Positions 1 through 64,000 of a stretch of 64,000 nucleotides of DNA are shown here, piece after piece. How positions within the stretch are numbered: the stretch's first letter is position 1; the number at the start of each line of letters is the position of its first letter. The DNA is taken from positions 17,656 to 81,655 of IMG/VR virus record IMGVR_UViG_3300031673_011235. The stretch is one strand, 5' to 3'. The notes under the pieces were generated by a model. The model saw only the letters and a program-made list of their open reading frames with translations. It had not been told where the DNA came from and did not search any database. The translations under genes were made by a program, and so were the position numbers. This stretch comes from a virus.

Positions 1-551
1 CATTTTACTGGTCTTGTTTCACCTGTAAGTATGGATTCTAGAAAAACTCTCTCTATAGCTTGACGATTGCCGTAAGGATCAGAAGTTTCAATACCTTCTA
101 ACTTTACCAGAAAATTTAATTTAATAGAAGCAATTTCCAGTTTTCTGTTATAGAAAAATTCAGCCCAAGGGGTAGTTATTTTTAATGTGTCTGGCCAATC
201 TTCTATATCAGAGATTGGTACTGTATCTGATATAGATACTTCACCTTTACCGGTATGGACGGCTGACAAAGTTCCCTTTGAGCTATCAATAAATGCTTGA
301 TAATTATCAGTTAAGTTGTCTACTTCTTTTTCAAGATTTTTAATTTTGGTTGTTGTAAAAGACCAGATTGTAGATAGAGAGTCTTCATACATCGTTTTTT
401 GATCTTTATTTAATTTTTCTAACTGAACAATTTTAGATATCTGCTGCTTAGTCTCACCAATAAATTTATTGATAACTATATATTTTATAACTATTCCTGC
501 TATAACTAGGACAGCTATTAAAACTACTGTTTGTATTAGGGTTTTATTCAT
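1..551 (-). CDS. Membrane-anchored coiled-coil protein, 3' end outside window
   Basis: The frame stays open from an ATG at 551 to the window edge, so only the first 183 or so codons are seen. The N-terminus is a strong single membrane segment (residues about 7-27, rich in V, I, L and A), followed by a charged helical stretch (about 30-90) that looks like a coiled coil, then a more mixed region with aromatic residues. The start overlaps the end of the upstream gene by 8 nt (ATGAATAA), so the two are translationally coupled. Single-span plus coiled-coil proteins in pairs at the edge of tail genes can be lysis (spanin-like) or structural proteins. Neither is proven; the family is not recognised. 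Confidence 0.75.
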   Translation of the reverse strand, partial: MNKTLIQTVVLIAVLVIAGIVIKYIVINKFIGETKQQISKIVQLEKLNKDQKTMYEDSLSTIWSFTTTKIKNLEKEVDNLTDNYQAFIDSSKGTLSAVHTGKGEVSISDTVPISDIEDWPDTLKITTPWAEFFYNRKLEIASIKLNFLVKLEGIETSDPYGNRQAIERVFLESILTGETRPVK

Positions 552-819
552 GTTTTGTACTATCCGGTATACGTAATTTTTCAAATTGGCGTTGAGTCTC
601 TAATTTTTGTATTCTTAACTCTAACTTATGGTTTTCATTTTTTAAAGTTTCTATAGTAGCGTCTTGAGACTTGTTCCAGTGAGCTAGCCCACCCAACAGA
701 AGAATTACTATGCCATATATAATCGCAATTTTAACCCACCATTTGGTTTGCTGTTTATCCAGCTTGTCATTAACGCCTTCCATAATGTTTAACAGAAGAC
801 TTTCTTGTTTTGGATTCAT
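544..819 (-). CDS. Small single-span membrane protein with coiled coil
   Basis: A 91-residue protein with a polar N-terminus (about 1-27), one hydrophobic span (about 29-47) and a C-terminal heptad-like helix (about 53-85, many L, I, E, K). A G-rich Shine-Dalgarno-like run lies just before the ATG. It overlaps the next gene by 8 nt. The layout resembles phage holin or inner-membrane spanin subunits in size and topology, but there is no diagnostic motif, so a lysis role is only a guess from topology and position. Confidence 0.7.
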   Translation of the reverse strand: MNPKQESLLLNIMEGVNDKLDKQQTKWWVKIAIIYGIVILLLGGLAHWNKSQDATIETLKNENHKLELRIQKLETQRQFEKLRIPDSTKHE

Positions 820-831
820 TAGCCCCCCTGT

Positions 832-1272
832 TTAAGAAAGTTTAGTTAAAATCTTATTAGCTAACTCCTCAAATCGAGGACCTAATTCCCTTTGTTTTAA
901 CCTGGTTGTAGCGCTTGTAATTGCTATGTTTAAAATCTCGCCCGCCTCGCTAGAGAAGGGAACAAAAAAATCTATACCTACATTTTTTGCCAGGTATTGC
1001 ACCCAATCAACGGTTTCATGATCGAGTAGTGGTTTATTTAATAAAACTATAATTACAGCTTCTTGACTACGCTTACGTGTATATTCCAGCATCCGTGTAA
1101 CATCAGTAGTATCTCCATTTTGTGATACTAATATAAAATCAAAATACCCATTAGAAAGAATTTTCTGCATATCATTAAAAGTCATTACAGTAATAATATC
1201 GTGTGTATCTCCAATATATTTTATTATATTGATATGGGTTGCCTGTTTGCCGGCAATTAAAATTTTTGACAT
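832..1272 (-). CDS. Degenerate receiver-like (CheY-fold) protein
   Basis: The 146-residue protein has the alternating strand/helix pattern of a response-regulator receiver: an N-terminal strand MSKILIAGK, a strand near residues 45-51 (FDFILVS), a strand near 72-77 and a late strand near 101-104 (DFFVP). The position that should be the phosphoacceptor Asp at the end of strand 3 is Ser (ILVSQNG), and the usual N-terminal acidic pair is missing, so it is probably not phosphorylated. No output domain follows. It has its own sigma70-like promoter just upstream (1303-1331) and is the first gene of the leftward unit that contains the two membrane coiled-coil proteins. Its function is unknown; a protein-protein adaptor is possible. 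Confidence 0.6.
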   Translation of the reverse strand: MSKILIAGKQATHINIIKYIGDTHDIITVMTFNDMQKILSNGYFDFILVSQNGDTTDVTRMLEYTRKRSQEAVIIVLLNKPLLDHETVDWVQYLAKNVGIDFFVPFSSEAGEILNIAITSATTRLKQRELGPRFEELANKILTKLS

Positions 1273-1302
1273 CTATATTTGCATCTCTAAGTTCATAGTT
1301 TA

Positions 1303-1331
1303 ATTATACTCCTTTTTCAACTAAAAATCAA
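1303..1331 (-). promoter_or_regulatory. sigma70-like promoter, leftward
   Basis: On the minus strand TTGATT (1331-1326) and TATAAT (1308-1303) are separated by exactly 17 nt. The predicted start near 1296 gives a leader of about 24 nt before the receiver-like gene. It belongs to the same TTGANN-17-TATAWT class as the promoters at 16026, 22810, 31487 and 40364. Confidence 0.65.
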
Positions 1332-1339
1332 CACATTTA

Positions 1340-2713
1340 TTATACCGTTAAGTAAATTACAGGATAACGCATTCTAACAACTTCTCCAGCCTGTTCTGCT
1401 TTTAATGATACAGTAACTTGGTAACAGTTCCCTGGAACACATGTAGACAAACTAATAGTTGCTGAAGGCAAGTCTTGCGCCCCAACAAGGCCATTCGGTA
1501 CCATAATATCATCAGACACACTATTACAGGTTAATGTGATAGTGCCTGTATTTTCTCCCACATCTACCCAAGCTTTACAATCTAAATGCATATATTTAAA
1601 AATAGATTGATGGGCGTATGAAACTCTTATTTTAACTGTTGCAGCATCATCTTGAACATATTCATTAGTTGACGGTACACCATCATTAGCAAGACTATAA
1701 CTAGAATCCGCCCATAATATAGAAACCAGGCCACTAACAATTACTCCATCTACAGTACCAACATTTGTAATATTGTTGGTTCCCATGTCTAGATCACCCG
1801 CCATATCTCGAGTACCGTCTATTAAAAGATATTGGGGATGGGCATCGTCTTCTAAACCAAACATAAAATCTGACGTATGTGGTATTAACGATTTACCGCC
1901 ATAAAACATATTTAATAAATAAGGAAAATTTGCACCATAATCTGCTTCCAGTTGCCCGATTACTATGTCATTATCAGTTAAAAGATAAGCTTGGCTGGTC
2001 ACAATTCCACTAACTAATAAATTACCCTCTGGAGTTTCCCAATCAGAAACTCTTACAAATATTAACAAATCGTCCGCATGCTCAAAATAATGATATCCTT
2101 CCAATATTCCTTTATCAATGACCTCAGAACGATCAGGGGATATTATTCTTAACTCTGATTCAGCTGGAACATAAAGTTGTATATTGTTTCCAACAATATC
2201 GTGTTTAAAAACTTGAGTCCCTTTTCCTGTAAATAAGAAAACATTATTCTGAACGGAAACTTTAGGAGCAATATTTTTTGCATATACAGCTTGGTAATCT
2301 GCTTCTTTATAAATAGGGTTACCAGGATGAACGCCTGATGCCAAAACACTACTATTTCCAGAAAAATCTTCCGCCAATGTCCAAAAGTAATGTTCCATTT
2401 CTGATTCCCAGCCGTCCCACTCATATTCAAAAATATGGTCGCTGTGATAATGGTCACGAACAATACCGGAAGCTGTTTCGCCTGATGACGGATAACCACT
2501 TGTCGTGTAAGCAAATAAAGTAGAAGGAATACTTGTAAGATGGTCTATAGTTGTAAGTAATTTAGCGTCTGTTATATCCGGCTGAATACCAGAAGCTACA
2601 ACCGTATAATATATACTATAAGATTTGATTCCAGAACCACCGGAATCATCTGTCGCGCCAGTTACTTTTAAGGTAAGTGGCTGTTCGTGTTTTATTTGTA
2701 TTTTACTTGCCAT
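1340..2713 (-). CDS. Phage tail fibre / receptor-binding-like protein
   Basis: A 457-residue protein. The middle (about residues 285-320) has a signature common in phage tail fibres: an HPQYLLIDGTRDM segment followed by GDLDMGTNNITNVGTV, where repeated N-I/N-V turns form a beta-structured shaft. The N-terminal half is rich in Tyr, Ser and Gly and contains a fibronectin-like region around residues 10-130. The short motif SG[I/L/V/Y] occurs six times, as it does in two neighbouring structural proteins. It is read leftward and separated from the other tail genes by the T9SS-type insert and two glycosyltransferases. A role in host binding is inferred from the fibre signature. Confidence 0.75.
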   Translation of the reverse strand: MASKIQIKHEQPLTLKVTGATDDSGGSGIKSYSIYYTVVASGIQPDITDAKLLTTIDHLTSIPSTLFAYTTSGYPSSGETASGIVRDHYHSDHIFEYEWDGWESEMEHYFWTLAEDFSGNSSVLASGVHPGNPIYKEADYQAVYAKNIAPKVSVQNNVFLFTGKGTQVFKHDIVGNNIQLYVPAESELRIISPDRSEVIDKGILEGYHYFEHADDLLIFVRVSDWETPEGNLLVSGIVTSQAYLLTDNDIVIGQLEADYGANFPYLLNMFYGGKSLIPHTSDFMFGLEDDAHPQYLLIDGTRDMAGDLDMGTNNITNVGTVDGVIVSGLVSILWADSSYSLANDGVPSTNEYVQDDAATVKIRVSYAHQSIFKYMHLDCKAWVDVGENTGTITLTCNSVSDDIMVPNGLVGAQDLPSATISLSTCVPGNCYQVTVSLKAEQAGEVVRMRYPVIYLTV

Positions 2714-2729
2714 TATTTACTCTAATTAG

Positions 2730-2742
2730 GGTATAAGAAAAT
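2730..2742 (+). promoter_or_regulatory. Repeated GGTATAAGAAAAT motif, copy 1
   Basis: The 13-mer GGTATAAGAAAAT is identical to the copy at 22830-22842 and shares its first ten bases with 35419-35428. All three lie on the plus strand, in intergenic DNA, 47-53 nt before a rightward start codon. It reads like an extended -10 element (GGTATAAG) without a clear -35 and may be a second, phage-specific promoter class. Confidence 0.5.
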
Positions 2743-2748
2743 GAAAGA

Positions 2749-2777
2749 ATAATATTATCTTAAAAAAGGAGTTCCAA
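2749..2777 (-). promoter_or_regulatory. Candidate leftward promoter for the tail fibre gene
   Basis: On the minus strand TTGGAA (2777-2772) and TATTAT (2754-2749) are 17 nt apart. The match is weaker than in the other promoters. A promoter is expected here because the fibre gene is cut off from the main tail operon by the terminator at 4115-4144 and by an opposed gene. Confidence 0.35.
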
Positions 2778-4093
2778 TGAAATCTCTTCTTTGCTTTTTA
2801 ATGTTAATGGGGATAGTGTTGTCGGGTTCAGCTACTATTACCAACATTCCCGCCGATTACGCCACTATCCAGGCGGGCATCGATGCCTCCATCGATGGCG
2901 ACACGGTGCTGGTTCAACCGGGCATTTACTATGAGAACGTTTATCTTGAAGAACACGCTGTTGTCCTAGGGTCACTGTTTTTAACAACAGAAGACACCAA
3001 TTATATCGATCAGACCATTATCGATGGTAGCTTAATTGGGTCAACAGTAACGTTCTATTACCAGAATTATTACGCAGGAAGCAATTCCATGTTAATCGGC
3101 TTCACTATTCAGAATGGTCGTGGAAATCATGGAGGGGGCATAAGTTGTATCTCTTCCGATCCGATTATTTGCAACAATCACATCATTAATAATATTTCCA
3201 ATGATGCGGGCGGCGGAATTTTTCTGTGGACCGGTTCAAATCCTGTAATTTCCGAAAACCTAATTGCCGATAATACCGCTGTCGAGAGAGGCGGAGGAAT
3301 CTTTATTTGTTGGTCATATTCGGTTATTTCCTATAACCGTATTTGCAATAATCATGCTGTGACAGGAGCCGGCATTTTTATGTCCGAGAACATGCAAGAA
3401 CCAACACCAGAATTTCACTACAACCTTATTGCCAACAACGAAGCTTCAACCGAAGGCGGCGGCTTATACGCGTATCATTCCAAATTCTTGATGTCAAATA
3501 CTACTATTACCGATAACTATCCTGGAACAGGAGTGTACCTGGAACAGTATTCAGACGTGATCATTTCTAACACCATAGTCTGGAATAATGGCTTCACTAC
3601 TCACGGAAGCAGTATATACTCAATTTCTTACAGCGACGTCGAGGATACAACGGTTTTGGGGGTCCACAATATTCACGAAGACCCGTTATTTTGTTGGTCA
3701 GATACAGCCAATTATCTATTACAGAGTGATTCCCCTTGTATAGGAACTGGCGAGGACAGTAATAATATCGGGGCGTTTGGAGTAGGCTGTGATGCCCAAG
3801 ATGTATTAGAGGATATTGTTAGCTTGCCGTTAAAGTGTTCGCTAAAGCAAAACTATCCGAACCCTTTCAATGCTTCAACAACGATCAGTTACTTTCTCTT
3901 TCAGCCCACTAATGTTAAGCTAGATATTTATGATCTCCTCGGTCATCATATTGAAACCATATCTGGTATCGATCAACCTGCCGGGCAATATCGAGTAACC
4001 TGGAATGCCGGTGATTTTCCATCAGGAATGTATTTCTATAAAATCCAGGCCGGTGATTTTACTGAAACGAAAAAGATGCTTTTAGTCAAATAG
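2777..4093 (+). CDS. Secreted beta-helix protein with type IX secretion sorting domain
   Basis: A 438-residue protein with a clear signal peptide (about 1-20), then NIPADYATIQAGIDASIDGD, the typical start of right-handed parallel beta-helix (pectin-lyase-like) proteins. Repeated GGGI/GGGL and N-rich turns run through residues about 110-300. The C-terminus (about 355-438) is a type IX secretion sorting domain: KQNYPNPFN, strand-rich middle, then PSGMYFYKIQAGDF and a final KKMLLVK. Known T9SS passengers are exported and anchored on the surface of Bacteroidota and related FCB bacteria. It sits alone and opposed to its neighbours, with its own possible promoter and a terminator, and its base and codon use are more GC-rich than the rest of the window. 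I read it as a cargo gene acquired from the host lineage; an attachment or glycan-binding role is possible but not shown. Confidence 0.85.
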   Translation: MKSLLCFLMLMGIVLSGSATITNIPADYATIQAGIDASIDGDTVLVQPGIYYENVYLEEHAVVLGSLFLTTEDTNYIDQTIIDGSLIGSTVTFYYQNYYAGSNSMLIGFTIQNGRGNHGGGISCISSDPIICNNHIINNISNDAGGGIFLWTGSNPVISENLIADNTAVERGGGIFICWSYSVISYNRICNNHAVTGAGIFMSENMQEPTPEFHYNLIANNEASTEGGGLYAYHSKFLMSNTTITDNYPGTGVYLEQYSDVIISNTIVWNNGFTTHGSSIYSISYSDVEDTTVLGVHNIHEDPLFCWSDTANYLLQSDSPCIGTGEDSNNIGAFGVGCDAQDVLEDIVSLPLKCSLKQNYPNPFNASTTISYFLFQPTNVKLDIYDLLGHHIETISGIDQPAGQYRVTWNAGDFPSGMYFYKIQAGDFTETKKMLLVK

Positions 4094-4114
4094 CATTAAA
4101 TTTAAAAACAGGCT

Positions 4115-4144
4115 AAAAAAGAGTCTGCCCTGGGCTCTTTTTTT
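4115..4144. terminator. Bidirectional rho-independent terminator
   Basis: AAAAAAGAG at 4115-4123 pairs with CTCTTTTTT at 4135-4143, with a GC-rich middle. The A and T flanks let it act in both directions. It lies between the convergent T9SS-type gene and the leftward glycosyltransferase gene. Confidence 0.75.
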
Positions 4145-4169
4145 ATATCATGTCTTATAAATGATACCT

Positions 4170-5339
4170 CTATATAACATAATATTTATCGTGACGATCT
4201 AAAGATTCAACTGGATTTTTTTCAGTTTCATACCATCCTCCAGCTTTATAAAGATCGCTAAATTGCTCAAAATATCTTTGATACATCCAACGAACCCGAT
4301 CTAAAGAAAAATTGTCTATTGCGTATCTTCTAATTTTATAAGAATCTAGATTTTTAACATGTTGCGCGGCCCACAGCATTTCTTTGAAACTTGCACAACG
4401 AAATCCTACTTTGTTGTTTTGGACGGTTTCGCTAAAAACTCCAAACGGGCTTGTGATAACGGGGGTCCCACAAAACATACTTTCAATATGAACTCCCTCG
4501 AAAGGCGGCCAATAGTATGTGGCAATAAAAACAGCTTGCGCTTTTTTCATCCATTCCCCACGTTCTTCTTTATTTAATACTCCAATATATTGTACTTGAT
4601 CGTCTAATGTTACGCCTAAAGCTTTCAAGTTGCTTGAGCATTGTCCAGCGATGTATAATTTTTTACCTAATTTTCTGGCGACTTGTTCGGCGATATTAAT
4701 TCCTTTTGTTTCGATACATCTACCTACAAATAAAAAATAATCATCTTTTTCAGCACTATACGGAAAATCGTCAGGATCATAACTATTAGGAATAACAGTA
4801 TCGTACCAATTTCCTTGCTCTATGTTTTGTCGTCCGTACACCCATGAACACCAAGCATTACTTTCAAAGACACGTCCTCGCATATTACAAAATGTTCCAG
4901 TGTATCCAATTCCAGCCTCAATAACGAACGTATTACCAGGCAACCCTTTAGTGGGTTCATCAAAATAATGACCAAACCAGCAAAGAACAAAATTTTCTGT
5001 GTCAGGATCAATATTTTTAGGTAATTCTATTTTTAGGGTTCTTCGTAGTTCGTCCCAAACTGGATCGTCAACTGCAAATTTAAAAAATTGATCATTAGTA
5101 TTGTAATACTTCAAATAGTCATCCCAAGTTTTTTCGCTGACAACGGGAATAAATTTATCGTGGGGCGGAAGTGGGGCATCAGTCGGTTTATTATAAGGAG
5201 CATATAAATATACTTCGTGTCCTAATGATGACATCATCTTACACATGTTGTATGCTTTTTGTGTATAAGCACATTTTACATAATCGTCGTTACACTTGGT
5301 GTGTGCTAAAGAAAGCACATGGATCCTAAATTTTCTCAT
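4170..5339 (-). CDS. Glycosyltransferase, GT-B fold (GT4-like)
   Basis: A 389-residue protein built like group 1 glycosyltransferases: an N-terminal Rossmann-like half beginning RIHVLSLAHTK with the phrase 'MMSSLGHEVYLYAP', and a C-terminal half with FLFVGRCIETKG, a strand at LYIAGQ, and the donor-binding region FEGVHIESMFCGTPVITSP, where the first E after the aromatic residue matches the E-x7-E motif. It should transfer a sugar from an activated donor. It is the last gene of the leftward tail operon, directly after a second glycosyltransferase, so it may glycosylate a virion protein; that is inferred from position. Confidence 0.8.
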   Translation of the reverse strand: MRKFRIHVLSLAHTKCNDDYVKCAYTQKAYNMCKMMSSLGHEVYLYAPYNKPTDAPLPPHDKFIPVVSEKTWDDYLKYYNTNDQFFKFAVDDPVWDELRRTLKIELPKNIDPDTENFVLCWFGHYFDEPTKGLPGNTFVIEAGIGYTGTFCNMRGRVFESNAWCSWVYGRQNIEQGNWYDTVIPNSYDPDDFPYSAEKDDYFLFVGRCIETKGINIAEQVARKLGKKLYIAGQCSSNLKALGVTLDDQVQYIGVLNKEERGEWMKKAQAVFIATYYWPPFEGVHIESMFCGTPVITSPFGVFSETVQNNKVGFRCASFKEMLWAAQHVKNLDSYKIRRYAIDNFSLDRVRWMYQRYFEQFSDLYKAGGWYETEKNPVESLDRHDKYYVI

Positions 5340-5345
5340 TATCTT

Positions 5346-6062
5346 TTATTGATTAAAAATTTTATGTAAACTAGGAATAATATCTCTATGGTGACTAAAA
5401 TTAATAGCGGTCTGTTTCAAACCTCTATAAGGTCGTTGTGGGTCTGACGATGTCGACCAGCCGTAATGGACCCAACATCTTTTTTTGTTTAAATTACTGT
5501 ATCTTGGGCCCCAATTTTTAGTATCCATAGACCATGCCGGGTTCCAAATAATTTCACCGCCTGTATTAAAATATTTGCGAAATTGTAATCCTCCCTCCAA
5601 AGTCTTATTAAAAAATCTGGGCTCCTCTCCAAAAAATTCATAAGTAAAATTAAAAGGATCAGTACACTCATATCCTCCAACCCCTAAAAACGGCTGAATA
5701 AAATTAGTATTTAAAATCGCTTCCATCCCAGTTTTAAAAAATACCATATCAGAATCTACCTTTAAACACCAATCATTAGAACATTTATCTAGAGCAAAAT
5801 TGCTCATAGCAATTAATGAATGACAATCGTCACAAGGCAGATTATTTGTTTCAGATGTCCAAACTTTTACAATTTCATAAGGCCAATCATAAATTTTTAT
5901 TTTTGAATTATTTAATTCTTTTAGTATTTTAAAACTAGTAGCATCGTTGTTATTAACAACAATTATTTCATCCACGTAGTCAATTACCGACAATATACAA
6001 GCTTTAATTGTATATTGTGCATTCCTCATTCGTATAAAGGCCGAAATTTTTTCCACACACAT
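5346..6062 (-). CDS. Glycosyltransferase, GT-A fold (GT2-like)
   Basis: A 238-residue protein with the start of a GT-A domain (KISAFIRMRNAQYTIKACI), the phrase VDEIIVVNNNDAT and a DxD motif in LKVDSDMVFF (around residue 120), which normally binds the metal and nucleotide sugar. It starts in a TAATG overlap with the fibronectin-like gene upstream and is followed by the GT-B transferase, so all three are co-translated. The pairing of a GT2 and a GT4 enzyme inside a baseplate/tail operon suggests modification of tail proteins. Confidence 0.75.
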   Translation of the reverse strand: MCVEKISAFIRMRNAQYTIKACILSVIDYVDEIIVVNNNDATSFKILKELNNSKIKIYDWPYEIVKVWTSETNNLPCDDCHSLIAMSNFALDKCSNDWCLKVDSDMVFFKTGMEAILNTNFIQPFLGVGGYECTDPFNFTYEFFGEEPRFFNKTLEGGLQFRKYFNTGGEIIWNPAWSMDTKNWGPRYSNLNKKRCWVHYGWSTSSDPQRPYRGLKQTAINFSHHRDIIPSLHKIFNQ

Positions 6063-6694
6063 TATTGGATAAAGGTTGCATTATACGGCGGTGTAGTATC
6101 TTCGTGTTCAAGCTCTGGTGTAATAACTGACATTAAATTTGAAAAGGCGCTAGGTTTACCATCTTCATTTAGCGTTCTTATTTTAAATGTGTATTGTGTA
6201 TAATATTTTAGACTGGTGGATATCCTGGCACTAAAAGTTTTAGGATTATCAATTACCAATCTTTCAGACCACACACCATCTTGTGGTTGCATATAAATAT
6301 GATAGAACCCGTCCACTCCATTAGGAGCTAACTTCCAAGTTATATCTATATAAATAACCGTGCCTTCCACACCCGTAGTAACAGATGTAATAATTACTGG
6401 GGTAGGAATAGTATGATAAATAATAGTATCAAATAAATCAGGATCACCAATTTGTATGTAGTATTGAGATTTATCTGAATAATCAAAATCTACTACTAAC
6501 AATGAATAAATAGAGTCCCTTAAATTATCGAACCTTATTACACCTTCCGTTGATGTTTGACCAACGTGTCTAGGTAAAGCTTTCCAGACATCATTAGTTT
6601 CTACTTTATATAGTCCGTCTACTAACATTACTGTAATATTAGGCGGTAACCCGGTAAACGTATGTGACAAATTTGTTCGACGAATTCTAGCCAT
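6062..6694 (-). CDS. Structural protein with fibronectin type III-like domain
   Basis: A 210-residue protein. Residues about 95-195 resemble a fibronectin type III domain: PTPVIITSVTTGVEG, a W in DITWKLAP, then YTQYTFKIRTLNEDGKPSAFS, typical of the F and G strands. The first 90 residues are also strand-rich. Such domains are frequent on exposed phage tail parts. It lies between the large baseplate/fibre protein and two glycosyltransferases and overlaps the next gene by one base. Confidence 0.6.
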   Translation of the reverse strand: MARIRRTNLSHTFTGLPPNITVMLVDGLYKVETNDVWKALPRHVGQTSTEGVIRFDNLRDSIYSLLVVDFDYSDKSQYYIQIGDPDLFDTIIYHTIPTPVIITSVTTGVEGTVIYIDITWKLAPNGVDGFYHIYMQPQDGVWSERLVIDNPKTFSARISTSLKYYTQYTFKIRTLNEDGKPSAFSNLMSVITPELEHEDTTPPYNATFIQ

Positions 6695-6698
6695 AATT

Positions 6699-8921
6699 TT
6701 ATGCTGGTGTTTCTAAACTACCAACTCTGGTATCCAAACTGGAAAGTTCTACACTTAAATTACTAACTTGGTCTTGTGTAGGTAACGCTGCAACTTGCTG
6801 TTGTAAGGCCAGTATTTGCGTTTCAAATTCTCTTTTTATTTCTTTTCTTTCTATTTCTTTTGCTTGAGCCAGAAATGTTTTGTCTTCTTTAGATTTATTA
6901 GCTAAAGTAACACCCCCACTCGACAGATCATTAGTTGTAACTTTAACACCATTTGACCAATCAGACACTATTCCATATTTACTAACTGATCTGATATAGA
7001 CAATGTAGTATTGATCAACATCAATAGGAAATGCATAAGTTGTTTTGTACACACCGTCAATCCAATATTGATCTAAACTTTCAACTACTTCGGCGTAAGA
7101 TAAAACGGTGTCTTCAGCTAATGGAATTACTTCATTGTTATATGAGTTAGTTAAAGGCAGGGCTAAATCTATATAAACCCCGTCGCCATCACTACTGACA
7201 GTTTTTATAATGGCAGAATATTGCCCTAAACCACTAACTGTAATATTTATCGCGTCCAGTGCATCCATTCCTGTGGTACTATTTAAATAAATTTTAGACG
7301 CTGTTTGGGTTACTCCGGCTTTTACGGTTGTATTGCCTTTTTCTGTCCAACGTATTCCCGCTGCTACTGATTCAACGTTTATATCTTTAACAATTTCTGC
7401 AGTATAGTTAGACAGAAGAGTTGTAAGAGGGGTTCCATCCGCTACGGCGGTTGAAGTATGTGTTAGTTTATATATTTTTAATTGATATTTTACGATAGGT
7501 TCTAAATCTACTAAAGCGGGCCGTGTCCACTTACAAAGAGCTTCAAACTGCCTTTTTCCTTTATCTGGGTGTGTTTTAATTTCTGATTCTTTATTTAATA
7601 TTTCTTTAGAAATAATTGCCATATCAGAATTTAAAGTGCTTTTCGCGTCATCGCTAAATGCTAAAGTAAGATCTATGGCTTCCAAAACGTCTGTTATGGT
7701 TCCACCGGTTTCGTTCCAACCTAACGCTGTTAGTCCTTCAGGATCATAATTTTCTTCAGGAACAATACCACCAGCGTCGTAGGCATAACCTTGATTGAAT
7801 AATCCAGACATTGTGGCTTCTAAACCTGAGACAGCATATAACTCGTCAGCGCCCCAGGTTGGGTGTGCTGTTTGATAAGTAACAATAGATTGTCGCCAAT
7901 CTGTTAGGGCTGTATTAGCATTTATATTATGAGCTAAAGAAATTTCTTTAACAGTATAAGATCTAATACTATTAGTTAGTGCTTTCGTGGTAATATCATC
8001 GGGCACCAGTTCGCGTAAGCCGATAGTTAAATCAGTAGGTGTATTAGGTTTACTTGGAATTATTTTCGTAACAATCCATCTATCTCCATTACCTTCTTGA
8101 AAATTTATTACACCATACCTAAAAGCTGCTTTAAGTTCTGAATGTGCTGTAATAGCACTTACACTATCCAATACTGTTCTACTGCCTTGTGTAACTTCAT
8201 TACCGTGCCAATGTCTATAATCGTGTGCTTGTACAATTCCCGAAGCGCTAAGTTCTTCGTCTTGTGTCATACCGGCCGTATTTATAAGCATTTCGTACCC
8301 TTCGGGACCCTTAGTACCAATATAATTAGCCGTAAGTTTTCCAGCTATGTCAGAATCTCTATCTATTTTTACTACAGTGTCTGGAAATACACAATGTTTT
8401 AATTTTAATACATTGGCATGTCTTAAATCTGTAACTGACTGTACTGTTCCGGTGCTTACTACGATTTCAGCCAATGTTAACCCAGATACTCCCGGATCTG
8501 TATCATACACTATTTCATAATCAGCGTGTCCACGTGAAGGTACAGTTGGCTCCCCAGTCGCATACAAAAACCCATTAATGATATCTACTTGTTCGTCTTG
8601 ATTTTCCACATATTTTATATAAACTGTGTAAGTATTATTGCCGGGCGGAGTACTTGTGTCTGGCGTAGAGACATCAATATAATTAAACGCGGCAGTCAAA
8701 CCGGTGCCCGTATTAATAGCTATTTGAGCACCAGCAGCTGTAACCTTTAATGTGGTGTCACTAGCAGGGACAAGTCCTGATACAGTGTCGCAATTGATGC
8801 CGTATGTGTCTATAATCTGGTCAAAATCTCTATACGTATTTAATTTAACATCATCTTGTAGATGTTCAAATAAAGACGAGAGAGAAAGTTTTGCACCCGC
8901 ATTAACTATTTCGCGTTCCAT
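6699..8921 (-). CDS. Large baseplate or fibre-like structural protein
   Basis: A 740-residue protein, mostly beta-rich (many T, V, Y, G), with a fibronectin-like segment at about 585-670 (QYYIVYIRSVSKYGIVSDWS) and a C-terminal coiled coil from about 680 to the end (KEIKREFETQILALQQQVAA and LSSLDTRVGSLE), a common way to trimerise fibres. An AAGAGG Shine-Dalgarno sequence precedes the ATG. Six SG[I/L/V] motifs occur in it. It is read with the tail genes; an attachment-type role fits, but the exact homologue is not recognised. Confidence 0.65.
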   Translation of the reverse strand: MEREIVNAGAKLSLSSLFEHLQDDVKLNTYRDFDQIIDTYGINCDTVSGLVPASDTTLKVTAAGAQIAINTGTGLTAAFNYIDVSTPDTSTPPGNNTYTVYIKYVENQDEQVDIINGFLYATGEPTVPSRGHADYEIVYDTDPGVSGLTLAEIVVSTGTVQSVTDLRHANVLKLKHCVFPDTVVKIDRDSDIAGKLTANYIGTKGPEGYEMLINTAGMTQDEELSASGIVQAHDYRHWHGNEVTQGSRTVLDSVSAITAHSELKAAFRYGVINFQEGNGDRWIVTKIIPSKPNTPTDLTIGLRELVPDDITTKALTNSIRSYTVKEISLAHNINANTALTDWRQSIVTYQTAHPTWGADELYAVSGLEATMSGLFNQGYAYDAGGIVPEENYDPEGLTALGWNETGGTITDVLEAIDLTLAFSDDAKSTLNSDMAIISKEILNKESEIKTHPDKGKRQFEALCKWTRPALVDLEPIVKYQLKIYKLTHTSTAVADGTPLTTLLSNYTAEIVKDINVESVAAGIRWTEKGNTTVKAGVTQTASKIYLNSTTGMDALDAINITVSGLGQYSAIIKTVSSDGDGVYIDLALPLTNSYNNEVIPLAEDTVLSYAEVVESLDQYWIDGVYKTTYAFPIDVDQYYIVYIRSVSKYGIVSDWSNGVKVTTNDLSSGGVTLANKSKEDKTFLAQAKEIERKEIKREFETQILALQQQVAALPTQDQVSNLSVELSSLDTRVGSLETPA

Positions 8922-8932
8922 TTAATAACCTC

Positions 8933-10006
8933 TTAATTAAAGTAGGCGGTCATATATGCTGGAGTAATATCAGTTACTATGCCGCTAACAAAAGTTTCGT
9001 CGTAATCTAAAATATTTAAACTTGAATCAGCAACAAATTCTAGCATAGCTCGTGCTTGCCAGGGCTCTTCCGCCAATTCTATCATTCTAGCTTGATCTGT
9101 AATATAATCGCGGACCTCAATGCCACTCACCAGTAAATCGAACTGGCCTATCGCTTGTCCGCTAGTTACAGCTAAAGTTAAAATGTCCGGGACATAATAA
9201 GTTTCTTCCGCAATAGTTAAAGTATAATTACTTCCATCTATACCAATAGACTCAACATATCCTGAGACATATGCAAAAGGAACTCCTTTTGCTACTCCAT
9301 ATAATTTTTTTAATACTTCTATTGTTGGTTTTTGTCGCTTTAAATAATTTAATGACCATATCAAATATTTAAAATGTTTTAAGTCTGTTTTTTGTTGTTC
9401 AAAATTAGTAACCTCAGTTTTAAAAGCGTGATATTTTCTTTCTTTAAACTGTTCTTTGGTAATATCAACCAATGTTCCAAATAACGCGAACATAATAGGA
9501 TTTATTCGAAATACTGCTGGTGCGTATAAACTACCGCCGTCAACATTAGCTAGATCTCCGTCGGCTGTGAAAGGAGGATTATTTAAAAACTGAATTCTAC
9601 TATAGTCAATTATTTCAAAATCAGTATCTTCCGTTAAATGTTCATACATTCTTTGATTATCTTCATTTAAATAATAATAATGGTCTAATCCAGAAACTAT
9701 ACTAAAGATCTCACCAGGCACATAATAATTATATAATCCTGAAATTATAGTAGTATTAACTAATCCAGAATAAGTAGCGGTGTCCGCACTATAAATAATA
9801 TCAAAATAATGCAGGCGTTCTTCAAAATAATCCGGCATGTATTGAAATGCTTTAGAAAGATTAAGTTGATAAGTTGTTCTATATTCTTCTGTAATAATAT
9901 CTCTATAGGCATTCCAAACAACTTCCATAACACCTTTGTCTTCGAAGTCCGCCCAAAAAGATCCTAAAGATTGCCATAAAGTTGAAACATTATATCGTTG
10001 TGGCAT
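8933..10006 (-). CDS. Tail/baseplate structural protein
   Basis: A 357-residue protein starting MPQRYNVSTLWQSLGSFWADFEDKG and rich in Tyr and Phe. It ends with repeated beta segments and contains six SG[I/L/V/Y] motifs, three of them within about 30 residues near position 80. It starts in a one-base overlap with the upstream structural gene. Its place after the baseplate J-like gene suggests a baseplate or tail-fibre-attachment protein, comparable in position to P2 gpI or other wedge components, but I do not recognise the family. Confidence 0.6.
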   Translation of the reverse strand: MPQRYNVSTLWQSLGSFWADFEDKGVMEVVWNAYRDIITEEYRTTYQLNLSKAFQYMPDYFEERLHYFDIIYSADTATYSGLVNTTIISGLYNYYVPGEIFSIVSGLDHYYYLNEDNQRMYEHLTEDTDFEIIDYSRIQFLNNPPFTADGDLANVDGGSLYAPAVFRINPIMFALFGTLVDITKEQFKERKYHAFKTEVTNFEQQKTDLKHFKYLIWSLNYLKRQKPTIEVLKKLYGVAKGVPFAYVSGYVESIGIDGSNYTLTIAEETYYVPDILTLAVTSGQAIGQFDLLVSGIEVRDYITDQARMIELAEEPWQARAMLEFVADSSLNILDYDETFVSGIVTDITPAYMTAYFN

Positions 10007-11757
10007 TATAATCTAATTATCCCATATAATTGACTTGTGTCTGTTACAAACGCGTTCATTGTTGTTATAGTATAGTCGGAAGTTATCTCGCTACTATCAA
10101 CCAACGCTCCAGTATAATCATATTTTCGAACATTAATAATTAGTGAATCCAGATCTACATAGGTAATTCCTAAAGAATATAAATAATTAATTAGGTCTGT
10201 AATTTCGAATGTTGTGTCGTTACCTAAATCATTAATCCAGGCGGCCACTGATGTTCTAACATCTTCTTGAGCAGGCCCGTCTCTATATTCTAGTGATTCT
10301 ATCTCTATGGTAGCGGGAGGAACAATCTTTACTAAATTGTCCGTTCCAGCGTTTCTAACAGAATTATCTTCCACAAAATCTTGCAAAGTGGCTCCATCTA
10401 TATAATATCTGTACAGCACCGTAATAGACAGCGGTCCACCAACAATATTAATTGATTGGTTTGATTTAGTTGACCACGCGTTACCTGTGTCTCCCAAGCT
10501 AATTGAATAATCTACGTTTCGTGTTAACAACGTACCACCAGGACCTCTAACTTCAAGTATTTCTTGAATAGGTAAATTAAACCCTTCGTCGGCTGTTAGC
10601 ATAACAGAACTTACAGCACCTGCATCATTTTCAGCCGTAGAAAACCTATCTGGAGCATGCACGTATATATCTAACATATTCCCCATATGAATTCCTGAAG
10701 GAAATACATTATCTATTCCAATATAATGTGTGCGTAATATGGCTGTCTCATCGGCTTCCGTTGCATATGCTAATAATGTAAAATGATCAACTCCAAGAGT
10801 TGTAGTAATATAATCGTCTATATCCGGTAATGTGTAGTCTATGACTTTATCCTGTGGTTCTGCTTCAGCAGTCGCAGTGTTAGTCCCTGCCAGTTCCCAT
10901 TCGCTATTAGTAACGTTCCAAATATATAAAGAAACGCCATTACCAAACGGTGTCTCGGCATTCCATTGCCCATAACCATTGTAATATACGTGTGCCGGTG
11001 ACCCCGAATTAAAATATTGTCCAGGAGCTTCTAGTTTAAATAATTGCATCGGATACGCGTCAGCTATACTGGCTATAACAATATCTCTGTACCACCATTC
11101 CGAATTTTGTGTTTCTGGGACGCCAATTCCGAAATAAGTGCCTTGTGAAATAGGCACATACGCGGCTGTAGTCGCACCAGCTACTTGAGCCCCACGATCT
11201 AGACAATAACCTGTTGGATTATCGCCGCCATTGTAAGGTAAATTTACTGCTTGGTCCCAAGTATAAGTATCCTCCATTATCCAAATACGTGTAGAATAAT
11301 TTGCCTGTACCCTTATTTTAAATTTGTACCAAGTACCAGCTAAAATTTCTCTTTTACCAGCAATTAGAAAGTTATTGATACCAGCGTCCTGAACAATCAT
11401 TTCATTAAGAGCATACACTTCTTCATGCAGCACATCATTGTCAACTAAATATACATTATACATAGCCGAAGAATCACCAGGATGTAAAATAGTTTTTTTC
11501 CAAGCTAACCCAAACCCATCATGTGGAATTGGATAACCCCCCTGTCGTAAAACTGTAATGTATGATAATTTTCCGGTAGTTGTGTCATCATTAGTTTTAA
11601 AAACTCCCCATACCTCTACACCAGTATTTTGATCTATTTGTCGCATTAATACCGGACTATAGTCATAATATTTAGTTTTACCAACTATTGCCTCTAGGTC
11701 TTTTACTACCTGGCTATATCTCGGAGTCCAATATGCTCTTGCTTTACTTATTGCCAT
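10006..11757 (-). CDS. Baseplate-associated structural protein
   Basis: A 583-residue beta-rich protein. The region about residues 60-250 resembles a lectin- or concanavalin-like jelly roll (alternating aromatic strands, WYKFKIRVQANYSTRIWIME, then EWWYRDIVIASIAD), which would fit carbohydrate binding; this is a sequence-style judgement only. The C-terminal part (about 480-583) reads like a helical plus strand tail domain. A GGGTGAT sequence 6 nt before the ATG can act as Shine-Dalgarno. It follows the baseplate J-like gene closely. Confidence 0.55.
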   Translation of the reverse strand: MAISKARAYWTPRYSQVVKDLEAIVGKTKYYDYSPVLMRQIDQNTGVEVWGVFKTNDDTTTGKLSYITVLRQGGYPIPHDGFGLAWKKTILHPGDSSAMYNVYLVDNDVLHEEVYALNEMIVQDAGINNFLIAGKREILAGTWYKFKIRVQANYSTRIWIMEDTYTWDQAVNLPYNGGDNPTGYCLDRGAQVAGATTAAYVPISQGTYFGIGVPETQNSEWWYRDIVIASIADAYPMQLFKLEAPGQYFNSGSPAHVYYNGYGQWNAETPFGNGVSLYIWNVTNSEWELAGTNTATAEAEPQDKVIDYTLPDIDDYITTTLGVDHFTLLAYATEADETAILRTHYIGIDNVFPSGIHMGNMLDIYVHAPDRFSTAENDAGAVSSVMLTADEGFNLPIQEILEVRGPGGTLLTRNVDYSISLGDTGNAWSTKSNQSINIVGGPLSITVLYRYYIDGATLQDFVEDNSVRNAGTDNLVKIVPPATIEIESLEYRDGPAQEDVRTSVAAWINDLGNDTTFEITDLINYLYSLGITYVDLDSLIINVRKYDYTGALVDSSEITSDYTITTMNAFVTDTSQLYGIIRL

Positions 11758-11773
11758 TTATTATCACCCATTA

Positions 11774-13027
11774 TTAAGTTGCACTTCTACCAGACAATTT
11801 AGCTTGTCTCAGTAAGTCAATTATTTTTTCTATAGATTTGATTGATGGTAAAATAATAGGTTGGGCAATCGCATCATCTTCGGTATACCTGTATCCTAAA
11901 CGAACCGCCCCAACTGACAAATCTATAGCTATTTCATTATTTGAAATCATATTGTTTAATCCTAAGGCTGCGTCGGATCTACTCCAATCTGCTGGGAACA
12001 CAGATTTTGCAGGAGCAGCGTTAAATGTTTGATTAAGTATTATGTCGGCCTTAACCTCAGAATAAAGAACATCATATTTTCTATAATTGTTGGCATACAT
12101 ATTTTGTAAAAATTCTGTTGTAAACTCAGTAGCCAGAGGTAAATCAGTTGGAGCATAGCCCGAGGTAGCCGCGTCATCCTGAAATAGTCCAAAATAAGCT
12201 TGACTTTGGTTATAAGGGTATTCGTGATATCCCGACACACACCCATCAAGGTCAGACTCATAATATTGTGAAGAGTTCCAATTTAATAACCCCGATACTG
12301 TTGCATTAAACGACAAGTCACGTGCCATTTCATCATCTATCATACCTTTTACAACAACTGTATTAACAGACGGGAAATTTCTTTTTATGAGTTTTGTTAT
12401 ACCGTCCGGCGACGCTATTGTTTCATTGGTAACGGACGACAAAAGTCTAGTGTAAACGGCCGTGTTATTTTCTTTGGTGGCTCCTCCAGAAAACCCGGTA
12501 TTATTTGTTACATAAGCAAATTCAGCGGTTACCCCATAAATTTTAGAAATTGCTCCAGGACTGATATCATATTGTAATCCAGCACTTTCAGCTTCGATTA
12601 ATATATTATCAGTCGAATATAATGGATAACGTTGGTTATTAGCCAGCATTTGAGTATTAGAAATGGTATAGTTGCTTAATGTATAAAATTTTAATCCCGC
12701 AGATGTTTCTACTTGCGACCCCGCGGACAATGTGAAATCCTGTGCTCTATAAAAATAAATTTTTATATAACCTCTGGATTTATCGCCCTGGTCTCGCTGA
12801 ATAAGAAAATTAGCGACAATTTGATCCATCTCAGCTTCTGATAAACTTGTTGGATCTGAAATGGAAAGCTGATTTTGTAAAGCTGTGTGTTCAGTATCAT
12901 AAGGCTCTAAAATAGTACTTAAAGGATTTACCATAAGATCTACTAAGGCGGCCGTATTCCTGGTATCAATCATAGGATCGTAATCTTTTAGTTTTTGTTT
13001 TATGTAAGCAATTACATTCTTAGCCAT
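11774..13027 (-). CDS. Baseplate J-like protein
   Basis: A 417-residue protein with features of the baseplate J / T4 gp6 family: N-terminal helical region, a beta domain with SAGSQVETSAGLKFYT (the usual 'G..V.T..G..F' entry), and GGATKENNTAVYTRLLSSV, equivalent to the conserved 'GGtd.Ed...yr.Rl' segment, followed by a G-I-x-x-L-I segment. These proteins form the wedge ring of contractile tails and related secretion machines. It is preceded by GAGGAAA and lies directly after the gp25-like gene, which is the normal order in contractile-tail phages. Confidence 0.8.
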   Translation of the reverse strand: MAKNVIAYIKQKLKDYDPMIDTRNTAALVDLMVNPLSTILEPYDTEHTALQNQLSISDPTSLSEAEMDQIVANFLIQRDQGDKSRGYIKIYFYRAQDFTLSAGSQVETSAGLKFYTLSNYTISNTQMLANNQRYPLYSTDNILIEAESAGLQYDISPGAISKIYGVTAEFAYVTNNTGFSGGATKENNTAVYTRLLSSVTNETIASPDGITKLIKRNFPSVNTVVVKGMIDDEMARDLSFNATVSGLLNWNSSQYYESDLDGCVSGYHEYPYNQSQAYFGLFQDDAATSGYAPTDLPLATEFTTEFLQNMYANNYRKYDVLYSEVKADIILNQTFNAAPAKSVFPADWSRSDAALGLNNMISNNEIAIDLSVGAVRLGYRYTEDDAIAQPIILPSIKSIEKIIDLLRQAKLSGRSAT

Positions 13028-13039
13028 TGTGTTTCCTCA

Positions 13040-13462
13040 TTAAATCTTTACTAGATAGACATGATCAGCTTTTGTTTTCACTCTTATATCTATGAACCAA
13101 CTACCTTGGCCGTGATCGTAGGCGATAGAGTCCAGAGTAAGGCTGGTAAGTTCTTCTTCATTTTTTAAGTATGTTTCAGAAGATTGTTCATAAAGTATTT
13201 TTTCTTCTGTTTGTGACACAGCCATTGAAATTGCGGTTCTAATTTGATCTTCATCATAAGGACTGTATCCTTGACCAGCGAATTGATTCAATATAGACCC
13301 AATATTTGGGTCAAAATGATTTGTTCCGATTTGATTTAAAAGTTCTCTAACAATAGTTTGAAGCAACGTCTTTATATCTGTCGCGTGTCTAGGATAATTA
13401 TTAAAGCCTTTTTTTAGCCTGTCGGTCGTAGAGTCGCTGTAAATTACTAATAAATCTTTCAT
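13040..13462 (-). CDS. gp25-like baseplate wedge protein
   Basis: A 140-residue protein using the ATG at 13462, which overlaps the upstream stop codon (TAATG); a longer form from a TTG at 13474 is less likely. The core 'HATDIKTLLQTIVRELL...G...FDPNIGSIL' and the later IRTAISMAVSQTEEKI match the gp25/W wedge family, which clamps the baseplate to the tail tube and sheath. Its neighbours are the baseplate J-like gene downstream and a large helical protein upstream, which supports the assignment. Confidence 0.65.
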   Translation of the reverse strand: MKDLLVIYSDSTTDRLKKGFNNYPRHATDIKTLLQTIVRELLNQIGTNHFDPNIGSILNQFAGQGYSPYDEDQIRTAISMAVSQTEEKILYEQSSETYLKNEEELTSLTLDSIAYDHGQGSWFIDIRVKTKADHVYLVKI

Positions 13463-15264
13463 TATTGTTCCCAAATTTTAGAAAACTCTACCGCAGAGTA
13501 TTCCAATTCTACATTAGCTTTTTGTTTAAAATACACGTTAGAACCGTCTGTCATTAATTTTTCATTTTCAGTTTGTGGAATGTCATCAATAGTTTCGTTT
13601 AAAAGTGATGGATTGATTTGTGATATTTTGGTGTTTGGGTTGTTTTTAAAACAATTGCCAATAGCCATAGCAATAGAACTACTTGTTCTCCATGTTTCTG
13701 TTATTGTGTCCACAGAGGGAGAAATCCGGTTTCCCGTGCCAGTAGTTATTCTGGCCCCAAAATTTTCAAGTGGTTTTTTAGTATTTAAATTTAATCCACT
13801 TAAAATTCCAGAAGCTCCGCCAACTAATATTTTCCAACCATCCTTTACGGCTGAATAGCCCGGATTATCATCTAAATTTAATTTATCTAAAACAGTTATC
13901 AATTTATTTTCCGCAGCTATATACCTGTCAAGCAAAAACAGCGTATCACCTATTTGTATGCGTGCGGATAAAGCTGTTTCAGGATTTAACATAGCAGATG
14001 ATAAGGGACCAGCTAAGTCAATAATTCTTTTTATAAGTTCAGTCGGACCATCAATTTCGTTTTCCGTTAAATATAAAATAATTTCATCCATAGCTCGTAA
14101 ATCAAGAACTAAATTTTGTGACTCCCCAGTAACAGTCAGTCCTTCTAAAATACCCATTGCTTGAAGAGTTGTTAATTCCGCTACCCATGGCAAACGTTTC
14201 ATATGTAATATGGTAGGGTTACTCTGATTTTCCGCTCTGATTAAAGTATCATGCATATCATCGCGTATCCTGATAATTCTTGGTATTAAAAAATTAAGGC
14301 CCGTTAAATGAATTTTAGCTAATCTTTCTATTTCTGTCCAGTTAGTTTTGAATGACACCATAATATTTTTTAGAATTGACATTGATTCGGTAAGATTTTT
14401 TATGCCTTTTATCTGTGCGATTGTGCCAAAAATATCCCTATGCTCATCTAAAGGGGTTTGTGGCACAGTTCCGGCATATCCTCCAATAATCCCTTTGGCA
14501 TTACTCATCGGGATGGGAATTTTTTTACATAAATCTAAAAAGGAATAATAAATAGTAGTAGCGATTAATTCTTTTTTTCTTATTTCATTCTTAGCGGTGT
14601 CTTCTAAAAATTGTCTTATTCTGGTATTTCGTTCTTCCCCGCCTACTACAGGATCAAACAGGTTCTGTAATTCTTCGTCGTTGTTCCCTAATTCTTTTAT
14701 CGCTGCATCTAATCTTTTTTGTGCTTGATTTAATGAAGCTACATGCATATATGAAAAATTTCTTAGCCCGTCTTCCACTCTATATAGATTAGACAGCATT
14801 ATTGTCAAATGCCTCATAGCATTATTTACTTTAATATAAATTTCAGGATGTTTTCTATCCTCAATTATCTGACTCATGACGCTTCGTAATGTAGCTAGAA
14901 TAGACCTAATTTCGCGAAGCACTATTAATCTATCTTCCGCTAATTTTTTTAATTCATTTGAAAATTGAGAAAAGGCGTATATTTGCCACTCGGTACTGGA
15001 TGTAAGAATCATAGCCACGGCCCCTAAATTCTGTTCAACAAAGGGAACTATTTTATCGGCCGCTTCGTCCATCATTTGTTGATACATCTCGGCTATTAAA
15101 CCGCCTGCCACGTTACCGAACATGTCCACCACCACGGGAAAAATACTGTTCCAAAAAGAAGTTTGAAAAGGATTTATATCGGATAAAATATCTTTTATAT
15201 CTTTATCTAAAGCCTGTACAATATCAGACTTTTCTATATTTGAAAAACAATTTTTAAAACTCAT
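13462..15264 (-). CDS. Large helical structural protein of the baseplate region
   Basis: A 600-residue, mainly alpha-helical protein with long amphipathic stretches (about 40-330), many L, I, E, K, and no signal peptide or metal motif. It overlaps the sigma factor gene by 11 nt at its start and the gp25-like gene by one base at its end, so it is firmly part of the operon. I do not recognise the family; the position suggests a baseplate or tail-completion component. Confidence 0.55.
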   Translation of the reverse strand: MSFKNCFSNIEKSDIVQALDKDIKDILSDINPFQTSFWNSIFPVVVDMFGNVAGGLIAEMYQQMMDEAADKIVPFVEQNLGAVAMILTSSTEWQIYAFSQFSNELKKLAEDRLIVLREIRSILATLRSVMSQIIEDRKHPEIYIKVNNAMRHLTIMLSNLYRVEDGLRNFSYMHVASLNQAQKRLDAAIKELGNNDEELQNLFDPVVGGEERNTRIRQFLEDTAKNEIRKKELIATTIYYSFLDLCKKIPIPMSNAKGIIGGYAGTVPQTPLDEHRDIFGTIAQIKGIKNLTESMSILKNIMVSFKTNWTEIERLAKIHLTGLNFLIPRIIRIRDDMHDTLIRAENQSNPTILHMKRLPWVAELTTLQAMGILEGLTVTGESQNLVLDLRAMDEIILYLTENEIDGPTELIKRIIDLAGPLSSAMLNPETALSARIQIGDTLFLLDRYIAAENKLITVLDKLNLDDNPGYSAVKDGWKILVGGASGILSGLNLNTKKPLENFGARITTGTGNRISPSVDTITETWRTSSSIAMAIGNCFKNNPNTKISQINPSLLNETIDDIPQTENEKLMTDGSNVYFKQKANVELEYSAVEFSKIWEQ

Positions 15265-15991
15265 GCTGATGTTTTCTTTTTGCTGTTAAAACTTGTGAAG
15301 ATATTTTTTTACCTATTTTTCTAATATAAGATTCCGGCTTATTCATTTTTAAAGCAATCTCTTTAACTGATAGGCGCGGCATATTTCCCATTCCAAAAAA
15401 GTATTCCATGGCCTTTTTTTCTTCCATTGTCAAGTTAGGATCGTGATATACAAATTCTAAAAGTTCTTTGGTTGGGTCTGTAATTAATGCGTCTTTATCA
15501 TACCAGCCTGATTCCTCCAAACTTTGTCTTAATGTAACATCAGTTCGTTGTTCTGACACCATTCTATTGACTTCTTTTTGCGACCAGTCTAAAGCTTCAG
15601 ATAATTCTATAACATTTGGCTCACGGCCCAATTCTTCTTCCAAGTTTCTTTTTATATTTCTAAAACGAGAAATTTGGATACCTCTATGTTCTGGAATTTT
15701 ACCAACATTTTGATAATCTATTACATATCTCTGCAGATGTTTTAGATGATTAAATACATGTGTATTTAAAGCAGCCCCTTTATTTGGATCATAGTCTTCA
15801 AATGCTTTTACTGCCAAAGCGCGCCCTTGTGCCTCAATCGCTGTTCTGGGAATAGCAGCAGCTTGAAACTTGTTTACTTGTTGTTGAATGAGCGGATCCA
15901 TACTTCTTAACAAAGTGGGAAGAGATTGCTTATTACCGCCTTTCCAGTCGTGCCAAAGTCCTAATTCTTTTTGTTTTTCAATTATTACCAT
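15254..15991 (-). CDS. Phage RNA polymerase sigma factor (sigma70-like)
   Basis: A 245-residue protein with the order of regions 2, 3 and 4 of a sigma70 factor. Region 2 is around residues 60-95 (FEDYDPNKGAALNTHVFNHL, then RYVIDYQN); the linker and region 3 are around 96-147 (GKIPEHRG, then LEEELGREPNVIELSEALDW with VNRM); region 4 is around 185-235, with a helix-turn-helix LSVKEIALKMNKPESYIRKI. Region 1 is absent, as in other phage sigma factors. It probably redirects host RNA polymerase to phage promoters, perhaps those with the GGTATAAGAA motif. Its own promoter ends only 6 nt before the ATG, so the mRNA may be leaderless. Confidence 0.85.
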   Translation of the reverse strand: MVIIEKQKELGLWHDWKGGNKQSLPTLLRSMDPLIQQQVNKFQAAAIPRTAIEAQGRALAVKAFEDYDPNKGAALNTHVFNHLKHLQRYVIDYQNVGKIPEHRGIQISRFRNIKRNLEEELGREPNVIELSEALDWSQKEVNRMVSEQRTDVTLRQSLEESGWYDKDALITDPTKELLEFVYHDPNLTMEEKKAMEYFFGMGNMPRLSVKEIALKMNKPESYIRKIGKKISSQVLTAKRKHQHEF

Positions 15992-15997
15992 AATCTT

Positions 15998-16026
15998 AAT
16001 ATACCAAAAACCTTATTAAAAGTCAA
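15998..16026 (-). promoter_or_regulatory. sigma70-like promoter of the sigma factor gene
   Basis: On the minus strand TTGACT (16026-16021) and TATATT (16003-15998) are 17 nt apart; TGG before the -10 makes it an extended -10 as well. The predicted start at about 15991 falls on the A of the start codon. Confidence 0.7.
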
Positions 16027-16033
16027 CGTAAAT

Positions 16034-17008
16034 TTATTTAGACGAACCGTATCTTGCTTTCATTTGGTACCAACTAGTTACTAAATTGTTACGATATAAA
16101 ATCCAATTATCTCTTAATATTCCTTTTTTATCTTTTTCTGTAGTTAGTGTTTCAAAATCTGTTGATCCGGCAGTAGCTAATTGTTGCAACTGCTCAATTA
16201 TTTGCTCTATCTCGGTCGTTAAAGTGTCAATTTCTACATTAACTTCTTGTAGTTGTTCTTCCTGGGCTTGAGTAAGATTTTCATAATTTAATTTATAATG
16301 CTGTTCCAAACCTAATTTCCATTTTTTAGCAGCAGTTAAAACTCCAACATTAGCGTCGGCATTCATTCTAACATAAATAGACGGCGGCGGTACAATAACT
16401 TGTTTAGTTACCATATAGGACATAGTAAAGGGCACGGAATGAGGATTTTGGCTATCTGTGACAATATTGAACGCAATAGCATAACCATACATCAACATAC
16501 CATCAACAGCCAGAATCGCAATATTTTTAGCTTCCGCTAATTTAGTACCACGTAAATAGTCATTATAAAAACTTCTAAAAGCTAATGCCCAATTATATAT
16601 TATTTTATCGTCGCCTTGATAAGCATTAAGAAATAACCCTGCCAATGAGTAAATTTTTGTTCTTTCGTTAAAAAAGTATAAAACAGGTTCGCCAAAAGTC
16701 TCTAATACTTGTAACTTTTCTAAATGGTTTTCTTGGATATTGGTTAATAAAAATTTATTTGATAGAGCTTCAATATATCCTTGCGGTTTTTTTGGATCTC
16801 CACTTTCTTTTTTAACCACATAGAAAAAAGCAGGCGCATCTTTCTCCAGAATATCCACAATAGGAGGTTTTTGTCTACCACCTACTACACTTTGTATCGC
16901 CATAATATCTTGAGACGCGGCTATTAAAGGATCCGACGGAGTTTCAATACCAGCTACGCCCAGATTTGATATAAAATTGGCCTGATTTAATGGATCACGA
17001 ATACTCAT
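16034..17008 (-). CDS. Tail structural protein
   Basis: A 324-residue protein. The first 200 residues look globular with mixed helices and strands. Residues about 225-290 form a coiled coil (LTQAQEEQLQEVNVEIDTLT, then EIEQIIEQLQQLA). The start overlaps the end of the hub-like gene by 4 nt. Position between a hub-like protein and the sigma factor suggests a baseplate hub, tail-completion or tube-associated role. The family is not recognised. Confidence 0.55.
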   Translation of the reverse strand: MSIRDPLNQANFISNLGVAGIETPSDPLIAASQDIMAIQSVVGGRQKPPIVDILEKDAPAFFYVVKKESGDPKKPQGYIEALSNKFLLTNIQENHLEKLQVLETFGEPVLYFFNERTKIYSLAGLFLNAYQGDDKIIYNWALAFRSFYNDYLRGTKLAEAKNIAILAVDGMLMYGYAIAFNIVTDSQNPHSVPFTMSYMVTKQVIVPPPSIYVRMNADANVGVLTAAKKWKLGLEQHYKLNYENLTQAQEEQLQEVNVEIDTLTTEIEQIIEQLQQLATAGSTDFETLTTEKDKKGILRDNWILYRNNLVTSWYQMKARYGSSK

Positions 17009-19026
17009 TTCTGAATTATCTCCTTTACTCTATTACGACGTTCTCTAACAAATGGCCTGTTTATACTACCTGGTTTGTCAGCATCAGCAGCGGCGCCGCT
17101 TATATCTATAGTTTTTGAAACAAACGTGCTTTCTACAGCTGACGGTCTTGGTATTCCATTTTCGATATGAACATTCAAGAAGGTCCACCACTCTTTCTCG
17201 GTAACCAAACTACGTTTAATTTGATTATTTATGTAAATATGTTTATCGAACTGAATAGATTTATAGGCACGTTTTAATTTTTTAATAGCTAAAGATAGTC
17301 TTTGTGCTTCATATTCGGCTTCGTGTTCAGGATCAGTTGCTATGTCGTCAATTGTCTTGGCTTCCTCGTCGGTAACATAGGTCCAAATAGACTCGTCCGC
17401 TGAAGTTTGATTATTCCTGTTAATTAATTGGGAGTATCTTTGCTTACCAATATTTTTCGCTTTATAAGAGTCATCAAAATAACCAGGAAACATCGGTACG
17501 GTATCAATGCCGGCAGGCATAGTTGAACTAATATCGTTGTCGTTTAAAAATATTCTGGGGTGCTCTATGGATATTGTTTGTGTACCCTGCCCATCCGCGC
17601 TTATAGTAGACGTGATAGAAGAAATATTACCAACTATGGAAGGAAAAATTTCGTCCAAAACAACCGCGGGAAAACCAACTAATCTATAAGGAGTATAATT
17701 AGTAGATATGCTTACAGATCGGCTATTAAACCGTTCGGTAATAAATTGACGATCTAATGTATTACTGATAAAGTCTACCGGTTTTTTAGTTTCTTCATCA
17801 GTAAATACTTTTTCCATATCTATATAAGGCTGTGGAGATATTTCGTTATCTTTATTGAACAAATTAGCATATGTTCTATCTGCTAATGAAGGGGGCGAAC
17901 CTTGATGTATTTGCATTCCTCTATATTTTTCTTCGCTTGTCAGAGAAAAAATAGGCAGTCCGTCCTTTTTTTGAACCTCAATAGACGGACTATAATGAAA
18001 CAGTAAACAGTGTACATCCGCGGTTGGACTGGCTTTAGCTAATAAAGTTATGGGCTCAAAAAACATTCTGGTTGGCTCTGTTAAAAAATTTCTTTGGTAG
18101 TCTAGATTTGATATTTGATCAGGGTAAATAATATTGGATCTCAAAGGCATTAAATAATCAGTTTTAGGTTTAAAAATTATGGTTGATACCGGATGAACAG
18201 CATTTGGATGTTTTATAGGAGCCGCGATTTCAGTCCAATCATACATCAAATAAGTTAATATAACAGATAAAGCTTGCATAAAATTAGTTGTTGAAGATAA
18301 GCTTTCTACTTCTTGTAATAACATTTGCACTAAATATTCATCCTGAATAAGTTTTTCAGCTTTAGAGTTTTCTAAAATTAGTGCCCTTTTATTTAATTTT
18401 AAAGAGTTATTTACAATTGGGTAATACCCGTTGAGTTTATTTATATGTTCTAATAAACTTAAGAGTGTGGCACTTAAAGTCAATTTATCTTCTAAAGTAG
18501 TTTTTAACGCATTTAATAAATTAAAATATTGCAACTCTTTGGTGAAATACCACGTATCTTTTTTTCGGCTGGCCACTATCTCTTCATCGGGTAAATTTTT
18601 CGTATAATCAGCAAACTGTTTTTCTGTCGTGTTGTTAGTAGTTGCCTTACCATCATATTTTCCAGGCATTAAATACATAGATCTTTCTTGAACATTTTGC
18701 ACAGTAAAATTTACTGGAGATATATATGTATGATACCAGTTTGAAGTTGCACTAATAAATGTTAAAGTAATGTGTCTTGACTGAGTGTCTTTATTCATAC
18801 CTATGTTGGCCAACTCTCCTTCAAAAATTAACCTATAGTCCTCATCAACAAAGTAAAATAAATGGGCCAGAGTTTTTGGTAAAAGAAAGGGCATCTTAGA
18901 GTGTGGTGCAACTGAAAACGTAGCCTGAACCGGCTGACCGACTTGTTCCATTATAGTAACTGAGTTAAAAGGAATTTCTAATCCTTCTAAATATAATTTA
19001 CATTTTATGTCTTTTGCGTATGCCAT
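17005..19026 (-). CDS. Baseplate hub-like protein
   Basis: A 673-residue protein. Its N-terminal 120 residues look like the hub/gpD fold: CKLYLEGLEIPFNSVTI, QATFSVAP, then LIFEGELANIG and HITLTFISATSNW, where short barrel strands alternate as in phage tail hub proteins. A later part (about 440-510) again has strand pairs with VVLDEIFPSIVGNISSI. The tape measure gene lies just upstream, which is the usual order (tape measure then hub). The C-terminus is charged and helical. The assignment rests on fold-like pattern and order. Confidence 0.6.
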   Translation of the reverse strand: MAYAKDIKCKLYLEGLEIPFNSVTIMEQVGQPVQATFSVAPHSKMPFLLPKTLAHLFYFVDEDYRLIFEGELANIGMNKDTQSRHITLTFISATSNWYHTYISPVNFTVQNVQERSMYLMPGKYDGKATTNNTTEKQFADYTKNLPDEEIVASRKKDTWYFTKELQYFNLLNALKTTLEDKLTLSATLLSLLEHINKLNGYYPIVNNSLKLNKRALILENSKAEKLIQDEYLVQMLLQEVESLSSTTNFMQALSVILTYLMYDWTEIAAPIKHPNAVHPVSTIIFKPKTDYLMPLRSNIIYPDQISNLDYQRNFLTEPTRMFFEPITLLAKASPTADVHCLLFHYSPSIEVQKKDGLPIFSLTSEEKYRGMQIHQGSPPSLADRTYANLFNKDNEISPQPYIDMEKVFTDEETKKPVDFISNTLDRQFITERFNSRSVSISTNYTPYRLVGFPAVVLDEIFPSIVGNISSITSTISADGQGTQTISIEHPRIFLNDNDISSTMPAGIDTVPMFPGYFDDSYKAKNIGKQRYSQLINRNNQTSADESIWTYVTDEEAKTIDDIATDPEHEAEYEAQRLSLAIKKLKRAYKSIQFDKHIYINNQIKRSLVTEKEWWTFLNVHIENGIPRPSAVESTFVSKTIDISGAAADADKPGSINRPFVRERRNRVKEIIQK

Positions 19027-19032
19027 AAATTT

Positions 19033-21978
19033 CTATCCATTCCCCCCGGCAGTTAATGTGTCGCTTGTTACAGGAGCCAAAAATTGATTTCTATTACTAT
19101 TTAACATTTCTACTGTTTTCCGAAGATCATTGGCAGCCTTAGCCTCTATAGTAAATATATCTTTAATTTCTTTAAACATTCCAGAATTTATTTTATACTC
19201 GGAGAGAAGTTTATCCATATCTTTTTTAACCTGTACGCCCACATCGCCCGCCTCGTCTGTATATTTAAGTCCTGAGCCTATAGTCGCCATAGCTCTCGAT
19301 ATTGTAGTTGAGGTAGGATATTTTTGAGTTGGAAGAGCGTAATCATAGGCTACATCATATAACAACCTGGTATCTTCTGATACTGCCATAAGTGCTTTGG
19401 TTTGGTCTTCGCCGCTCATTTTTATTATTTCTGTTAAACGTGCGGCCGTGCTTGTAGCATAAGCATCTACATCGCCCAGTTCAGCTTTATTACCAGTTAA
19501 CAGTTGAAAAGCTGACATTAAATTTTGATCACGATTAGTTCCAACAAGTTGGCTTAAAGGATTACCAACAGCAGTAGCATTAAACACTTCGAAACCCGCC
19601 GCCAACATTTTTGATCTGTAAGCTTCCATGTTAGCCAATTCATTGCGTTTCGCCACTGATCCTAATGTTGGGTCTTCAGCTATTTTCTTGGTATAACTTT
19701 CTTGAAAGGAATCAAAGACCTGACCAAATCTTATTGCTGCACCAGCAGAATCAGCTTCTGACCAATAACCTATTTTTGATGTAGCCGCAATAATAAATTC
19801 TTCAGCAGAACTATAGCCTGAATATTTAGCTATTTTATTTAAAGCGGGGTTGCCAATGCCCCATTTTTCTCGTATCAATTTTTTAGCTGGGTCCACAGCA
19901 TTCATATAATTGCGTTCAGCTCGTCTGGACATGTCTGCACCTGAAAGGTCACCTGTACCGGCCGGTATGGTAAACAGTCCACCAAGTATAGGTATAGCTG
20001 GTCGTGGAGTAAATACTGGTTCTACGTAAGTAGGCACAGGAGTAAATAAATTTGATGCAAGTGTAGGATTTAATTCAGCTAGTCCAGTTAAATCAACTCC
20101 CTGTGTTCTAGTAAATTTGCCTTCAAGTTGATCCCAAAAAGTTGTAACTTCATAAGCAAGTGGATCTATAACCATCGAATATCCCACTGACGCCACATTT
20201 CCAATTTTTCGTAATTTTCCAAATGCTGCCTCATCTGCCCAATATTTTATTTGATCTAATATTCCTGGTTCCTCGTCTAAACGTAATTTTTGCATTTTTC
20301 CATGTTCACCATAAAGTCTTCCAACTCGTTGTGCCCTAGTCTGAACAGCCATTAAAGCTGCAGCTTCATTATCTTTCATTCCTATCTCTGTTGTTAAAAA
20401 TCCTTTAAATGCAGCAGGGTCTATTTTAGCAACCCCAGTGGCCATTGTGTACATATCCTGATATTGCTTTAATGTAACGGCGTTAAAAAATTCTGGACCA
20501 AGTTTACCTATTTGCTCTCCTCGATTACCCATAAATTTAAAATAAGCTTCTGGATCACCCATAATATTGCCAACCGCACTTATTTTATCAGTAAACGTCA
20601 TCCTGCTTAATTGGTCAGTAGTTGTTCCTTGAGACAGAACAGCTTCATTTATAGCCCCCATATTAGACAATGCGGAACTCCAACCACGTTGTGTTAACCA
20701 GCCAGCTGTGGCTTCAGGCCCGCCAAATTGTCTAACAGTTTCAGCAGACATTTGTTGAGATTGTTGTAAAGCTCTAACATTAACACCCATATTTATAGCG
20801 CCTCGAAATCCAGCCTCTAGAGGAATGCCTGTACCTTGAACCATGCCAATACCCTGTGTTCCCATAGCCATTAATTGCGACGGTAAAAGTCCAGACATAG
20901 ATGATTGTGCTCCAAGCCCAACCGCAAAACTTAGAGGATCTTGAATACCGATAGACCCCCATTGCGCCATAGCTTGCGTAGCGCCAGTTAAACTAGTATG
21001 TAAAATGTGTTTAACTTGTTGAACAGATCCTAATAATTTAGCGACTTCTTGAGTATATTGTTCGGCAGTCCTAACAGCATCAAAACCTCCAAATTCAGTG
21101 TATGATGTAATAGCTTGTTCGGCTTCTGGACGGGAGACACCTCTCATACGAACACCGGGCGATTGAATAATTTCATTAATTTGTCTGGAAGCAACCATAG
21201 CTTGATTGGAATCAATCTCACCACCTAAAAATCGCCATGAAGTGTTTTGAATAAATCTGGCTCTATCAAGATCTCTACGATAAGTAGTAGCTAAAATATC
21301 TGTGGCCTCGCTACTAATCAAACCACCAGCAATTGCCCCAATAGGGCCTCCCAACATTCCACCTACAACGGTGGCGCCTAATGCTCCGCCCACGCCGGCT
21401 CCAGCCATACCAGCACCGAAAGATAAAATATCAACCATTTTTTCACGTGTTAATATATCTCGTGATGCTTGACTGTAAGCCCCTGGACTAATAGCCATAT
21501 CTGGACTATAGCCGGTTCCCAGAATAGCAGCACCTAATGTAGAAATAGTTCCTCTATTTCTTAAATCAGGAATAAAAGCCTGGTCTGGTCCGATATTAGA
21601 CATTCCATAAGACATGCCTGCTTTATGCACATCATCAAGAAGTTTTTGATAACCTAATCTGCCGGAATCAACTACATTTTGGTAACCTGTCATAAATTTG
21701 CCTGTAAAATCTTGTCCACGCAAAAATAAATCAGACGTAGTTTCCACAAATTTTTTGGAAGTTTCGGGCAGCGACGTTTGTAAATTGGCTAAACCCGTAG
21801 TACCAAAAGGTTGTTTTGTTATATTAGCTTGTAACGATGACAGGTCTTGAATATCCGAGCGTGTAGACGCGAATGACCCACCACCAAAAGCCATGTCTAA
21901 ACTATTTCTTAATTCTTGTAATTTAGCGGATACATCACTGGTATCCAACGAAACTTTATAAACAATACTTTTGGGCAT
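19033..21978 (-). CDS. Tail tape measure protein
   Basis: At 981 residues this is the longest tail protein in the window. It starts with VYKVSLDTSDVSAKLQELRN, typical of tape measure N-termini, followed by long helical stretches and a Gly/Ala-rich hydrophobic segment at about 184-223 (with GAGMAGAGVGGALGATVVGG), which could insert in the host membrane during ejection. Two small genes directly upstream fit the usual tail-assembly chaperone pair. Length suggests a tail of roughly 140-150 nm if the common 0.15 nm per residue rule holds. Confidence 0.8.
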   Translation of the reverse strand: MPKSIVYKVSLDTSDVSAKLQELRNSLDMAFGGGSFASTRSDIQDLSSLQANITKQPFGTTGLANLQTSLPETSKKFVETTSDLFLRGQDFTGKFMTGYQNVVDSGRLGYQKLLDDVHKAGMSYGMSNIGPDQAFIPDLRNRGTISTLGAAILGTGYSPDMAISPGAYSQASRDILTREKMVDILSFGAGMAGAGVGGALGATVVGGMLGGPIGAIAGGLISSEATDILATTYRRDLDRARFIQNTSWRFLGGEIDSNQAMVASRQINEIIQSPGVRMRGVSRPEAEQAITSYTEFGGFDAVRTAEQYTQEVAKLLGSVQQVKHILHTSLTGATQAMAQWGSIGIQDPLSFAVGLGAQSSMSGLLPSQLMAMGTQGIGMVQGTGIPLEAGFRGAINMGVNVRALQQSQQMSAETVRQFGGPEATAGWLTQRGWSSALSNMGAINEAVLSQGTTTDQLSRMTFTDKISAVGNIMGDPEAYFKFMGNRGEQIGKLGPEFFNAVTLKQYQDMYTMATGVAKIDPAAFKGFLTTEIGMKDNEAAALMAVQTRAQRVGRLYGEHGKMQKLRLDEEPGILDQIKYWADEAAFGKLRKIGNVASVGYSMVIDPLAYEVTTFWDQLEGKFTRTQGVDLTGLAELNPTLASNLFTPVPTYVEPVFTPRPAIPILGGLFTIPAGTGDLSGADMSRRAERNYMNAVDPAKKLIREKWGIGNPALNKIAKYSGYSSAEEFIIAATSKIGYWSEADSAGAAIRFGQVFDSFQESYTKKIAEDPTLGSVAKRNELANMEAYRSKMLAAGFEVFNATAVGNPLSQLVGTNRDQNLMSAFQLLTGNKAELGDVDAYATSTAARLTEIIKMSGEDQTKALMAVSEDTRLLYDVAYDYALPTQKYPTSTTISRAMATIGSGLKYTDEAGDVGVQVKKDMDKLLSEYKINSGMFKEIKDIFTIEAKAANDLRKTVEMLNSNRNQFLAPVTSDTLTAGGNG

Positions 21979-22337
21979 TACTCTATCCGTGTCAAATTAG
22001 ATTTGAAATTAATGGGTTTATTTTTTATAGATTTTTTTAGGTCGCCTGTTGATTTTACTTTTATTTTTTCTTTTTTTATTTTGTCAAATAACTTACCAGC
22101 TATTTGACTATAATCTTTACGTTCTTTAGGAATAGAAGGATCCAATAAATCTCTATAAATTTTCATTTGAGAATTAAATTTATTAACCTCTTTTGCCGAA
22201 GATCGATCTAATTGAGTCGCATTAACAGTCAGTTTAAATCGTAAATCTTCAATTATTTCTTTGTCAATATATCGTTTAATTAAATATATTTCTACGGGCG
22301 TTTGGTAAAATTTTTCAATGTCAACCCCAGCCAACAT
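21978..22337 (-). CDS. Probable tail-assembly protein next to tape measure
   Basis: A 119-residue, very basic (K-rich) protein starting MLAGVDIEKFYQTPVEIYLIK. Both ends overlap its neighbours by one base (TAATG type). In many tailed phages the two genes before the tape measure are chaperones, often joined by a frameshift; here they are separate frames coupled by overlap. Chaperone role is inferred from position only. Confidence 0.5.
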   Translation of the reverse strand: MLAGVDIEKFYQTPVEIYLIKRYIDKEIIEDLRFKLTVNATQLDRSSAKEVNKFNSQMKIYRDLLDPSIPKERKDYSQIAGKLFDKIKKEKIKVKSTGDLKKSIKNKPINFKSNLTRIE

Positions 22338-22747
22338 TAAGTCGATTCTTGCCCTGTTGATTGGGGAGGTGTAAAATTTTCCATTACCTCTGGTTTTATC
22401 AATGCGGATCTCAACTCTTTTTCAAACTTATCCTGTGTAATCATCAATAAATCGAGAACAATGGATCCCTTGTTTTCTAAAAACGCATACCATTCTTCAG
22501 GAGTTTTAAACTCATGATTATCATAAGATTTAATGGTGCGGGACAAGAGTTTAGTTTGATAGATGTGAAGAATGAGGGCCTGTGTACCAGTTAGTGTTTT
22601 CATTTCCTCTTCAACCGCTATCTGGTCTTTGGCTCGTAGATTTGATATCCTTACTTTTAGTTTACCATCTAAAAATTCAAATTCTTTGATGGCCTCATTT
22701 TTAAAAATAAGGTCCTCTACATATTGTTGCAATTCTTTGTTAGACAT
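22337..22747 (-). CDS. Probable tail-assembly chaperone
   Basis: A 136-residue acidic and helical protein. The segment LKVRISNLRAKDQIAVEEEM followed by a helix with TGTQALILHIYQTKLLSRTI resembles tail-assembly chaperones (gpG-like) that bind the tape measure. It is the first gene of the leftward tail operon. Its start has no Shine-Dalgarno sequence; instead an AACCA...TAAA element ends right before the ATG. A TTGACA-17-TATATT promoter lies 35 nt upstream. Confidence 0.55.
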   Translation of the reverse strand: MSNKELQQYVEDLIFKNEAIKEFEFLDGKLKVRISNLRAKDQIAVEEEMKTLTGTQALILHIYQTKLLSRTIKSYDNHEFKTPEEWYAFLENKGSIVLDLLMITQDKFEKELRSALIKPEVMENFTPPQSTGQEST

Positions 22748-22763
22748 AATTTAATAATTGGTT
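22748..22763 (-). promoter_or_regulatory. AACCA pre-start element, leftward copy
   Basis: On the minus strand AACCAATTATTAAATT directly precedes the ATG at 22747. It closely matches the plus-strand copy at 39043-39057 (AACCAATAATAAATT) and the copies at 25510, 36941, 37652 and 40728. No Shine-Dalgarno sequence is present. Confidence 0.5.
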
Positions 22764-22781
22764 ATAATGTATTTCTGTGAT

Positions 22782-22810
22782 AATATACGATAATTTTTGC
22801 GGCCTGTCAA
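22782..22810 (-). promoter_or_regulatory. sigma70-like promoter of the leftward tail operon
   Basis: On the minus strand TTGACA (22810-22805) and TATATT (22787-22782) are 17 nt apart. The predicted start near 22775 gives a leader of about 28 nt. The -35 is a full consensus match. Confidence 0.75.
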
Positions 22811-22829
22811 TAGTAAGAACTCTTTTTCT

Positions 22830-22842
22830 GGTATAAGAAAAT
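22830..22842 (+). promoter_or_regulatory. Repeated GGTATAAGAAAAT motif, copy 2
   Basis: Exact 13-base match to 2730-2742. It lies 39-51 nt before the RNase H start and about 20 nt from the -35 of the leftward tail promoter, so the two units diverge from one hub. TGGTATAAG reads as an extended -10 element. Confidence 0.55.
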
Positions 22843-22880
22843 TGTTATAAACAAACATTTATTATGGAGGATTTGACAAA

Positions 22881-23324
22881 ATGAAATTAATTATGTATGT
22901 TGATGGTGGATGCATAAACAACCATGACAAAAACAAGGTAAATGAGGCCTACGGTTCTTTTAAAGTTATAGAAGAGCTGGAAGACGAACAAAAAGTGCTT
23001 GCAACTTGTAAACTAAACTTTGGGGAATTTACTAACAATGAAGCAGAATATTTAGCCATATATTACGGAATAATGTTTATTTATTCTATAATATCTGAGA
23101 AGGTTTGTCGTAATTTAGATGGTCCCGTTACCGCATTAATTTACACGGACAGCCAATTGGTTGTAAACCAGGTATGGGGCGATTGGGAAGTTAAAGAGTC
23201 TAGATTAGAGCCATTTTGCCAAATGGTAAAAGAAGTGGTAGAGATATCAACAGTAAATGATGCAGTAATCATAAATGCGAAGTGGGTAGAGAGAGCACAG
23301 ATAGAGAAAGAACTAGGCCATTAG
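22881..23324 (+). CDS. rnhA: Ribonuclease HI-like protein
   Basis: A 147-residue protein with the RNase HI core: YVDGGCINN (Asp8), an AYGSFKV strand, TNNEAEYLAIYYG (Glu56) and IYTDSQLVVNQVWGDWEV (Asp90). The usual last catalytic Asp near the C-terminus is not evident; the protein ends in WVERAQIEKELGH. It should remove RNA primers or RNA:DNA hybrids during phage replication. A GGAGG sequence lies 10 nt before the ATG. It is the first gene of the rightward replication unit, and its end overlaps the following glycosyltransferase gene by 43 nt. Confidence 0.85.
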   Translation: MKLIMYVDGGCINNHDKNKVNEAYGSFKVIEELEDEQKVLATCKLNFGEFTNNEAEYLAIYYGIMFIYSIISEKVCRNLDGPVTALIYTDSQLVVNQVWGDWEVKESRLEPFCQMVKEVVEISTVNDAVIINAKWVERAQIEKELGH

Positions 23325-24091
23325 TTTCAATAATAATGCCTGCCTGGCGCGCGGTATTATTTATTGACAGGGCTATAGAATCAGTCATAAATCAAAATTT
23401 TCCATATCTTTATGAACTAGTTATTGTTGACGACGGGTCTGATGATAAAGACAGAACGTGGAATAAAATAATGGGTTGGAAACGAATGGAGTCTGTCAAA
23501 AAAAACATAGTAATTCAGACACATAAACTAGACTGCAACTGTGGTCCTGGATTTGCCAGACACTTAGCTATAGCCAAATCATCAGGCAAATATATTTGTT
23601 ATTTGGATGCCGATGATGAGTTATGTTCCAGCAGAATACTCGGGGCCGTGAAGATTTTTGAACAAAATCCTAAAGCTGACGTAGTTTTAAGTAATTACTA
23701 TATAATAGAAAATAGGCAACACATTTTATATGACCCGTCTAGAATCATTTGGAAAGTTCATGAAATATTACAAAAACGAAACGTCATCATACCTCTCGGC
23801 GTAATGCATACCAGGGAAATTTATGATAAAACAACTGGTTGGCCTCAATATTTAGTTTGTGGAGAAGACGGTATTTTATGGAGACGTATGTCTGAGGTTG
23901 GGGCCGTTTTCGATGTTTGTGGTTTTACAGCAGGAATATATAGAGTAAGGAAACAAAGTCAGTCCAGGACACAAAGAAAATTTGACAGCGGACGTTCTTT
24001 TGCGTATAATGATGAACATCCAGATGGTTCGCACGGCCAATACCTAGATAATTTGTCAGATGAGGAACTAAGCCAATACTTTAAAAAATGA
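23282..24091 (+). CDS. Glycosyltransferase family 2
   Basis: A 269-residue GT-A enzyme: VSIIMPAWRAVLFIDRAIES with NQNF, the phrase LVIVDDGSDD, then YICYLDADDEL with the DxD metal site, and an acidic acceptor-side GEDGILWRR (the ED of GT2 enzymes). The start is a GTG at 23282, 43 nt inside the RNase H gene; a start later would cut the first strand, so the GTG is preferred. It ends in an ATGA overlap with the helicase. Its position among replication genes is odd; it could modify DNA bases, virion proteins or the cell surface. Confidence 0.8.
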   Translation: MGRESTDRERTRPLVSIIMPAWRAVLFIDRAIESVINQNFPYLYELVIVDDGSDDKDRTWNKIMGWKRMESVKKNIVIQTHKLDCNCGPGFARHLAIAKSSGKYICYLDADDELCSSRILGAVKIFEQNPKADVVLSNYYIIENRQHILYDPSRIIWKVHEILQKRNVIIPLGVMHTREIYDKTTGWPQYLVCGEDGILWRRMSEVGAVFDVCGFTAGIYRVRKQSQSRTQRKFDSGRSFAYNDEHPDGSHGQYLDNLSDEELSQYFKK

Positions 24092-25506
24092 TACTACTAG
24101 AAGATAAGATCTATGTTAACATAGAAGATCTTGATATTAAAAAAATAGAAAAAATAAAAAAAGACTTAACTATAACAAACCCACTGTGGAAAAAGGCGGC
24201 TCAATTAGAACTCTCGGTATGGGGTAAACCCCAATATCTAGAATTCTATGTACAAAAGGGCCGCCATTTTATTTTACCCAGCGGGTATATCAATGATTTG
24301 TTAAGGCAATGGGGTCCTGCCGAAAAACCACCACAATTAATTGACAGCAGGTTTGAAACCTCAAATCTATTAAACATACAATTTAAGGGAATTTTGAAAC
24401 CTTTTCAACAAGTTGCCTGTGACATAGCCTTAATAAAATCTTTTGGTGTTATTCAAGCTCCTACAGGCAGTGGAAAAACTGTATGCGCTATTTATTTAAT
24501 AGTAAAAAGAAAACAGCCTACTTTAATTCTAGTAGACCAAATAGAGTTGGGCAACCAATTTGTAAACAAATTAATAGAATTTACCAATCTTACTAAAGAC
24601 GATATTGGTTTTATAGGCAATGACCAATTTTCAATAAAACCTGTAACTGTGGCTTTACTACAAAGTATGCACAGACTTGACGATAGATACTATGATGAGA
24701 TAAATAAAAATATTGGTCAAATAATATGTGACGAAACACACATTATTGCCGCGGACACATATTATAATGTAATGACCAAACTAAAAGCAAAATATAAAAT
24801 AGGACTTAGTGCTACCCCGAAAAGAGAAGACGGGCTTACCCAAGTAATATTTTGGGCTACAGGTCCAATTATTTACACGGTACCATTTAACGATGTTTCC
24901 AATATTATAAAACCAGAAATTGTAACGATTCCTACCACTTATTATTTTCCTCTTATTTCTATTACAGAGTATACTGATATGATTACTGACCTGTCCGCGT
25001 GTGAAACCAGAAACCAATTAATAGTTGATACTGTCACAGAAAAACGGTATAAGGATTTACAGAAAGTTTTACTGTGTGACAGAATTATGCAAGTTATAAT
25101 TTTACATAAAAAACTTCCTGGGTCAGACATACTTATATCACAAATTTCTAAATACGATAAAGACAAAATAAAAAGTAAATATGGTGACCAAGAGGCTAAA
25201 GAAATTTTTAAAAAAACTTCTAAAAAGCATAGAGAAAGTATTATAACCCGTTTAAATAACGAAACATTAACAACCTTAATATCAACATACGGATTATTTC
25301 ACAAAGGTATAGATATTGTTACTTTAGAGATGGCCGCGTTTTGTGCACCCATTAGGTCCGAGGTAATGGTAAAACAGTGCCGCGGAAGAGTAATGAGAAA
25401 GAATAAAACAAAGAAAGCGGTAATAGTAGATTTTGTTGATAACAATATTGAACTTTTATCTTGGCAGGCTAAAGCTCGCCAAAAACATTTAAAAGATTTT
25501 AAATAA
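24088..25506 (+). CDS. SF2 DNA helicase (UvsW/DEAD-like)
   Basis: A 472-residue superfamily 2 helicase. Motif I is APTGSGKT (about 124-131), motif II is DETH (215-218), motif III is SAT in GLSATPKREDGL (240-250), and motif VI is near QCRGRVMRK (about 428). The first 100 residues precede a LKPFQQVA Q-like segment. Phage UvsW-type enzymes unwind branched DNA and R-loops and help recombination-dependent replication. It shares a 4-nt overlap with the glycosyltransferase upstream. Confidence 0.85.
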   Translation: MILLEDKIYVNIEDLDIKKIEKIKKDLTITNPLWKKAAQLELSVWGKPQYLEFYVQKGRHFILPSGYINDLLRQWGPAEKPPQLIDSRFETSNLLNIQFKGILKPFQQVACDIALIKSFGVIQAPTGSGKTVCAIYLIVKRKQPTLILVDQIELGNQFVNKLIEFTNLTKDDIGFIGNDQFSIKPVTVALLQSMHRLDDRYYDEINKNIGQIICDETHIIAADTYYNVMTKLKAKYKIGLSATPKREDGLTQVIFWATGPIIYTVPFNDVSNIIKPEIVTIPTTYYFPLISITEYTDMITDLSACETRNQLIVDTVTEKRYKDLQKVLLCDRIMQVIILHKKLPGSDILISQISKYDKDKIKSKYGDQEAKEIFKKTSKKHRESIITRLNNETLTTLISTYGLFHKGIDIVTLEMAAFCAPIRSEVMVKQCRGRVMRKNKTKKAVIVDFVDNNIELLSWQAKARQKHLKDFK

Positions 25507-25509
25507 ACA

Positions 25510-25523
25510 AACCAATAATAAAA
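25510..25523 (+). promoter_or_regulatory. AACCA pre-start element
   Basis: AACCAATAATAAAA ends right before the ATG at 25524. No Shine-Dalgarno sequence is present. The same pattern occurs before four other rightward genes and one leftward gene. Confidence 0.5.
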
Positions 25524-25913
25524 ATGGACAGAAAACCAATAGAATATCGCAAGCACTGCCCAATAAGAACTGGCGCTGGCGCGTGTCCCAACTGCTATAC
25601 AGTGCACGGGGAAATGCTTGAAACATTATGCGATTATAATTGGCGAGAAGCATTTACTTACGCTACATTTGAAAGAGAAGATGTTAAGCGTATTATATAT
25701 TTATCTGAGGGCGAAAACGACGGAGCGGCTTGGATCTGCTTAGTGCAATTAAAAAATAATAAATATGGCGCCATCAATGCCTGGTGTGATTATACTGGGT
25801 GGGACTGACAGGCTGGTGGTGAATCGGCAGTTGCCGATACTAAAAAAGAACTATTAAAAGATTTTTTTGTAGAGGATGATTTAAATAGATTCGGAATTAA
25901 AGGAAGGAAATAA
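25524..25913 (+). CDS. Small conserved phage-type protein with in-frame UGA (possible selenoprotein)
   Basis: The frame encodes 94 residues up to a TGA at 25806-25808, then continues in frame for 34 more sense codons (QAGGESAVADTKKELL and so on) to a TAA at 25911-25913 that overlaps the next start as TAATG, with AAGGAAGGAAA placed as its Shine-Dalgarno. The sequence around the TGA reads CDYTGWD-[UGA]-QAGG. From memory, related small proteins have Cys at this point (GWDCQ); I could not check this. The hairpin at 25823-25838 fits bacterial SECIS rules. Other readings are a base error (TGT or TGC to TGA) or a mutated gene. The N-terminus has a CPNC pair and HCPIR, so metal binding is possible. 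Function is unknown. Confidence 0.6.
25823..25838 (+). promoter_or_regulatory. SECIS-like hairpin downstream of in-frame UGA
   Basis: ATCGGC (25823-25828) pairs perfectly with GCCGAT (25833-25838) around the loop AGTT. The loop begins 20 nt after the UGA, has G in its second position and a 6-bp stem. Published bacterial SECIS rules ask for a 16-37 nt spacing, a 4-16 bp upper stem and a G in the first two loop bases. A chance hairpin is possible. Confidence 0.4.
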
Positions 25914-26236
25914 TGTCAATTTCAATTGATCTTTATGCTTATAACCACAAATCATTAGTAGACGATTTAATAAAAATAGGTTGTTCGGACAACATTTTAT
26001 TAGATAAAATTTTAACGACTTGCGGAGATGTGTTTGGTGAATCTTGCATTATTTTGTGCAACGAACATTGTGATGACGGAAACCCTTATTATAATATTGC
26101 AACATTAATAGATTCAGCATTTAATATATCTGATTCCTTTAACGTATTTTTCTATAATGAAACTAAAAAAGAAGGAATAAATTATGTTGATATTTATGAG
26201 GTGGCAGAAGAATTAGGTATTAAACTCGAGGAATAA
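25913..26236 (+). CDS. Hypothetical small acidic protein
   Basis: A 107-residue acidic protein beginning MSISIDLYAYNHKSLVDDLI, with five Cys residues spread through its middle and a helical C-terminus. It starts in a TAATG overlap with the UGA-containing frame, which is evidence that the upstream gene runs through to that point. No family recognised. Confidence 0.6.
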   Translation: MSISIDLYAYNHKSLVDDLIKIGCSDNILLDKILTTCGDVFGESCIILCNEHCDDGNPYYNIATLIDSAFNISDSFNVFFYNETKKEGINYVDIYEVAEELGIKLEE

Positions 26237-26247
26237 ACAATAACAAT

Positions 26248-26430
26248 ATGGCCACATACATTAAAGTCCCCAATAAAACTAAATGGCACATTTTAAAAAA
26301 ACGCAAACGCTGGGACCAATACCCAACGACTCTTTGCGGCATTAGGCCCAGATATTATAGCCTTGCAAAATATAAAAGACCTGGTGCCGGGTCTATATGT
26401 AAAAATTGTTTAGCAAAGGAATCCTTATAA
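26248..26430 (+). CDS. Small zinc-ribbon-like protein
   Basis: A 60-residue basic protein starting MATYIKVPNKTKWHILKKRK. It has TTLCG in the middle and CKNC near the end, which together with a His could bind zinc; small phage proteins of this 'WH...LCG...C..C' type are common. It overlaps the next gene as TAATG. Function unknown. Confidence 0.6.
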   Translation: MATYIKVPNKTKWHILKKRKRWDQYPTTLCGIRPRYYSLAKYKRPGAGSICKNCLAKESL

Positions 26431-26681
26431 TGAGTAAAAAACAAATTTCCGATGAAATTGAAAAACTAAAGAAAGAGAATCAAAATTTACGGGAAGCATT
26501 AATGTTTTACGCCAATCCTGAAAATTATGGGGATAATGGAGAAATATTTTGTGGGCACACCATTGCCGCGGACACTCTAAAAAACCTGAAGCAAAAAAAA
26601 CCAAAAAATAATTTTACAATAAAATTATACCCTAAACTTTTGAAATATTTTCATGATTTTAGTGCTAGGAGAATAAAATGA
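26430..26681 (+). CDS. Small coiled-coil phage protein
   Basis: An 83-residue protein using the ATG at 26430, which overlaps the upstream stop. Residues 1-25 are a heptad-like coiled coil (SDEIEKLKKENQNLREAL), followed by FYANPENYGDNG, a pattern frequent in small phage proteins of unknown role ('FYAdpenw'). The tail is basic. It ends in an ATGA overlap with the next gene and carries the AGGAG Shine-Dalgarno for it. Confidence 0.6.
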   Translation: MSKKQISDEIEKLKKENQNLREALMFYANPENYGDNGEIFCGHTIAADTLKNLKQKKPKNNFTIKLYPKLLKYFHDFSARRIK

Positions 26682-27025
26682 ATGAATGATGGAAACATTA
26701 TAAGAAAAATGGAACACACCACATACAATTTCCTGATGGTGACACAGTTCTATTTCTAACTCTTAATGATAGCGGAGTAAGCAAGCTATTTAATAGTATT
26801 GTGGAACTTCAAACTCAAGTGGGTACAATAAAAGAAACTAAATCAATTGGGTGGGCTGTAATTGGTCCTGATGGCTGTATTCTAACAGAGATTTGTAGTT
26901 CAGAAATTGAAGCTAGAGATAGTTTTTTAATAGCACTACCAGTAGCCGGAGGCCCAGATTGGGACGGATTTGAAGAAGATGGGTGTAAGATTATCCAAGT
27001 CCATAGGATAGAAAAAAATGAGTAA
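26678..27025 (+). pseudogene. Small gene with damaged or recoded N-terminus
   Basis: A convincing reading frame runs from about 26693 to 27025 (KNGTHHIQFPDGDTVLFLTL and onward, about 110 residues) but its start is unclear. From the ATG at 26678, which overlaps the upstream stop and is 6 nt after AGGAG, the fourth codon is TGA. From the ATG at 26682 the frame reads MNDGNIIRK and then needs one extra A in the A5 run at 26704-26708 to join KNGTHH. A GTG at 26801 would give only 74 residues. A 1-nt homopolymer loss is the simplest explanation. There is no SECIS-like hairpin after this TGA. Function unknown. Confidence 0.5.
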
Positions 27026-27344
27026 AACAAAAAAATGGCAAGGCATAGATTATGAATGCACCTGTATTCGTAACTATGATACGTGCGAAATATGTGAAGC
27101 TTGCAAATTAATGATAGGGGCGGAGAGATTACTAGAAAAATGTAAAGATAAACTAACCTTAGCGAAAGGTGCATTAGCCGCACAAGATAAAATGCAAAAC
27201 GAGCAACTTGATAAATGGCGTAAACAGCTTAATATTCCTGAACATATTGTTGCAGCCAGCGATGTAGTAGATGATTTGTGTGAATGTTTTGCTAACCAAC
27301 TTGACAAAGCGGTACTAAAAGATAAGGAAGGCGGCAAACAATGA
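27018..27344 (+). CDS. Small cysteine-rich protein with helical tail
   Basis: A 108-residue protein. The N-terminal 35 residues contain six Cys (YECTCIRNYDTCEICEACKL), likely a metal-binding knot. Residues about 40-108 are helical and charged. It overlaps the neighbours by 8 and 4 nt. Function not recognised. Confidence 0.6.
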   Translation: MSKTKKWQGIDYECTCIRNYDTCEICEACKLMIGAERLLEKCKDKLTLAKGALAAQDKMQNEQLDKWRKQLNIPEHIVAASDVVDDLCECFANQLDKAVLKDKEGGKQ

Positions 27345-27769
27345 GTAAATGTGAACTTTGTGGAGATAGATTTAATCCATCGAATAATAACACATTTGAA
27401 CAAAGATATTGTCGAACATGCCGAACTGATAATTATCGTGGAATGATAATTAAGGTACACGAAATTATTGGCAATCCAAACCATGTTTGGGAATTAATAA
27501 ACGGTCTAAAATCCCAATTGATTGAAACAGAAAAAAAGATAGGTGATTTAAAACGATTAATTGCTAAAGAAGGAGATGGTTTAGAAATTGCTTCCTCTCG
27601 TGAAGCTATTAGATGTGAGATGATGGACTTACTATTAAAAAATGAAATTACTTTTAAAACTGTGTTACAAGATGTGCGACAAGCATTAGAACCGTTCAAC
27701 ACTGATCCACACGATCCAGACAATCTTTGCGACATCTGTATTAAAATTGATAAGGTAATCGGGAAATGA
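27341..27769 (+). CDS. Small zinc-finger protein with coiled coil
   Basis: A 142-residue protein with an N-terminal CELCGDRF and YCRTCRTD pair (four Cys in CxxC-CxxC), so a zinc ribbon, followed by a coiled-coil segment at about 55-75 (LIETEKKIGDLKRLIAKEG) and a C-terminal CDIC. Proteins like this are typical early-region genes of large phages. Function unknown. Confidence 0.6.
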   Translation: MSKCELCGDRFNPSNNNTFEQRYCRTCRTDNYRGMIIKVHEIIGNPNHVWELINGLKSQLIETEKKIGDLKRLIAKEGDGLEIASSREAIRCEMMDLLLKNEITFKTVLQDVRQALEPFNTDPHDPDNLCDICIKIDKVIGK

Positions 27770-27910
27770 CCTGGAATGAATTAGACGATAAAATATTATG
27801 CCCCCCATTGCTCTAAAGAAATGTATGAGGTGGCTTCATGTGTTTATAGGTGCATTCGTTGTGCACTTGAAATAGATCATTACGAAGAAGTAAGAAAGGA
27901 GTCAAAATGA
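27766..27910 (+). pseudogene. Frameshifted small zinc-ribbon gene
   Basis: From the ATG at 27766 (ATGA overlap with the upstream stop) the frame reads MTWNELDDKILCP and stops after 16 codons. If the C6 run at 27801-27806 is read as C5, the frame continues as CPHCSKEMYEVASCVYRCIR with CAL and EIDHYEEVRKESK, giving a 47-residue protein with CxxC and CxxC pairs that stops at 27908-27910 in an ATGA overlap with the next gene. The restored Cys pattern and the exact overlap make this convincing. The cause is either a sequencing error in a homopolymer or a true frameshift. Confidence 0.7.
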
Positions 27911-28086
27911 GGATTTGGTTAGTCTACAATAAAGAAGGAAAATTCATCGGCACTATGGAATACACTCATATCACGATGATAGACAATAATGGAAACACAA
28001 GATTACTTGGACCAAAAGAAATTAAAGAAATGAAAACCGCTGAGTATACCAGTCTGCTAGGTCACGTTCGTAATTTAGAGATGTAA
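27907..28086 (+). CDS. Hypothetical 59-residue protein
   Basis: Starts MRIWLVYNKEGKFIGTMEYT in an ATGA overlap with the frameshifted zinc-ribbon gene, with AAGGAG 8 nt upstream. Two or three strands are followed by a helix. Too short for family recognition, but overlap and Shine-Dalgarno sequence support expression. Confidence 0.55.
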   Translation: MRIWLVYNKEGKFIGTMEYTHITMIDNNGNTRLLGPKEIKEMKTAEYTSLLGHVRNLEM

Positions 28087-28088
28087 TA

Positions 28089-28235
28089 ATGAACGACCCT
28101 GATAGATTTTATATTATTTTCCAAAAACATATCGGCTTTGGCATTAGGTGGGAAAGTTTCTTTTATCAATTAGAAATATCAATAGCTTTTCCATTTTTTG
28201 CTGTCATAATAGGTTTAGGAAAAAAATTACAATAA
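28089..28235 (+). CDS. Small conserved phage-type protein, 48 residues
   Basis: The reading frame begins MNDPDRFYIIFQKHIGFGIR and ends in ISIAFPFFAVIIGLGKKLQ, a hydrophobic C-terminal half. From memory, this 'W...Y...i.iPF..v.iGlG' pattern is common among tiny phage proteins. It follows the previous stop codon by 2 nt. It may associate with the membrane. Function unknown. Confidence 0.5.
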   Translation: MNDPDRFYIIFQKHIGFGIRWESFFYQLEISIAFPFFAVIIGLGKKLQ

Positions 28236-28253
28236 TTATATTATGGAGTAGTG

Positions 28254-28403
28254 ATGCGAGTATACATGAGAGCGAAAATAGGCAACTATGAATTAGCTGT
28301 TAGTGGTCCACAGCAAGTCGTTGATAAAATTATGAAGGAATTTATTAATAAGGCAATAATCGCCAAAGAAATAGAAAAATGGAGAATAAAATGCAAAAAA
28401 TAG
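28254..28403 (+). CDS. Hypothetical 49-residue protein
   Basis: Starts MRVYMRAKIGNYELAVSGPQ after GGAG at 28245-28248 and ends by overlapping the following gene. Strand-rich start and basic helical end. No family recognised. Confidence 0.45.
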   Translation: MRVYMRAKIGNYELAVSGPQQVVDKIMKEFINKAIIAKEIEKWRIKCKK

Positions 28404-28666
28404 AACGTAATACTAGTAGTCGGGTAAGAGGCTCTTTAGCCGATGCCTTTCGTAATGCCACAATCACAGATTCTGGTATAAAACAAATGGTAATAAAATC
28501 TTTAACCAGGTATGACTCTAAACAAAATGACGGTAATCAAACTAAATCAAACCAGCCAACCAGAAGAATTAAAAATTTTAACAAGTCGAGCAATTCCAAT
28601 AGACGACGTTACACTGATAAAAGATCTGGTACAGGATCTAATAGAAACAGCGGAAAGTCTGTCTAA
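28391..28666 (+). CDS. Hypothetical protein with suspicious C-terminal overlap
   Basis: The likely start is the ATG at 28391 (GGAG 7 nt upstream). The first 40 residues (MQKIERNTSSRVRGSLADAF and onward) look natural, but the last 50 overlap the peptide deformylase gene in another frame and are low-complexity N, S, R and K, as expected of a shadow frame. One extra A in the A4 run at 28496-28499 would end the protein at the TGA at 28513-28515, in an ATGA overlap with the deformylase start, as is the rule here. The annotated end is therefore doubtful. Confidence 0.4.
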   Translation: MQKIERNTSSRVRGSLADAFRNATITDSGIKQMVIKSLTRYDSKQNDGNQTKSNQPTRRIKNFNKSSNSNRRRYTDKRSGTGSNRNSGKSV

Positions 28667-29018
28667 CTGTGTCGGCTTATCCGCTAATCAAATTTGGAAA
28701 GGAGATCAAACTAAAATTCCCGCGGTATCCATAGTATTGAGTTGGGAAGAATCAGCAGAACATAATGAGCCTCCGGATAAATGGAAGGTACTTGTTAATC
28801 CTTCAGGTAAGGGCTCGGGTCCTAATATTAAATATTGGGAAATTTGCATGAGTTCCCGGCACAAAAAACCTAAAATAAAAAAAAGAAAAAAGAATTACAC
28901 ACTAACTTATTATGACATGAGTATGTTACCCAGGACTATTAAAATGACCGGAGTACTGGCCCAACTTATACAACACGAATTAGATCATTTAAAAGGAGAA
29001 ACTTTATGGCGGGAATAA
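28512..29018 (+). CDS. def: Peptide deformylase
   Basis: A 168-residue protein (or 163 if the ATG at 28527 is used) with all three deformylase motifs: GLSANQ (55-60, motif I), EICMS (110-114, motif II with the metal Cys) and QHELDH (154-159, motif III with the two metal His and catalytic Glu). It removes the N-formyl group from new proteins; phage versions are known in marine viruses. Motif I has Ser in place of the usual Ala and no Pro, as in other divergent viral forms. It overlaps the next gene by 13 nt. Confidence 0.85.
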   Translation: MTLNKMTVIKLNQTSQPEELKILTSRAIPIDDVTLIKDLVQDLIETAESLSNCVGLSANQIWKGDQTKIPAVSIVLSWEESAEHNEPPDKWKVLVNPSGKGSGPNIKYWEICMSSRHKKPKIKKRKKNYTLTYYDMSMLPRTIKMTGVLAQLIQHELDHLKGETLWRE

Positions 29019-29356
29019 ATTTTACGGATCCAACCATTGACCCTGATCCAAGACGTCCTAATTATAGGATTACTAAATGTTGCGGAAATTGCAATTATTA
29101 TTTTTATTCTAATAACAGACAGACTATGGGCAATTGTGGGCACCCTACTGTGTTGCCTCCAGGCTGGCCACATCCAAGATTTAGAAAGGTTAATAAAACA
29201 AGAGAAGCGGCTTTAAAAGATAGAGAAAAATTGACAACAACTCATTATACATGCGTTTGCGATTTACATGTATTTACCGGCACCATAAAATCTTTAAATA
29301 GAGTTACAAGATGGTGTGGTGCGAGACGAAAACCGGAATTTGAAAATGCTTTTTAA
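29006..29356 (+). CDS. Cysteine-rich hypothetical protein
   Basis: A 116-residue basic protein with clustered Cys: TKCCGNCNYYFY, GNCGHP, then YTCVCDLH and RWCGAR. Spacing suggests one or two zinc sites. Proteins with 'CCGNC.yf' starts occur in many phages without known role. It begins inside the deformylase gene and is co-translated with it. Confidence 0.6.
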   Translation: MAGINFTDPTIDPDPRRPNYRITKCCGNCNYYFYSNNRQTMGNCGHPTVLPPGWPHPRFRKVNKTREAALKDREKLTTTHYTCVCDLHVFTGTIKSLNRVTRWCGARRKPEFENAF

Positions 29357-29370
29357 AAAGAGAATAAATT

Positions 29371-30024
29371 ATGATAATTGATGCTTTTAATGCCCAGAAA
29401 TTTACTGAATGGTGTAAACCATTTAAAATTTTTGACACTACGATAGGGGAAATTTTTGCGGAAGCTGTTAATAAAATGTCTGCTCTTGTAAAAACAAATT
29501 GTGTTATTTACCAGTATAGTGATAAAGTAATCACCATAACACCCGGTTTGGCTCATGAGCAAAGATTTTGGATGAGCGACAAATGTAGAAACAGTTCCTC
29601 ATTAAATTCTGAAATTTCATTTTCTACGGCTATCAGTAGTGGTCTTACCATAGGTTTTAGTGAAGCATGCAAAAACCGAAATATTAAAAAACTATCTCCC
29701 CTGTTTTACAAATATGGCCACTCGCGTGCCAGTACTTGGTCGGAAATAGATTCATATATTGGTGATTGTGTGGACGAAGTCTATAGGGACGTAACGAACC
29801 GTTATCAAAAAAATTTTTTAACGAATCAATTAAAGACTGAACAACTTAATTTACCTTTAAATTGTGTCCCACTACCTATAGACAAACTGCCTAGTTATTT
29901 TTTATTTGGTAGAGTATTTTATCCTGAGGGCAATGCTTTGATTTCGGAGGATATGTCAGATAAGCGACAAATTATTGATATAGTTCGAAATCGTGCAAAA
30001 CAGTTAAGGAGTGAGTCTTTATAA
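29371..30024 (+). CDS. Hypothetical protein, 217 residues
   Basis: Begins MIIDAFNAQKFTEWCKPFKI and has mixed alpha/beta character with a Ser-rich middle. Preceded by AAAGAGAATAAATT. It ends in a TAATG overlap with the CCA-adding enzyme gene. No motif recognised. Confidence 0.55.
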   Translation: MIIDAFNAQKFTEWCKPFKIFDTTIGEIFAEAVNKMSALVKTNCVIYQYSDKVITITPGLAHEQRFWMSDKCRNSSSLNSEISFSTAISSGLTIGFSEACKNRNIKKLSPLFYKYGHSRASTWSEIDSYIGDCVDEVYRDVTNRYQKNFLTNQLKTEQLNLPLNCVPLPIDKLPSYFLFGRVFYPEGNALISEDMSDKRQIIDIVRNRAKQLRSESL

Positions 30025-31490
30025 TGGAAAAATATTTTAAAACTTTACTAAAAAATAAAGATGCTAAAGTTTACAGGGTAGGAGGGGCAGTACGAGATAA
30101 GATTTTAAAACAAAATCCTAAAGATTATGATTATCTGGTAACAGGCGTGCCTTTTAATTATTTAATTTATTTTCTTCAGACTAAGGGTAAGGTAGAACAC
30201 GTTGGAGCTACGTTCGGAGTTTTAAAATTTTATCCGGCAAATAAAAACATAAAAAAAGAAATTGACATTGCGTTACCCAGAAAAGAAATCAGTATCGGTC
30301 CTGGACATAAACAATTTAAAGTTGAATTTGATCACACTTTGACCGTTATGGATGATTTAGGCAGACGAGATTTTACAATTAATTCTATAGCCTTTGACAT
30401 AAAAACTAAAAGGTATATTGATCCGTTCGGGGGCTTACAGGACATTAAAGATAAAATTATTAGACACGTGTCCGAGAAAGCCTTTGAAGAAGACCCGTTA
30501 AGAATTTTAAGAGCCATACAATTTTCGGCCAGATTAAATTTTAAAATAACTCAAAAAACACTTAATTTGATGTCTGCCAGTGTTAATTTATTAATACACG
30601 TTTCTCCCGAACGAATTGCTGTTGAACTTAACAAACTATTAAGTTCCGATAAACCTAGTATCGGGTTTGACTATTTGTATGAGTGCGGGGCTTTAAAATT
30701 ATTATTGCCTGAATTGTGTGAATGTAAAAATATTAAACAAACTAGAAAAGGTCAAGCTTCGACAGTATTTGATCACATTATGTTGGCCTTAGATGCCGTG
30801 CCCAAAGATAATTTATTAATACGGTGGGCTGCGGTGTTTCACGACATGGCTAAACCAGAATGTAAAATTTTAAGAAAAGGTAAAAACAGTTTTATTGGTC
30901 ACGATAAAACTGGCGCTAAATTAGCTAAAAAATATCTGACTGCCTGGAAATTCCCAAATAACTTTACTGCGGATGTGGCTCATTTAATTAAACACCATAT
31001 GTTTGACGCGGCCCCGAAAATAACTTCGAAGGCGGTAAGGCGTTTAATTAATAAGGTAGGTAAAGAATATATATTCGATTTAATTGAACTTAGAAAGGCC
31101 GACAGAAACGGTACCACGGAAAAATTATCTATGTGGAAAATAGATAATCTGGTACGTAAAATAAAAATTGAATTAGCTAATAAACCTTTCAGCATAAATG
31201 ATTTAGCTATTGATGGTACCGATATTATGGAGCATACAGGTTTAAAATCTGGACCTGAAATAGGACTCATACAAAAAATATTATTGTTGTATGTGTTATA
31301 TCACGATGTTCTTAACTCTAAATCAGATTTACAGTTGCACATACCATACCCAGGTAAAGAGTGGATCGAATATTGCCCTAATGGGACAATATTTAGACTT
31401 AATAAAATTCTCGAGATGTTAAATAGTGAATCTGTATGGAGTTGGGACTGTGGTCATATGTGTGGAAATATTTGTGCAAATAAAGATTGA
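30024..31490 (+). CDS. cca: CCA tRNA nucleotidyltransferase with HD domain
   Basis: A 488-residue class II nucleotidyltransferase: YRVGGAVRDKIL (nucleotide-binding GGAVRD), DYDYLVTG (the metal DxD), EIDIALPRKE, then RRDFTINSIAFD and EEDPLRILRAIQFSARL of the neck region. An HD-type domain follows (FHDMAKPEC near residue 275 and IKHHMF near 325). It adds or repairs the 3' CCA of tRNA. Both phage tRNA genes here lack an encoded CCA, so this enzyme would complete them. The stop codon lies inside the -35 box of the next promoter. Confidence 0.85.
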   Translation: MEKYFKTLLKNKDAKVYRVGGAVRDKILKQNPKDYDYLVTGVPFNYLIYFLQTKGKVEHVGATFGVLKFYPANKNIKKEIDIALPRKEISIGPGHKQFKVEFDHTLTVMDDLGRRDFTINSIAFDIKTKRYIDPFGGLQDIKDKIIRHVSEKAFEEDPLRILRAIQFSARLNFKITQKTLNLMSASVNLLIHVSPERIAVELNKLLSSDKPSIGFDYLYECGALKLLLPELCECKNIKQTRKGQASTVFDHIMLALDAVPKDNLLIRWAAVFHDMAKPECKILRKGKNSFIGHDKTGAKLAKKYLTAWKFPNNFTADVAHLIKHHMFDAAPKITSKAVRRLINKVGKEYIFDLIELRKADRNGTTEKLSMWKIDNLVRKIKIELANKPFSINDLAIDGTDIMEHTGLKSGPEIGLIQKILLLYVLYHDVLNSKSDLQLHIPYPGKEWIEYCPNGTIFRLNKILEMLNSESVWSWDCGHMCGNICANKD

Positions 31491-31515
31491 AATTGATTAA
31501 AAAATACCTTATATT
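31487..31515 (+). promoter_or_regulatory. sigma70-like promoter, part of a promoter/terminator composite
   Basis: TTGAAA (31487-31492) and TATATT (31510-31515) are 17 nt apart. The upstream gene's TGA stop lies within the -35 box. The predicted start at about 31522 falls inside the 5' arm of the following hairpin. The same arrangement occurs at 40364. Confidence 0.6.
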
Positions 31516-31517
31516 GA

Positions 31518-31547
31518 AATGGCCCGAGAAATTGGGCCATTTTTTTT
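31518..31547 (+). terminator. Rho-independent terminator overlapping a promoter start
   Basis: AATGGCCC (31518-31525) pairs with GGGCCATT (31534-31541), followed by a T run to 31547. It should end transcripts from the CCA-enzyme unit, while a transcript starting near 31522 would carry only part of the stem. Confidence 0.8.
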
Positions 31548-31563
31548 AAACCAGGGGATTAAA

Positions 31564-32010
31564 TTGGACATACTTACAATTGTCGTGCTTGGATTAATGG
31601 TAGGAGTAGCAGGCCATCTTTTAAATAAAAAACAAAAGAAACTCACTATTACTTTAGAAGCATTAACAGAGGCCAATGAAGCATACAAAAAACTATTAAG
31701 TCAAAAAAAATCTAGTGAAATACTTGTTGGGCTGGTCACAGAACAATTGGCACCTTTGATGAAAGAATTTGAATATAATACCAGAGATGCCAGATTTATT
31801 GGAAATCCTATAGACTACGTGGTGTTTGCGGAAAACGAAATAGCTATTGTAGAAGTTAAAAGTCAAAATTCACAATTAACTGCGAAGCAGCGAAAAATTA
31901 GAGACTTGGTAAAATCTGGAAAAGTTGTTTGGAAAGAAATACGAATTGCTGGAAAAGAACCCAAACAAAAATCGGAGGACACCGACAATAATGGACTTCA
32001 TAAAATTTAA
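31564..32010 (+). CDS. Holliday-junction-resolvase-related nuclease, membrane-anchored
   Basis: A 148-residue protein starting at a TTG (31564) with AGGGGAT 5 nt upstream; an upstream ATG at 31519 would translate the terminator hairpin and is rejected. Residues about 3-20 are a membrane span, 25-55 a coiled coil, and 75-140 the nuclease domain: RDARFIGNPIDYVVF, AIVEVKSQNSQLTAKQRKIR (the E-x-K of the PD-(D/E)XK fold) and WKEIRI. This matches the family of predicted endonucleases distantly related to archaeal Holliday junction resolvases (Pfam Endonuc_Holl). It overlaps the primase gene by 20 nt. Substrate is not known. Confidence 0.75.
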   Translation: MDILTIVVLGLMVGVAGHLLNKKQKKLTITLEALTEANEAYKKLLSQKKSSEILVGLVTEQLAPLMKEFEYNTRDARFIGNPIDYVVFAENEIAIVEVKSQNSQLTAKQRKIRDLVKSGKVVWKEIRIAGKEPKQKSEDTDNNGLHKI

Positions 32011-34696
32011 ACAACTGTTTGTCCATAAAGAAGATGACTTTGCTTTACAAGCGAAAGATGGCAGATACGCCAGACAAAACAGACCTATAACAGATCGAAA
32101 TATTAAAGACCATTTGTTAGGAAAACAGACTATTGGTCTTTTTCAATTAAAGCAGGAAGACACAGAATTGTGGACTGTTAAATGGGCTTGTGCAGATGTA
32201 GACATAAACAAGATTATATGGAGTCAACCTGGCTATAAGATCGATGATTGGATAACAAGACTAGATGAACAAGCCCAACTCATTAAAGATAGGTTGGCAC
32301 TGTATAACATCACTGGGTACGTAGAAGATTCCGCCGGTAAAGGCAGACATGTCTGGATATTTTTTGATCAACCTATTGACGCACAACTTGTAAAAACAGT
32401 ATTCGAAAGAGTATTAAGTACCGTTAATTTAGTGGATCCCGGAATGCATATAGAACTGTTTCCAAAACAAAGTTCAGCCGACTACGGTAATTTAGTAAAA
32501 GGACCTCTTGGCAAGCATATGAAATCTGGAAGAATGTCATATTTTATAGACCCAACAGATGAAATAGAGTTTGTTACAACTAAAGATTTAGAAGAAGCTG
32601 GATCTGATCTAAATGCTATTTTTCAACAGTGTGCAGCGTTCGCTAATTTACAGGACAAGGCCGATAAAACCGGGCATCTCACGAATAATGAAAGATTAGT
32701 TTTAGCCAGTGTTTTCACAAATATTACAGACTCTAACGGAACAAATATTGGTCGACCTTATGTTGAATATAGAATCTATAAAAAAATGGACGATTATGAT
32801 GCCGAAAAAACAAAATATTACATCGAACATGGTCTGGGAAAAGAGTATAAACCTTATCTTTGTGAAACTGTACAATCAACTAAATTCGACAGTATTTGTA
32901 CTAAACAATGTAAATTAATTGGTAAAAGTAAAAGTCCAGTTGCTTTATATTTTAGAGCTAAGGGCGATTATCAAAAAGAAGAGGAATTATCCATAGATTC
33001 GGTTAGTAAAGCCGACAGCATTGAAAAGAAAGGATTTGGTTATTATATTAAACCAGACTCAACTTCTAAAAATAAAAAATTAATTCAGATATCAGATTTT
33101 TATTATAGACAGGACGAAACATTAATCATTGATGACGGCATTGAACAAAACAAAACTTTTAAAGGAGCCCTAATCAATGAAAAGGGAGAATTCCCCATAG
33201 AGTTGACGTCGGAAGAATGGTCCAGCGACCCCAAACTCTCAGCGTCTATTTATAATTGTTTAGGCAATAATATTCTAATAGATTCTATTAGTAAAATAAG
33301 AGATGCAATGAATAAATTTGCTGGAGGTACTACAACTACCGTGAAAAAAATATTTGGATACAACGACGAACTAACAAAATATTACACCCCGTCAATAGTT
33401 ATTAGCAGAGACGAGATTAAAAAGAATGATGAAATGATAATTGATTTGGAAAAGACCGATACGGCAGAAAATCTGGATATGCGAATTTTAACAGACACTC
33501 AATTTGAATTTGTCAAAAATATGATTAAAGAACAACTGTTACAACTTAATCCCCCACACATCACTCACTCTGCTTTTGGTCACGCGATGCTACCTATTTT
33601 ATCTCCTTTTGCTTTTATAGACAACGATGATAGCAAATACACATTATTTCTTCACGGCAAAACTGGCGGCGGAAAATCATTTTTGTTAGAAAAAATACAA
33701 TGTTTGTATGGAGAGTTTAAAACTTTTGGATCTTGGTCAGGTACGGCTAACTCGGTTCAAAAAATAGGCCATTATTATAAGGACGCTGTATACTTTGTTG
33801 ATGACTTCAAAGAAAAACATGTAAAAGACCAATATAATCAAGTTTTAACTGTTTTGCAAACTTACGCTGACGGTTCTGCCAGAACACGGTTATCCGCTGA
33901 CTCTTCTTTGCAAAAAACATACAGAATCCAGGGTTGGTTTACTACGGCCGGGGAAGACTATACACAGGGAGAGGCTTCCAATGTTGCCAGAATGATTTTA
34001 ATACCCGTACCCAAAACACCAGTGCAATATGACAAGGGGGCTATTCTTAATAAAAACATGAAACTTTTATGTGGGTATACTCCACGATACATACAATGGA
34101 TATTACAACAAGATAAAACAGATTTATCCGACAAACTATTGGAATACCATAAATATTTTGGCAAATTGATTGAAGGGAAGGATAACGCTCCTAGATTAGC
34201 CAGAAACATGTCTTTGCTTATGTTAAGTTATGAATATGCTGCTAGATTTTTATGGGGCGAACAAGAAGCTCAATTTTACATTAAGCAGGAAAGAACATAT
34301 TTAGAAAAACTTATTAAAAAGATGGTTACAACCGCGTCACAGGAATCTTCCGCTGAAAGATTTTGGGTGACATTGACAGAATTATTGGCAGTAGGCAAAG
34401 TCAGGTTTCAATTGGATCCTAACGTTGATGAGGATAAAGGATCAAAAGTTCCTATAGTTGGATTTTTGAAAAAAGACCAATCGTATATTATAATGGGCAG
34501 TGCAATGAAAGCGGTGGCCTTGGCTCTGAAAGAAAGTATACCTTTAGGACATTCGGCAACCGCGATAATACAGGAACTGCATGAGAAAGGAGTTTTATTG
34601 GATGATAAACCATCTTCGGTAAGATTTAATAAAAAAACAGTAAGGGCTGTAGAGATGCAACCTGATGCTTTTGATTTAGAATTATTAGAACAATAG
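31991..34696 (+). CDS. AEP-type primase/helicase
   Basis: A 901-residue protein starting at the ATG at 31991 (CGGAGGAC 9 nt upstream). The N-terminal part has archaeo-eukaryotic primase features: CADVDIN (about 67-73, metal Asp pair), GYVEDSAGKGRHVWIFFDQP (about 107-126) and LFPKQSSAD, like the primase of TOTE-type systems. A Cys-rich segment lies at about 292-312. The C-terminal part is a DUF927-like P-loop helicase with GKTGGGKS (about 555-562) and VYFVDDF (about 599-605). It should both prime and unwind DNA at the phage fork. The nearest neighbours are the junction nuclease and a hypothetical gene. Confidence 0.75.
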   Translation: MDFIKFKQLFVHKEDDFALQAKDGRYARQNRPITDRNIKDHLLGKQTIGLFQLKQEDTELWTVKWACADVDINKIIWSQPGYKIDDWITRLDEQAQLIKDRLALYNITGYVEDSAGKGRHVWIFFDQPIDAQLVKTVFERVLSTVNLVDPGMHIELFPKQSSADYGNLVKGPLGKHMKSGRMSYFIDPTDEIEFVTTKDLEEAGSDLNAIFQQCAAFANLQDKADKTGHLTNNERLVLASVFTNITDSNGTNIGRPYVEYRIYKKMDDYDAEKTKYYIEHGLGKEYKPYLCETVQSTKFDSICTKQCKLIGKSKSPVALYFRAKGDYQKEEELSIDSVSKADSIEKKGFGYYIKPDSTSKNKKLIQISDFYYRQDETLIIDDGIEQNKTFKGALINEKGEFPIELTSEEWSSDPKLSASIYNCLGNNILIDSISKIRDAMNKFAGGTTTTVKKIFGYNDELTKYYTPSIVISRDEIKKNDEMIIDLEKTDTAENLDMRILTDTQFEFVKNMIKEQLLQLNPPHITHSAFGHAMLPILSPFAFIDNDDSKYTLFLHGKTGGGKSFLLEKIQCLYGEFKTFGSWSGTANSVQKIGHYYKDAVYFVDDFKEKHVKDQYNQVLTVLQTYADGSARTRLSADSSLQKTYRIQGWFTTAGEDYTQGEASNVARMILIPVPKTPVQYDKGAILNKNMKLLCGYTPRYIQWILQQDKTDLSDKLLEYHKYFGKLIEGKDNAPRLARNMSLLMLSYEYAARFLWGEQEAQFYIKQERTYLEKLIKKMVTTASQESSAERFWVTLTELLAVGKVRFQLDPNVDEDKGSKVPIVGFLKKDQSYIIMGSAMKAVALALKESIPLGHSATAIIQELHEKGVLLDDKPSSVRFNKKTVRAVEMQPDAFDLELLEQ

Positions 34697-34711
34697 GAAG
34701 GAAAAAAATTT

Positions 34712-35311
34712 ATGTTTGGTAGAATACCGCGACCAATACCAGAAGTTGTTTCTGTGCAAAACAGTGGTACAAATGTACCAACACCGCACGAGATAATTGA
34801 CGACGGTAAAGAAATTCCAGACGAGCGTTATCTTCAAAAAGCTCGGGATATAGGAATTATTAGTGAAGCAATAACTGATGGAATATTAAAAAATATTTTT
34901 AAAACCGAAAAAATATTAATATATCCTTATGTGGAGGTTACGAAATTTCTAAGAAAGATGGCTGATCAGGAAAACACACATTGGTACTGGATACCGGTTA
35001 GGGTAAAAGATATGGAGAATGCAGAACGACGCGCCAAATTTATAGGACAGGGAATCCATGCTATAGAGCCCGTACATTACGCGCGTTTCTGCAATAATAG
35101 TACGTATCCCAGAGCTATTCCTGACAGAGTTTTACAAAAAATTACTACAATCGTAAACAAGTATCCTACTCCTAATGACCTAGTATTTTATATAGGGGAC
35201 TATCGTTGCAGAACTCAACCAGATCCTTTTTTGGCAGTAACTACGATAAATACTGCTAGTATTTTTGTAATCGATCATTGGGATGAACCGGGATTTAGAA
35301 TAGAGGAATAA
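34712..35311 (+). CDS. Hypothetical protein after the primase/helicase
   Basis: A 199-residue alpha/beta protein beginning MFGRIPRPIPEVVSVQNSGT, with AGGAAGG 11 nt upstream. Near the C-terminus FYIGDYRCRTQPDPFLAV reads like a globular core. Family not recognised; operon position implies a replication accessory role. It is followed at once by the long palindrome at 35319-35394. Confidence 0.5.
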   Translation: MFGRIPRPIPEVVSVQNSGTNVPTPHEIIDDGKEIPDERYLQKARDIGIISEAITDGILKNIFKTEKILIYPYVEVTKFLRKMADQENTHWYWIPVRVKDMENAERRAKFIGQGIHAIEPVHYARFCNNSTYPRAIPDRVLQKITTIVNKYPTPNDLVFYIGDYRCRTQPDPFLAVTTINTASIFVIDHWDEPGFRIEE

Positions 35312-35318
35312 ATTTACA

Positions 35319-35394
35319 AATATGGTGTGAGTATTGAGACATGCTCGATGCAGGTTAAACTCCTACCTTGGGCATGTCTCATCCACACCATATT
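35319..35394 (+). ncRNA. Long two-part hairpin, terminator or structured RNA
   Basis: AATATGGTGTG (35319-35329) pairs with CACACCATATT (35384-35394), and GAGACATGC (35336-35344) with GCATGTCTC (35372-35380), separated by a small internal loop; the 27-nt top loop can form an AGGT/ACCT pairing. No T run follows, so it is not a standard intrinsic terminator. It is too large and too perfect for chance and could be a small structured RNA, a processing site or a protein-binding palindrome. Confidence 0.55.
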
Positions 35395-35418
35395 GTTATA
35401 TACTATATTTAATTTTAT

Positions 35419-35430
35419 GGTATAAGAACA
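35419..35430 (+). promoter_or_regulatory. Repeated GGTATAAGAA motif, copy 3
   Basis: GGTATAAGAACA matches the copies at 2730 and 22830 over ten bases. It lies 53 nt before the ATG at 35472, within AT-rich intergenic DNA. Confidence 0.5.
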
Positions 35431-35471
35431 AAGTATTATATAATTCTATTTTATATTTTAGGAGAAAATAT

Positions 35472-35843
35472 ATGGAGACCCTTAAACAACTTATGGAATA
35501 TGATAGCATGGCTCAAAGGGTAATTAAAAGATGGGAAAGTGATCCGCTCTACAGGCAAAAACAACCGATTGCAAAGTATTTAAATACTCTCACAGATTTT
35601 GTTACTAATCATATTGCTAAAATTTATTATCTTTTAGACAATCACATTGAAGACGAAGATGGAAAACCAGTATCATTGTATCAAGCAACTATGAAATTAT
35701 CTTTATTAAGATCGATAAGAAAAGTTGCAATAAAAGAAAACAAACAGGAAATTGTAGACAAACTAACTCCCGTCATCAAAGACTTTGAAACTAAAATTGA
35801 GGAAAAATCAAAAGAGGTGAAATTATTAAAACCAAAACAATAA
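35472..35843 (+). CDS. Hypothetical helical protein
   Basis: A 123-residue protein starting at the ATG at 35472 with TAGGAGAA 8 nt upstream; an earlier in-frame start would translate the long palindrome and is rejected. It is highly helical and charged, beginning METLKQLMEYDSMAQRVIKR and ending in a lysine-rich coil. No family recognised. It is the first gene after the third GGTATAAGAA motif. Confidence 0.6.
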   Translation: METLKQLMEYDSMAQRVIKRWESDPLYRQKQPIAKYLNTLTDFVTNHIAKIYYLLDNHIEDEDGKPVSLYQATMKLSLLRSIRKVAIKENKQEIVDKLTPVIKDFETKIEEKSKEVKLLKPKQ

Positions 35844-35844
35844 T

Positions 35845-36591
35845 ATGGATATCTTTCCCATAGCATCCAGCTCGGAAGGCAACGTTACTTGGATTAAAAC
35901 GACACAAACTAGTATTTTAATAGATTGTGGTGTTACATTAAAAAAAGTAGGATCAACCATTGGCGACGCGAGTTTAGACGCTATTTTTTTAACACATGAA
36001 CATTCGGATCATATAAAAGGTGCTGGACCTGTAGCCAGGAAATACCACATTCCAGTTTATATACATCAATATTCGTATACGAGTAAACAGAGGCTGTTTA
36101 ATGATTGTGACATAAATTATTTAAATCCATCGATTCCAGTTATAATCGGTGATTTAACAATTACCCCATTTAGTACTAAACACGATTGTATGTACTCCTT
36201 TGGTTTTGTAATTGAAGAAAAAGATGGACCTATTTTATGTTATTTAACAGACACCGGAATGGTCACAAAATTAATGATGGAAAAAATAAAAAAATGTGAT
36301 ACATTTTTTATAGAAGCAGATTATGATGAAGAAGAGTTGGCAAAATACGCGGGTTATCCCGACGAATTAAAAGAGCGTATTGCCAGCAATGTTGGCCATT
36401 TAAGTAATCAGCAGACAATAGAATTATTGAAAACATTAGATATAGATAAAATAAAAAAAATAATTATTGGGCATTTAAGTCCCAGAACCAACTCACCAGC
36501 AACTATAAACAAACTACTAGTAAAAAATTTTCCGGACTATTTGGACAAGTTCGAACTAGCCCCGCTGACAAAAGCTATTACGATTATATGA
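35845..36591 (+). CDS. Metallo-beta-lactamase-fold hydrolase
   Basis: A 248-residue MBL-fold protein of the YycJ/WalJ type: IFPIASSSEGNVTWI (family entry ASGS.GN), ILIDCGVT, THEHSDH at residues 50-56 (metal ligands), a later TDTGM and a C-terminal NVGHLSNQ with IIGHLSP. Such proteins include exonucleases. With the neighbouring PolB-type exonuclease, recombinase-like ATPase and SSB-like protein it may process DNA ends. It starts one base after the upstream stop and overlaps the next gene by 4 nt. Confidence 0.8.
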   Translation: MDIFPIASSSEGNVTWIKTTQTSILIDCGVTLKKVGSTIGDASLDAIFLTHEHSDHIKGAGPVARKYHIPVYIHQYSYTSKQRLFNDCDINYLNPSIPVIIGDLTITPFSTKHDCMYSFGFVIEEKDGPILCYLTDTGMVTKLMMEKIKKCDTFFIEADYDEEELAKYAGYPDELKERIASNVGHLSNQQTIELLKTLDIDKIKKIIIGHLSPRTNSPATINKLLVKNFPDYLDKFELAPLTKAITII

Positions 36592-36941
36592 TAATAAAAA
36601 CTTTTTCTAAACACGTGGTTGCTATACCGAGAGATACAGACATTCCCTATATTCCAGAACATACTCCCGGCAAAAAAGGTTTAAAAATATATGAAATTCC
36701 AGCCACATCTGTGGTGTTGGTGGAAGAACGAAAATATAAAAAAACTAAAGAAGAATATGAAGCAGTAATAAAAATATATTGTGGCCACAGTATTTATCCA
36801 TTCCAAATAGGGGCTATGATAGATTATTTAACAGCACTGTCAGTTGAATTCAAACCAACATTAGAAATAGCAGAATGTGATAATTTAAAATTTCTGAATA
36901 AGCTGGATAAATTTGTTCAGATATACAACCATAATCTTTAA
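36588..36941 (+). CDS. Hypothetical protein
   Basis: A 117-residue basic protein beginning MIIKTFSKHVVAIPRDTDIP and joined to the MBL-fold gene by an ATGA overlap. Strand-rich middle, helical end. Not recognised. Confidence 0.5.
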   Translation: MIIKTFSKHVVAIPRDTDIPYIPEHTPGKKGLKIYEIPATSVVLVEERKYKKTKEEYEAVIKIYCGHSIYPFQIGAMIDYLTALSVEFKPTLEIAECDNLKFLNKLDKFVQIYNHNL

Positions 36942-36954
36942 ACCATATGTATAA
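36941..36954 (+). promoter_or_regulatory. AACCA pre-start element before a GTG start
   Basis: AACCATATGTATAA ends directly before GTG at 36955; its first base is the last base of the upstream TAA stop codon. No Shine-Dalgarno sequence is present. Confidence 0.4.
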
Positions 36955-37653
36955 GTGTTTAAATCATCCGATTTTCTCAAACCACAAGACGCTTTAGTGG
37001 TATTTGATATTGAAACAATTCCACAAACAATACTTACTAAAACTCAAACTTATGAACTTGAAAAAAGATTTAAAAAAAGTCGTTTATTTGAACAAGTTTT
37101 AAAAACCGAAATAGACCTGGCACAAGCGACAATCTCCGCTAAAAAACAATTTATGGCGGTATCTCCATATTTCGGAGAAATAATTTGTATTGGATTATAC
37201 TGGCCCGAGTCGGATCGTCAAGAAGTTTTAATTGGTAACGAGGCGGACATTTTAAGAAAATTTTGGGACAGGATAAACGCCAATGATTTTTCTGGAAATT
37301 TTATAACTTTTAATGGATTAAGTTTTGATGTGCCGTTTATTATTAGACGAAGCATGAAACATAAAATACTTCCAACTAATGAAAAATTTTTAGATACATA
37401 TAGATTTCAAAAGCAACCGCACCGAGATGTATATTTAATGATTACTGGTTATGACAGGGATTTTCCTTGTAATTTAGATTTAGCCTGTGATACTTATGAT
37501 ATCCCGTCACCTAAACATGGTGAGGTAAGAGCCGATAATGTATATGAGTATTATTTAAAAGGAGAAATACAAAAGATAGCTGACTATTGTTTAAGGGATG
37601 TTATCTCAACATACCAATTATTCGAAGTAGCCAGAAAATACATTTACATTTAA
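36955..37653 (+). CDS. PolB-like 3'-5' exonuclease
   Basis: A 232-residue protein with the three exonuclease motifs of the DnaQ/PolB fold: VVFDIETIP (Exo I), NFITFNGLSFDVPFI (Exo II) and YCLRDVISTYQLF (Exo III, with Tyr and Asp). This is the pattern of predicted PolB-like 3'-5' exonucleases (Pfam DNA_pol_B_exo2). The start is a GTG with no Shine-Dalgarno sequence; no other start exists upstream of motif I. It likely trims DNA ends for recombination or proofreading. Confidence 0.8.
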   Translation: MFKSSDFLKPQDALVVFDIETIPQTILTKTQTYELEKRFKKSRLFEQVLKTEIDLAQATISAKKQFMAVSPYFGEIICIGLYWPESDRQEVLIGNEADILRKFWDRINANDFSGNFITFNGLSFDVPFIIRRSMKHKILPTNEKFLDTYRFQKQPHRDVYLMITGYDRDFPCNLDLACDTYDIPSPKHGEVRADNVYEYYLKGEIQKIADYCLRDVISTYQLFEVARKYIYI

Positions 37654-37666
37654 CCATTAATAAAAA
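37652..37666 (+). promoter_or_regulatory. AACCA pre-start element before a TTG start
   Basis: AACCATTAATAAAAA ends directly before TTG at 37667; its first two bases are the end of the upstream TAA stop codon. No Shine-Dalgarno sequence is present. Confidence 0.45.
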
Positions 37667-38608
37667 TTGTCACTATTTCAAAAAGCCAGCCAAACCCCAA
37701 GACGTTTGAAGGCTTATATTTATGGGGAAAGCGGTACCGGTAAAACTGTAACTTCACTCCAATTCCCAAACCCAGTCGTAGTAGACATGGAACGAGGAAC
37801 GGAACATTATGCGGGCACTGGAAAATTTAAGTTTGATGTTCTTCGAACAACCAGTCCTACTACAGTAAAACAAGCTATTGATGAACTAATAAAAGAACCA
37901 TTAGATTATAAAACACTAGTTATTGATCCTATAACTGTCTTTTATGACCAGGTTATGGATCAACACATACTACGTAAAAGAAAACGTAGCGGCAACCCAA
38001 GCGATACGCTCGCCCCATTAGACTATAAACCTATTCACGGCGAAATGAAAAACTTCATTAACAAGTTAATTGCTTTGGACATGAATATAATTATTACCGC
38101 CCATTCAGCCACTATGTATTCTAACGATCCTGGTGAGTTCATGAAAATTGTAGGAACAAAGCCGGACGGCTATAAAAAATTACCGTATATGATGGACGTA
38201 GTTCTTGAACTAACAATAGCTAAAGATGGTAAAAGAATCGCGAACGTTATAAAAGATAGAACCAATAAATTACCGGACCAGTTTGAATTCACCTACAACA
38301 AAATGGCAGAATACTTTGGTATAGATGAATTAGAACGTTCACCAGTTCAGTTTACCGCAGAACAGGCCTTGGAACAATTGCAAGAAAGAAACTTTGAAAT
38401 AGTATTAGATGGAAAAACATTAAAAACAGCCGGGGTCACGGCTGAAACATTAACGGCAATAAATGACATTACGAAAACTTTAAATATTAAACCTGTTGAG
38501 ATTCTGGATAAACTACAAGCCGATTACGGTGTACAAAGTTTGTTAGCTCTCAAGGAGGATGAAGCCGTATTATTATTACATGACATAAAAAACACTAACC
38601 AAGCATAA
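37667..38608 (+). CDS. Phage AAA ATPase, Sak4-like recombinase
   Basis: A 313-residue P-loop protein: AYIYGESGTGKTVTSLQFP (Walker A, about 17-30), VVVDMERGTEHY, a Walker B-like strand TLVIDPITVFYD (about 86-97) and a sensor-like IIITAHSATM. It matches the phage nucleotide-binding group (AAA_24) that includes Sak4 single-strand annealing proteins. An SSB-like gene follows, the usual partner. Start is TTG with the AACCA element before it. The C-terminal 100 residues look helical. Confidence 0.75.
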   Translation: MSLFQKASQTPRRLKAYIYGESGTGKTVTSLQFPNPVVVDMERGTEHYAGTGKFKFDVLRTTSPTTVKQAIDELIKEPLDYKTLVIDPITVFYDQVMDQHILRKRKRSGNPSDTLAPLDYKPIHGEMKNFINKLIALDMNIIITAHSATMYSNDPGEFMKIVGTKPDGYKKLPYMMDVVLELTIAKDGKRIANVIKDRTNKLPDQFEFTYNKMAEYFGIDELERSPVQFTAEQALEQLQERNFEIVLDGKTLKTAGVTAETLTAINDITKTLNIKPVEILDKLQADYGVQSLLALKEDEAVLLLHDIKNTNQA

Positions 38609-38616
38609 TTAAAGAC

Positions 38617-39030
38617 ATGAATAAAATCTTTAATTTCAAAACTATAAAAGATCCATTTGCACCACTTCCTGAAGATAGATATCTGGTAGAAGTGGTAGAC
38701 GTTCAACAAACACTAAATAAAAACGATGATATAATGTTTAACATTAGATTCAAAGTATTAAAACCCGAGGAATTTGCCAATAGAGTGCTGTGGGCAAATA
38801 TGTCGTTGGGTGACGATTCTATTAGCTTTTTTAAACGTTTCTTGGACGCGGTAGGAAGTACCCTTACAGACGGGGAGGATGTTACCCCGGACCAGATTGT
38901 ACCTGATTTAATCGGTAGAAAGGCCACTTGTTTTGTTCAGATAGGAAAAATTCCAGGTACTGAAAAATTAAAAAATGAATTAAGACATTGGGAAAAAACA
39001 ACAGAAGAAAATATTGATCTCTTAAGTTAA
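38617..39030 (+). CDS. SSB-like protein (DUF669-type)
   Basis: A 137-residue acidic protein: EDRYLVEVVDVQQTLNKNDD, IMFNIRFKVLKP, RVLWANMSLGDD and DLIGRKATCFVQIG have the strand order of OB-like ssDNA-binding proteins that accompany Sak4 recombinases. The C-terminus ends in an acidic tail, as in SSB proteins. It lies 8 nt after the ATPase. Confidence 0.65.
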   Translation: MNKIFNFKTIKDPFAPLPEDRYLVEVVDVQQTLNKNDDIMFNIRFKVLKPEEFANRVLWANMSLGDDSISFFKRFLDAVGSTLTDGEDVTPDQIVPDLIGRKATCFVQIGKIPGTEKLKNELRHWEKTTEENIDLLS

Positions 39031-39042
39031 TTATATTAATTA

Positions 39043-39057
39043 AACCAATAATAAATT
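39043..39057 (+). promoter_or_regulatory. AACCA pre-start element before a mini-ORF
   Basis: AACCAATAATAAATT ends directly before an ATG at 39058 that opens a 9-codon frame (MRNLQHEKK, stop 39085-39087) overlapping the Myb-like gene start. The GAGGAAC at 39060-39066 serves the Myb-like ATG. The mini-ORF could be a coupling leader. Confidence 0.4.
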
Positions 39058-39073
39058 ATGAGGAACTTGCAAC

Positions 39074-39409
39074 ATGAAAAAAAGTAGAACAAGATGGACA
39101 GAGGAAGAGGACACCAAGCTGATCAATTTTGCAGCCAAACATCGAATCATAGATGTCGATAGATGGATACCTAAGAATCTCCCAGGTCGTAGTATTACAG
39201 CCTGCCGTGCACGCATTTACGCCAGATACAAATATATTAAAATGCGTCAGTCGTGGACTTCGGAAATGAGAGAAAAGGTGCTTACCTTAAATATACAGAA
39301 TAGTGCCAAGATCATTTCCGCGGCTGCCAAACTTTCGACTATAGATGAAAAGCCAGTATTTTTAAGCGGTGGGGCAGTCATCGCCCAATACTATCATATA
39401 ACAATTTAA
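39074..39409 (+). CDS. Myb/SANT-like DNA-binding protein
   Basis: A 111-residue basic protein. Residues 5-55 fit a Myb-like repeat: RWTEEEDTKLINFAAKHR, then a second helix and LPGRSITACRARIYARY as the recognition helix. A shorter second helical unit may start at about 60 (SWTSEMREKVL). Myb-like proteins occur in some large phages as putative regulators. It carries GAGGAAC 8 nt before the ATG. Confidence 0.65.
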   Translation: MKKSRTRWTEEEDTKLINFAAKHRIIDVDRWIPKNLPGRSITACRARIYARYKYIKMRQSWTSEMREKVLTLNIQNSAKIISAAAKLSTIDEKPVFLSGGAVIAQYYHITI

Positions 39410-39427
39410 AATGAAAGGATTACACAC

Positions 39428-39877
39428 ATGTTAAACCAGTACAAATTTAGGATAGCCAAACTGTTGTCTGGACGAAAAATCCAACCAGCTTGGTTTTACC
39501 ATGTGTTCGTCGCAAAGGTTGGTAAAAATCGCGTACAATTGATACCGAGGAAAATAGCGATTAATCAATGTCGCTATTCGTGGTCTTCTGTTGAAGGCCA
39601 TTTTGCCACCATTGCCGTTGCTCAAGATGGAACAATTGGATTTGTTATCTGTAGCAACAATGATCAATATCATAAGGCCCACGGACGTATTAAAGCATTA
39701 GCTAAATTAAATGCCGCCGCTAAGTTGGGGACGCCAGTCTTTGGTCCTGATAATTTTCACGAACATTCGCCACACAAATTAAAAACTGACAATTTAAGAA
39801 AATTTATGGCGGAAGAACTAACCATATTTTTAGAAAATGGTAATAAACGACGATCTGCTAAATCTGGGTCCGAATGA
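39428..39877 (+). CDS. Hypothetical basic protein
   Basis: A 149-residue protein. N-terminal strands include HVFVAKVGKNRVQLIPRKIA; the middle has GHFATIAVAQDGTIGFVIC. It may be related to other small phage proteins that share this 'vav..DG..gfa.C' pattern. It overlaps the next gene by 41 nt and uses AAAGGATT upstream. Not recognised. Confidence 0.5.
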   Translation: MLNQYKFRIAKLLSGRKIQPAWFYHVFVAKVGKNRVQLIPRKIAINQCRYSWSSVEGHFATIAVAQDGTIGFVICSNNDQYHKAHGRIKALAKLNAAAKLGTPVFGPDNFHEHSPHKLKTDNLRKFMAEELTIFLENGNKRRSAKSGSE

Positions 39878-40367
39878 ACTTCCTATAAAATTAGATTTAA
39901 TACAAGATAATGATATCACAACCTCTTCGAACGATATTGTTCTTAACGGCGACATAGCCAAAAACACCTTAGACTCTATTACAGAACTGAAAAATTTAGC
40001 AGACACTTTCAACTACATGACAACAGCAGCCACTTCTGGCGTATATTCTTACACTACAACAAGTACCCAAACATCTGAACCTCAAAAATATGAAACTGAG
40101 ATTACTGAAAAAAGAATAGAAGAATGCATAGACGCTATTCAAAAAATTAGATGGGCAATTATAGCTAAAAGTAATAAGTCAGAAATGATAGAGTTGGCTG
40201 GAAGATTGGAACAAGCTAAAGATATTTTACAAATTGTTCCCAAACTGTTGCAAGAAATAAAGGAAATTCCATCATATTGGACAGAATCACTGCCAGGGCG
40301 TTTCACGCCAACTACCTATACAACACAACAACCAGAAAGTGGAAAAATAACTCCAACAAAACCTTGA
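39837..40367 (+). CDS. Hypothetical acidic protein
   Basis: A 176-residue protein beginning MVINDDLLNLGPNELPIKLD, with a Thr/Ser-rich middle and a helical region at about 85-145. Pro/Thr-rich end. It overlaps the previous gene by 41 nt and its TGA stop lies within the TTGACA box of the promoter at 40364. Function unknown. Confidence 0.5.
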   Translation: MVINDDLLNLGPNELPIKLDLIQDNDITTSSNDIVLNGDIAKNTLDSITELKNLADTFNYMTTAATSGVYSYTTTSTQTSEPQKYETEITEKRIEECIDAIQKIRWAIIAKSNKSEMIELAGRLEQAKDILQIVPKLLQEIKEIPSYWTESLPGRFTPTTYTTQQPESGKITPTKP

Positions 40368-40392
40368 CATTGTCTTTAAAAAGTTGTATATT
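40364..40392 (+). promoter_or_regulatory. Consensus sigma70 promoter before tRNA and sugar operon
   Basis: TTGACA (40364-40369) and TATATT (40387-40392) are 17 nt apart. The predicted start (about 40399) lies in the 5' arm of the following hairpin. It aligns with the composite element at 31487 through TTGANATTG and TATATTRAAAT. It is the only promoter seen for the tRNAs and the 23-kb sugar operon. Confidence 0.7.
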
Positions 40393-40395
40393 AAA

Positions 40396-40433
40396 TAAGC
40401 CCGTGAATTATATTTACGGGCTTATTCTTTTTT
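40396..40433 (+). terminator. Rho-independent terminator overlapping a promoter start
   Basis: TAAGCCCGT (40396-40404) and ACGGGCTTA (40416-40424) form a perfect 9-bp stem followed by TTCTTTTTT. The T run ends at the first base before tRNA-Leu. It ends the upstream unit; transcripts starting at 40399 lose part of the stem. Confidence 0.75.
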
Positions 40434-40517
40434 ACCCTTGTGGTGAAAATGGCATACACATAGCGCTTAGAACGCTAGGGATTAGGTTCCATGTAGGTTC
40501 AAGTCCTACCAAGGGTA
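40434..40517 (+). tRNA. tRNA-Leu (anticodon TAG)
   Basis: The 84-nt gene folds as a class II tRNA: acceptor ACCCTTG with CAAGGGT, D arm GTG/CAC, anticodon stem TAGCG/CGCTA with loop CTTAGAA (anticodon TAG at 40468-40470), a long variable arm GGGATTAGGTTCC, and T arm GTAGG-TTCAAGT-CCTAC. Discriminator A; no CCA is encoded. It reads CUA, useful in an AT-rich genome. Confidence 0.9.
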
Positions 40518-40544
40518 TCAAGATAAACAAAATAAAGGAAAAAT

Positions 40545-40625
40545 ATGAAAAATAAACCAAAACTTAAAAAAATAGATTTCTCTCTTAGAAAAGAATGTGA
40601 ACATCCACATTTAAAAGAAGCATAA
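40545..40625 (+). CDS. Tiny basic ORF between the tRNA genes
   Basis: A 26-codon frame with a Shine-Dalgarno-like AAAGGAAAA just upstream of the ATG. The product is lysine-rich (MKNKPKLKKIDFSLRKE and so on). Between two tRNAs this may be a real tiny gene or chance. Confidence 0.3.
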   Translation: MKNKPKLKKIDFSLRKECEHPHLKEA

Positions 40626-40635
40626 TAAACAAAAA

Positions 40636-40717
40636 GTCGGAGTGGTGGAACTGGCATACACATGAGCCTTAAGAGTTCACGCCTTATGGATTGAGGGTTC
40701 GACTCCCTCCTCCGATA
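40636..40717 (+). tRNA. tRNA-Leu (anticodon TAA)
   Basis: The class II tRNA has acceptor GTCGGAG paired with CTCCGAT (first pair G-U), D arm GTG/CAC, anticodon stem TGAGC/GTTCA with loop CTTAAGA (anticodon TAA at 40670-40672), a short variable arm and T arm GAGGG-TTCGACT-CCCTC. Discriminator A; no CCA encoded. It reads UUA, a very frequent codon here. Confidence 0.9.
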
Positions 40718-40727
40718 TTAAAAATAT

Positions 40728-40743
40728 AACCAAAAATAATAAA
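40728..40743 (+). promoter_or_regulatory. AACCA pre-start element at the head of the sugar operon
   Basis: AACCAAAAATAATAAA ends directly before the ATG at 40744. No Shine-Dalgarno sequence is present. Confidence 0.45.
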
Positions 40744-41400
40744 ATGTCTAAATTTGCGATTTTTATCCCGACCATTAACAGAAAAGATTTGTTAGAAGAA
40801 TCAATGTTAACACTGCTGCCACAAATGCAACAAGTAGAATATTTACAAATTCTCGACAATGGCCAACAAAAAATACTTTGTGAACATCCAAAAGTTTTAT
40901 TAGAAAATAGATCCCAGAACATAGGGGTCCAGGCAAGTTGGAATTTTGGCATCAAGTATGCTTTTGATCGAGACATTGATTTTTTATTTTCCCTTAACGA
41001 CGATATTATTTTAAATCCTATACAACTTCCCGAAATGATAGATGTGGTAGAAAACAATCAGGACAAATGGCTTTATGTTGGCCCTTACTACTGGTCGGTT
41101 TGGTGCATTAGTAGACTTGGAGCGTCCGCAATGGAATATGCTCCAGGTAAATACTTCGATGAAAATTTTTACCCTGCTTATTTTGAAGATAATGATTTTC
41201 ATTGGAGAATGAGGTTGCTAGACGAAACTAAATATCTGGGAAATGTTTCTATTTTTACTCCAAAAATATGTAGAAACTCTATGAGTTTAAAAAAAGATCC
41301 AACACTGAATAGTACGTTTCAGCAAAACAAATTATATTACATACAAAAATGGGGAGGAGAGCCCGGCAGAGAAAAATTTAAAACACCATTTAATAAATAA
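40744..41400 (+). CDS. Glycosyltransferase, GT-A (GT2-like)
   Basis: A 218-residue enzyme beginning FAIFIPTINRKDLLEESMLT, with IGVQASWNFGIKYA and FLFSLNDDIILNP (the DxD-type metal motif) and a late acceptor region FEDNDFHWRMRL. It should be inverting GT2. It is the first gene of the sugar operon, and its stop overlaps the rmlD start by one base. Confidence 0.8.
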   Translation: MSKFAIFIPTINRKDLLEESMLTLLPQMQQVEYLQILDNGQQKILCEHPKVLLENRSQNIGVQASWNFGIKYAFDRDIDFLFSLNDDIILNPIQLPEMIDVVENNQDKWLYVGPYYWSVWCISRLGASAMEYAPGKYFDENFYPAYFEDNDFHWRMRLLDETKYLGNVSIFTPKICRNSMSLKKDPTLNSTFQQNKLYYIQKWGGEPGREKFKTPFNK

Positions 41401-42275
41401 TGAAAAAAATTTTAGTTACTGGAGCGGCCGGCCTATTAGGACAATATTTAGTATATAATTTATTTAAGGATTATGCTGTGCTTGGAATAGACGCTGCCCC
41501 TAACCCTTTTAAACTTAAACATAATTTTAATTATGTTAAACATAATTTAATAAATAAAGATAAAACTTTAACATTAATAAACGAATTTCAGCCTAACGCG
41601 GTATTTAACTGCGCGGCATTTACTGATGTGGACGCGTGCGAACAATATCGGGCATTAGCCTCTCAACTAAATACTGAAATTGTTGAAATTTTAAACGAGT
41701 CCAATGTTAAAAAAATTATACATTATTCAACCGACTATATTTTTGGTAACCAAAATTCCGGACCTTATTCAGAATTAGATGCTCCAGGACCTTTAAATTT
41801 TTATGGTCAAACTAAACTAGAAAGCGAAGAAATAATAAAAAAATCAAACAAGCCCTACTGTATAATAAGAACTAATGGGTTATTCGGTAAAGGGGCAAAG
41901 ACGAGATCAAATTTTGTAAGCTGGGTTAAACAAACACTTGATGCAAAAAAAGAAATTTTAGTTCCTTATGATCAATTTTATAATCCAATACACGCTGGAA
42001 ATTTAGCGGAAGCGTCAATAGAACTTATGAAAACATCTTATAATGGAATAATAAATGTCGCTGGCAGATCATATATTTCTAAATATGAGGCCGCGATTGT
42101 AATTGCCGATCATTTTAATTTAATTGATGAATTAGTTATACCTGTTACAACAGAACAATTAAATCAAAAAGCCAAGAGACCATTAAATGGCGGATTAAAA
42201 ATAGATTTGGCGCATAGTTTTTTACAAACAAAACTAGAAAACTTTCCAACCAGTTTAAAAACTAGACAAATATAA
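41400..42275 (+). CDS. rmlD: dTDP-4-dehydrorhamnose reductase
   Basis: A 291-residue SDR enzyme: GAAGLLGQYL (NADP site), FNCAAFTDVDACE (RmlD signature), YSTDYIFGNQNSGPYSELDA with catalytic Ser/Thr, YGQTKLESE (Tyr-x3-Lys) and RTNGLFG. This is the last step to dTDP-L-rhamnose. It is placed first in an rmlDACB cluster with overlaps of 1-8 nt. Confidence 0.85.
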   Translation: MKKILVTGAAGLLGQYLVYNLFKDYAVLGIDAAPNPFKLKHNFNYVKHNLINKDKTLTLINEFQPNAVFNCAAFTDVDACEQYRALASQLNTEIVEILNESNVKKIIHYSTDYIFGNQNSGPYSELDAPGPLNFYGQTKLESEEIIKKSNKPYCIIRTNGLFGKGAKTRSNFVSWVKQTLDAKKEILVPYDQFYNPIHAGNLAEASIELMKTSYNGIINVAGRSYISKYEAAIVIADHFNLIDELVIPVTTEQLNQKAKRPLNGGLKIDLAHSFLQTKLENFPTSLKTRQI

Positions 42276-43006
42276 TGAAAGGTATCGTATTAGCGGGCGG
42301 TTTAGGGACCAGGTTGTTCCCATTAACCAAAATAACAAATAAACATTTGTTACCAATATATAATAAACCTATGATTTATTATGCTATTCAAACACTAGTA
42401 AATTCAGGCATAAATGATATTATGGTAGTTATTGGAGGAAACCACGCGGGAGATTTTTTAAAACTATTAAGAAATGGTGAAGAGTTTGGATTAAAAAGAT
42501 TACAATATACCTACCAAGAAAAAGAAGGTGGTATAGGTGAAGCACTCGCCCTGTGTGAAGATTTTGTTGGAAACAATAATGTTTTAGTTATGCTCGGAGA
42601 TAATATTGTTGAGGAGAACTTTAAAACTAAAGTTATTGAATTTGATACTACCGGAACGGCCCACGTGTTTTTAAAAGAGGTTGACAATCCACATGAATAT
42701 GGAGTTGCAGAATTTGACCATACGAATAAAAATATTATCGGCATAGCAGAAAAACCACAACAGCCTAAATCTAATTTTATAGTTACCGGTATCTATATGT
42801 ATGATCCACAAGTATTCGATTTCTTAAAAAACTTAAAATATTCAGAAAGAAGCGAACTTGAAATCACCGATATAAATAATGTGTACCTGGAACTGGATTC
42901 CTTGGCACATTCAATTTTATCCGGTTATTGGATAGATGCTGGAGAATCAATCTTAGCTTATAACAGCGCAATCCAGTTTATGAAAAACAAAGCACAGAAT
43001 GAATAA
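42275..43006 (+). CDS. rmlA: Glucose-1-phosphate thymidylyltransferase
   Basis: A 243-residue nucleotidyltransferase: LAGGLGTRLFPLTKITNKHL (the G-x-G-T-R-L nucleotide site), YNKPMIYYAI, then VMLGDNI (metal Asp) and GIAEKPQQPKSNFIVTGIYM. It is shorter than the usual 290 residues and lacks the C-terminal allosteric extension. It makes dTDP-glucose, the start of the rhamnose path. Confidence 0.85.
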   Translation: MKGIVLAGGLGTRLFPLTKITNKHLLPIYNKPMIYYAIQTLVNSGINDIMVVIGGNHAGDFLKLLRNGEEFGLKRLQYTYQEKEGGIGEALALCEDFVGNNNVLVMLGDNIVEENFKTKVIEFDTTGTAHVFLKEVDNPHEYGVAEFDHTNKNIIGIAEKPQQPKSNFIVTGIYMYDPQVFDFLKNLKYSERSELEITDINNVYLELDSLAHSILSGYWIDAGESILAYNSAIQFMKNKAQNE

Positions 43007-43439
43007 AATTAAAACACAAAAATTAAAAATAGTTCCTGACGCCCGTGGGAGATTAGGTGAAATTTTGAGGAACGATAATCCGTTTTTCAAGAAGTTCGGC
43101 CAGGTTTATTTCACCACCGCTTATCCAGGCGTAGTCAAAGCCTGGCATAAGCACATGCTTCAAACAGATTGCATATGTTGTATAAGCGGAGATGTGAAAT
43201 TAGTTCTTTATGACAATAAGGACGAATCATTTAAAACTTTTATTATAGGTGAACACAACCCATTGCTAGTTCAAATTCCACCAGAAATTTGGCACGGTTT
43301 TAAAAATATAGGAACAAAGGACGCAATCGTTATAAATATTCCTGACAAGCCGTACGACTATAAAAATCCCGACGAATACAGATTAACACCGCACCTTAAT
43401 AGTATAATTATTTATAATTGGGACGAAAGAGATGAGTAA
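42999..43439 (+). CDS. rmlC: dTDP-4-dehydrorhamnose 3,5-epimerase-like protein
   Basis: A 146-residue cupin: DARGRLGEILR, GVVKAWHKHMLQTDCICCIS (the catalytic His in the xKAWH motif), LVQIPPEIWHGFKNIG (second cupin strand) and PYDYKNPDEYRL. Somewhat shorter than the typical 180 residues, as in other short RmlC-like enzymes. It lies between rmlA and rmlB. Confidence 0.8.
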   Translation: MNKIKTQKLKIVPDARGRLGEILRNDNPFFKKFGQVYFTTAYPGVVKAWHKHMLQTDCICCISGDVKLVLYDNKDESFKTFIIGEHNPLLVQIPPEIWHGFKNIGTKDAIVINIPDKPYDYKNPDEYRLTPHLNSIIIYNWDERDE

Positions 43440-44397
43440 AACAATTTTAATAACGGGCGGAGCGGGATTTATAGGGTCTCATTTTGTTCATTTCATTTTG
43501 AACAATTGCCCTACCTGGAAAGTTATAAATTTAGATGCTATTACATACGCTGGTGATCTACAAAATCTCAGGGATATTGAAGACAATAAAAATTATACTT
43601 TTATATATGGTGATATTACTCAACCGGAACAGGCACTTCTTCCTTTTAGGGACCACAATATAGATTATGTTGTTCATATGGCGGCTGAGACTCACGTGGA
43701 TAATTCAATAGCCAGTTCTGAAAAATGTGTTATAACGAACATATTAGGCACTAGAATTTTATTAGAACACGCCAGAGACCATAAAGTAAAGAAATTTTTA
43801 TATGTTTCAACTGACGAAGTTTATGGTTCTCTTTCGCTCGAAGATAAACAATGGATGGAAGAATCCTTATTGTCTCCCAGTTCTCCATATTCTGCCAGTA
43901 AAGCGTCTGGAGAATTTTTATGTAGGGCTTTTTACAAAACACACGGATTACCAGTATTAATTACCAGGTCTAGCAACAATTATGGCCCTAATCAGTTTCC
44001 TGAAAAATTAATTCCTTTGTTTATAAAAAACTTATTAACTGGTAATCCAGTGCCAGTTTATGGTAAAGGCAACAATATTCGTGATTGGTTACACGTAACC
44101 GATAATTGTCGGGCAATATTCAATGTGCTCGAAAAAGGCAATATCGGAGAAATTTATAATGTAGGTGCCGATAATGAATTAACTAACTTGCAAATTACTA
44201 AAAGATTGATTATATTATTAAATAAAGATGAAAATTTAATTAAATTTGTGAAAGACAGACCAGGACACGATTTACGTTATAGTGTGAATTCTAATAAAAT
44301 TAAAGAAACTTTAGGTTGGAAACCACAAATTGATTTTTTAACAGGCTTGTCAGAAACAGTTGGATGGTACCAAAATAAATGGCAAATCACGGAATAA
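43432..44397 (+). CDS. rmlB: dTDP-glucose 4,6-dehydratase
   Basis: A 321-residue SDR dehydratase: ITGGAGFIGSHFVHF (NAD site), VVHMAAETHVDNSI, STDEVYGSL (catalytic Thr-Asp-Glu), SPYSASKASGEFL (Tyr-x3-Lys) and NNYGPNQFPEKLIPLFI. All family marks are present. It completes the rhamnose set rmlD-A-C-B. Its end overlaps the next glycosyltransferase by 19 nt. Confidence 0.9.
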   Translation: MSKTILITGGAGFIGSHFVHFILNNCPTWKVINLDAITYAGDLQNLRDIEDNKNYTFIYGDITQPEQALLPFRDHNIDYVVHMAAETHVDNSIASSEKCVITNILGTRILLEHARDHKVKKFLYVSTDEVYGSLSLEDKQWMEESLLSPSSPYSASKASGEFLCRAFYKTHGLPVLITRSSNNYGPNQFPEKLIPLFIKNLLTGNPVPVYGKGNNIRDWLHVTDNCRAIFNVLEKGNIGEIYNVGADNELTNLQITKRLIILLNKDENLIKFVKDRPGHDLRYSVNSNKIKETLGWKPQIDFLTGLSETVGWYQNKWQITE

Positions 44398-45029
44398 AGA
44401 AAATTCATTTTTTGATTCCTACTATGGGAAGACCCTCATTAAAAAGAGCAGTAGAGTCTATAACTTCTTGTAATGGATATAATCAGGATTTAGTTAAAAT
44501 ACATATAGGTTTAGATTTAATACACAAACAAATACATAATAGTGATTTTGACCAAGTGCTAAAAACTTTGAATATAACCGATAATATGGTTATCTTGAAT
44601 GTTGAAAGACTGGACGCGCAAGAAGCTGGTGCATATGGTGGATCACTTGCTAGAAACAAACTATTTAAAAATATTTGCTTGGAAGATGCACATAATGAGT
44701 TAATAGCCATGGTTGATGATGATGACTATATTAAGCCTAGTTTTATTAATGATGTACTTACAGAATTTACACTAGAAACAGATTTATTAGCTTTTGCTGC
44801 AAAATATGATCAAGGAACAACAATTTATCCCAGCCTTTCTTCTACATGTGGGCATATAACTATTGCTTTCGTAACACGAGCTAAACTTAGACAGGAATTT
44901 GAAATGCCATTAACTACGCTAGAAGATTTTTTATTTGTTCGAACAGTAGAACTTTCTGGAAAGTATAAAATTAAATTAAGCAAAACTATAAATTATCAGA
45001 TCCCTATACAAAAATTTGGTGCATTTTAG
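44379..45029 (+). CDS. Glycosyltransferase, GT-A-like
   Basis: A 216-residue protein: IHFLIPTMGRPSLKRAVESI (GT2 entry), AYGGSLARNKLF and ELIAMVDDDDYIKPSFI (a strong acidic metal motif). The second half is shorter than in complete GT2 enzymes. It directly follows the rhamnose set, so it may be a rhamnosyltransferase; that is a guess from order. Confidence 0.7.
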   Translation: MANHGIKKIHFLIPTMGRPSLKRAVESITSCNGYNQDLVKIHIGLDLIHKQIHNSDFDQVLKTLNITDNMVILNVERLDAQEAGAYGGSLARNKLFKNICLEDAHNELIAMVDDDDYIKPSFINDVLTEFTLETDLLAFAAKYDQGTTIYPSLSSTCGHITIAFVTRAKLRQEFEMPLTTLEDFLFVRTVELSGKYKIKLSKTINYQIPIQKFGAF

Positions 45030-45042
45030 ACAATTTAAATAA

Positions 45043-46965
45043 ATGATAAACAGTAAAATAAAAGTAGGATTAGTTCAAATAAACAACACCTTTTCTGGAC
45101 AAACTTATATCCCGTATACAGCGGGATCCCTACAGGCGTATTTTCAAGAAACATCAGAAAATAGTGAAAATTTTAATTTTGAAAATATAATTTACAGGGC
45201 CGACACTATAGATAAAATAGTAAAAAAATTGTCTCGCTGTAATATTATAGGGGCTAGTTTGTATCAATGGAATTATAATTTTACATTGGAAATATGTAAA
45301 CAATTAAAACAAAAAACCCCGCTGTGTAAAATTATTGTTGGTGGCCCTCAAATAAAAGATTTGGATAAATCTTTATTGGAAAATAATCCGTTTATTGATA
45401 TAGCAGTATATGGAGAAGGAGAGGAAAAGTTTTCAGCCATTTTAAACCATTTACATTCTGGTGAAGATTTAAATATTATACCGGGCATTATTTACAGGAA
45501 AGGTCAAGCTGTGTATGCCACCAACCCAACTTATATAAATGCTGGAAAATTGGAAAATTATCCATCACCATATCTCAGCGGTTGTTTTGATAATATTCTA
45601 AAAGAAGATCCCAATCTTATAGGAATGATTGAAACTAATCGTGGTTGTCCATATAAATGTGCATATTGTAATTGGGGCGGGCACTCATTTAAAACTATTA
45701 GACATTTTACTAGAGACAGGGTATATGGAGAATTGAACTGGTTGGCACAAAATAAATTTGAGTTTGTAATATTTTGTGATGGCAACTTCGGTTTATTTAA
45801 AAAAGACTTGGATACCGTAAATAAATTAGTAGAATTAAAACAAACATACGGATATCCAAAAGTGGCCGCCATACAAAATAGTAAAAAATTAACTACAAAC
45901 CTTTTAAATATACACGATGCGCTTAATAAACATGGGCTCGACAGAGGAGTTACCATCTCAATACAAACTACATCACAAGAAGCATTAAAAAATGTAAAAA
46001 GATCTAATTTAACTTTAGATGATTTTCTAAAATTTCAAAGTAAATTAGCCAGACTTGGTATACAAACATACACTGACTTTATTATAGGGTTGCCTGGAGA
46101 AACTTATAAATCTTTCATAGAGGGCATAGATATTATAATAAATAAAGGCCAATATAACAAAATACAATTTAATAATTTAGTTACAGTTCCTAATACTGAG
46201 ATGGATACGCCAGAGTATAAGGAAAAATACAAACTTATTTCAGTGAAAACTAAACCAATAAATAGGTATGGAACTCTATATGACGACTTGTACGAAGAAC
46301 AAGAATCCATTGTTGGTTCTTATTCGTTTACAGTTGAAGATTTCATTAAAATGAAAGTATTTTCTCACATGACATCTTTTCTTATATTTAATAAATTTTT
46401 ACAGATTCCTATTTTGTTAATGCACAAATTAGAAAATATTTCTTATAAAGACATAATACATAAGTTTATTTCGGCAGAATCAAATTGTAACACAATTAGA
46501 ACATTAATTAAACTCTTCACTAACCATGCTACTAATTTAACTAAAGGAGGATTTGATTACGCGTACTCTAAAGAATACCACGATATTTATTGGCCATTAG
46601 AAGAATTAGCTTATATTAATTTAGTAGCAAATAATCAACTCAGTACAACATACCAAGAAGCCGGGCAATTGTTATTATCTATGGTTTCTAATAAAAATAA
46701 AAGTGTGATAACGGAAGCTATAGAATTAAATAAACAATTATTAGTACTTCCAACAAACACTGTTACAAAATTATCTTTAACATACAACATTTATGAAAAT
46801 TATTTAAATATCTTAAAGAATCAGCCCATAAATATAGAAAAAACATATCCCACATATGAGATAGAAATTAAATATAAATTTAATAATGTGTGTGATTGGT
46901 GTCGTGACATTATTTGGTACAAAAACAAACCAGGAAATTATTTATATCAATGCATAAAAAAATAA
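45043..46965 (+). CDS. B12-binding-type radical SAM protein
   Basis: A 640-residue protein. Residues about 10-150 form a Rossmann-like cobalamin-binding-type domain (VGLVQIN, IIGASLYQWN, CKIIVGGPQ, IAVYGEGEEKF). The radical SAM domain follows, with ETNRGCPYKCAYCNW (three Cys in Cx3Cx2C at about 203, 207 and 210), FVIFCDGNFG and TDFIIGLPGE. The C-terminal 220 residues are AT-rich and less typical. In bacteria such proteins methylate or rearrange unreactive carbons, often in lipid or natural-product synthesis. Substrate unknown; the sugar operon suggests an unusual sugar or lipid. Confidence 0.8.
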   Translation: MINSKIKVGLVQINNTFSGQTYIPYTAGSLQAYFQETSENSENFNFENIIYRADTIDKIVKKLSRCNIIGASLYQWNYNFTLEICKQLKQKTPLCKIIVGGPQIKDLDKSLLENNPFIDIAVYGEGEEKFSAILNHLHSGEDLNIIPGIIYRKGQAVYATNPTYINAGKLENYPSPYLSGCFDNILKEDPNLIGMIETNRGCPYKCAYCNWGGHSFKTIRHFTRDRVYGELNWLAQNKFEFVIFCDGNFGLFKKDLDTVNKLVELKQTYGYPKVAAIQNSKKLTTNLLNIHDALNKHGLDRGVTISIQTTSQEALKNVKRSNLTLDDFLKFQSKLARLGIQTYTDFIIGLPGETYKSFIEGIDIIINKGQYNKIQFNNLVTVPNTEMDTPEYKEKYKLISVKTKPINRYGTLYDDLYEEQESIVGSYSFTVEDFIKMKVFSHMTSFLIFNKFLQIPILLMHKLENISYKDIIHKFISAESNCNTIRTLIKLFTNHATNLTKGGFDYAYSKEYHDIYWPLEELAYINLVANNQLSTTYQEAGQLLLSMVSNKNKSVITEAIELNKQLLVLPTNTVTKLSLTYNIYENYLNILKNQPINIEKTYPTYEIEIKYKFNNVCDWCRDIIWYKNKPGNYLYQCIKK

Positions 46966-47002
46966 CAGAGCAAAAAATATACGGTTGGTTAAAACCTTAA
47001 AA

Positions 47003-47710
47003 ATGAAAATATCTATATTAATTCCAACACGATTAAGGGCAAATCGCTTACTTGCATTAATTCAAAATATTGATAGTACTGTTGCACAAAAAGATAACAT
47101 TGAAATTTTATTTTGTATTGAACCCTATGATATAGAAACAATCAAATTAAAAGATGCAAACTTAAATCCTAATATTAAATGGATTATTCATGACACTAAA
47201 GCAAATAACACAATATTCTCTAATTTAACTAATATACTTTATACGCATTCAACAGGAGAAATTATTTTAATTGGTGCAGACGACATAATGTTCCATTTAC
47301 AAGATTGGGATAATTTAGTTAGAGAATGTTTTAATAAATATCCAGACAAAATTTTATTAGTAAACCCACGAGACGGAATACAAAATGGTGCAATAGCTCC
47401 TCATTTTTTTATACATAAAAATTGGATTGATACTATAGGGTATGTAGTACCCCCACTCTTTAAGTCATGGTATAATGATACTTGGGTAACTTCTGTGGCA
47501 CAAGGTCTAAATCGATATATATATTTACCAGAATTTTTTTTAGAACATTTACATCCATGTACCGGAAAGACAAAGGAAGATGTAACTAGTAAAGAAAAAA
47601 ACGCCGGTATTCCAGAAGATCATAAAATATGGCTAAAAACTGGAGACTTACGTGCAGAAGATGTTAAAAAATTACAAACATTTATAGAAGAGTACAATAA
47701 AAATGATTAA
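47003..47710 (+). CDS. Glycosyltransferase-like protein, GT-A
   Basis: The start is taken at the ATG at 47003 (235 residues); a TTG at 46985 is less likely. MKISILIPTRLRANRLLALI is the GT2 entry, and GEIILIGADDIMFH gives the acidic metal motif. A C-terminal Trp/Tyr-rich half follows. It overlaps the methyltransferase gene by 8 nt. Confidence 0.7.
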   Translation: MKISILIPTRLRANRLLALIQNIDSTVAQKDNIEILFCIEPYDIETIKLKDANLNPNIKWIIHDTKANNTIFSNLTNILYTHSTGEIILIGADDIMFHLQDWDNLVRECFNKYPDKILLVNPRDGIQNGAIAPHFFIHKNWIDTIGYVVPPLFKSWYNDTWVTSVAQGLNRYIYLPEFFLEHLHPCTGKTKEDVTSKEKNAGIPEDHKIWLKTGDLRAEDVKKLQTFIEEYNKND

Positions 47711-48239
47711 GCTAAATTTGGGATGTGGAAAAAGACACATACCGCATTACGTAAATATTGATATTGACGAAACTTGTAATCCGGATAAAATAGAGGACAT
47801 TAGCACATTGCCCTCGTTTGAATATAATTCAGTTGATTTAATTTACTGTGCTCATGTTTTAGAACATTTTCCTACAAAACAAGTACCTTTTATTTTAAAC
47901 CGTTGGAAAGATGTTTTAAAAACAAATGGTATCATACGTATCTCTGTGCCAGATTTAAATAGTATTTTTTGTCATTACATACTTCATAAAGATTTAACAA
48001 TTTTAAATAAACTTTTATATGGTGAACAGAGCAACGAATATCATTTTCATAAATCTGGATGGGATTTTAAAACCATGCAAAAATTATTACGCCGTACTGG
48101 GTTTGAAAATATTAAAAGATTTAATTGGAAAGATTTAGAGCACCATTACATAGATGATTATAGCCAAGCTTATTTACCACATATGCAAAAAGAAACCGGA
48201 ACTTTAATGAGTTTAAATATAGAAGGAACCAAAATATGA
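47703..48239 (+). CDS. SAM-dependent methyltransferase
   Basis: A 178-residue class I methyltransferase: KLNLGCGKRHIPHYVNIDID (motif I G-x-G and acidic end of strand 2), SVDLIYCAHVLEHF (motif II) and LKTNGIIRISVPDL (motif III). Similar short enzymes methylate sugars or lipids in polysaccharide clusters. Overlaps both neighbours by 4-8 nt. Confidence 0.8.
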   Translation: MIKLNLGCGKRHIPHYVNIDIDETCNPDKIEDISTLPSFEYNSVDLIYCAHVLEHFPTKQVPFILNRWKDVLKTNGIIRISVPDLNSIFCHYILHKDLTILNKLLYGEQSNEYHFHKSGWDFKTMQKLLRRTGFENIKRFNWKDLEHHYIDDYSQAYLPHMQKETGTLMSLNIEGTKI

Positions 48240-49183
48240 AAATATTAATTACCGGATGTGCCGGATATTTAGGAAGCAAATTATCAACCTTATTACTTCA
48301 AAAAATGCCCGATGTAGAAATAGTTGGTATAGACAATTTAATGTATGGACAACAAAGTATAGGGCATTTAAGTACATATGAAAACTTTTTATTTCAAAAT
48401 TTAGATATTAGAAATGATAAATTTCTAAAAATTTTAAAAACTGGAAATTTTGACGCTGTTTATCCATTAGCTGGTCTGGTTGGAATGCGTTCATGCGACT
48501 TAGTTGAAAAAAATAGCTGGGAAATAAATTATCAACAAATAAAAAATATTGTTGACTGGAAATTACAAACTAACTCTGACATTAAAATTATATTTCCTAA
48601 TACAAATAGTGGGTATGGTATTGGTGATAGTGACTATTGTACTGAAGAAAGTCCTCTTAGACCAGTCTCAGTTTACGGAGAAGTAAAGGTAGCCGCTGAA
48701 AAATATCTAATTGAACATTGCCCTGATGCGACAAGTTTTAGACTAGCAACTGTGTTTGGACCTTCCTATAGATTTAGGCAAGAAATCATGACAAATGATT
48801 TTGTTAGTAAAGCTTATTTTTTGGGATATATGGTTATTTTTGAACCACATTTTAGACGAAATCATGTTTCAGTTGACGACGTAGTGCGAGCTTTTTGTTG
48901 GGCTTTAGAAAATAAAACTACTACTAAGGGTGTTTATAATTTAGGATTAACTTCCGCTAATTGTACAAAGAAAGAATTAGCCTTGAAAATAAAAAAACAA
49001 CTTCCAAAATTAGTAATTGTAGAAGATAATTTTACAAATGACCCTGATAAAAGAGACTACATTGTCTCTAATGAAAAACTCGAAAAAGCTGGATTTATTC
49101 CACAAACAACTCTCGAAACAGGCATTAAGCAACTTATTCGTTTTTATAAAACTTTACCCAGAAAACAATTTACAAATGCATAA
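48236..49183 (+). CDS. NAD-dependent sugar epimerase/dehydratase (SDR)
   Basis: A 315-residue extended SDR: ITGCAGYLGSKLSTLLL (NAD site), VYPLAGLVGMRSCD, FPNTNSGYGIGDSDY (catalytic Ser/Thr region), VYGEVKVAAEKYL (Tyr-x3-Lys) and FRLATVFGPSYR. Substrate cannot be told from sequence. Overlaps the next gene by 8 nt (ATGCATAA). Confidence 0.8.
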   Translation: MKILITGCAGYLGSKLSTLLLQKMPDVEIVGIDNLMYGQQSIGHLSTYENFLFQNLDIRNDKFLKILKTGNFDAVYPLAGLVGMRSCDLVEKNSWEINYQQIKNIVDWKLQTNSDIKIIFPNTNSGYGIGDSDYCTEESPLRPVSVYGEVKVAAEKYLIEHCPDATSFRLATVFGPSYRFRQEIMTNDFVSKAYFLGYMVIFEPHFRRNHVSVDDVVRAFCWALENKTTTKGVYNLGLTSANCTKKELALKIKKQLPKLVIVEDNFTNDPDKRDYIVSNEKLEKAGFIPQTTLETGIKQLIRFYKTLPRKQFTNA

Positions 49184-49784
49184 TTTAACAAAAAAAGATC
49201 TCATTGCTTTTGAAGATAAAATTATTGCCCTCTATGGAGCTGGCAAAATTAAAGCTCCCGTACATTTATCTGGTGGCAATGAATACCAGTTAATAGATAT
49301 ATTTAAAAATATAAATTCTACAGATTGGGTATTTTCAACATGGCGTAGCCATTACCATGCCCTATTGCACGGTATTCCGGAGGATTGGTTATATAAAGAA
49401 ATACTGACCGGTCATAGTATAACAATACAGTGCCCAAAACATAGATTTTACAGTTCAGCAATAGTAGGCAGTATTGCTCCAGTAGCCGTAGGTACAGCGA
49501 TGGCTATGAAATATAAAAAACTTCCTGATAAAGTTTGGTGTTTTATTGGAGATATGGGAAGTCAAATGGGTACTTTTTATGAAGCATTAAAATATGCCCA
49601 TGGCCATGATTTGCCAATTACCTTTGTAATCGAGGATAATGGCCTATGTGTGAATACTGCTACACAAAAAGTATGGGGCCGCTCTGATCTACAAAGTAGT
49701 TTAGAAATTAGTAAAAATATAATACACTATAGTTACACTCGTAAATATCCCCATATGGGTATTGGTAAATTTATAAATTTTTAA
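49176..49784 (+). CDS. TPP-dependent E1 alpha-like subunit, shortened
   Basis: A 202-residue protein starting at the ATG at 49176. It holds the TPP/metal motif of E1 alpha subunits: CFIGDMGSQMGTFYEALKYA and then VIEDNGL (GDx...DN). WRSHYHALLHG and SAIVGSIAPVAVGTAMAMK are also typical. Full E1 alpha proteins have about 320-360 residues; the C-terminal part is missing. It is followed by an equally short beta-like subunit. The pair may make or transfer an activated acyl/aldehyde group to a sugar. Confidence 0.75.
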   Translation: MHNLTKKDLIAFEDKIIALYGAGKIKAPVHLSGGNEYQLIDIFKNINSTDWVFSTWRSHYHALLHGIPEDWLYKEILTGHSITIQCPKHRFYSSAIVGSIAPVAVGTAMAMKYKKLPDKVWCFIGDMGSQMGTFYEALKYAHGHDLPITFVIEDNGLCVNTATQKVWGRSDLQSSLEISKNIIHYSYTRKYPHMGIGKFINF

Positions 49785-49797
49785 TCTTAAATAAATC

Positions 49798-50334
49798 ATG
49801 AGATACACAAAAGAAATAACAAAAACAATGTCTTGGCTAAGTTTTAAAAAAGACACAATATTTTTAGGCCAAACAGTAAATGTACCAGGTACATCAATGT
49901 TTCAAACATTTGCAAACGTACCAATAGAAAAAAGAATAGAACTACCAGTAGCAGAAGAACTTCAAATGGGGCAATCCATAGGCCTAGCTTTAACAGGATT
50001 AGTGCCAATAACTGTTTACCCTAGATTTGATTTTTTACTGCTTGCTGCAAATCAATTAATAAACAATTTAGACAAATTCTCAGTAATGTCAAATGGAACT
50101 GTGGAGCCAAAAGTAATAATACGTGTCGGAATTGGAAGTACTAAACCATTATACCCAGGCCCACAACATCACCAAGACCATAGTGACGGATTTGAAAAAA
50201 TGTTAACTAAAATAGAACTAATTAAATTGATAGAGCCGGACGATATTTTACCAGCTTATAAAAAAGCTTATGAGCGTACCGACGGCCTTTCAACAATATT
50301 AGTCGAATATATGGACTTTTATAATGACAAATAA
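49798..50334 (+). CDS. TPP-dependent E1 beta-like subunit, shortened
   Basis: A 178-residue protein matching the pyrimidine-binding domain of E1 beta / transketolase: ELPVAEELQMGQSIGLALTG (catalytic Glu), VPITVYPRFDFLLLAANQLI, VIIRVGIGS and QHHQDHSD. The C-terminal transketolase domain (about 140 residues in PDH beta) is absent. It lies 13 nt after the alpha-like gene and overlaps the following GT by 11 nt. Confidence 0.75.
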   Translation: MRYTKEITKTMSWLSFKKDTIFLGQTVNVPGTSMFQTFANVPIEKRIELPVAEELQMGQSIGLALTGLVPITVYPRFDFLLLAANQLINNLDKFSVMSNGTVEPKVIIRVGIGSTKPLYPGPQHHQDHSDGFEKMLTKIELIKLIEPDDILPAYKKAYERTDGLSTILVEYMDFYNDK

Positions 50335-51229
50335 ACCAAATAACTATGACTTATCTATAGTTATAGCAAGTATACGCCCCCATTATTGGAACACTGTTTA
50401 TAATAGCTTACTAGGATCATGCGGAAAATATAAATTTGAATTAATTTTCGTAGGACCTTTTGAACCGCCTGAAAATTTTGTTAATAATGATACTATAAAA
50501 TATATTAAAGACTTCGGATCAGTTAGCAGAGCGGCACAGATTGGAGCAAATATTGCAACAGGGAAACTTTTCTTTTCTACGGTAGACGACTGTTTCTTTA
50601 TAAAAAATGCTGTTCAAGAAACTATTGACTATTATTATGGAAATTGTAATAAATTTGATGTAGTTGGTATGAGATTTAGAGAAATTAAAGCAGGAAGACT
50701 TGTATTTGAAAGACCGCAAATAGACAATTACCCAGAATATCTTTCAAATTTAGTAAATGGATGTCTTACAACTAATGAGCCACCTTTTATGAATCAACCA
50801 TATCCTCCAGCATATTGGTTTTTTAAAGGTGTTCCAATTGCCGTTCAACCCTTTTTGGATTTAAATACTTTTAAAGAAATTGGTGGTTGGGATTGTAATT
50901 ATGAATATTTATGTGCTCCTGCTGCTGATTTAGGAATTAGACTTCAAAATATGGGAGGCAGAGTATTACAATCCCTTGTTGAAATCTCATTAGCAGAATT
51001 TTGGCCTGAACACAGTTTAGACCATAAACCAATTCATGATAGTACCCGTTCTGATGAAATTTTATTTGAGCAATTATTGCCAAAATTAAAATCTAAAACA
51101 ATTATAGATTTTAATAATTGGGAACAAAGTTCGGAAATATGGAAAAAAAGATTTCCAAACGGGAAGACACTTGAGTACGAAACAATGTTGACAGCTATTG
51201 GTGGCAACTACGAAAAACCACAGTTATAA
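50324..51229 (+). CDS. Expanded-family GT-A-like transferase, member 1
   Basis: A 301-residue protein: YDLSIVIASIRPHYWNTVYN, FELIFVGPFEPP, IKYIKDFGSVSRAAQIGANI and STVDDCFF (metal motif in place of DxD), with a C-terminal EIWKKRFPNG. It shares this frame (entry, GP, K-D-F/Y-G, D-D, then W..RF end) with the genes at 54009, 54779, 55548 and 58788. It probably is a glycosyltransferase; substrates are unknown. Confidence 0.7.
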   Translation: MTNKPNNYDLSIVIASIRPHYWNTVYNSLLGSCGKYKFELIFVGPFEPPENFVNNDTIKYIKDFGSVSRAAQIGANIATGKLFFSTVDDCFFIKNAVQETIDYYYGNCNKFDVVGMRFREIKAGRLVFERPQIDNYPEYLSNLVNGCLTTNEPPFMNQPYPPAYWFFKGVPIAVQPFLDLNTFKEIGGWDCNYEYLCAPAADLGIRLQNMGGRVLQSLVEISLAEFWPEHSLDHKPIHDSTRSDEILFEQLLPKLKSKTIIDFNNWEQSSEIWKKRFPNGKTLEYETMLTAIGGNYEKPQL

Positions 51230-52243
51230 ATGAAACGCATACTAATTACAGGAAGCCAAGGATTTATCGGGTCTTATCTTTGTACCGAATTTTTAAATAA
51301 CAGTTACGAAGTAATAGGAGTAGACGATTATTCAAAATATGGAAAAGTAATACGTGCACACGATTCGCACCCTAATTTTACTTTTTGTTTTGGTGATATT
51401 CAACAATATAAAAATTTTAGTGCTTTAGCAAATTTTTACAAACCACAAATAATAATATCTTTGGCGGCAAAAATAGGAGGTATTAGTTATTTTCATAAAT
51501 ATGCTTATGATCTATTAGCCAGCAATGAAAGAATAACATCGAATGTTTTTGACGTAGCTATAGATTTGTATAAAAAAAGTATATTAGAAAAAATTGTTGT
51601 TGTATCAAGTTCTATGGTTTTTGAAAATACAAAAAAATACCCTACTCCAGAAACAAGCATATTAGACACGCCTCCTCCTTTAACAACATACGGATTTCAA
51701 AAGTTAGCTACAGAATATTTTGCCAAGGGAGCATTTGAACAGTATGGGTTGCCATTTCAAATAGTTAGGCCTTTTAATTGTGTTGGAATAGGAGAAGATA
51801 AGGCATTACAAGATTGTGAAGTTTTATCTGGAAACATAAAATTAATGATGAGCCACGTCTTACCGGATTTAATAAACAAAACATTGCGAGGACAAAATCC
51901 ATTACATATTTTAGGTGACGGTACTCAAATAAGATGTTATACTAACGGAAAAGATATAGCCAGAGGTATTAGGGCAGTCACAGAAACAACACATATAAAT
52001 GAAGATTTTAACATATCAACTACAGAGGTAACCAGTGTTTTAGAATTGGCAAAGATAGTATGGGATCAAATAAATGCTAGTCCTTTTATGATTGAAACTG
52101 AACCTCCATTTCAATATGACGTTCAAAAGAGAATTCCTGACACTACTAAAAGTGAAAAACTTTTAAATTTTAAAGCACAAATTCCTCTTATTGAATCAGT
52201 AAAAGAAGTTATAAATTATTTTAAAACCATGGGTAAATATTAA
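51230..52243 (+). CDS. NAD-dependent sugar epimerase/dehydratase (SDR)
   Basis: A 337-residue extended SDR: ITGSQGFIGSYLCTEFL (NAD site), IIISLAAKIGGISYFHKYAY, VVSSSMVFENTKKYPTPE, YGFQKLATEYF (Tyr-x3-Lys) and RPFNCVGIGED. The middle resembles epimerases of the GDP-mannose/UDP-glucuronate kind. Its stop overlaps the start of the next gene. Confidence 0.8.
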   Translation: MKRILITGSQGFIGSYLCTEFLNNSYEVIGVDDYSKYGKVIRAHDSHPNFTFCFGDIQQYKNFSALANFYKPQIIISLAAKIGGISYFHKYAYDLLASNERITSNVFDVAIDLYKKSILEKIVVVSSSMVFENTKKYPTPETSILDTPPPLTTYGFQKLATEYFAKGAFEQYGLPFQIVRPFNCVGIGEDKALQDCEVLSGNIKLMMSHVLPDLINKTLRGQNPLHILGDGTQIRCYTNGKDIARGIRAVTETTHINEDFNISTTEVTSVLELAKIVWDQINASPFMIETEPPFQYDVQKRIPDTTKSEKLLNFKAQIPLIESVKEVINYFKTMGKY

Positions 52244-53049
52244 TGAAAATAGGAATTGTTGGTCTTGGTATAGTAGGCTTAGCCTGCCATTTTGGGTTTC
52301 AAAAACTAGGTCATACAGTTTATGGCCACGATATTAAATTTGAAACCAAACTAACTGATTTATTACAATGTAATGTAATTTACGTTTGTGTTCCAACTCC
52401 AAAAAATAAAGATGGTTCTTGTAACGTTAGCATTGTAGAAAAAGTAGTCAAAGATTTAAATAAATTAAATTATCGAGGAGTGATTGCAATACATTCGACA
52501 GTTATTCCTGGAACGACAGCACGCTTACAACAAGAAATCAATAAAAATTTAGACATCTGTTTTGTGCCGGAATTTTTACGAGAACGTTGTGCAATTTCAG
52601 ATTTTGTAGAAAATCAAAAACTTTTAGTAGTTGGAACAACAAAACCACAAGTTTATAAATTAATAAAAGAATGTCATGGAACATATTTTGAGCACTCTAA
52701 ATTACTCACTCCGACAGAAGCCGAAATTATAAAATACTATTCGAATATTTTTAACGCATTAAGAGTAATATTTGCGAATGAAATGTACGAACTTTGCCAA
52801 GCATACGAAGCCGATTATACGGCTATAAAAAATACTTTTATAAAATTAAAAACAACGCCGGATATTTATTTAGATGTTAATGATAATTTTAGAGGTTATG
52901 CTGGCACCTGTTTACCGAAAGACATAATAGCAATTGTGCAAGAAGTAAAAAGACTAAATTTAGATTTAAAGCTGTTTGAAACAATTCATGAAGAAAATAA
53001 AAAATTCAAAAAAACCGTTTTCCCAGGGACACGATTACTAGATGAGTAA
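52243..53049 (+). CDS. UDP-glucose/GDP-mannose dehydrogenase, shortened
   Basis: A 268-residue protein with the NAD domain (IGIVGLGIVGLACHFGFQKL), IYVCVPTPKNKDGS, IAIHSTVIPGTT, FVPEFLRE and the catalytic GYAGTCLPKD with Cys223. The normal C-terminal nucleotide-sugar-binding domain (150 or more residues) is missing. The catalytic residues are kept, so it may oxidise a smaller substrate or pair with another protein. Overlaps the next gene by 8 nt. Confidence 0.75.
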   Translation: MKIGIVGLGIVGLACHFGFQKLGHTVYGHDIKFETKLTDLLQCNVIYVCVPTPKNKDGSCNVSIVEKVVKDLNKLNYRGVIAIHSTVIPGTTARLQQEINKNLDICFVPEFLRERCAISDFVENQKLLVVGTTKPQVYKLIKECHGTYFEHSKLLTPTEAEIIKYYSNIFNALRVIFANEMYELCQAYEADYTAIKNTFIKLKTTPDIYLDVNDNFRGYAGTCLPKDIIAIVQEVKRLNLDLKLFETIHEENKKFKKTVFPGTRLLDE

Positions 53050-54016
53050 AATTATAATTTTAATTACTGGTATTTCTGGAAGTGGTGGAAGTTATTTAGC
53101 TGACTATTTAGTAAAAGAAGTACCAAACGCAGAAATACATGGAACGACTCGTTGGCATAGTACGTCAACTGTAAAAAATTTAGATAATTGCAAGGATGCG
53201 ATAAATTTACATTTTTGTGATCTAACTGATTTTAGTTCAATACTAAGACTTCTTGAAATAGTTAAACCTACCCATATTTTTCATTTAGCTTCTTTAACCA
53301 ATATTAAAGACGCTTTTATAAACCCATTATCTACAATACAAAATAACATAATGGTGACTGCAAATCTTTTAGAAGCTATTAACTTTTCAAAACAAAAACC
53401 ACTAATTCAAATTTGTAGTACATCAGAAGTTTATGGCCAACCCGATCCTAAACACATACCAATTACAGAGGATTGCCCTTTACGGCCAATAAACCCTTAT
53501 GCAGTATCTAAGTTAACGCAAGATAGTTTAGGACACGCCTATCATCGTTGTTATGGTATGAAAATTATCATAACTCGTGCATTTGGTTATATAAATCCCC
53601 GTAGAGATGACTTATTTGCTACATCTTTTGCAAAACAAATTGTTCAAATTGAACATGGTTTAAAAAATGTTCTATGTCATGGAGATTTATCCCCAACAAG
53701 AACATTAATTGATGTAAGAGATATTGCTAAAGCTTATTGGGCATTAATGAAAAAGGGAGTTATTGGAGAAACATACAATATTGGAAGCGAACATCCTATA
53801 AAAATAAGTGAGTGTTTAAAGATGTTAATTTCAATGGCAAACTGTGAAATTAAAACTAAAGTATTAGACACATTATTAAGACCTTCGGATATTTTTATGC
53901 AAGTTCCTTGTATAGATAAATTCAAAAAAACTGTTGGTTGGGTTCCAACATATAGCTTTGAAGAAAGTTTACAATTTTTATTAAATTATCAACGACGGAG
54001 GTTATTAAATGACTAA
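53042..54016 (+). CDS. gmd: GDP-mannose 4,6-dehydratase
   Basis: A 324-residue SDR: LITGISGSGGSYLADYLV, IHGTTRWHS (Gmd-type arginine region), THIFHLASLTNIKDAF, CSTSEVYGQPD (catalytic Thr/Ser-Glu), NPYAVSKLTQD (Tyr-x3-Lys) and RAFGYINPRRDD. It makes GDP-4-keto-6-deoxymannose, the precursor of GDP-fucose, GDP-perosamine and GDP-colitose. The GDP-fucose-synthase-like and ColD-like genes further down would use its product. Confidence 0.75.
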   Translation: MSKIIILITGISGSGGSYLADYLVKEVPNAEIHGTTRWHSTSTVKNLDNCKDAINLHFCDLTDFSSILRLLEIVKPTHIFHLASLTNIKDAFINPLSTIQNNIMVTANLLEAINFSKQKPLIQICSTSEVYGQPDPKHIPITEDCPLRPINPYAVSKLTQDSLGHAYHRCYGMKIIITRAFGYINPRRDDLFATSFAKQIVQIEHGLKNVLCHGDLSPTRTLIDVRDIAKAYWALMKKGVIGETYNIGSEHPIKISECLKMLISMANCEIKTKVLDTLLRPSDIFMQVPCIDKFKKTVGWVPTYSFEESLQFLLNYQRRRLLND

Positions 54017-54779
54017 ACCTGTTCTTTCTATTATGATGCCTGCCATACGACCTAATAACTGGGATGCAGTATACGAATCAATTGTTAATGCCGTATCTGT
54101 GCCCTTTGAATTAATTATTGTAGGTCCTTATGCCCTAACACCAAAATTAGAACCATTTCCAAATATAAAATATGTTAAAGACTTTGGGAATCCTGTAAGA
54201 GCACACAATATTGCATCATTACTGGTAGAAGGTCAATACCTTACTTGGGTTCCAGATGACGGACTATTTGTACCTAAAATATTAGATACGATGCTACACG
54301 AATTATCCACAATGCCCCCTAATGTTAAAAATATTGTTATAGCCAGATACACTGAAGCTGGACACGAATTTGACAAAAAATTCTTTAATATAAATAGTGA
54401 CGGTGTTACTGGTGGACCGTATGTTTCAGATAATTGGTATTTACTAAGTCAGCCTGTTATCGATACTGGATTTTATTTATCTTTAGGCGGATTTGATTGT
54501 CAATTTGAATCTTTACCGCCGGCTTGCAATGATTTTTCAATTCGCGCGCAACGAGGCGGTGCAATTGTAAAATTAGTTGACCAGGTTGCTTTGCACTGCA
54601 CACATATGTCCGGTCATGCAGGAGATCATGGTCCCATGCATGATGCTCAAATGTTAGTGGACACACCTTTATACAATAGTATTAATGTTAATCCTGAACT
54701 CGCAGATAGAGTTGTAGTTGATATAGACGGATGGAAAAATGTACCGTCTGTATGGGAACGGAGGTTTGGTAATATATAA
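54009..54779 (+). CDS. Expanded-family GT-A-like transferase, member 2
   Basis: A 256-residue protein: LSIMMPAIRPNNWDAVYESI, FELIIVGPYALTP, NIKYVKDFGNPVRAHNIASL, LTWVPDDGLF (metal motif) and a C-terminal PSVWERRFGN. It shares all these marks with its two right-hand neighbours, so the three arose by tandem duplication. Probable glycosyltransferase; substrate unknown. Confidence 0.7.
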   Translation: MTKPVLSIMMPAIRPNNWDAVYESIVNAVSVPFELIIVGPYALTPKLEPFPNIKYVKDFGNPVRAHNIASLLVEGQYLTWVPDDGLFVPKILDTMLHELSTMPPNVKNIVIARYTEAGHEFDKKFFNINSDGVTGGPYVSDNWYLLSQPVIDTGFYLSLGGFDCQFESLPPACNDFSIRAQRGGAIVKLVDQVALHCTHMSGHAGDHGPMHDAQMLVDTPLYNSINVNPELADRVVVDIDGWKNVPSVWERRFGNI

Positions 54780-55555
54780 TGACACAACCAGCACTTTCAA
54801 TAATGATGCCCGGAATCAGGGTTTCAAAATGGGAAGGAGTTTATAACTCCATTAAAGAATCGACAACTCGTTCATTTGAACTAATAATAATTAGTCCCTA
54901 TGCTCTTCCTGAAAGTTTACAAAAAGCACCTAATGTAAAATACATAAAAGACTATGGTAATTTAATTCGTTGTTATAATATGGGGCTACTATTAGCTGAA
55001 GGTCTTTACATGACTTTTTGTGCAGATGATGGTCTTTTTGCTAAAGGCGCATTAGATACCTTAATAAATGATTTTGAACTTCTTCCTCACAATATTAAAA
55101 ATATTTTTAATGCTAAATACACAGAAGATGGTGATGACCATGATGAAAATTATTTTCGAATAAACCGCGGTATTACCGCTAGTCCTTTTATTCAAAATAA
55201 TTGGTATATTTTGCTTCAACCTTTAATGTATACAGAATACTTTTATGAATTGGGTGGTTTAGACTACAGATTTGAAGTAATTCCTATGGCAGTGATTGAT
55301 TTTGCAATTCGTGCTTATAGGGACGGCGCAATAGTACAATTTAAAAACATAAACATACAACACTGCACTTGGTTAGGAGTAGAAGGGCACGAAGGAGATC
55401 ATGGCCCTGTCCATGATGGACAAGTTTTAAATGATATTCCTTTATATCAACAAATACACAATAATCCTGAATTAGTAACAAGAATAAAATTAAATATTAC
55501 TGATTGGAAAAAAGCCCCGTCGGTATGGGAAAGGAGATTTCATCTAAATGATTAA
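54779..55555 (+). CDS. Expanded-family GT-A-like transferase, member 3
   Basis: A 258-residue paralogue of the genes on either side: LSIMMPGIRVSKWEGVYNSI, FELIIISPYALPE, CADDGLF and PSVWERRFH. Bases 54830-54903 are identical to 55599-55672 in the next gene, although the rest of the two genes is clearly different, which points to recent exchange or conversion. Confidence 0.7.
   Translation: MTQPALSIMMPGIRVSKWEGVYNSIKESTTRSFELIIISPYALPESLQKAPNVKYIKDYGNLIRCYNMGLLLAEGLYMTFCADDGLFAKGALDTLINDFELLPHNIKNIFNAKYTEDGDDHDENYFRINRGITASPFIQNNWYILLQPLMYTEYFYELGGLDYRFEVIPMAVIDFAIRAYRDGAIVQFKNINIQHCTWLGVEGHEGDHGPVHDGQVLNDIPLYQQIHNNPELVTRIKLNITDWKKAPSVWERRFHLND
54830..54903 (+). repeat. 74-bp perfect direct repeat, copy A
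   Basis: Identical to 55599-55672, offset 769 bp, located at the same point near the 5' end of two tandem paralogues. It encodes the WEGVYNSIKESTTRS segment. Confidence 0.9.
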
Positions 55556-56318
55556 ACCTGAATTATCTATAATAATGCCTGGAGTCAGGCCACATCTGTG
55601 GGAAGGAGTTTATAACTCCATTAAAGAATCGACAACTCGTTCATTTGAACTAATAATAATTAGTCCCTATGCATTACCACAACAATTACAAAATTGTACG
55701 AATATTAAATATATAAAAGATTACGGCTCACCAGTTAGATGTCACGGAATCGGATTATCACTAGCAGAAGGTAAATATATGGGCTATGCTGTAGATGATG
55801 GACTATTTTTACCCGGCATAGTTGATGGTTTATTAAATGATTTTGAAAGTATGGGACCAGACAAAAAGAATGTTTTGTCCCCTACATATACAGAAGCAGG
55901 AAACCATTTTCCTGAGTCCTATTTTCTTGTTAATGGTTCAATTTGGACTTCTAGTCCACATGTTCCAAATAATTGGTATATACTTAATTTTCCAATTATA
56001 CGTACTGAATTTTTTAGAGAATTGGGTGGACTAGATATTCAATTTGAAGGGTTAGCAATGGCTGCAACTGATCTTGCTATTAGAGCATATCGTAATGGAG
56101 CTAATGTTAAATTTACTCCGGTAGAATATATGCATTTAGATTTTGAGGGCCCTTTAGGTGGTACTCATGCTCCAATTCATCATTCACAAACTGAACATGA
56201 TGGTCCTTTATTTAAACAAATACACAATGATCCTGAAAGTGTAAATCGTATTTGTTTACCAACCAATACTTGGAAAAATTCTCCTGCTGTTTGGACACGA
56301 AGATTTGGTGATATATAA
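55548..56318 (+). CDS. Expanded-family GT-A-like transferase, member 4
   Basis: A 256-residue paralogue: LSIIMPGVRPHLWEGVYNSI, FELIIISPYALPQ, YAVDDGLF and PAVWTRRFGD. Third of three tandem copies. It shares a 74-bp identical stretch with the copy before it. Its stop overlaps the start of the following radical SAM gene by one base. Confidence 0.7.
   Translation: MIKPELSIIMPGVRPHLWEGVYNSIKESTTRSFELIIISPYALPQQLQNCTNIKYIKDYGSPVRCHGIGLSLAEGKYMGYAVDDGLFLPGIVDGLLNDFESMGPDKKNVLSPTYTEAGNHFPESYFLVNGSIWTSSPHVPNNWYILNFPIIRTEFFRELGGLDIQFEGLAMAATDLAIRAYRNGANVKFTPVEYMHLDFEGPLGGTHAPIHHSQTEHDGPLFKQIHNDPESVNRICLPTNTWKNSPAVWTRRFGDI
55599..55672 (+). repeat. 74-bp perfect direct repeat, copy B
   Basis: Identical to 54830-54903; see copy A. 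Flanking sequence is diverged on both sides. Confidence 0.9.
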
Positions 56319-57820
56319 TGTTAGACGCATTATTTATAAATATAACAAACCCATCTCAAAATTATCAAGCGCTAAGTACAAATCTTAGTGCAATAGAGCC
56401 ACCAATATGGGCTAGTATGTTAACACAAGCTCTAGAAAATTTTGGCTGGAATACAGATATTCTAGATGCAGATGCTAAAGAATTATCTCCCCAATTAATT
56501 GCTGAAAAAATTATTAAAGATTATAAAAATACTCGTTTAGTAGTTTTTGTAGTATATGGCCAGCAACCGTCTGCATCTACTCAAAACATGCCAGCAGCCT
56601 TAGAAACTTTTAAATATGTTCGTGAACTAGATCCTAATCAACATATAATGTTTCTTGGATTACATCCAAGTGCGTTGCCAGAACAAACTTTTATTGATAT
56701 GGTCAACATTCAACCAAAAAATTGTTTTACTAATAATATATATGTTTGTAGAGGAGAAGGAATATTAGCTTTAAATGAATTGCTCAAAACTGGTTCCCCA
56801 TACGGAATACCAGGATTGTATTTTAATAATACTAGTGACGGCAGAAGTTTCTTACCTCCTCCAACCCCTCTAGACAATTTAGACAAATATCTGCCTGGAA
56901 TGCCATGGCACAAATTACCAATGGAGAAATATCGTGCCCATAATTGGCATTGCAATTTCGAACCGTTAGAAAATAGAAAACCTTATGCTAGTTTATACAC
57001 CAGTTTAGGGTGTCCATATCATTGTAATTTTTGTTGTATAAATGCTCCTTTTGGCAAACCTAGTTATCGTTGCTGGTCCTCAGATCATCTTATTGGCGAA
57101 TTTGATATATTGGCAGAAAAATATAATGTCAAACATATAAAATTTGCAGATGAATTATTTGTATTAAAACCTTCACGTACTATAGAACTTTGCAATAAAA
57201 TGATCGAAAGAAAATATAATTTTAATATATGGGCCTATGCCCGTGTCGACACATGCAGACCAGAGTTACTAGAAAAATTAAAAGAAGCTGGAGTTAATTG
57301 GCTATGTCTAGGAATAGAATCGAGTAACACAGAAATTAGAAGAGGTATGTCTAAAGGAGCCTTTAAAGAAACCGACATACATTCTATAGTTAAAAGAATA
57401 AAATCTTTTGATATTTCTGTTTTAGGAAATTATATTTTTGGGCTTCCTACTGACACTGAAGAAACAATGCAACAAACTCTAGATCTTGCTAATGAATTAC
57501 AATGCGAATATTCTAATTTTTATTCAGCAATGGCATATCCTGGATCACAACTACACAAATTAAAAGAAAATAAAAAATATTTACCTGAAAATAATAATGT
57601 TGGTTGGATTGGATATAGTCAACTGTCGCGTTATTGCTTACCACTGCCCACTGAAGCTTTGTCTGCAAAACAAGTGTTAACATTTAGAGATTCTGCATTT
57701 ATTAAATACTATAATAATCCCCATTATTTAAATATGGTTCGTAATAAATTCGGAGATGTTGCAATAACTGGTATAAAACAAATGTTGTCTGTACCAATTA
57801 AAAGGTCAATTTTATCGTGA
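56318..57820 (+). CDS. B12-binding-type radical SAM protein, second copy
   Basis: A 500-residue protein with an N-terminal cobalamin-binding-type domain (about 1-150: ALFINITNPSQNY, LVVFVVYGQQPSAS, IMFLGLHPSALPE) and a radical SAM domain with TSLGCPYHCNFCCINA (Cx3Cx2C), IKFADELFVL and YIFGLPTDTEETM. It is not closely similar to the gene at 45043. Substrate unknown; it is bracketed by the GT expansion. Confidence 0.8.
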   Translation: MLDALFINITNPSQNYQALSTNLSAIEPPIWASMLTQALENFGWNTDILDADAKELSPQLIAEKIIKDYKNTRLVVFVVYGQQPSASTQNMPAALETFKYVRELDPNQHIMFLGLHPSALPEQTFIDMVNIQPKNCFTNNIYVCRGEGILALNELLKTGSPYGIPGLYFNNTSDGRSFLPPPTPLDNLDKYLPGMPWHKLPMEKYRAHNWHCNFEPLENRKPYASLYTSLGCPYHCNFCCINAPFGKPSYRCWSSDHLIGEFDILAEKYNVKHIKFADELFVLKPSRTIELCNKMIERKYNFNIWAYARVDTCRPELLEKLKEAGVNWLCLGIESSNTEIRRGMSKGAFKETDIHSIVKRIKSFDISVLGNYIFGLPTDTEETMQQTLDLANELQCEYSNFYSAMAYPGSQLHKLKENKKYLPENNNVGWIGYSQLSRYCLPLPTEALSAKQVLTFRDSAFIKYYNNPHYLNMVRNKFGDVAITGIKQMLSVPIKRSILS

Positions 57821-58788
57821 AACGAATTTTAATTATTTTTAGTACTTGTGCTCCTGATCCACATAAAGATATTGGCCATTGGTATAGAAATTTTGAAAGT
57901 ATTATGCAACAAAATTTATCTAATTATGAGGTAGACTACATTATTTCAGATTGTTCATCAGCTGATAATCATTTAATAGATGCACAAAATATTCTAAATA
58001 ATGGAAAAGCAATATTCCTAGATAGACACTTTTGTCTTAATTCTTTAAAAGTTAAAGTGGGAATACAAATGTCTGTGAACTATTCCTGTAAATTAATGAC
58101 AGAATTGTATGGATTATACGATTATTATGTTTATTGGCAAAACGATGCATTTTTTAACGACACAAATTCTTTGCAGCAGTTAATTGAAGAAATGGATGAA
58201 GATGATGCAATAATGTCTCCTGGAAATTCAGACGATTTCCCTTATGCAGAAGTTTGGGCTCGATACCAATGTTATGATCCAAATGGAAGCAAGGTAACTC
58301 TCGCAGTTGGTGCGGCCTGTAATGGTTTGTTTTTTGTATTTACTGGTGAATATGTTGAAAAATATAAATTTAAACCGTGGCCTGATATACTTCGGGCTAA
58401 CTGTAGCGAAAGCTTATTATCGTTTAATGCTGCAGCCATCAAAAGAAAATGGTCATCATGTAAACATATAAAACTTGAAACAGGTAGAGCTGGTACAGGT
58501 AAAGATGGTCCCAGTTTATTTGCTAGAGACGGATCAGGAAATATTATACATATTTGCCCCTTTAATTCTAAATATGACATACACCACATTTTTTCAAATG
58601 GTTTAAGCGTGGGATTAGGATTTGAAGAAATCGCAGGAATGTATATGCATGATCCACAATACTATGATGGGTACTTTGCTAAAACTAATGATTTATATAA
58701 ATATATCTTGGAAAATTTATATGTAAAAAAAGAAGATTTTAATTATGATGATAACACTATAACAACTTTTTATGAGGCACAAAAATAA
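57817..58788 (+). CDS. Glycosyltransferase-like protein, unclear family
   Basis: A 323-residue protein starting at a GTG in a GTGA overlap. It has MKRILIIFSTCAPDPH at the start, then YYVYWQNDAFFNDTNSLQQL, which resembles a GT-A metal site, and AIMSPGNSDDFPYAEVWAR. A His/Tyr-rich C-terminus follows. I think it is a glycosyltransferase by pattern and place, but the family is not certain. Confidence 0.55.
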   Translation: MKRILIIFSTCAPDPHKDIGHWYRNFESIMQQNLSNYEVDYIISDCSSADNHLIDAQNILNNGKAIFLDRHFCLNSLKVKVGIQMSVNYSCKLMTELYGLYDYYVYWQNDAFFNDTNSLQQLIEEMDEDDAIMSPGNSDDFPYAEVWARYQCYDPNGSKVTLAVGAACNGLFFVFTGEYVEKYKFKPWPDILRANCSESLLSFNAAAIKRKWSSCKHIKLETGRAGTGKDGPSLFARDGSGNIIHICPFNSKYDIHHIFSNGLSVGLGFEEIAGMYMHDPQYYDGYFAKTNDLYKYILENLYVKKEDFNYDDNTITTFYEAQK

Positions 58789-59600
58789 TGAATACCCCCG
58801 AACTAAGTATTATATTACCAGGAATTAGAACCCACAACTGGATTAGATTATATGATTCTATTATTGAATCAATGGGTGATATGGCTTTTGAACTTATTGC
58901 AATTGGTCCCTATGACCCTCCCGCAGAACTTGTAACAAAAGAAAATTTTAAGTTTATTAGAGATTTTGGCAATCCCACAAGATGCGCAATGATAGCAACC
59001 CAAGTCGCAAAAGCACCACTTTTTATTTGGAGTGTGGATGACGGTTATTACTATCCTAATGCTCTTAAAAACGCAATTAATTTATGGAAAGAACTTGGTA
59101 ATGAAAAGAGTGCTATAAACTTAAGGTACAATGAGGGCCGTGGCCTTACTGGTGAAGCAAAACCTTTAGACTATTGGGACGCAGAGCATCATGCCCAATT
59201 ACATATTCCTGGGGTAAAACCAGGAGCTAAAATATGCTTATTTGGATTGATGAGCACTAAGTATTTCCGCGAAATAGGCGGATTCGATGGACGGTATGAA
59301 TACATAAATATGAATGGAATTGATCTCGGTTTTCGTATGCAAGATGATGGCGGACAAATTGTTTTGTCTCCAGATGTTGTTATGAATTTGGACTGGTTAC
59401 CAGATCCTGAACGTGTTGATGAATTCGGTTTACCCGATCCCGTTATACAAGCATTTTATGACCATGATTATCCATTATTCCTGGAACAATATTCAAAACT
59501 ACGAGAATACATAAAAATTGATTACAATAATTGGATGGATATATCACCCATTTGGAAACGTAGAAAATTTAATAATATTAGCCAGTATATACACGAATAA
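58788..59600 (+). CDS. Expanded-family GT-A-like transferase, member 5
   Basis: A 270-residue paralogue: LSIILPGIRTHNWIRLYDSI, FELIAIGPYDPP, FIRDFGNPTRCAMIAT, WSVDDGYYYP and a C-terminal SPIWKRRKF. It is separated from the tandem set by the radical SAM and the unclear GT gene, so expansion happened in more than one step. Confidence 0.7.
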   Translation: MNTPELSIILPGIRTHNWIRLYDSIIESMGDMAFELIAIGPYDPPAELVTKENFKFIRDFGNPTRCAMIATQVAKAPLFIWSVDDGYYYPNALKNAINLWKELGNEKSAINLRYNEGRGLTGEAKPLDYWDAEHHAQLHIPGVKPGAKICLFGLMSTKYFREIGGFDGRYEYINMNGIDLGFRMQDDGGQIVLSPDVVMNLDWLPDPERVDEFGLPDPVIQAFYDHDYPLFLEQYSKLREYIKIDYNNWMDISPIWKRRKFNNISQYIHE

Positions 59601-59601
59601 A

Positions 59602-60522
59602 ATGAAAAAAGTTTTAGTTACAGGTTCCGCTGGATTAATTGGGGGCGCGGTACGCGACTTAGCACCCCAGTATCCTTATTCTTTTATATTTCTAACACGT
59701 CAAGATGCAGATCTTTTTAATGAATCTGAGGTATGTAATATTTTTAATTTACATAGACCAGATTATGTTATACATTTGGCAGCATTTGTTGGTGGAGTTA
59801 ATGCCAATTTAAATAAGCCAGTTGAATTTTTCCGTAATAATGTCATAACAGATTCCCATGTTTTCCATTATGCCGCTCTTACGAAAGTTAAAAAACTTAT
59901 AGCTTGCTCTACTGCATGTGCTTTCCAAAACAATTTAGAGATACAAGAAGAAAAATTGCAAGATGGAGTTCCTTTTGAAAAACATTATGCATACGCTTAT
60001 GCAAAACGTATGACCGACATAATGTTAAAAACATATAGACAACAATTTAATTCTAATTATGGAATAATTATTCCTGCCAACGTGTATGGTGAATATGATA
60101 ATTTTAATCTATCTGTTGGACATTTCATTCCGGGATTAATACATAAATTTTATAAAGCCCAAACAAATAACGCCCCTATAAATGTTTGGGGCGATGGCAC
60201 ACAAGCTAGAGAATTTATTTACTCTAAAGATGTAGCAAAAATTATTTTAGACTTATTGAAATTTGAAAAAATTCCAGAACGTCTTATTATTTCAAATAAA
60301 AATGAATTTACAACAAAAGAAATTGTTAATAAAATGATAAAAATTTTTAAAAATGAATCACAAATTATTTATAATAAAAATTTAGCAGGACAAAAACAAC
60401 GTCAGTGTGATATTTCGTACCTACAAGGATTCTTTCCAAATTTAACTTTTACTAATATAGATGTTGGACTGGCAAATACCGTTAAATGGTTTATTGAAAA
60501 TTATCCCAATGTTAGACAATAG
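59602..60522 (+). CDS. GDP-L-fucose synthase-like reductase
   Basis: A 306-residue SDR starting at the ATG at 59602. VLVTGSAGLIGGAVRDLAPQ, IHLAAFVGGVNANLNKPVEF (a fucose-synthase mark), CSTACAFQNN (catalytic Ser/Cys region), YAYAKRMTDIM (Tyr-x3-Lys) and PANVYGEYDNF are all typical of Fcl/WcaG. It would act on the Gmd product, giving GDP-fucose, or as a ColC-like enzyme after the ColD-like step. Confidence 0.8.
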   Translation: MKKVLVTGSAGLIGGAVRDLAPQYPYSFIFLTRQDADLFNESEVCNIFNLHRPDYVIHLAAFVGGVNANLNKPVEFFRNNVITDSHVFHYAALTKVKKLIACSTACAFQNNLEIQEEKLQDGVPFEKHYAYAYAKRMTDIMLKTYRQQFNSNYGIIIPANVYGEYDNFNLSVGHFIPGLIHKFYKAQTNNAPINVWGDGTQAREFIYSKDVAKIILDLLKFEKIPERLIISNKNEFTTKEIVNKMIKIFKNESQIIYNKNLAGQKQRQCDISYLQGFFPNLTFTNIDVGLANTVKWFIENYPNVRQ

Positions 60523-60537
60523 AGGATTTTAAAAATT

Positions 60538-61704
60538 ATGAATCATCCATTAATGGATAATAATATAACAAAGCAAGATATAAAAAATCTTATAGAGTTT
60601 CTAAAAACTTCTAACAAATTCACTTTTGGAGAAAAGGTAAAAGAATTTGAAAAAGCATGGTCTGAGTGGTTAGGTATAAAATATAGTATACTAGTAAACT
60701 CGGGGTCATCAGCTAATTTTGTTACAATGAAAGCACTCGCCCTAAACAATGAAAAAGTAATAGTATCGCCTTTAGGTTGGCCGTCTGATATAACTTCTAT
60801 AATAGATAATGGCGGAATTCCTGAGTTTATAGACATAAACCCAAGAACCCTGGCACTAGATACTAATAAAGTAATAGATTATATAGAAACTAATGGAAAA
60901 CCAAAAGTGATAGTTTTAACACATATTTTAGGACTGTGCGGATTAACTTCCAAATTATTAACGTATATAAAAAAGAACAATATAATACTGATCGAGGACG
61001 TGTGCGAGTCTTATGGAGCAACAATAAATAGAAAAAAATTAGGTACTTTTGGTGATATGTCTGTATTTTCTTTTTATTATGGTCACCACATGACAACTAT
61101 AGAGGGCGGCATGATTTCAACTAATAATAAAGATTTAGCAGAAAAATGTTTTATGATTAGGGACCATGGCATGATTAGAAGTCTGGACGAATCTAAAAAG
61201 AAACACTTACAAAAACAATATAAGGAGCTGGAGCCTAATTTTATATTTTTAACTTCTGGTTACAATTTTAGACCCACCGAAATAACCGGGATAGTGGGAC
61301 TTTCACAACTACAAAGATTAGATGGCAAAATTAAAATACGTCAAGAAAATTTAACTATTTGGTTGGATACTTTAAATCCTGAAATATTTAAAACTGATTT
61401 TCATATTGGGGGTAATAGCAGTTACGCATTGTTACTGCAATTAATAAAACCAAATAAAAATCTTTGGGCCCGTATATGTAATTATTTAACAAAAAACAAC
61501 ATAGAATTCAGACAAGGGTTTTCTGGTGGCGGAAATCAATTGCGGCAACCTTATTTAAAACAATTTAATAATTTCGATAAAGATAAATTTAAAAATGTCG
61601 AACATGTTCATAAATTTGGAATGTATTTAGGCAACTACCCAAGTTTAAAACGAAACCAAATAATTACTCTAGCCAACGAGTTAAATAATTTATGTCAGAA
61701 ATAG
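60538..61704 (+). CDS. PLP/PMP-dependent sugar 3-dehydratase-like (ColD/DegT family)
   Basis: A 388-residue member of the DegT/DnrJ/EryC1 family: VNSGSSANFVTMKALAL, LIEDVCESYGA (cofactor Asp) and FSFYYGHHMTTIEGG. The usual PLP-binding Lys is replaced by His183 in GHH, the mark of ColD and the related E1-type 3-dehydratases that use PMP to remove the C3 hydroxyl. With gmd and the reductase before it, a GDP-colitose-type product is plausible. An AGAGG lies before the start. Confidence 0.75.
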   Translation: MNHPLMDNNITKQDIKNLIEFLKTSNKFTFGEKVKEFEKAWSEWLGIKYSILVNSGSSANFVTMKALALNNEKVIVSPLGWPSDITSIIDNGGIPEFIDINPRTLALDTNKVIDYIETNGKPKVIVLTHILGLCGLTSKLLTYIKKNNIILIEDVCESYGATINRKKLGTFGDMSVFSFYYGHHMTTIEGGMISTNNKDLAEKCFMIRDHGMIRSLDESKKKHLQKQYKELEPNFIFLTSGYNFRPTEITGIVGLSQLQRLDGKIKIRQENLTIWLDTLNPEIFKTDFHIGGNSSYALLLQLIKPNKNLWARICNYLTKNNIEFRQGFSGGGNQLRQPYLKQFNNFDKDKFKNVEHVHKFGMYLGNYPSLKRNQIITLANELNNLCQK

Positions 61705-62585
61705 TTTTAATTGGCGATGTAATGTTAGATGTTTATATATCTGGCGTAACTAATAGGATAGCACAAGAAGCACCAATAGCCATTATAAAAGAAACTGGTC
61801 GAAGAAGTGTTTTGGGAGGAGCTGGAAATGTTTATGCAAATTTACGAGGATCTGGAGTAGACCCATATTTTATTACAGCTGTTGGTGATGATGAGGGTGG
61901 CCAGTATATTTCTAATATGATATCTGCAGGTCAAGTAAATATTGATAATAAAAAACCGACAACCATAAAAACACGAATTAAAAGTAAAACATACCATAAT
62001 GATAAAATGTTTACTGTTTGCCGAATAGATAAAGAAGACAATTCTCCCATAAAAAACTATGAGTTAAATAATCAATCTATAAAGGCTTTAAAAACAGCTT
62101 CAATTGTTCTGATAAGTGACTATGGTAAAGGTTTGGTAAATAACGAAACTGTGGCATCTATAAAATCATTTGCAAAAAACGCAAAATTCATAGGAGATCC
62201 TAAAATAAATCTTGCTATGTTTAAAGATTTTTACGCTGTTACTCCTAATCAATTTGAATTGTCAGAATTAACAGGCGACACGGAAACTATTTTGAAATAT
62301 ATAAAAGAAACTTATAATATTAAACACCCGATCATTACTTTGGGAAAAGACGGCTGTAAATTTATAAATGAAAAAAACAAGTTACAACATCTTACGGCAT
62401 CTAACCATAAATTAGTGGATGTTATCGGTGCAGGAGATGTTTTTATATCTTATTTTACATCTGCAATTTCTAAAAATATGTCTATTACAGACTCAATAAA
62501 AGTAGCAATTCAGGCTGCCGGCATAAGCATAGGTATTTATGGAAGTACGGTAATCAAAGAAAACCAAATAAACTGGAGAATATAA
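61692..62585 (+). CDS. hldA: D-glycero-D-manno-heptose-7-phosphate kinase-like
   Basis: A 297-residue PfkB-type kinase: IVLIGDVMLDVYISG, RSVLGGAGNVYANLRGSGVD (sugar-binding GGAGN), VTPNQFELSELTG and VDVIGAGDVFISYF (catalytic GAGD). This matches the kinase half of HldE (RfaE domain I); the adenylyltransferase half is not present. It overlaps the previous gene by 13 nt and works with gmhA. Confidence 0.8.
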   Translation: MSEIVLIGDVMLDVYISGVTNRIAQEAPIAIIKETGRRSVLGGAGNVYANLRGSGVDPYFITAVGDDEGGQYISNMISAGQVNIDNKKPTTIKTRIKSKTYHNDKMFTVCRIDKEDNSPIKNYELNNQSIKALKTASIVLISDYGKGLVNNETVASIKSFAKNAKFIGDPKINLAMFKDFYAVTPNQFELSELTGDTETILKYIKETYNIKHPIITLGKDGCKFINEKNKLQHLTASNHKLVDVIGAGDVFISYFTSAISKNMSITDSIKVAIQAAGISIGIYGSTVIKENQINWRI

Positions 62586-62593
62586 AACATAAT

Positions 62594-62995
62594 ATGGATA
62601 GAAAATATTTACCTACATTATCAGAATTAATAGATCGTTTATCTATAAATCAACTCAAAGAAGTATTTCTCGATAAGGATAAAAAAGAAAAATACACCGA
62701 AGAAATAAAAGACATTATGCATGATATAGACATAATATTGCAAGATAAAACTAAACAGATAGGCGCCATAACTATTCGGGCAATTATAGTGCTTGCTCAA
62801 ATAAATCTTCATATTTGGCATAACGAATCTGCTGTTAGAGCTGGTACTGGAGACGGAAACCTTGAATTAACTCACGGATTAAATGGTATAAGGAACACAG
62901 CTAAGAACAAAATTGAAGAAATAATTGGCGGAAGAATAGATTATAAAATAGATTGTTTGGCGGCGGATTTTGACAAATGGGAAATAAGTTGGTAG
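62594..62995 (+). CDS. Small helical protein, possibly DUF4254-like
   Basis: A 133-residue helical protein. IIVLAQINLHIWHNESAVRA and LNGIRNTAKNKIEEI recall the 'LelWH.EdkaR...i...kr.iD.lNq.RN..ie.iD' pattern of DUF4254 proteins that sit beside heptose genes. The match is from memory and weak. It lies between the heptose kinase and gmhA, which fits that context. Confidence 0.5.
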   Translation: MDRKYLPTLSELIDRLSINQLKEVFLDKDKKEKYTEEIKDIMHDIDIILQDKTKQIGAITIRAIIVLAQINLHIWHNESAVRAGTGDGNLELTHGLNGIRNTAKNKIEEIIGGRIDYKIDCLAADFDKWEISW

Positions 62996-63567
62996 CTTTA
63001 ATAGATAAAGTAATATCTGACTCAAACACAATAAGACAAGAATTAAGTATATCCGAGTCTTCTAATATTTTAAAAGCAGGAATGGAAATAAGTAATTGTC
63101 TGAATCTGGGCGGTAAGATAATGCTGTGCGGCAATGGCGGGTCGGCGGCGGACAGCCAGCATCTGGCAACAGAACTGGTGGTTAAATTTAATACTGAAAG
63201 ACAACCACTGTCCGGTATCGCATTAACTACCGATACTTCTATATTAACAGCAATTGCAAACGATTTTGGATTTGATAAAATTTTTTCCAGACAGATAGAA
63301 GCCATAGGAGAAGAAGGGGATGTACTGTTATGTTTTTCTACTTCAGGAACTTCTAAAAATATTTTGGAGGCAGTCCAAGTAGCCAAAAATTTAGGCATTT
63401 ATACTATAGGTCTAACTGGTAATATAACAGATAAAAATTTATTAGCTAAAAAAGTAGATTTGCCTATTAAAGTTGCTAGTGATAATACTGCAAGAATTCA
63501 AGAAGTACATATCATGGTTGGGCATATTTTAATACAGTTAATAGAAAGAATGGTAAAAACATCATGA
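62977..63567 (+). CDS. gmhA: Sedoheptulose 7-phosphate isomerase
   Basis: A 196-residue SIS-fold protein: KIMLCGNGGSAADSQHLATE (the GmhA hallmark), ALTTDTSILTAIANDFGFDK, LLCFSTSGTSKNILEAV and EVHIMVGHILI. All active-site landmarks are present. It makes D-glycero-D-manno-heptose 7-phosphate, the substrate of the kinase 400 nt upstream. It ends in an ATGA overlap with the next gene. Confidence 0.9.
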   Translation: MGNKLVALIDKVISDSNTIRQELSISESSNILKAGMEISNCLNLGGKIMLCGNGGSAADSQHLATELVVKFNTERQPLSGIALTTDTSILTAIANDFGFDKIFSRQIEAIGEEGDVLLCFSTSGTSKNILEAVQVAKNLGIYTIGLTGNITDKNLLAKKVDLPIKVASDNTARIQEVHIMVGHILIQLIERMVKTS

Positions 63568-64000
63568 AAAATAAAAAACAAACAATCTATATTCCAGTTG
63601 GATTTCCCGCATGCGGAAAAACTACTTACTGGAAAAAGCGCCTGCCCTCGTGTAAAAGAATTTCATGCGACGATCTTATTGGAATGGTGTTAGCCAATGG
63701 CTGGACAGCAAAAGACGCGCCAACCATTCAAGTAATTGAGGAACAGTGCATTAAAGCACTTTTAAAGGATGGTCACGATATATACATCGATAGAACCAAC
63801 TTAAGTAAGGCAGAACGTAACAGATGGTTGGAATTAGCGGCGGAAGTAGAATTTGAACATTGGGAGCAAACGCTAAAACTTACAAAGATTGAAACGATAT
63901 GCCTGCATTTTAAAACAAATATAAAAACATGTAAGAAAAGAAATGCACTACGTGAGCACCCAGTACCAGACGAGGCATACGAAAAAATGAACAAAAGATA
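63564..64000 (+). CDS. P-loop kinase (polynucleotide-kinase/AAA_33-like), partial
   Basis: The frame is open to the right edge of the window. The start has YIPVGFPACGKTTYWKKRLP, a P-loop (G-x4-GKT) as in zeta-toxin and T4 polynucleotide kinase N-domains; ISCDDLIGMV and IYIDRTNLSKAERNRWLELA (the D-x-T/N region) follow, as in that family, and IETICLHFKTNIKTCKKRNA resembles its lid. It could be an RNA/DNA 5'-kinase used in tRNA repair or a sugar kinase. The end is outside the window. Confidence 0.65.
   Translation, partial: MKNKKQTIYIPVGFPACGKTTYWKKRLPSCKRISCDDLIGMVLANGWTAKDAPTIQVIEEQCIKALLKDGHDIYIDRTNLSKAERNRWLELAAEVEFEHWEQTLKLTKIETICLHFKTNIKTCKKRNALREHPVPDEAYEKMNKR

Follow-up and report, generated by a model that had tools for sequence, protein, structure and literature searches.

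Organization of the locus

The DNA analysed here (the window) is a stretch of 64,000 nt from an 81,655-base viral record. A candidate selenoprotein gene occupies positions 25524..25913 of its plus strand, running from an ATG to a TAA and encoding 129 residues with a predicted selenocysteine (Sec) at position 95. The frame comprises 94 codons, an in-frame TGA at 25806..25808 (plus strand), a read-through part of 34 sense codons at 25809..25910 (plus strand), which forms a conserved C-terminus, and the TAA at 25911-25913. This stop codon overlaps the start of the next gene as TAATG. The Shine-Dalgarno-like sequence of that gene, AAGGAAGGA, can be read directly at 25900..25908 (plus strand), within the read-through part. 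The downstream gene itself (25913..26236, plus strand, 107 aa) matches phrog_24552 with E = 4e-11; it is a neighbour and stands outside the Sec mechanism. A hairpin of the bacterial SECIS (bSECIS) type lies past the UGA at 25823..25838 (plus strand), with arms ATCGGC (25823-25828) and GCCGAT (25833-25838) enclosing the loop AGUU (25829-25832). It has six perfect pairs and a stem energy of -8.0 kcal/mol, and its loop starts 20 nt past the UGA. The first-pass annotation, made from the letters of the window, had described the same frame, the overlapping stop and start codons, the internal Shine-Dalgarno sequence and the hairpin with its 6-bp perfect stem, AGTT loop and 20-nt spacing, and each of these proved exact.

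Taken alone, the window observation goes only modestly beyond chance, because an open run of 34 codons or more follows about 9% of all the window's TGA triplets, and the fold of the hairpin region has a z of -1.44 against shuffles. Against synonymous recoding the single hairpin reaches p = 0.02. The window contains 12 candidates that combine a TGA with an extension, and only the site at 25806 satisfies the published bSECIS energy limit. The weight of the Sec case rests on the homologues, not on the window alone.

A phage protein family with UGA or Cys at one site

The window gene is a member of a phage protein family with the motif CDYTGW[D/G](C/U). A first search of viral contigs returned five relatives. 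In four of them Cys stands where the window gene has UGA; the fifth (L004) has TGA, is G+C-rich and only 37% identical to the window gene, and carries a hairpin of its own. A profile scan for the peptide [WG]CDYTGW in public phage and genome contigs, with the codon at the UGA position left free, sampled the family more widely. The invariance of CDYTGW is imposed by this search pattern; the UGA/Cys split is not. The scan yielded 71 viral and 9 cellular-genome loci, and 77 distinct motif loci were obtained with the window included. When the window gene is aligned with the 76 other members, the codon at the site is TGC or TGT in 58 loci, TGA in 19, and no other codon occurs. Besides the window, the UGA set comprises 16 viral contigs and two contigs from metagenome bins. 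Five of its loci were first met by a pattern containing TGA, and the same contigs were recovered in the codon-free scan. A twentieth UGA member with a hairpin (L121), on a divergent branch, came from a later TGA-pattern scan and lies outside the 77-locus set. Every UGA member continues past the UGA into a C-terminus, and none of the homologues ends at that codon. The GWDCQ motif, which the first-pass annotation had given for related small phage proteins, exists among the relatives.

The gene neighbours of the 77 loci include no conserved partner, and replication or recombination genes stand beside a few of them. Among annotated phage records only one group matches the family, consisting of environmental podovirus records with no host given; its sampled member has the Cys form.

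Selection across the UGA and changes between UGA and Cys

The window gene and its closest relative (L080) are about 60% identical across their full length. Between the two, pN is 0.24 and pS 0.71 after the UGA, compared with 0.30 and 0.69 before it. Purifying selection after the UGA is thus like that before it, which argues that the extension is translated. The tree, which was built without the UGA/Cys site from a short alignment that leaves many forks open, contains at least 11 changes between UGA and Cys, three of which are forced by well-supported branches. On this sequence evidence the Cys and the putative Sec versions have interchanged repeatedly among phages.

The hairpin of the UGA members

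The published bacterial SECIS pattern comprises a loop N1(0-1)G[G/U]NN2 placed 16-37 nt from the UGA (PMC13188914). The loops of the UGA members (AGUU, AGGUU, AGGCU or GGUC) begin 19-20 nt downstream of the UGA, and both the loops and the spacing fit that pattern. A stem of at least six pairs at this register is present in 12 of 19 UGA loci as opposed to 0 of 57 Cys loci, and the stem scores of the two groups differ with a Mann-Whitney p of 4.5e-7. Under the bSECIS limits taken from PMC13188914, with a stem energy of -7.5 kcal/mol or lower, 9/19 UGA loci qualify versus 0/58 Cys loci. The summed stem score lies 8.6 sd above a null in which each protein is recoded synonymously (z = 8.6). In six of the 19 UGA members the hairpin is imperfect or shifted.

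The hairpin arms of the UGA members covary. When only the loop letters set the register, the UGA loci pair at 80 of 90 arm positions, against a maximum of 66 in 20,000 shuffles; Cys loci with the same loop letters pair at 9 of 30 arm positions. Covariation counts on fixed columns of the whole alignment are not significant, which we attribute to the 4-nt and 5-nt loops placing the arms in different columns. These counts were replaced by arms anchored on the loop letters together with the synonymous null.

Selenocysteine genes in candidate hosts

One UGA member (L085) resides in an Actinomycetes bin, on the 34-kb contig of a temperate phage that encodes terminase, portal, tape measure and integrase. 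This bin contains selA (590 bits), selB (352 bits) and tRNA-Sec (67.8 bits), within 5 kb of one another on a contig other than that of the phage. Sec genes, proposed earlier as something to look for in hosts, thus accompany one UGA-form phage in its bin. Among 397 genomes searched from the same phylum, none outside this bin had a family member.

Several genomes with other members were also searched. No selA above the cut-off was present in five Paenibacillaceae genomes (Paenibacillus or Cohnella) from the family search; Cys was read directly in two Paenibacillus loci that do not duplicate viral entries (L082 and L084). Two bins with Cys members had no selB above the cut-off. In one of these (G004) tRNA matches fall just over the tRNA-Sec threshold, and they were not taken as selC in a bin with no selB above the cut-off. 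The bin of the closest relative, assigned to Ratteibacteria, contains neither selA nor selB above the cut-off and no tRNA-Sec, and selA was found in none of seven genomes searched from that phylum. The 7-kb contig that carries this relative may be misbinned. Beside the relative, at 4107-4892 of the same contig, lies a gene of near-identical short repeats (NSRMSD, NSWMSG) that is open in several frames.

Type IX sorting domains point to hosts of the FCB group. The window encodes at 2777-4093 a protein with NosD repeats and such a domain (Por_Secre_tail, type IX secretion), a hint at an FCB-group host for the window phage. Within the FCB group, KSB1 has been reported with selA, selB and selD, and selC was not found there (PMC9012183).

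Decoding of the UGA codon

The gene very probably encodes a 129-residue phage selenoprotein whose UGA is decoded via the SelB pathway of the host. Host SelA, SelD and selC would supply Sec-tRNA-Sec, and host SelB, bound to the bSECIS just past the UGA, would bring it to the ribosome. The UGA at 25806-25808 would then be decoded as Sec, with translation ending at the TAA. The record of the window phage has no Sec machinery: neither a tRNA-Sec nor a UGA suppressor tRNA is present in the window, as had been claimed, or in the rest of the record, and four other UGA-form viral records that were tested have no tRNA-Sec above the Rfam cut-off. The phage most likely borrows the pathway, and its own host is expected to possess the Sec machinery. 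Sec insertion by host machinery, which the first-pass annotation had suggested, is supported by the Cys/UGA alignment, the read-through part and the Sec genes of the Actinomycetes bin. The Sec reading is well supported by the sequence evidence.

Three other readings of the UGA were weighed. Read-through independent of SelB, by a host suppressor tRNA such as an opal tRNA-Cys that would insert Cys or another residue, is improbable. It would suit a site that alternates with Cys only, and the Ratteibacteria bin, in which no Sec genes were seen. However, it leaves unexplained a conserved SECIS-type hairpin that is restricted to UGA members, and the phage record encodes no suppressor tRNA. General suppression of UGA would moreover be harmful, because TGA is a normal stop elsewhere in the window, where it ends 11 of the 64 frames of at least 100 aa; the earlier statement that other genes end normally in TGA holds.

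Still less probable is a TGA that acts as a true stop and truncates the protein at 94 aa, or that arose from a misread Cys codon by sequencing or assembly error. TGA is indeed one substitution away from both TGC and TGT, but exactly this codon is also TGA in 18 further loci whose surroundings have diverged, and in no locus is it TAA, TAG or a codon for a residue other than Cys; purifying selection is equal on its two sides. A sequencing error at 25806 was rejected as very unlikely, given that the UGA form is shared by 16 further viral contigs and two from metagenome bins. A frameshift was likewise rejected, since conservation before and after the UGA follows one and the same frame. A phage or host genetic code with UGA as a sense codon (Trp or Gly, codes 4 and 25) would account for an in-frame UGA within a conserved gene, but it can be dismissed, as TGA serves as a stop in the window frames counted above and the residue that relatives show at the site is Cys, in no case Trp or Gly.

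Predicted structure and role of the protein

Profile searches of Pfam, PHROGs, NCBIfam and the PDB and two fold searches yielded no relative of the family; neither a thioredoxin-like nor any other known fold was found in the fold searches. The AlphaFold model has a mean pLDDT of 78.9, with 65 of 129 residues at 90 or above, and is arranged as two helices, four strands and two helices. Cys88 is located at the end of one strand of the model, and Sec95 two residues ahead of the next. In this model the two residues would face each other across a β-turn and may act as a redox pair or make up a nucleophilic site; selenium would render Sec95 the more reactive in either role.

We lean towards a broader view, in which this is a phage-specific selenoprotein family, spread across unrelated phages, that switches repeatedly between Sec and Cys with the Sec decoding of the host and is, in its Sec form, a more reactive variant of a new redox or nucleophilic protein. 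If so, a phage gene tracks the selenium trait of its host through Sec/Cys switching. The family could serve host prediction, as the UGA form implies a Sec-decoding host, and could offer a natural experiment on what makes selenium persist or disappear when viruses are under selection.

Relation to known selenoproteins

The window gene resembles bacterial selenoproteins that use SelB and a bSECIS, for example formate dehydrogenase FdhA, in its in-frame UGA aligned with Cys of homologues and in its hairpin within the coding region, which has a small loop with G and U at 16-37 nt from the UGA (PMC13188914). Unlike these, the CDYTGW family is phage-encoded, matches no NCBIfam or Pfam family and has no known fold that could be found. 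The poxvirus glutathione peroxidase is likewise a virus gene that depends on the Sec machinery of its host (PMC8310308). However, that protein is a captured host enzyme that uses the eukaryotic Sec system and SECIS, whereas the window phage has a SECIS of the bacterial kind, and no cellular enzyme is known as a counterpart of its protein family. Huge phages have been reported with tRNA-Sec genes, which suggests that some phages deal with selenocysteine, although the passage in question names no phage selenoprotein (PMC10747093); the record of the window phage differs from these in having no tRNA-Sec.

A 2026 inventory of prokaryotic selenoproteins makes no mention of phages or viruses (PMC13188914). 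The words phage and virus are absent from the deep-Sep paper, whose Sec candidates (hypothetical proteins DG, DW and DF) were rejected as relatives, as their NCBIfam models do not match the CDYTGW family. No phage selenoprotein family was found in the open literature, to which the search was confined, so an earlier description in a subscription paper is possible; as far as could be found, the CDYTGW family is undescribed. A gene caller that reads every UGA as a stop shortens these genes, which are therefore easily missed.

Other genes of the window

Two tRNA-Leu genes, with anticodons TAG and TAA, are located at 40433-40519 and 40636-40717, and a phage tRNA nucleotidyltransferase of the CCA-adding or poly(A) polymerase type is encoded at 30024-31490. 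Positions 31925-34696 encode a protein of 923 aa whose archaeo-eukaryotic primase domain is of the TOTE conflict-system type. Positions 45043-62585 are taken up by an extended series of genes apparently for surface glycans and cofactors, unusual at this phage size, which includes two B12-binding radical SAM proteins (45043-46965 and 56318-57820), an epimerase, a nucleotide-sugar dehydrogenase and a DegT/DnrJ aminotransferase.
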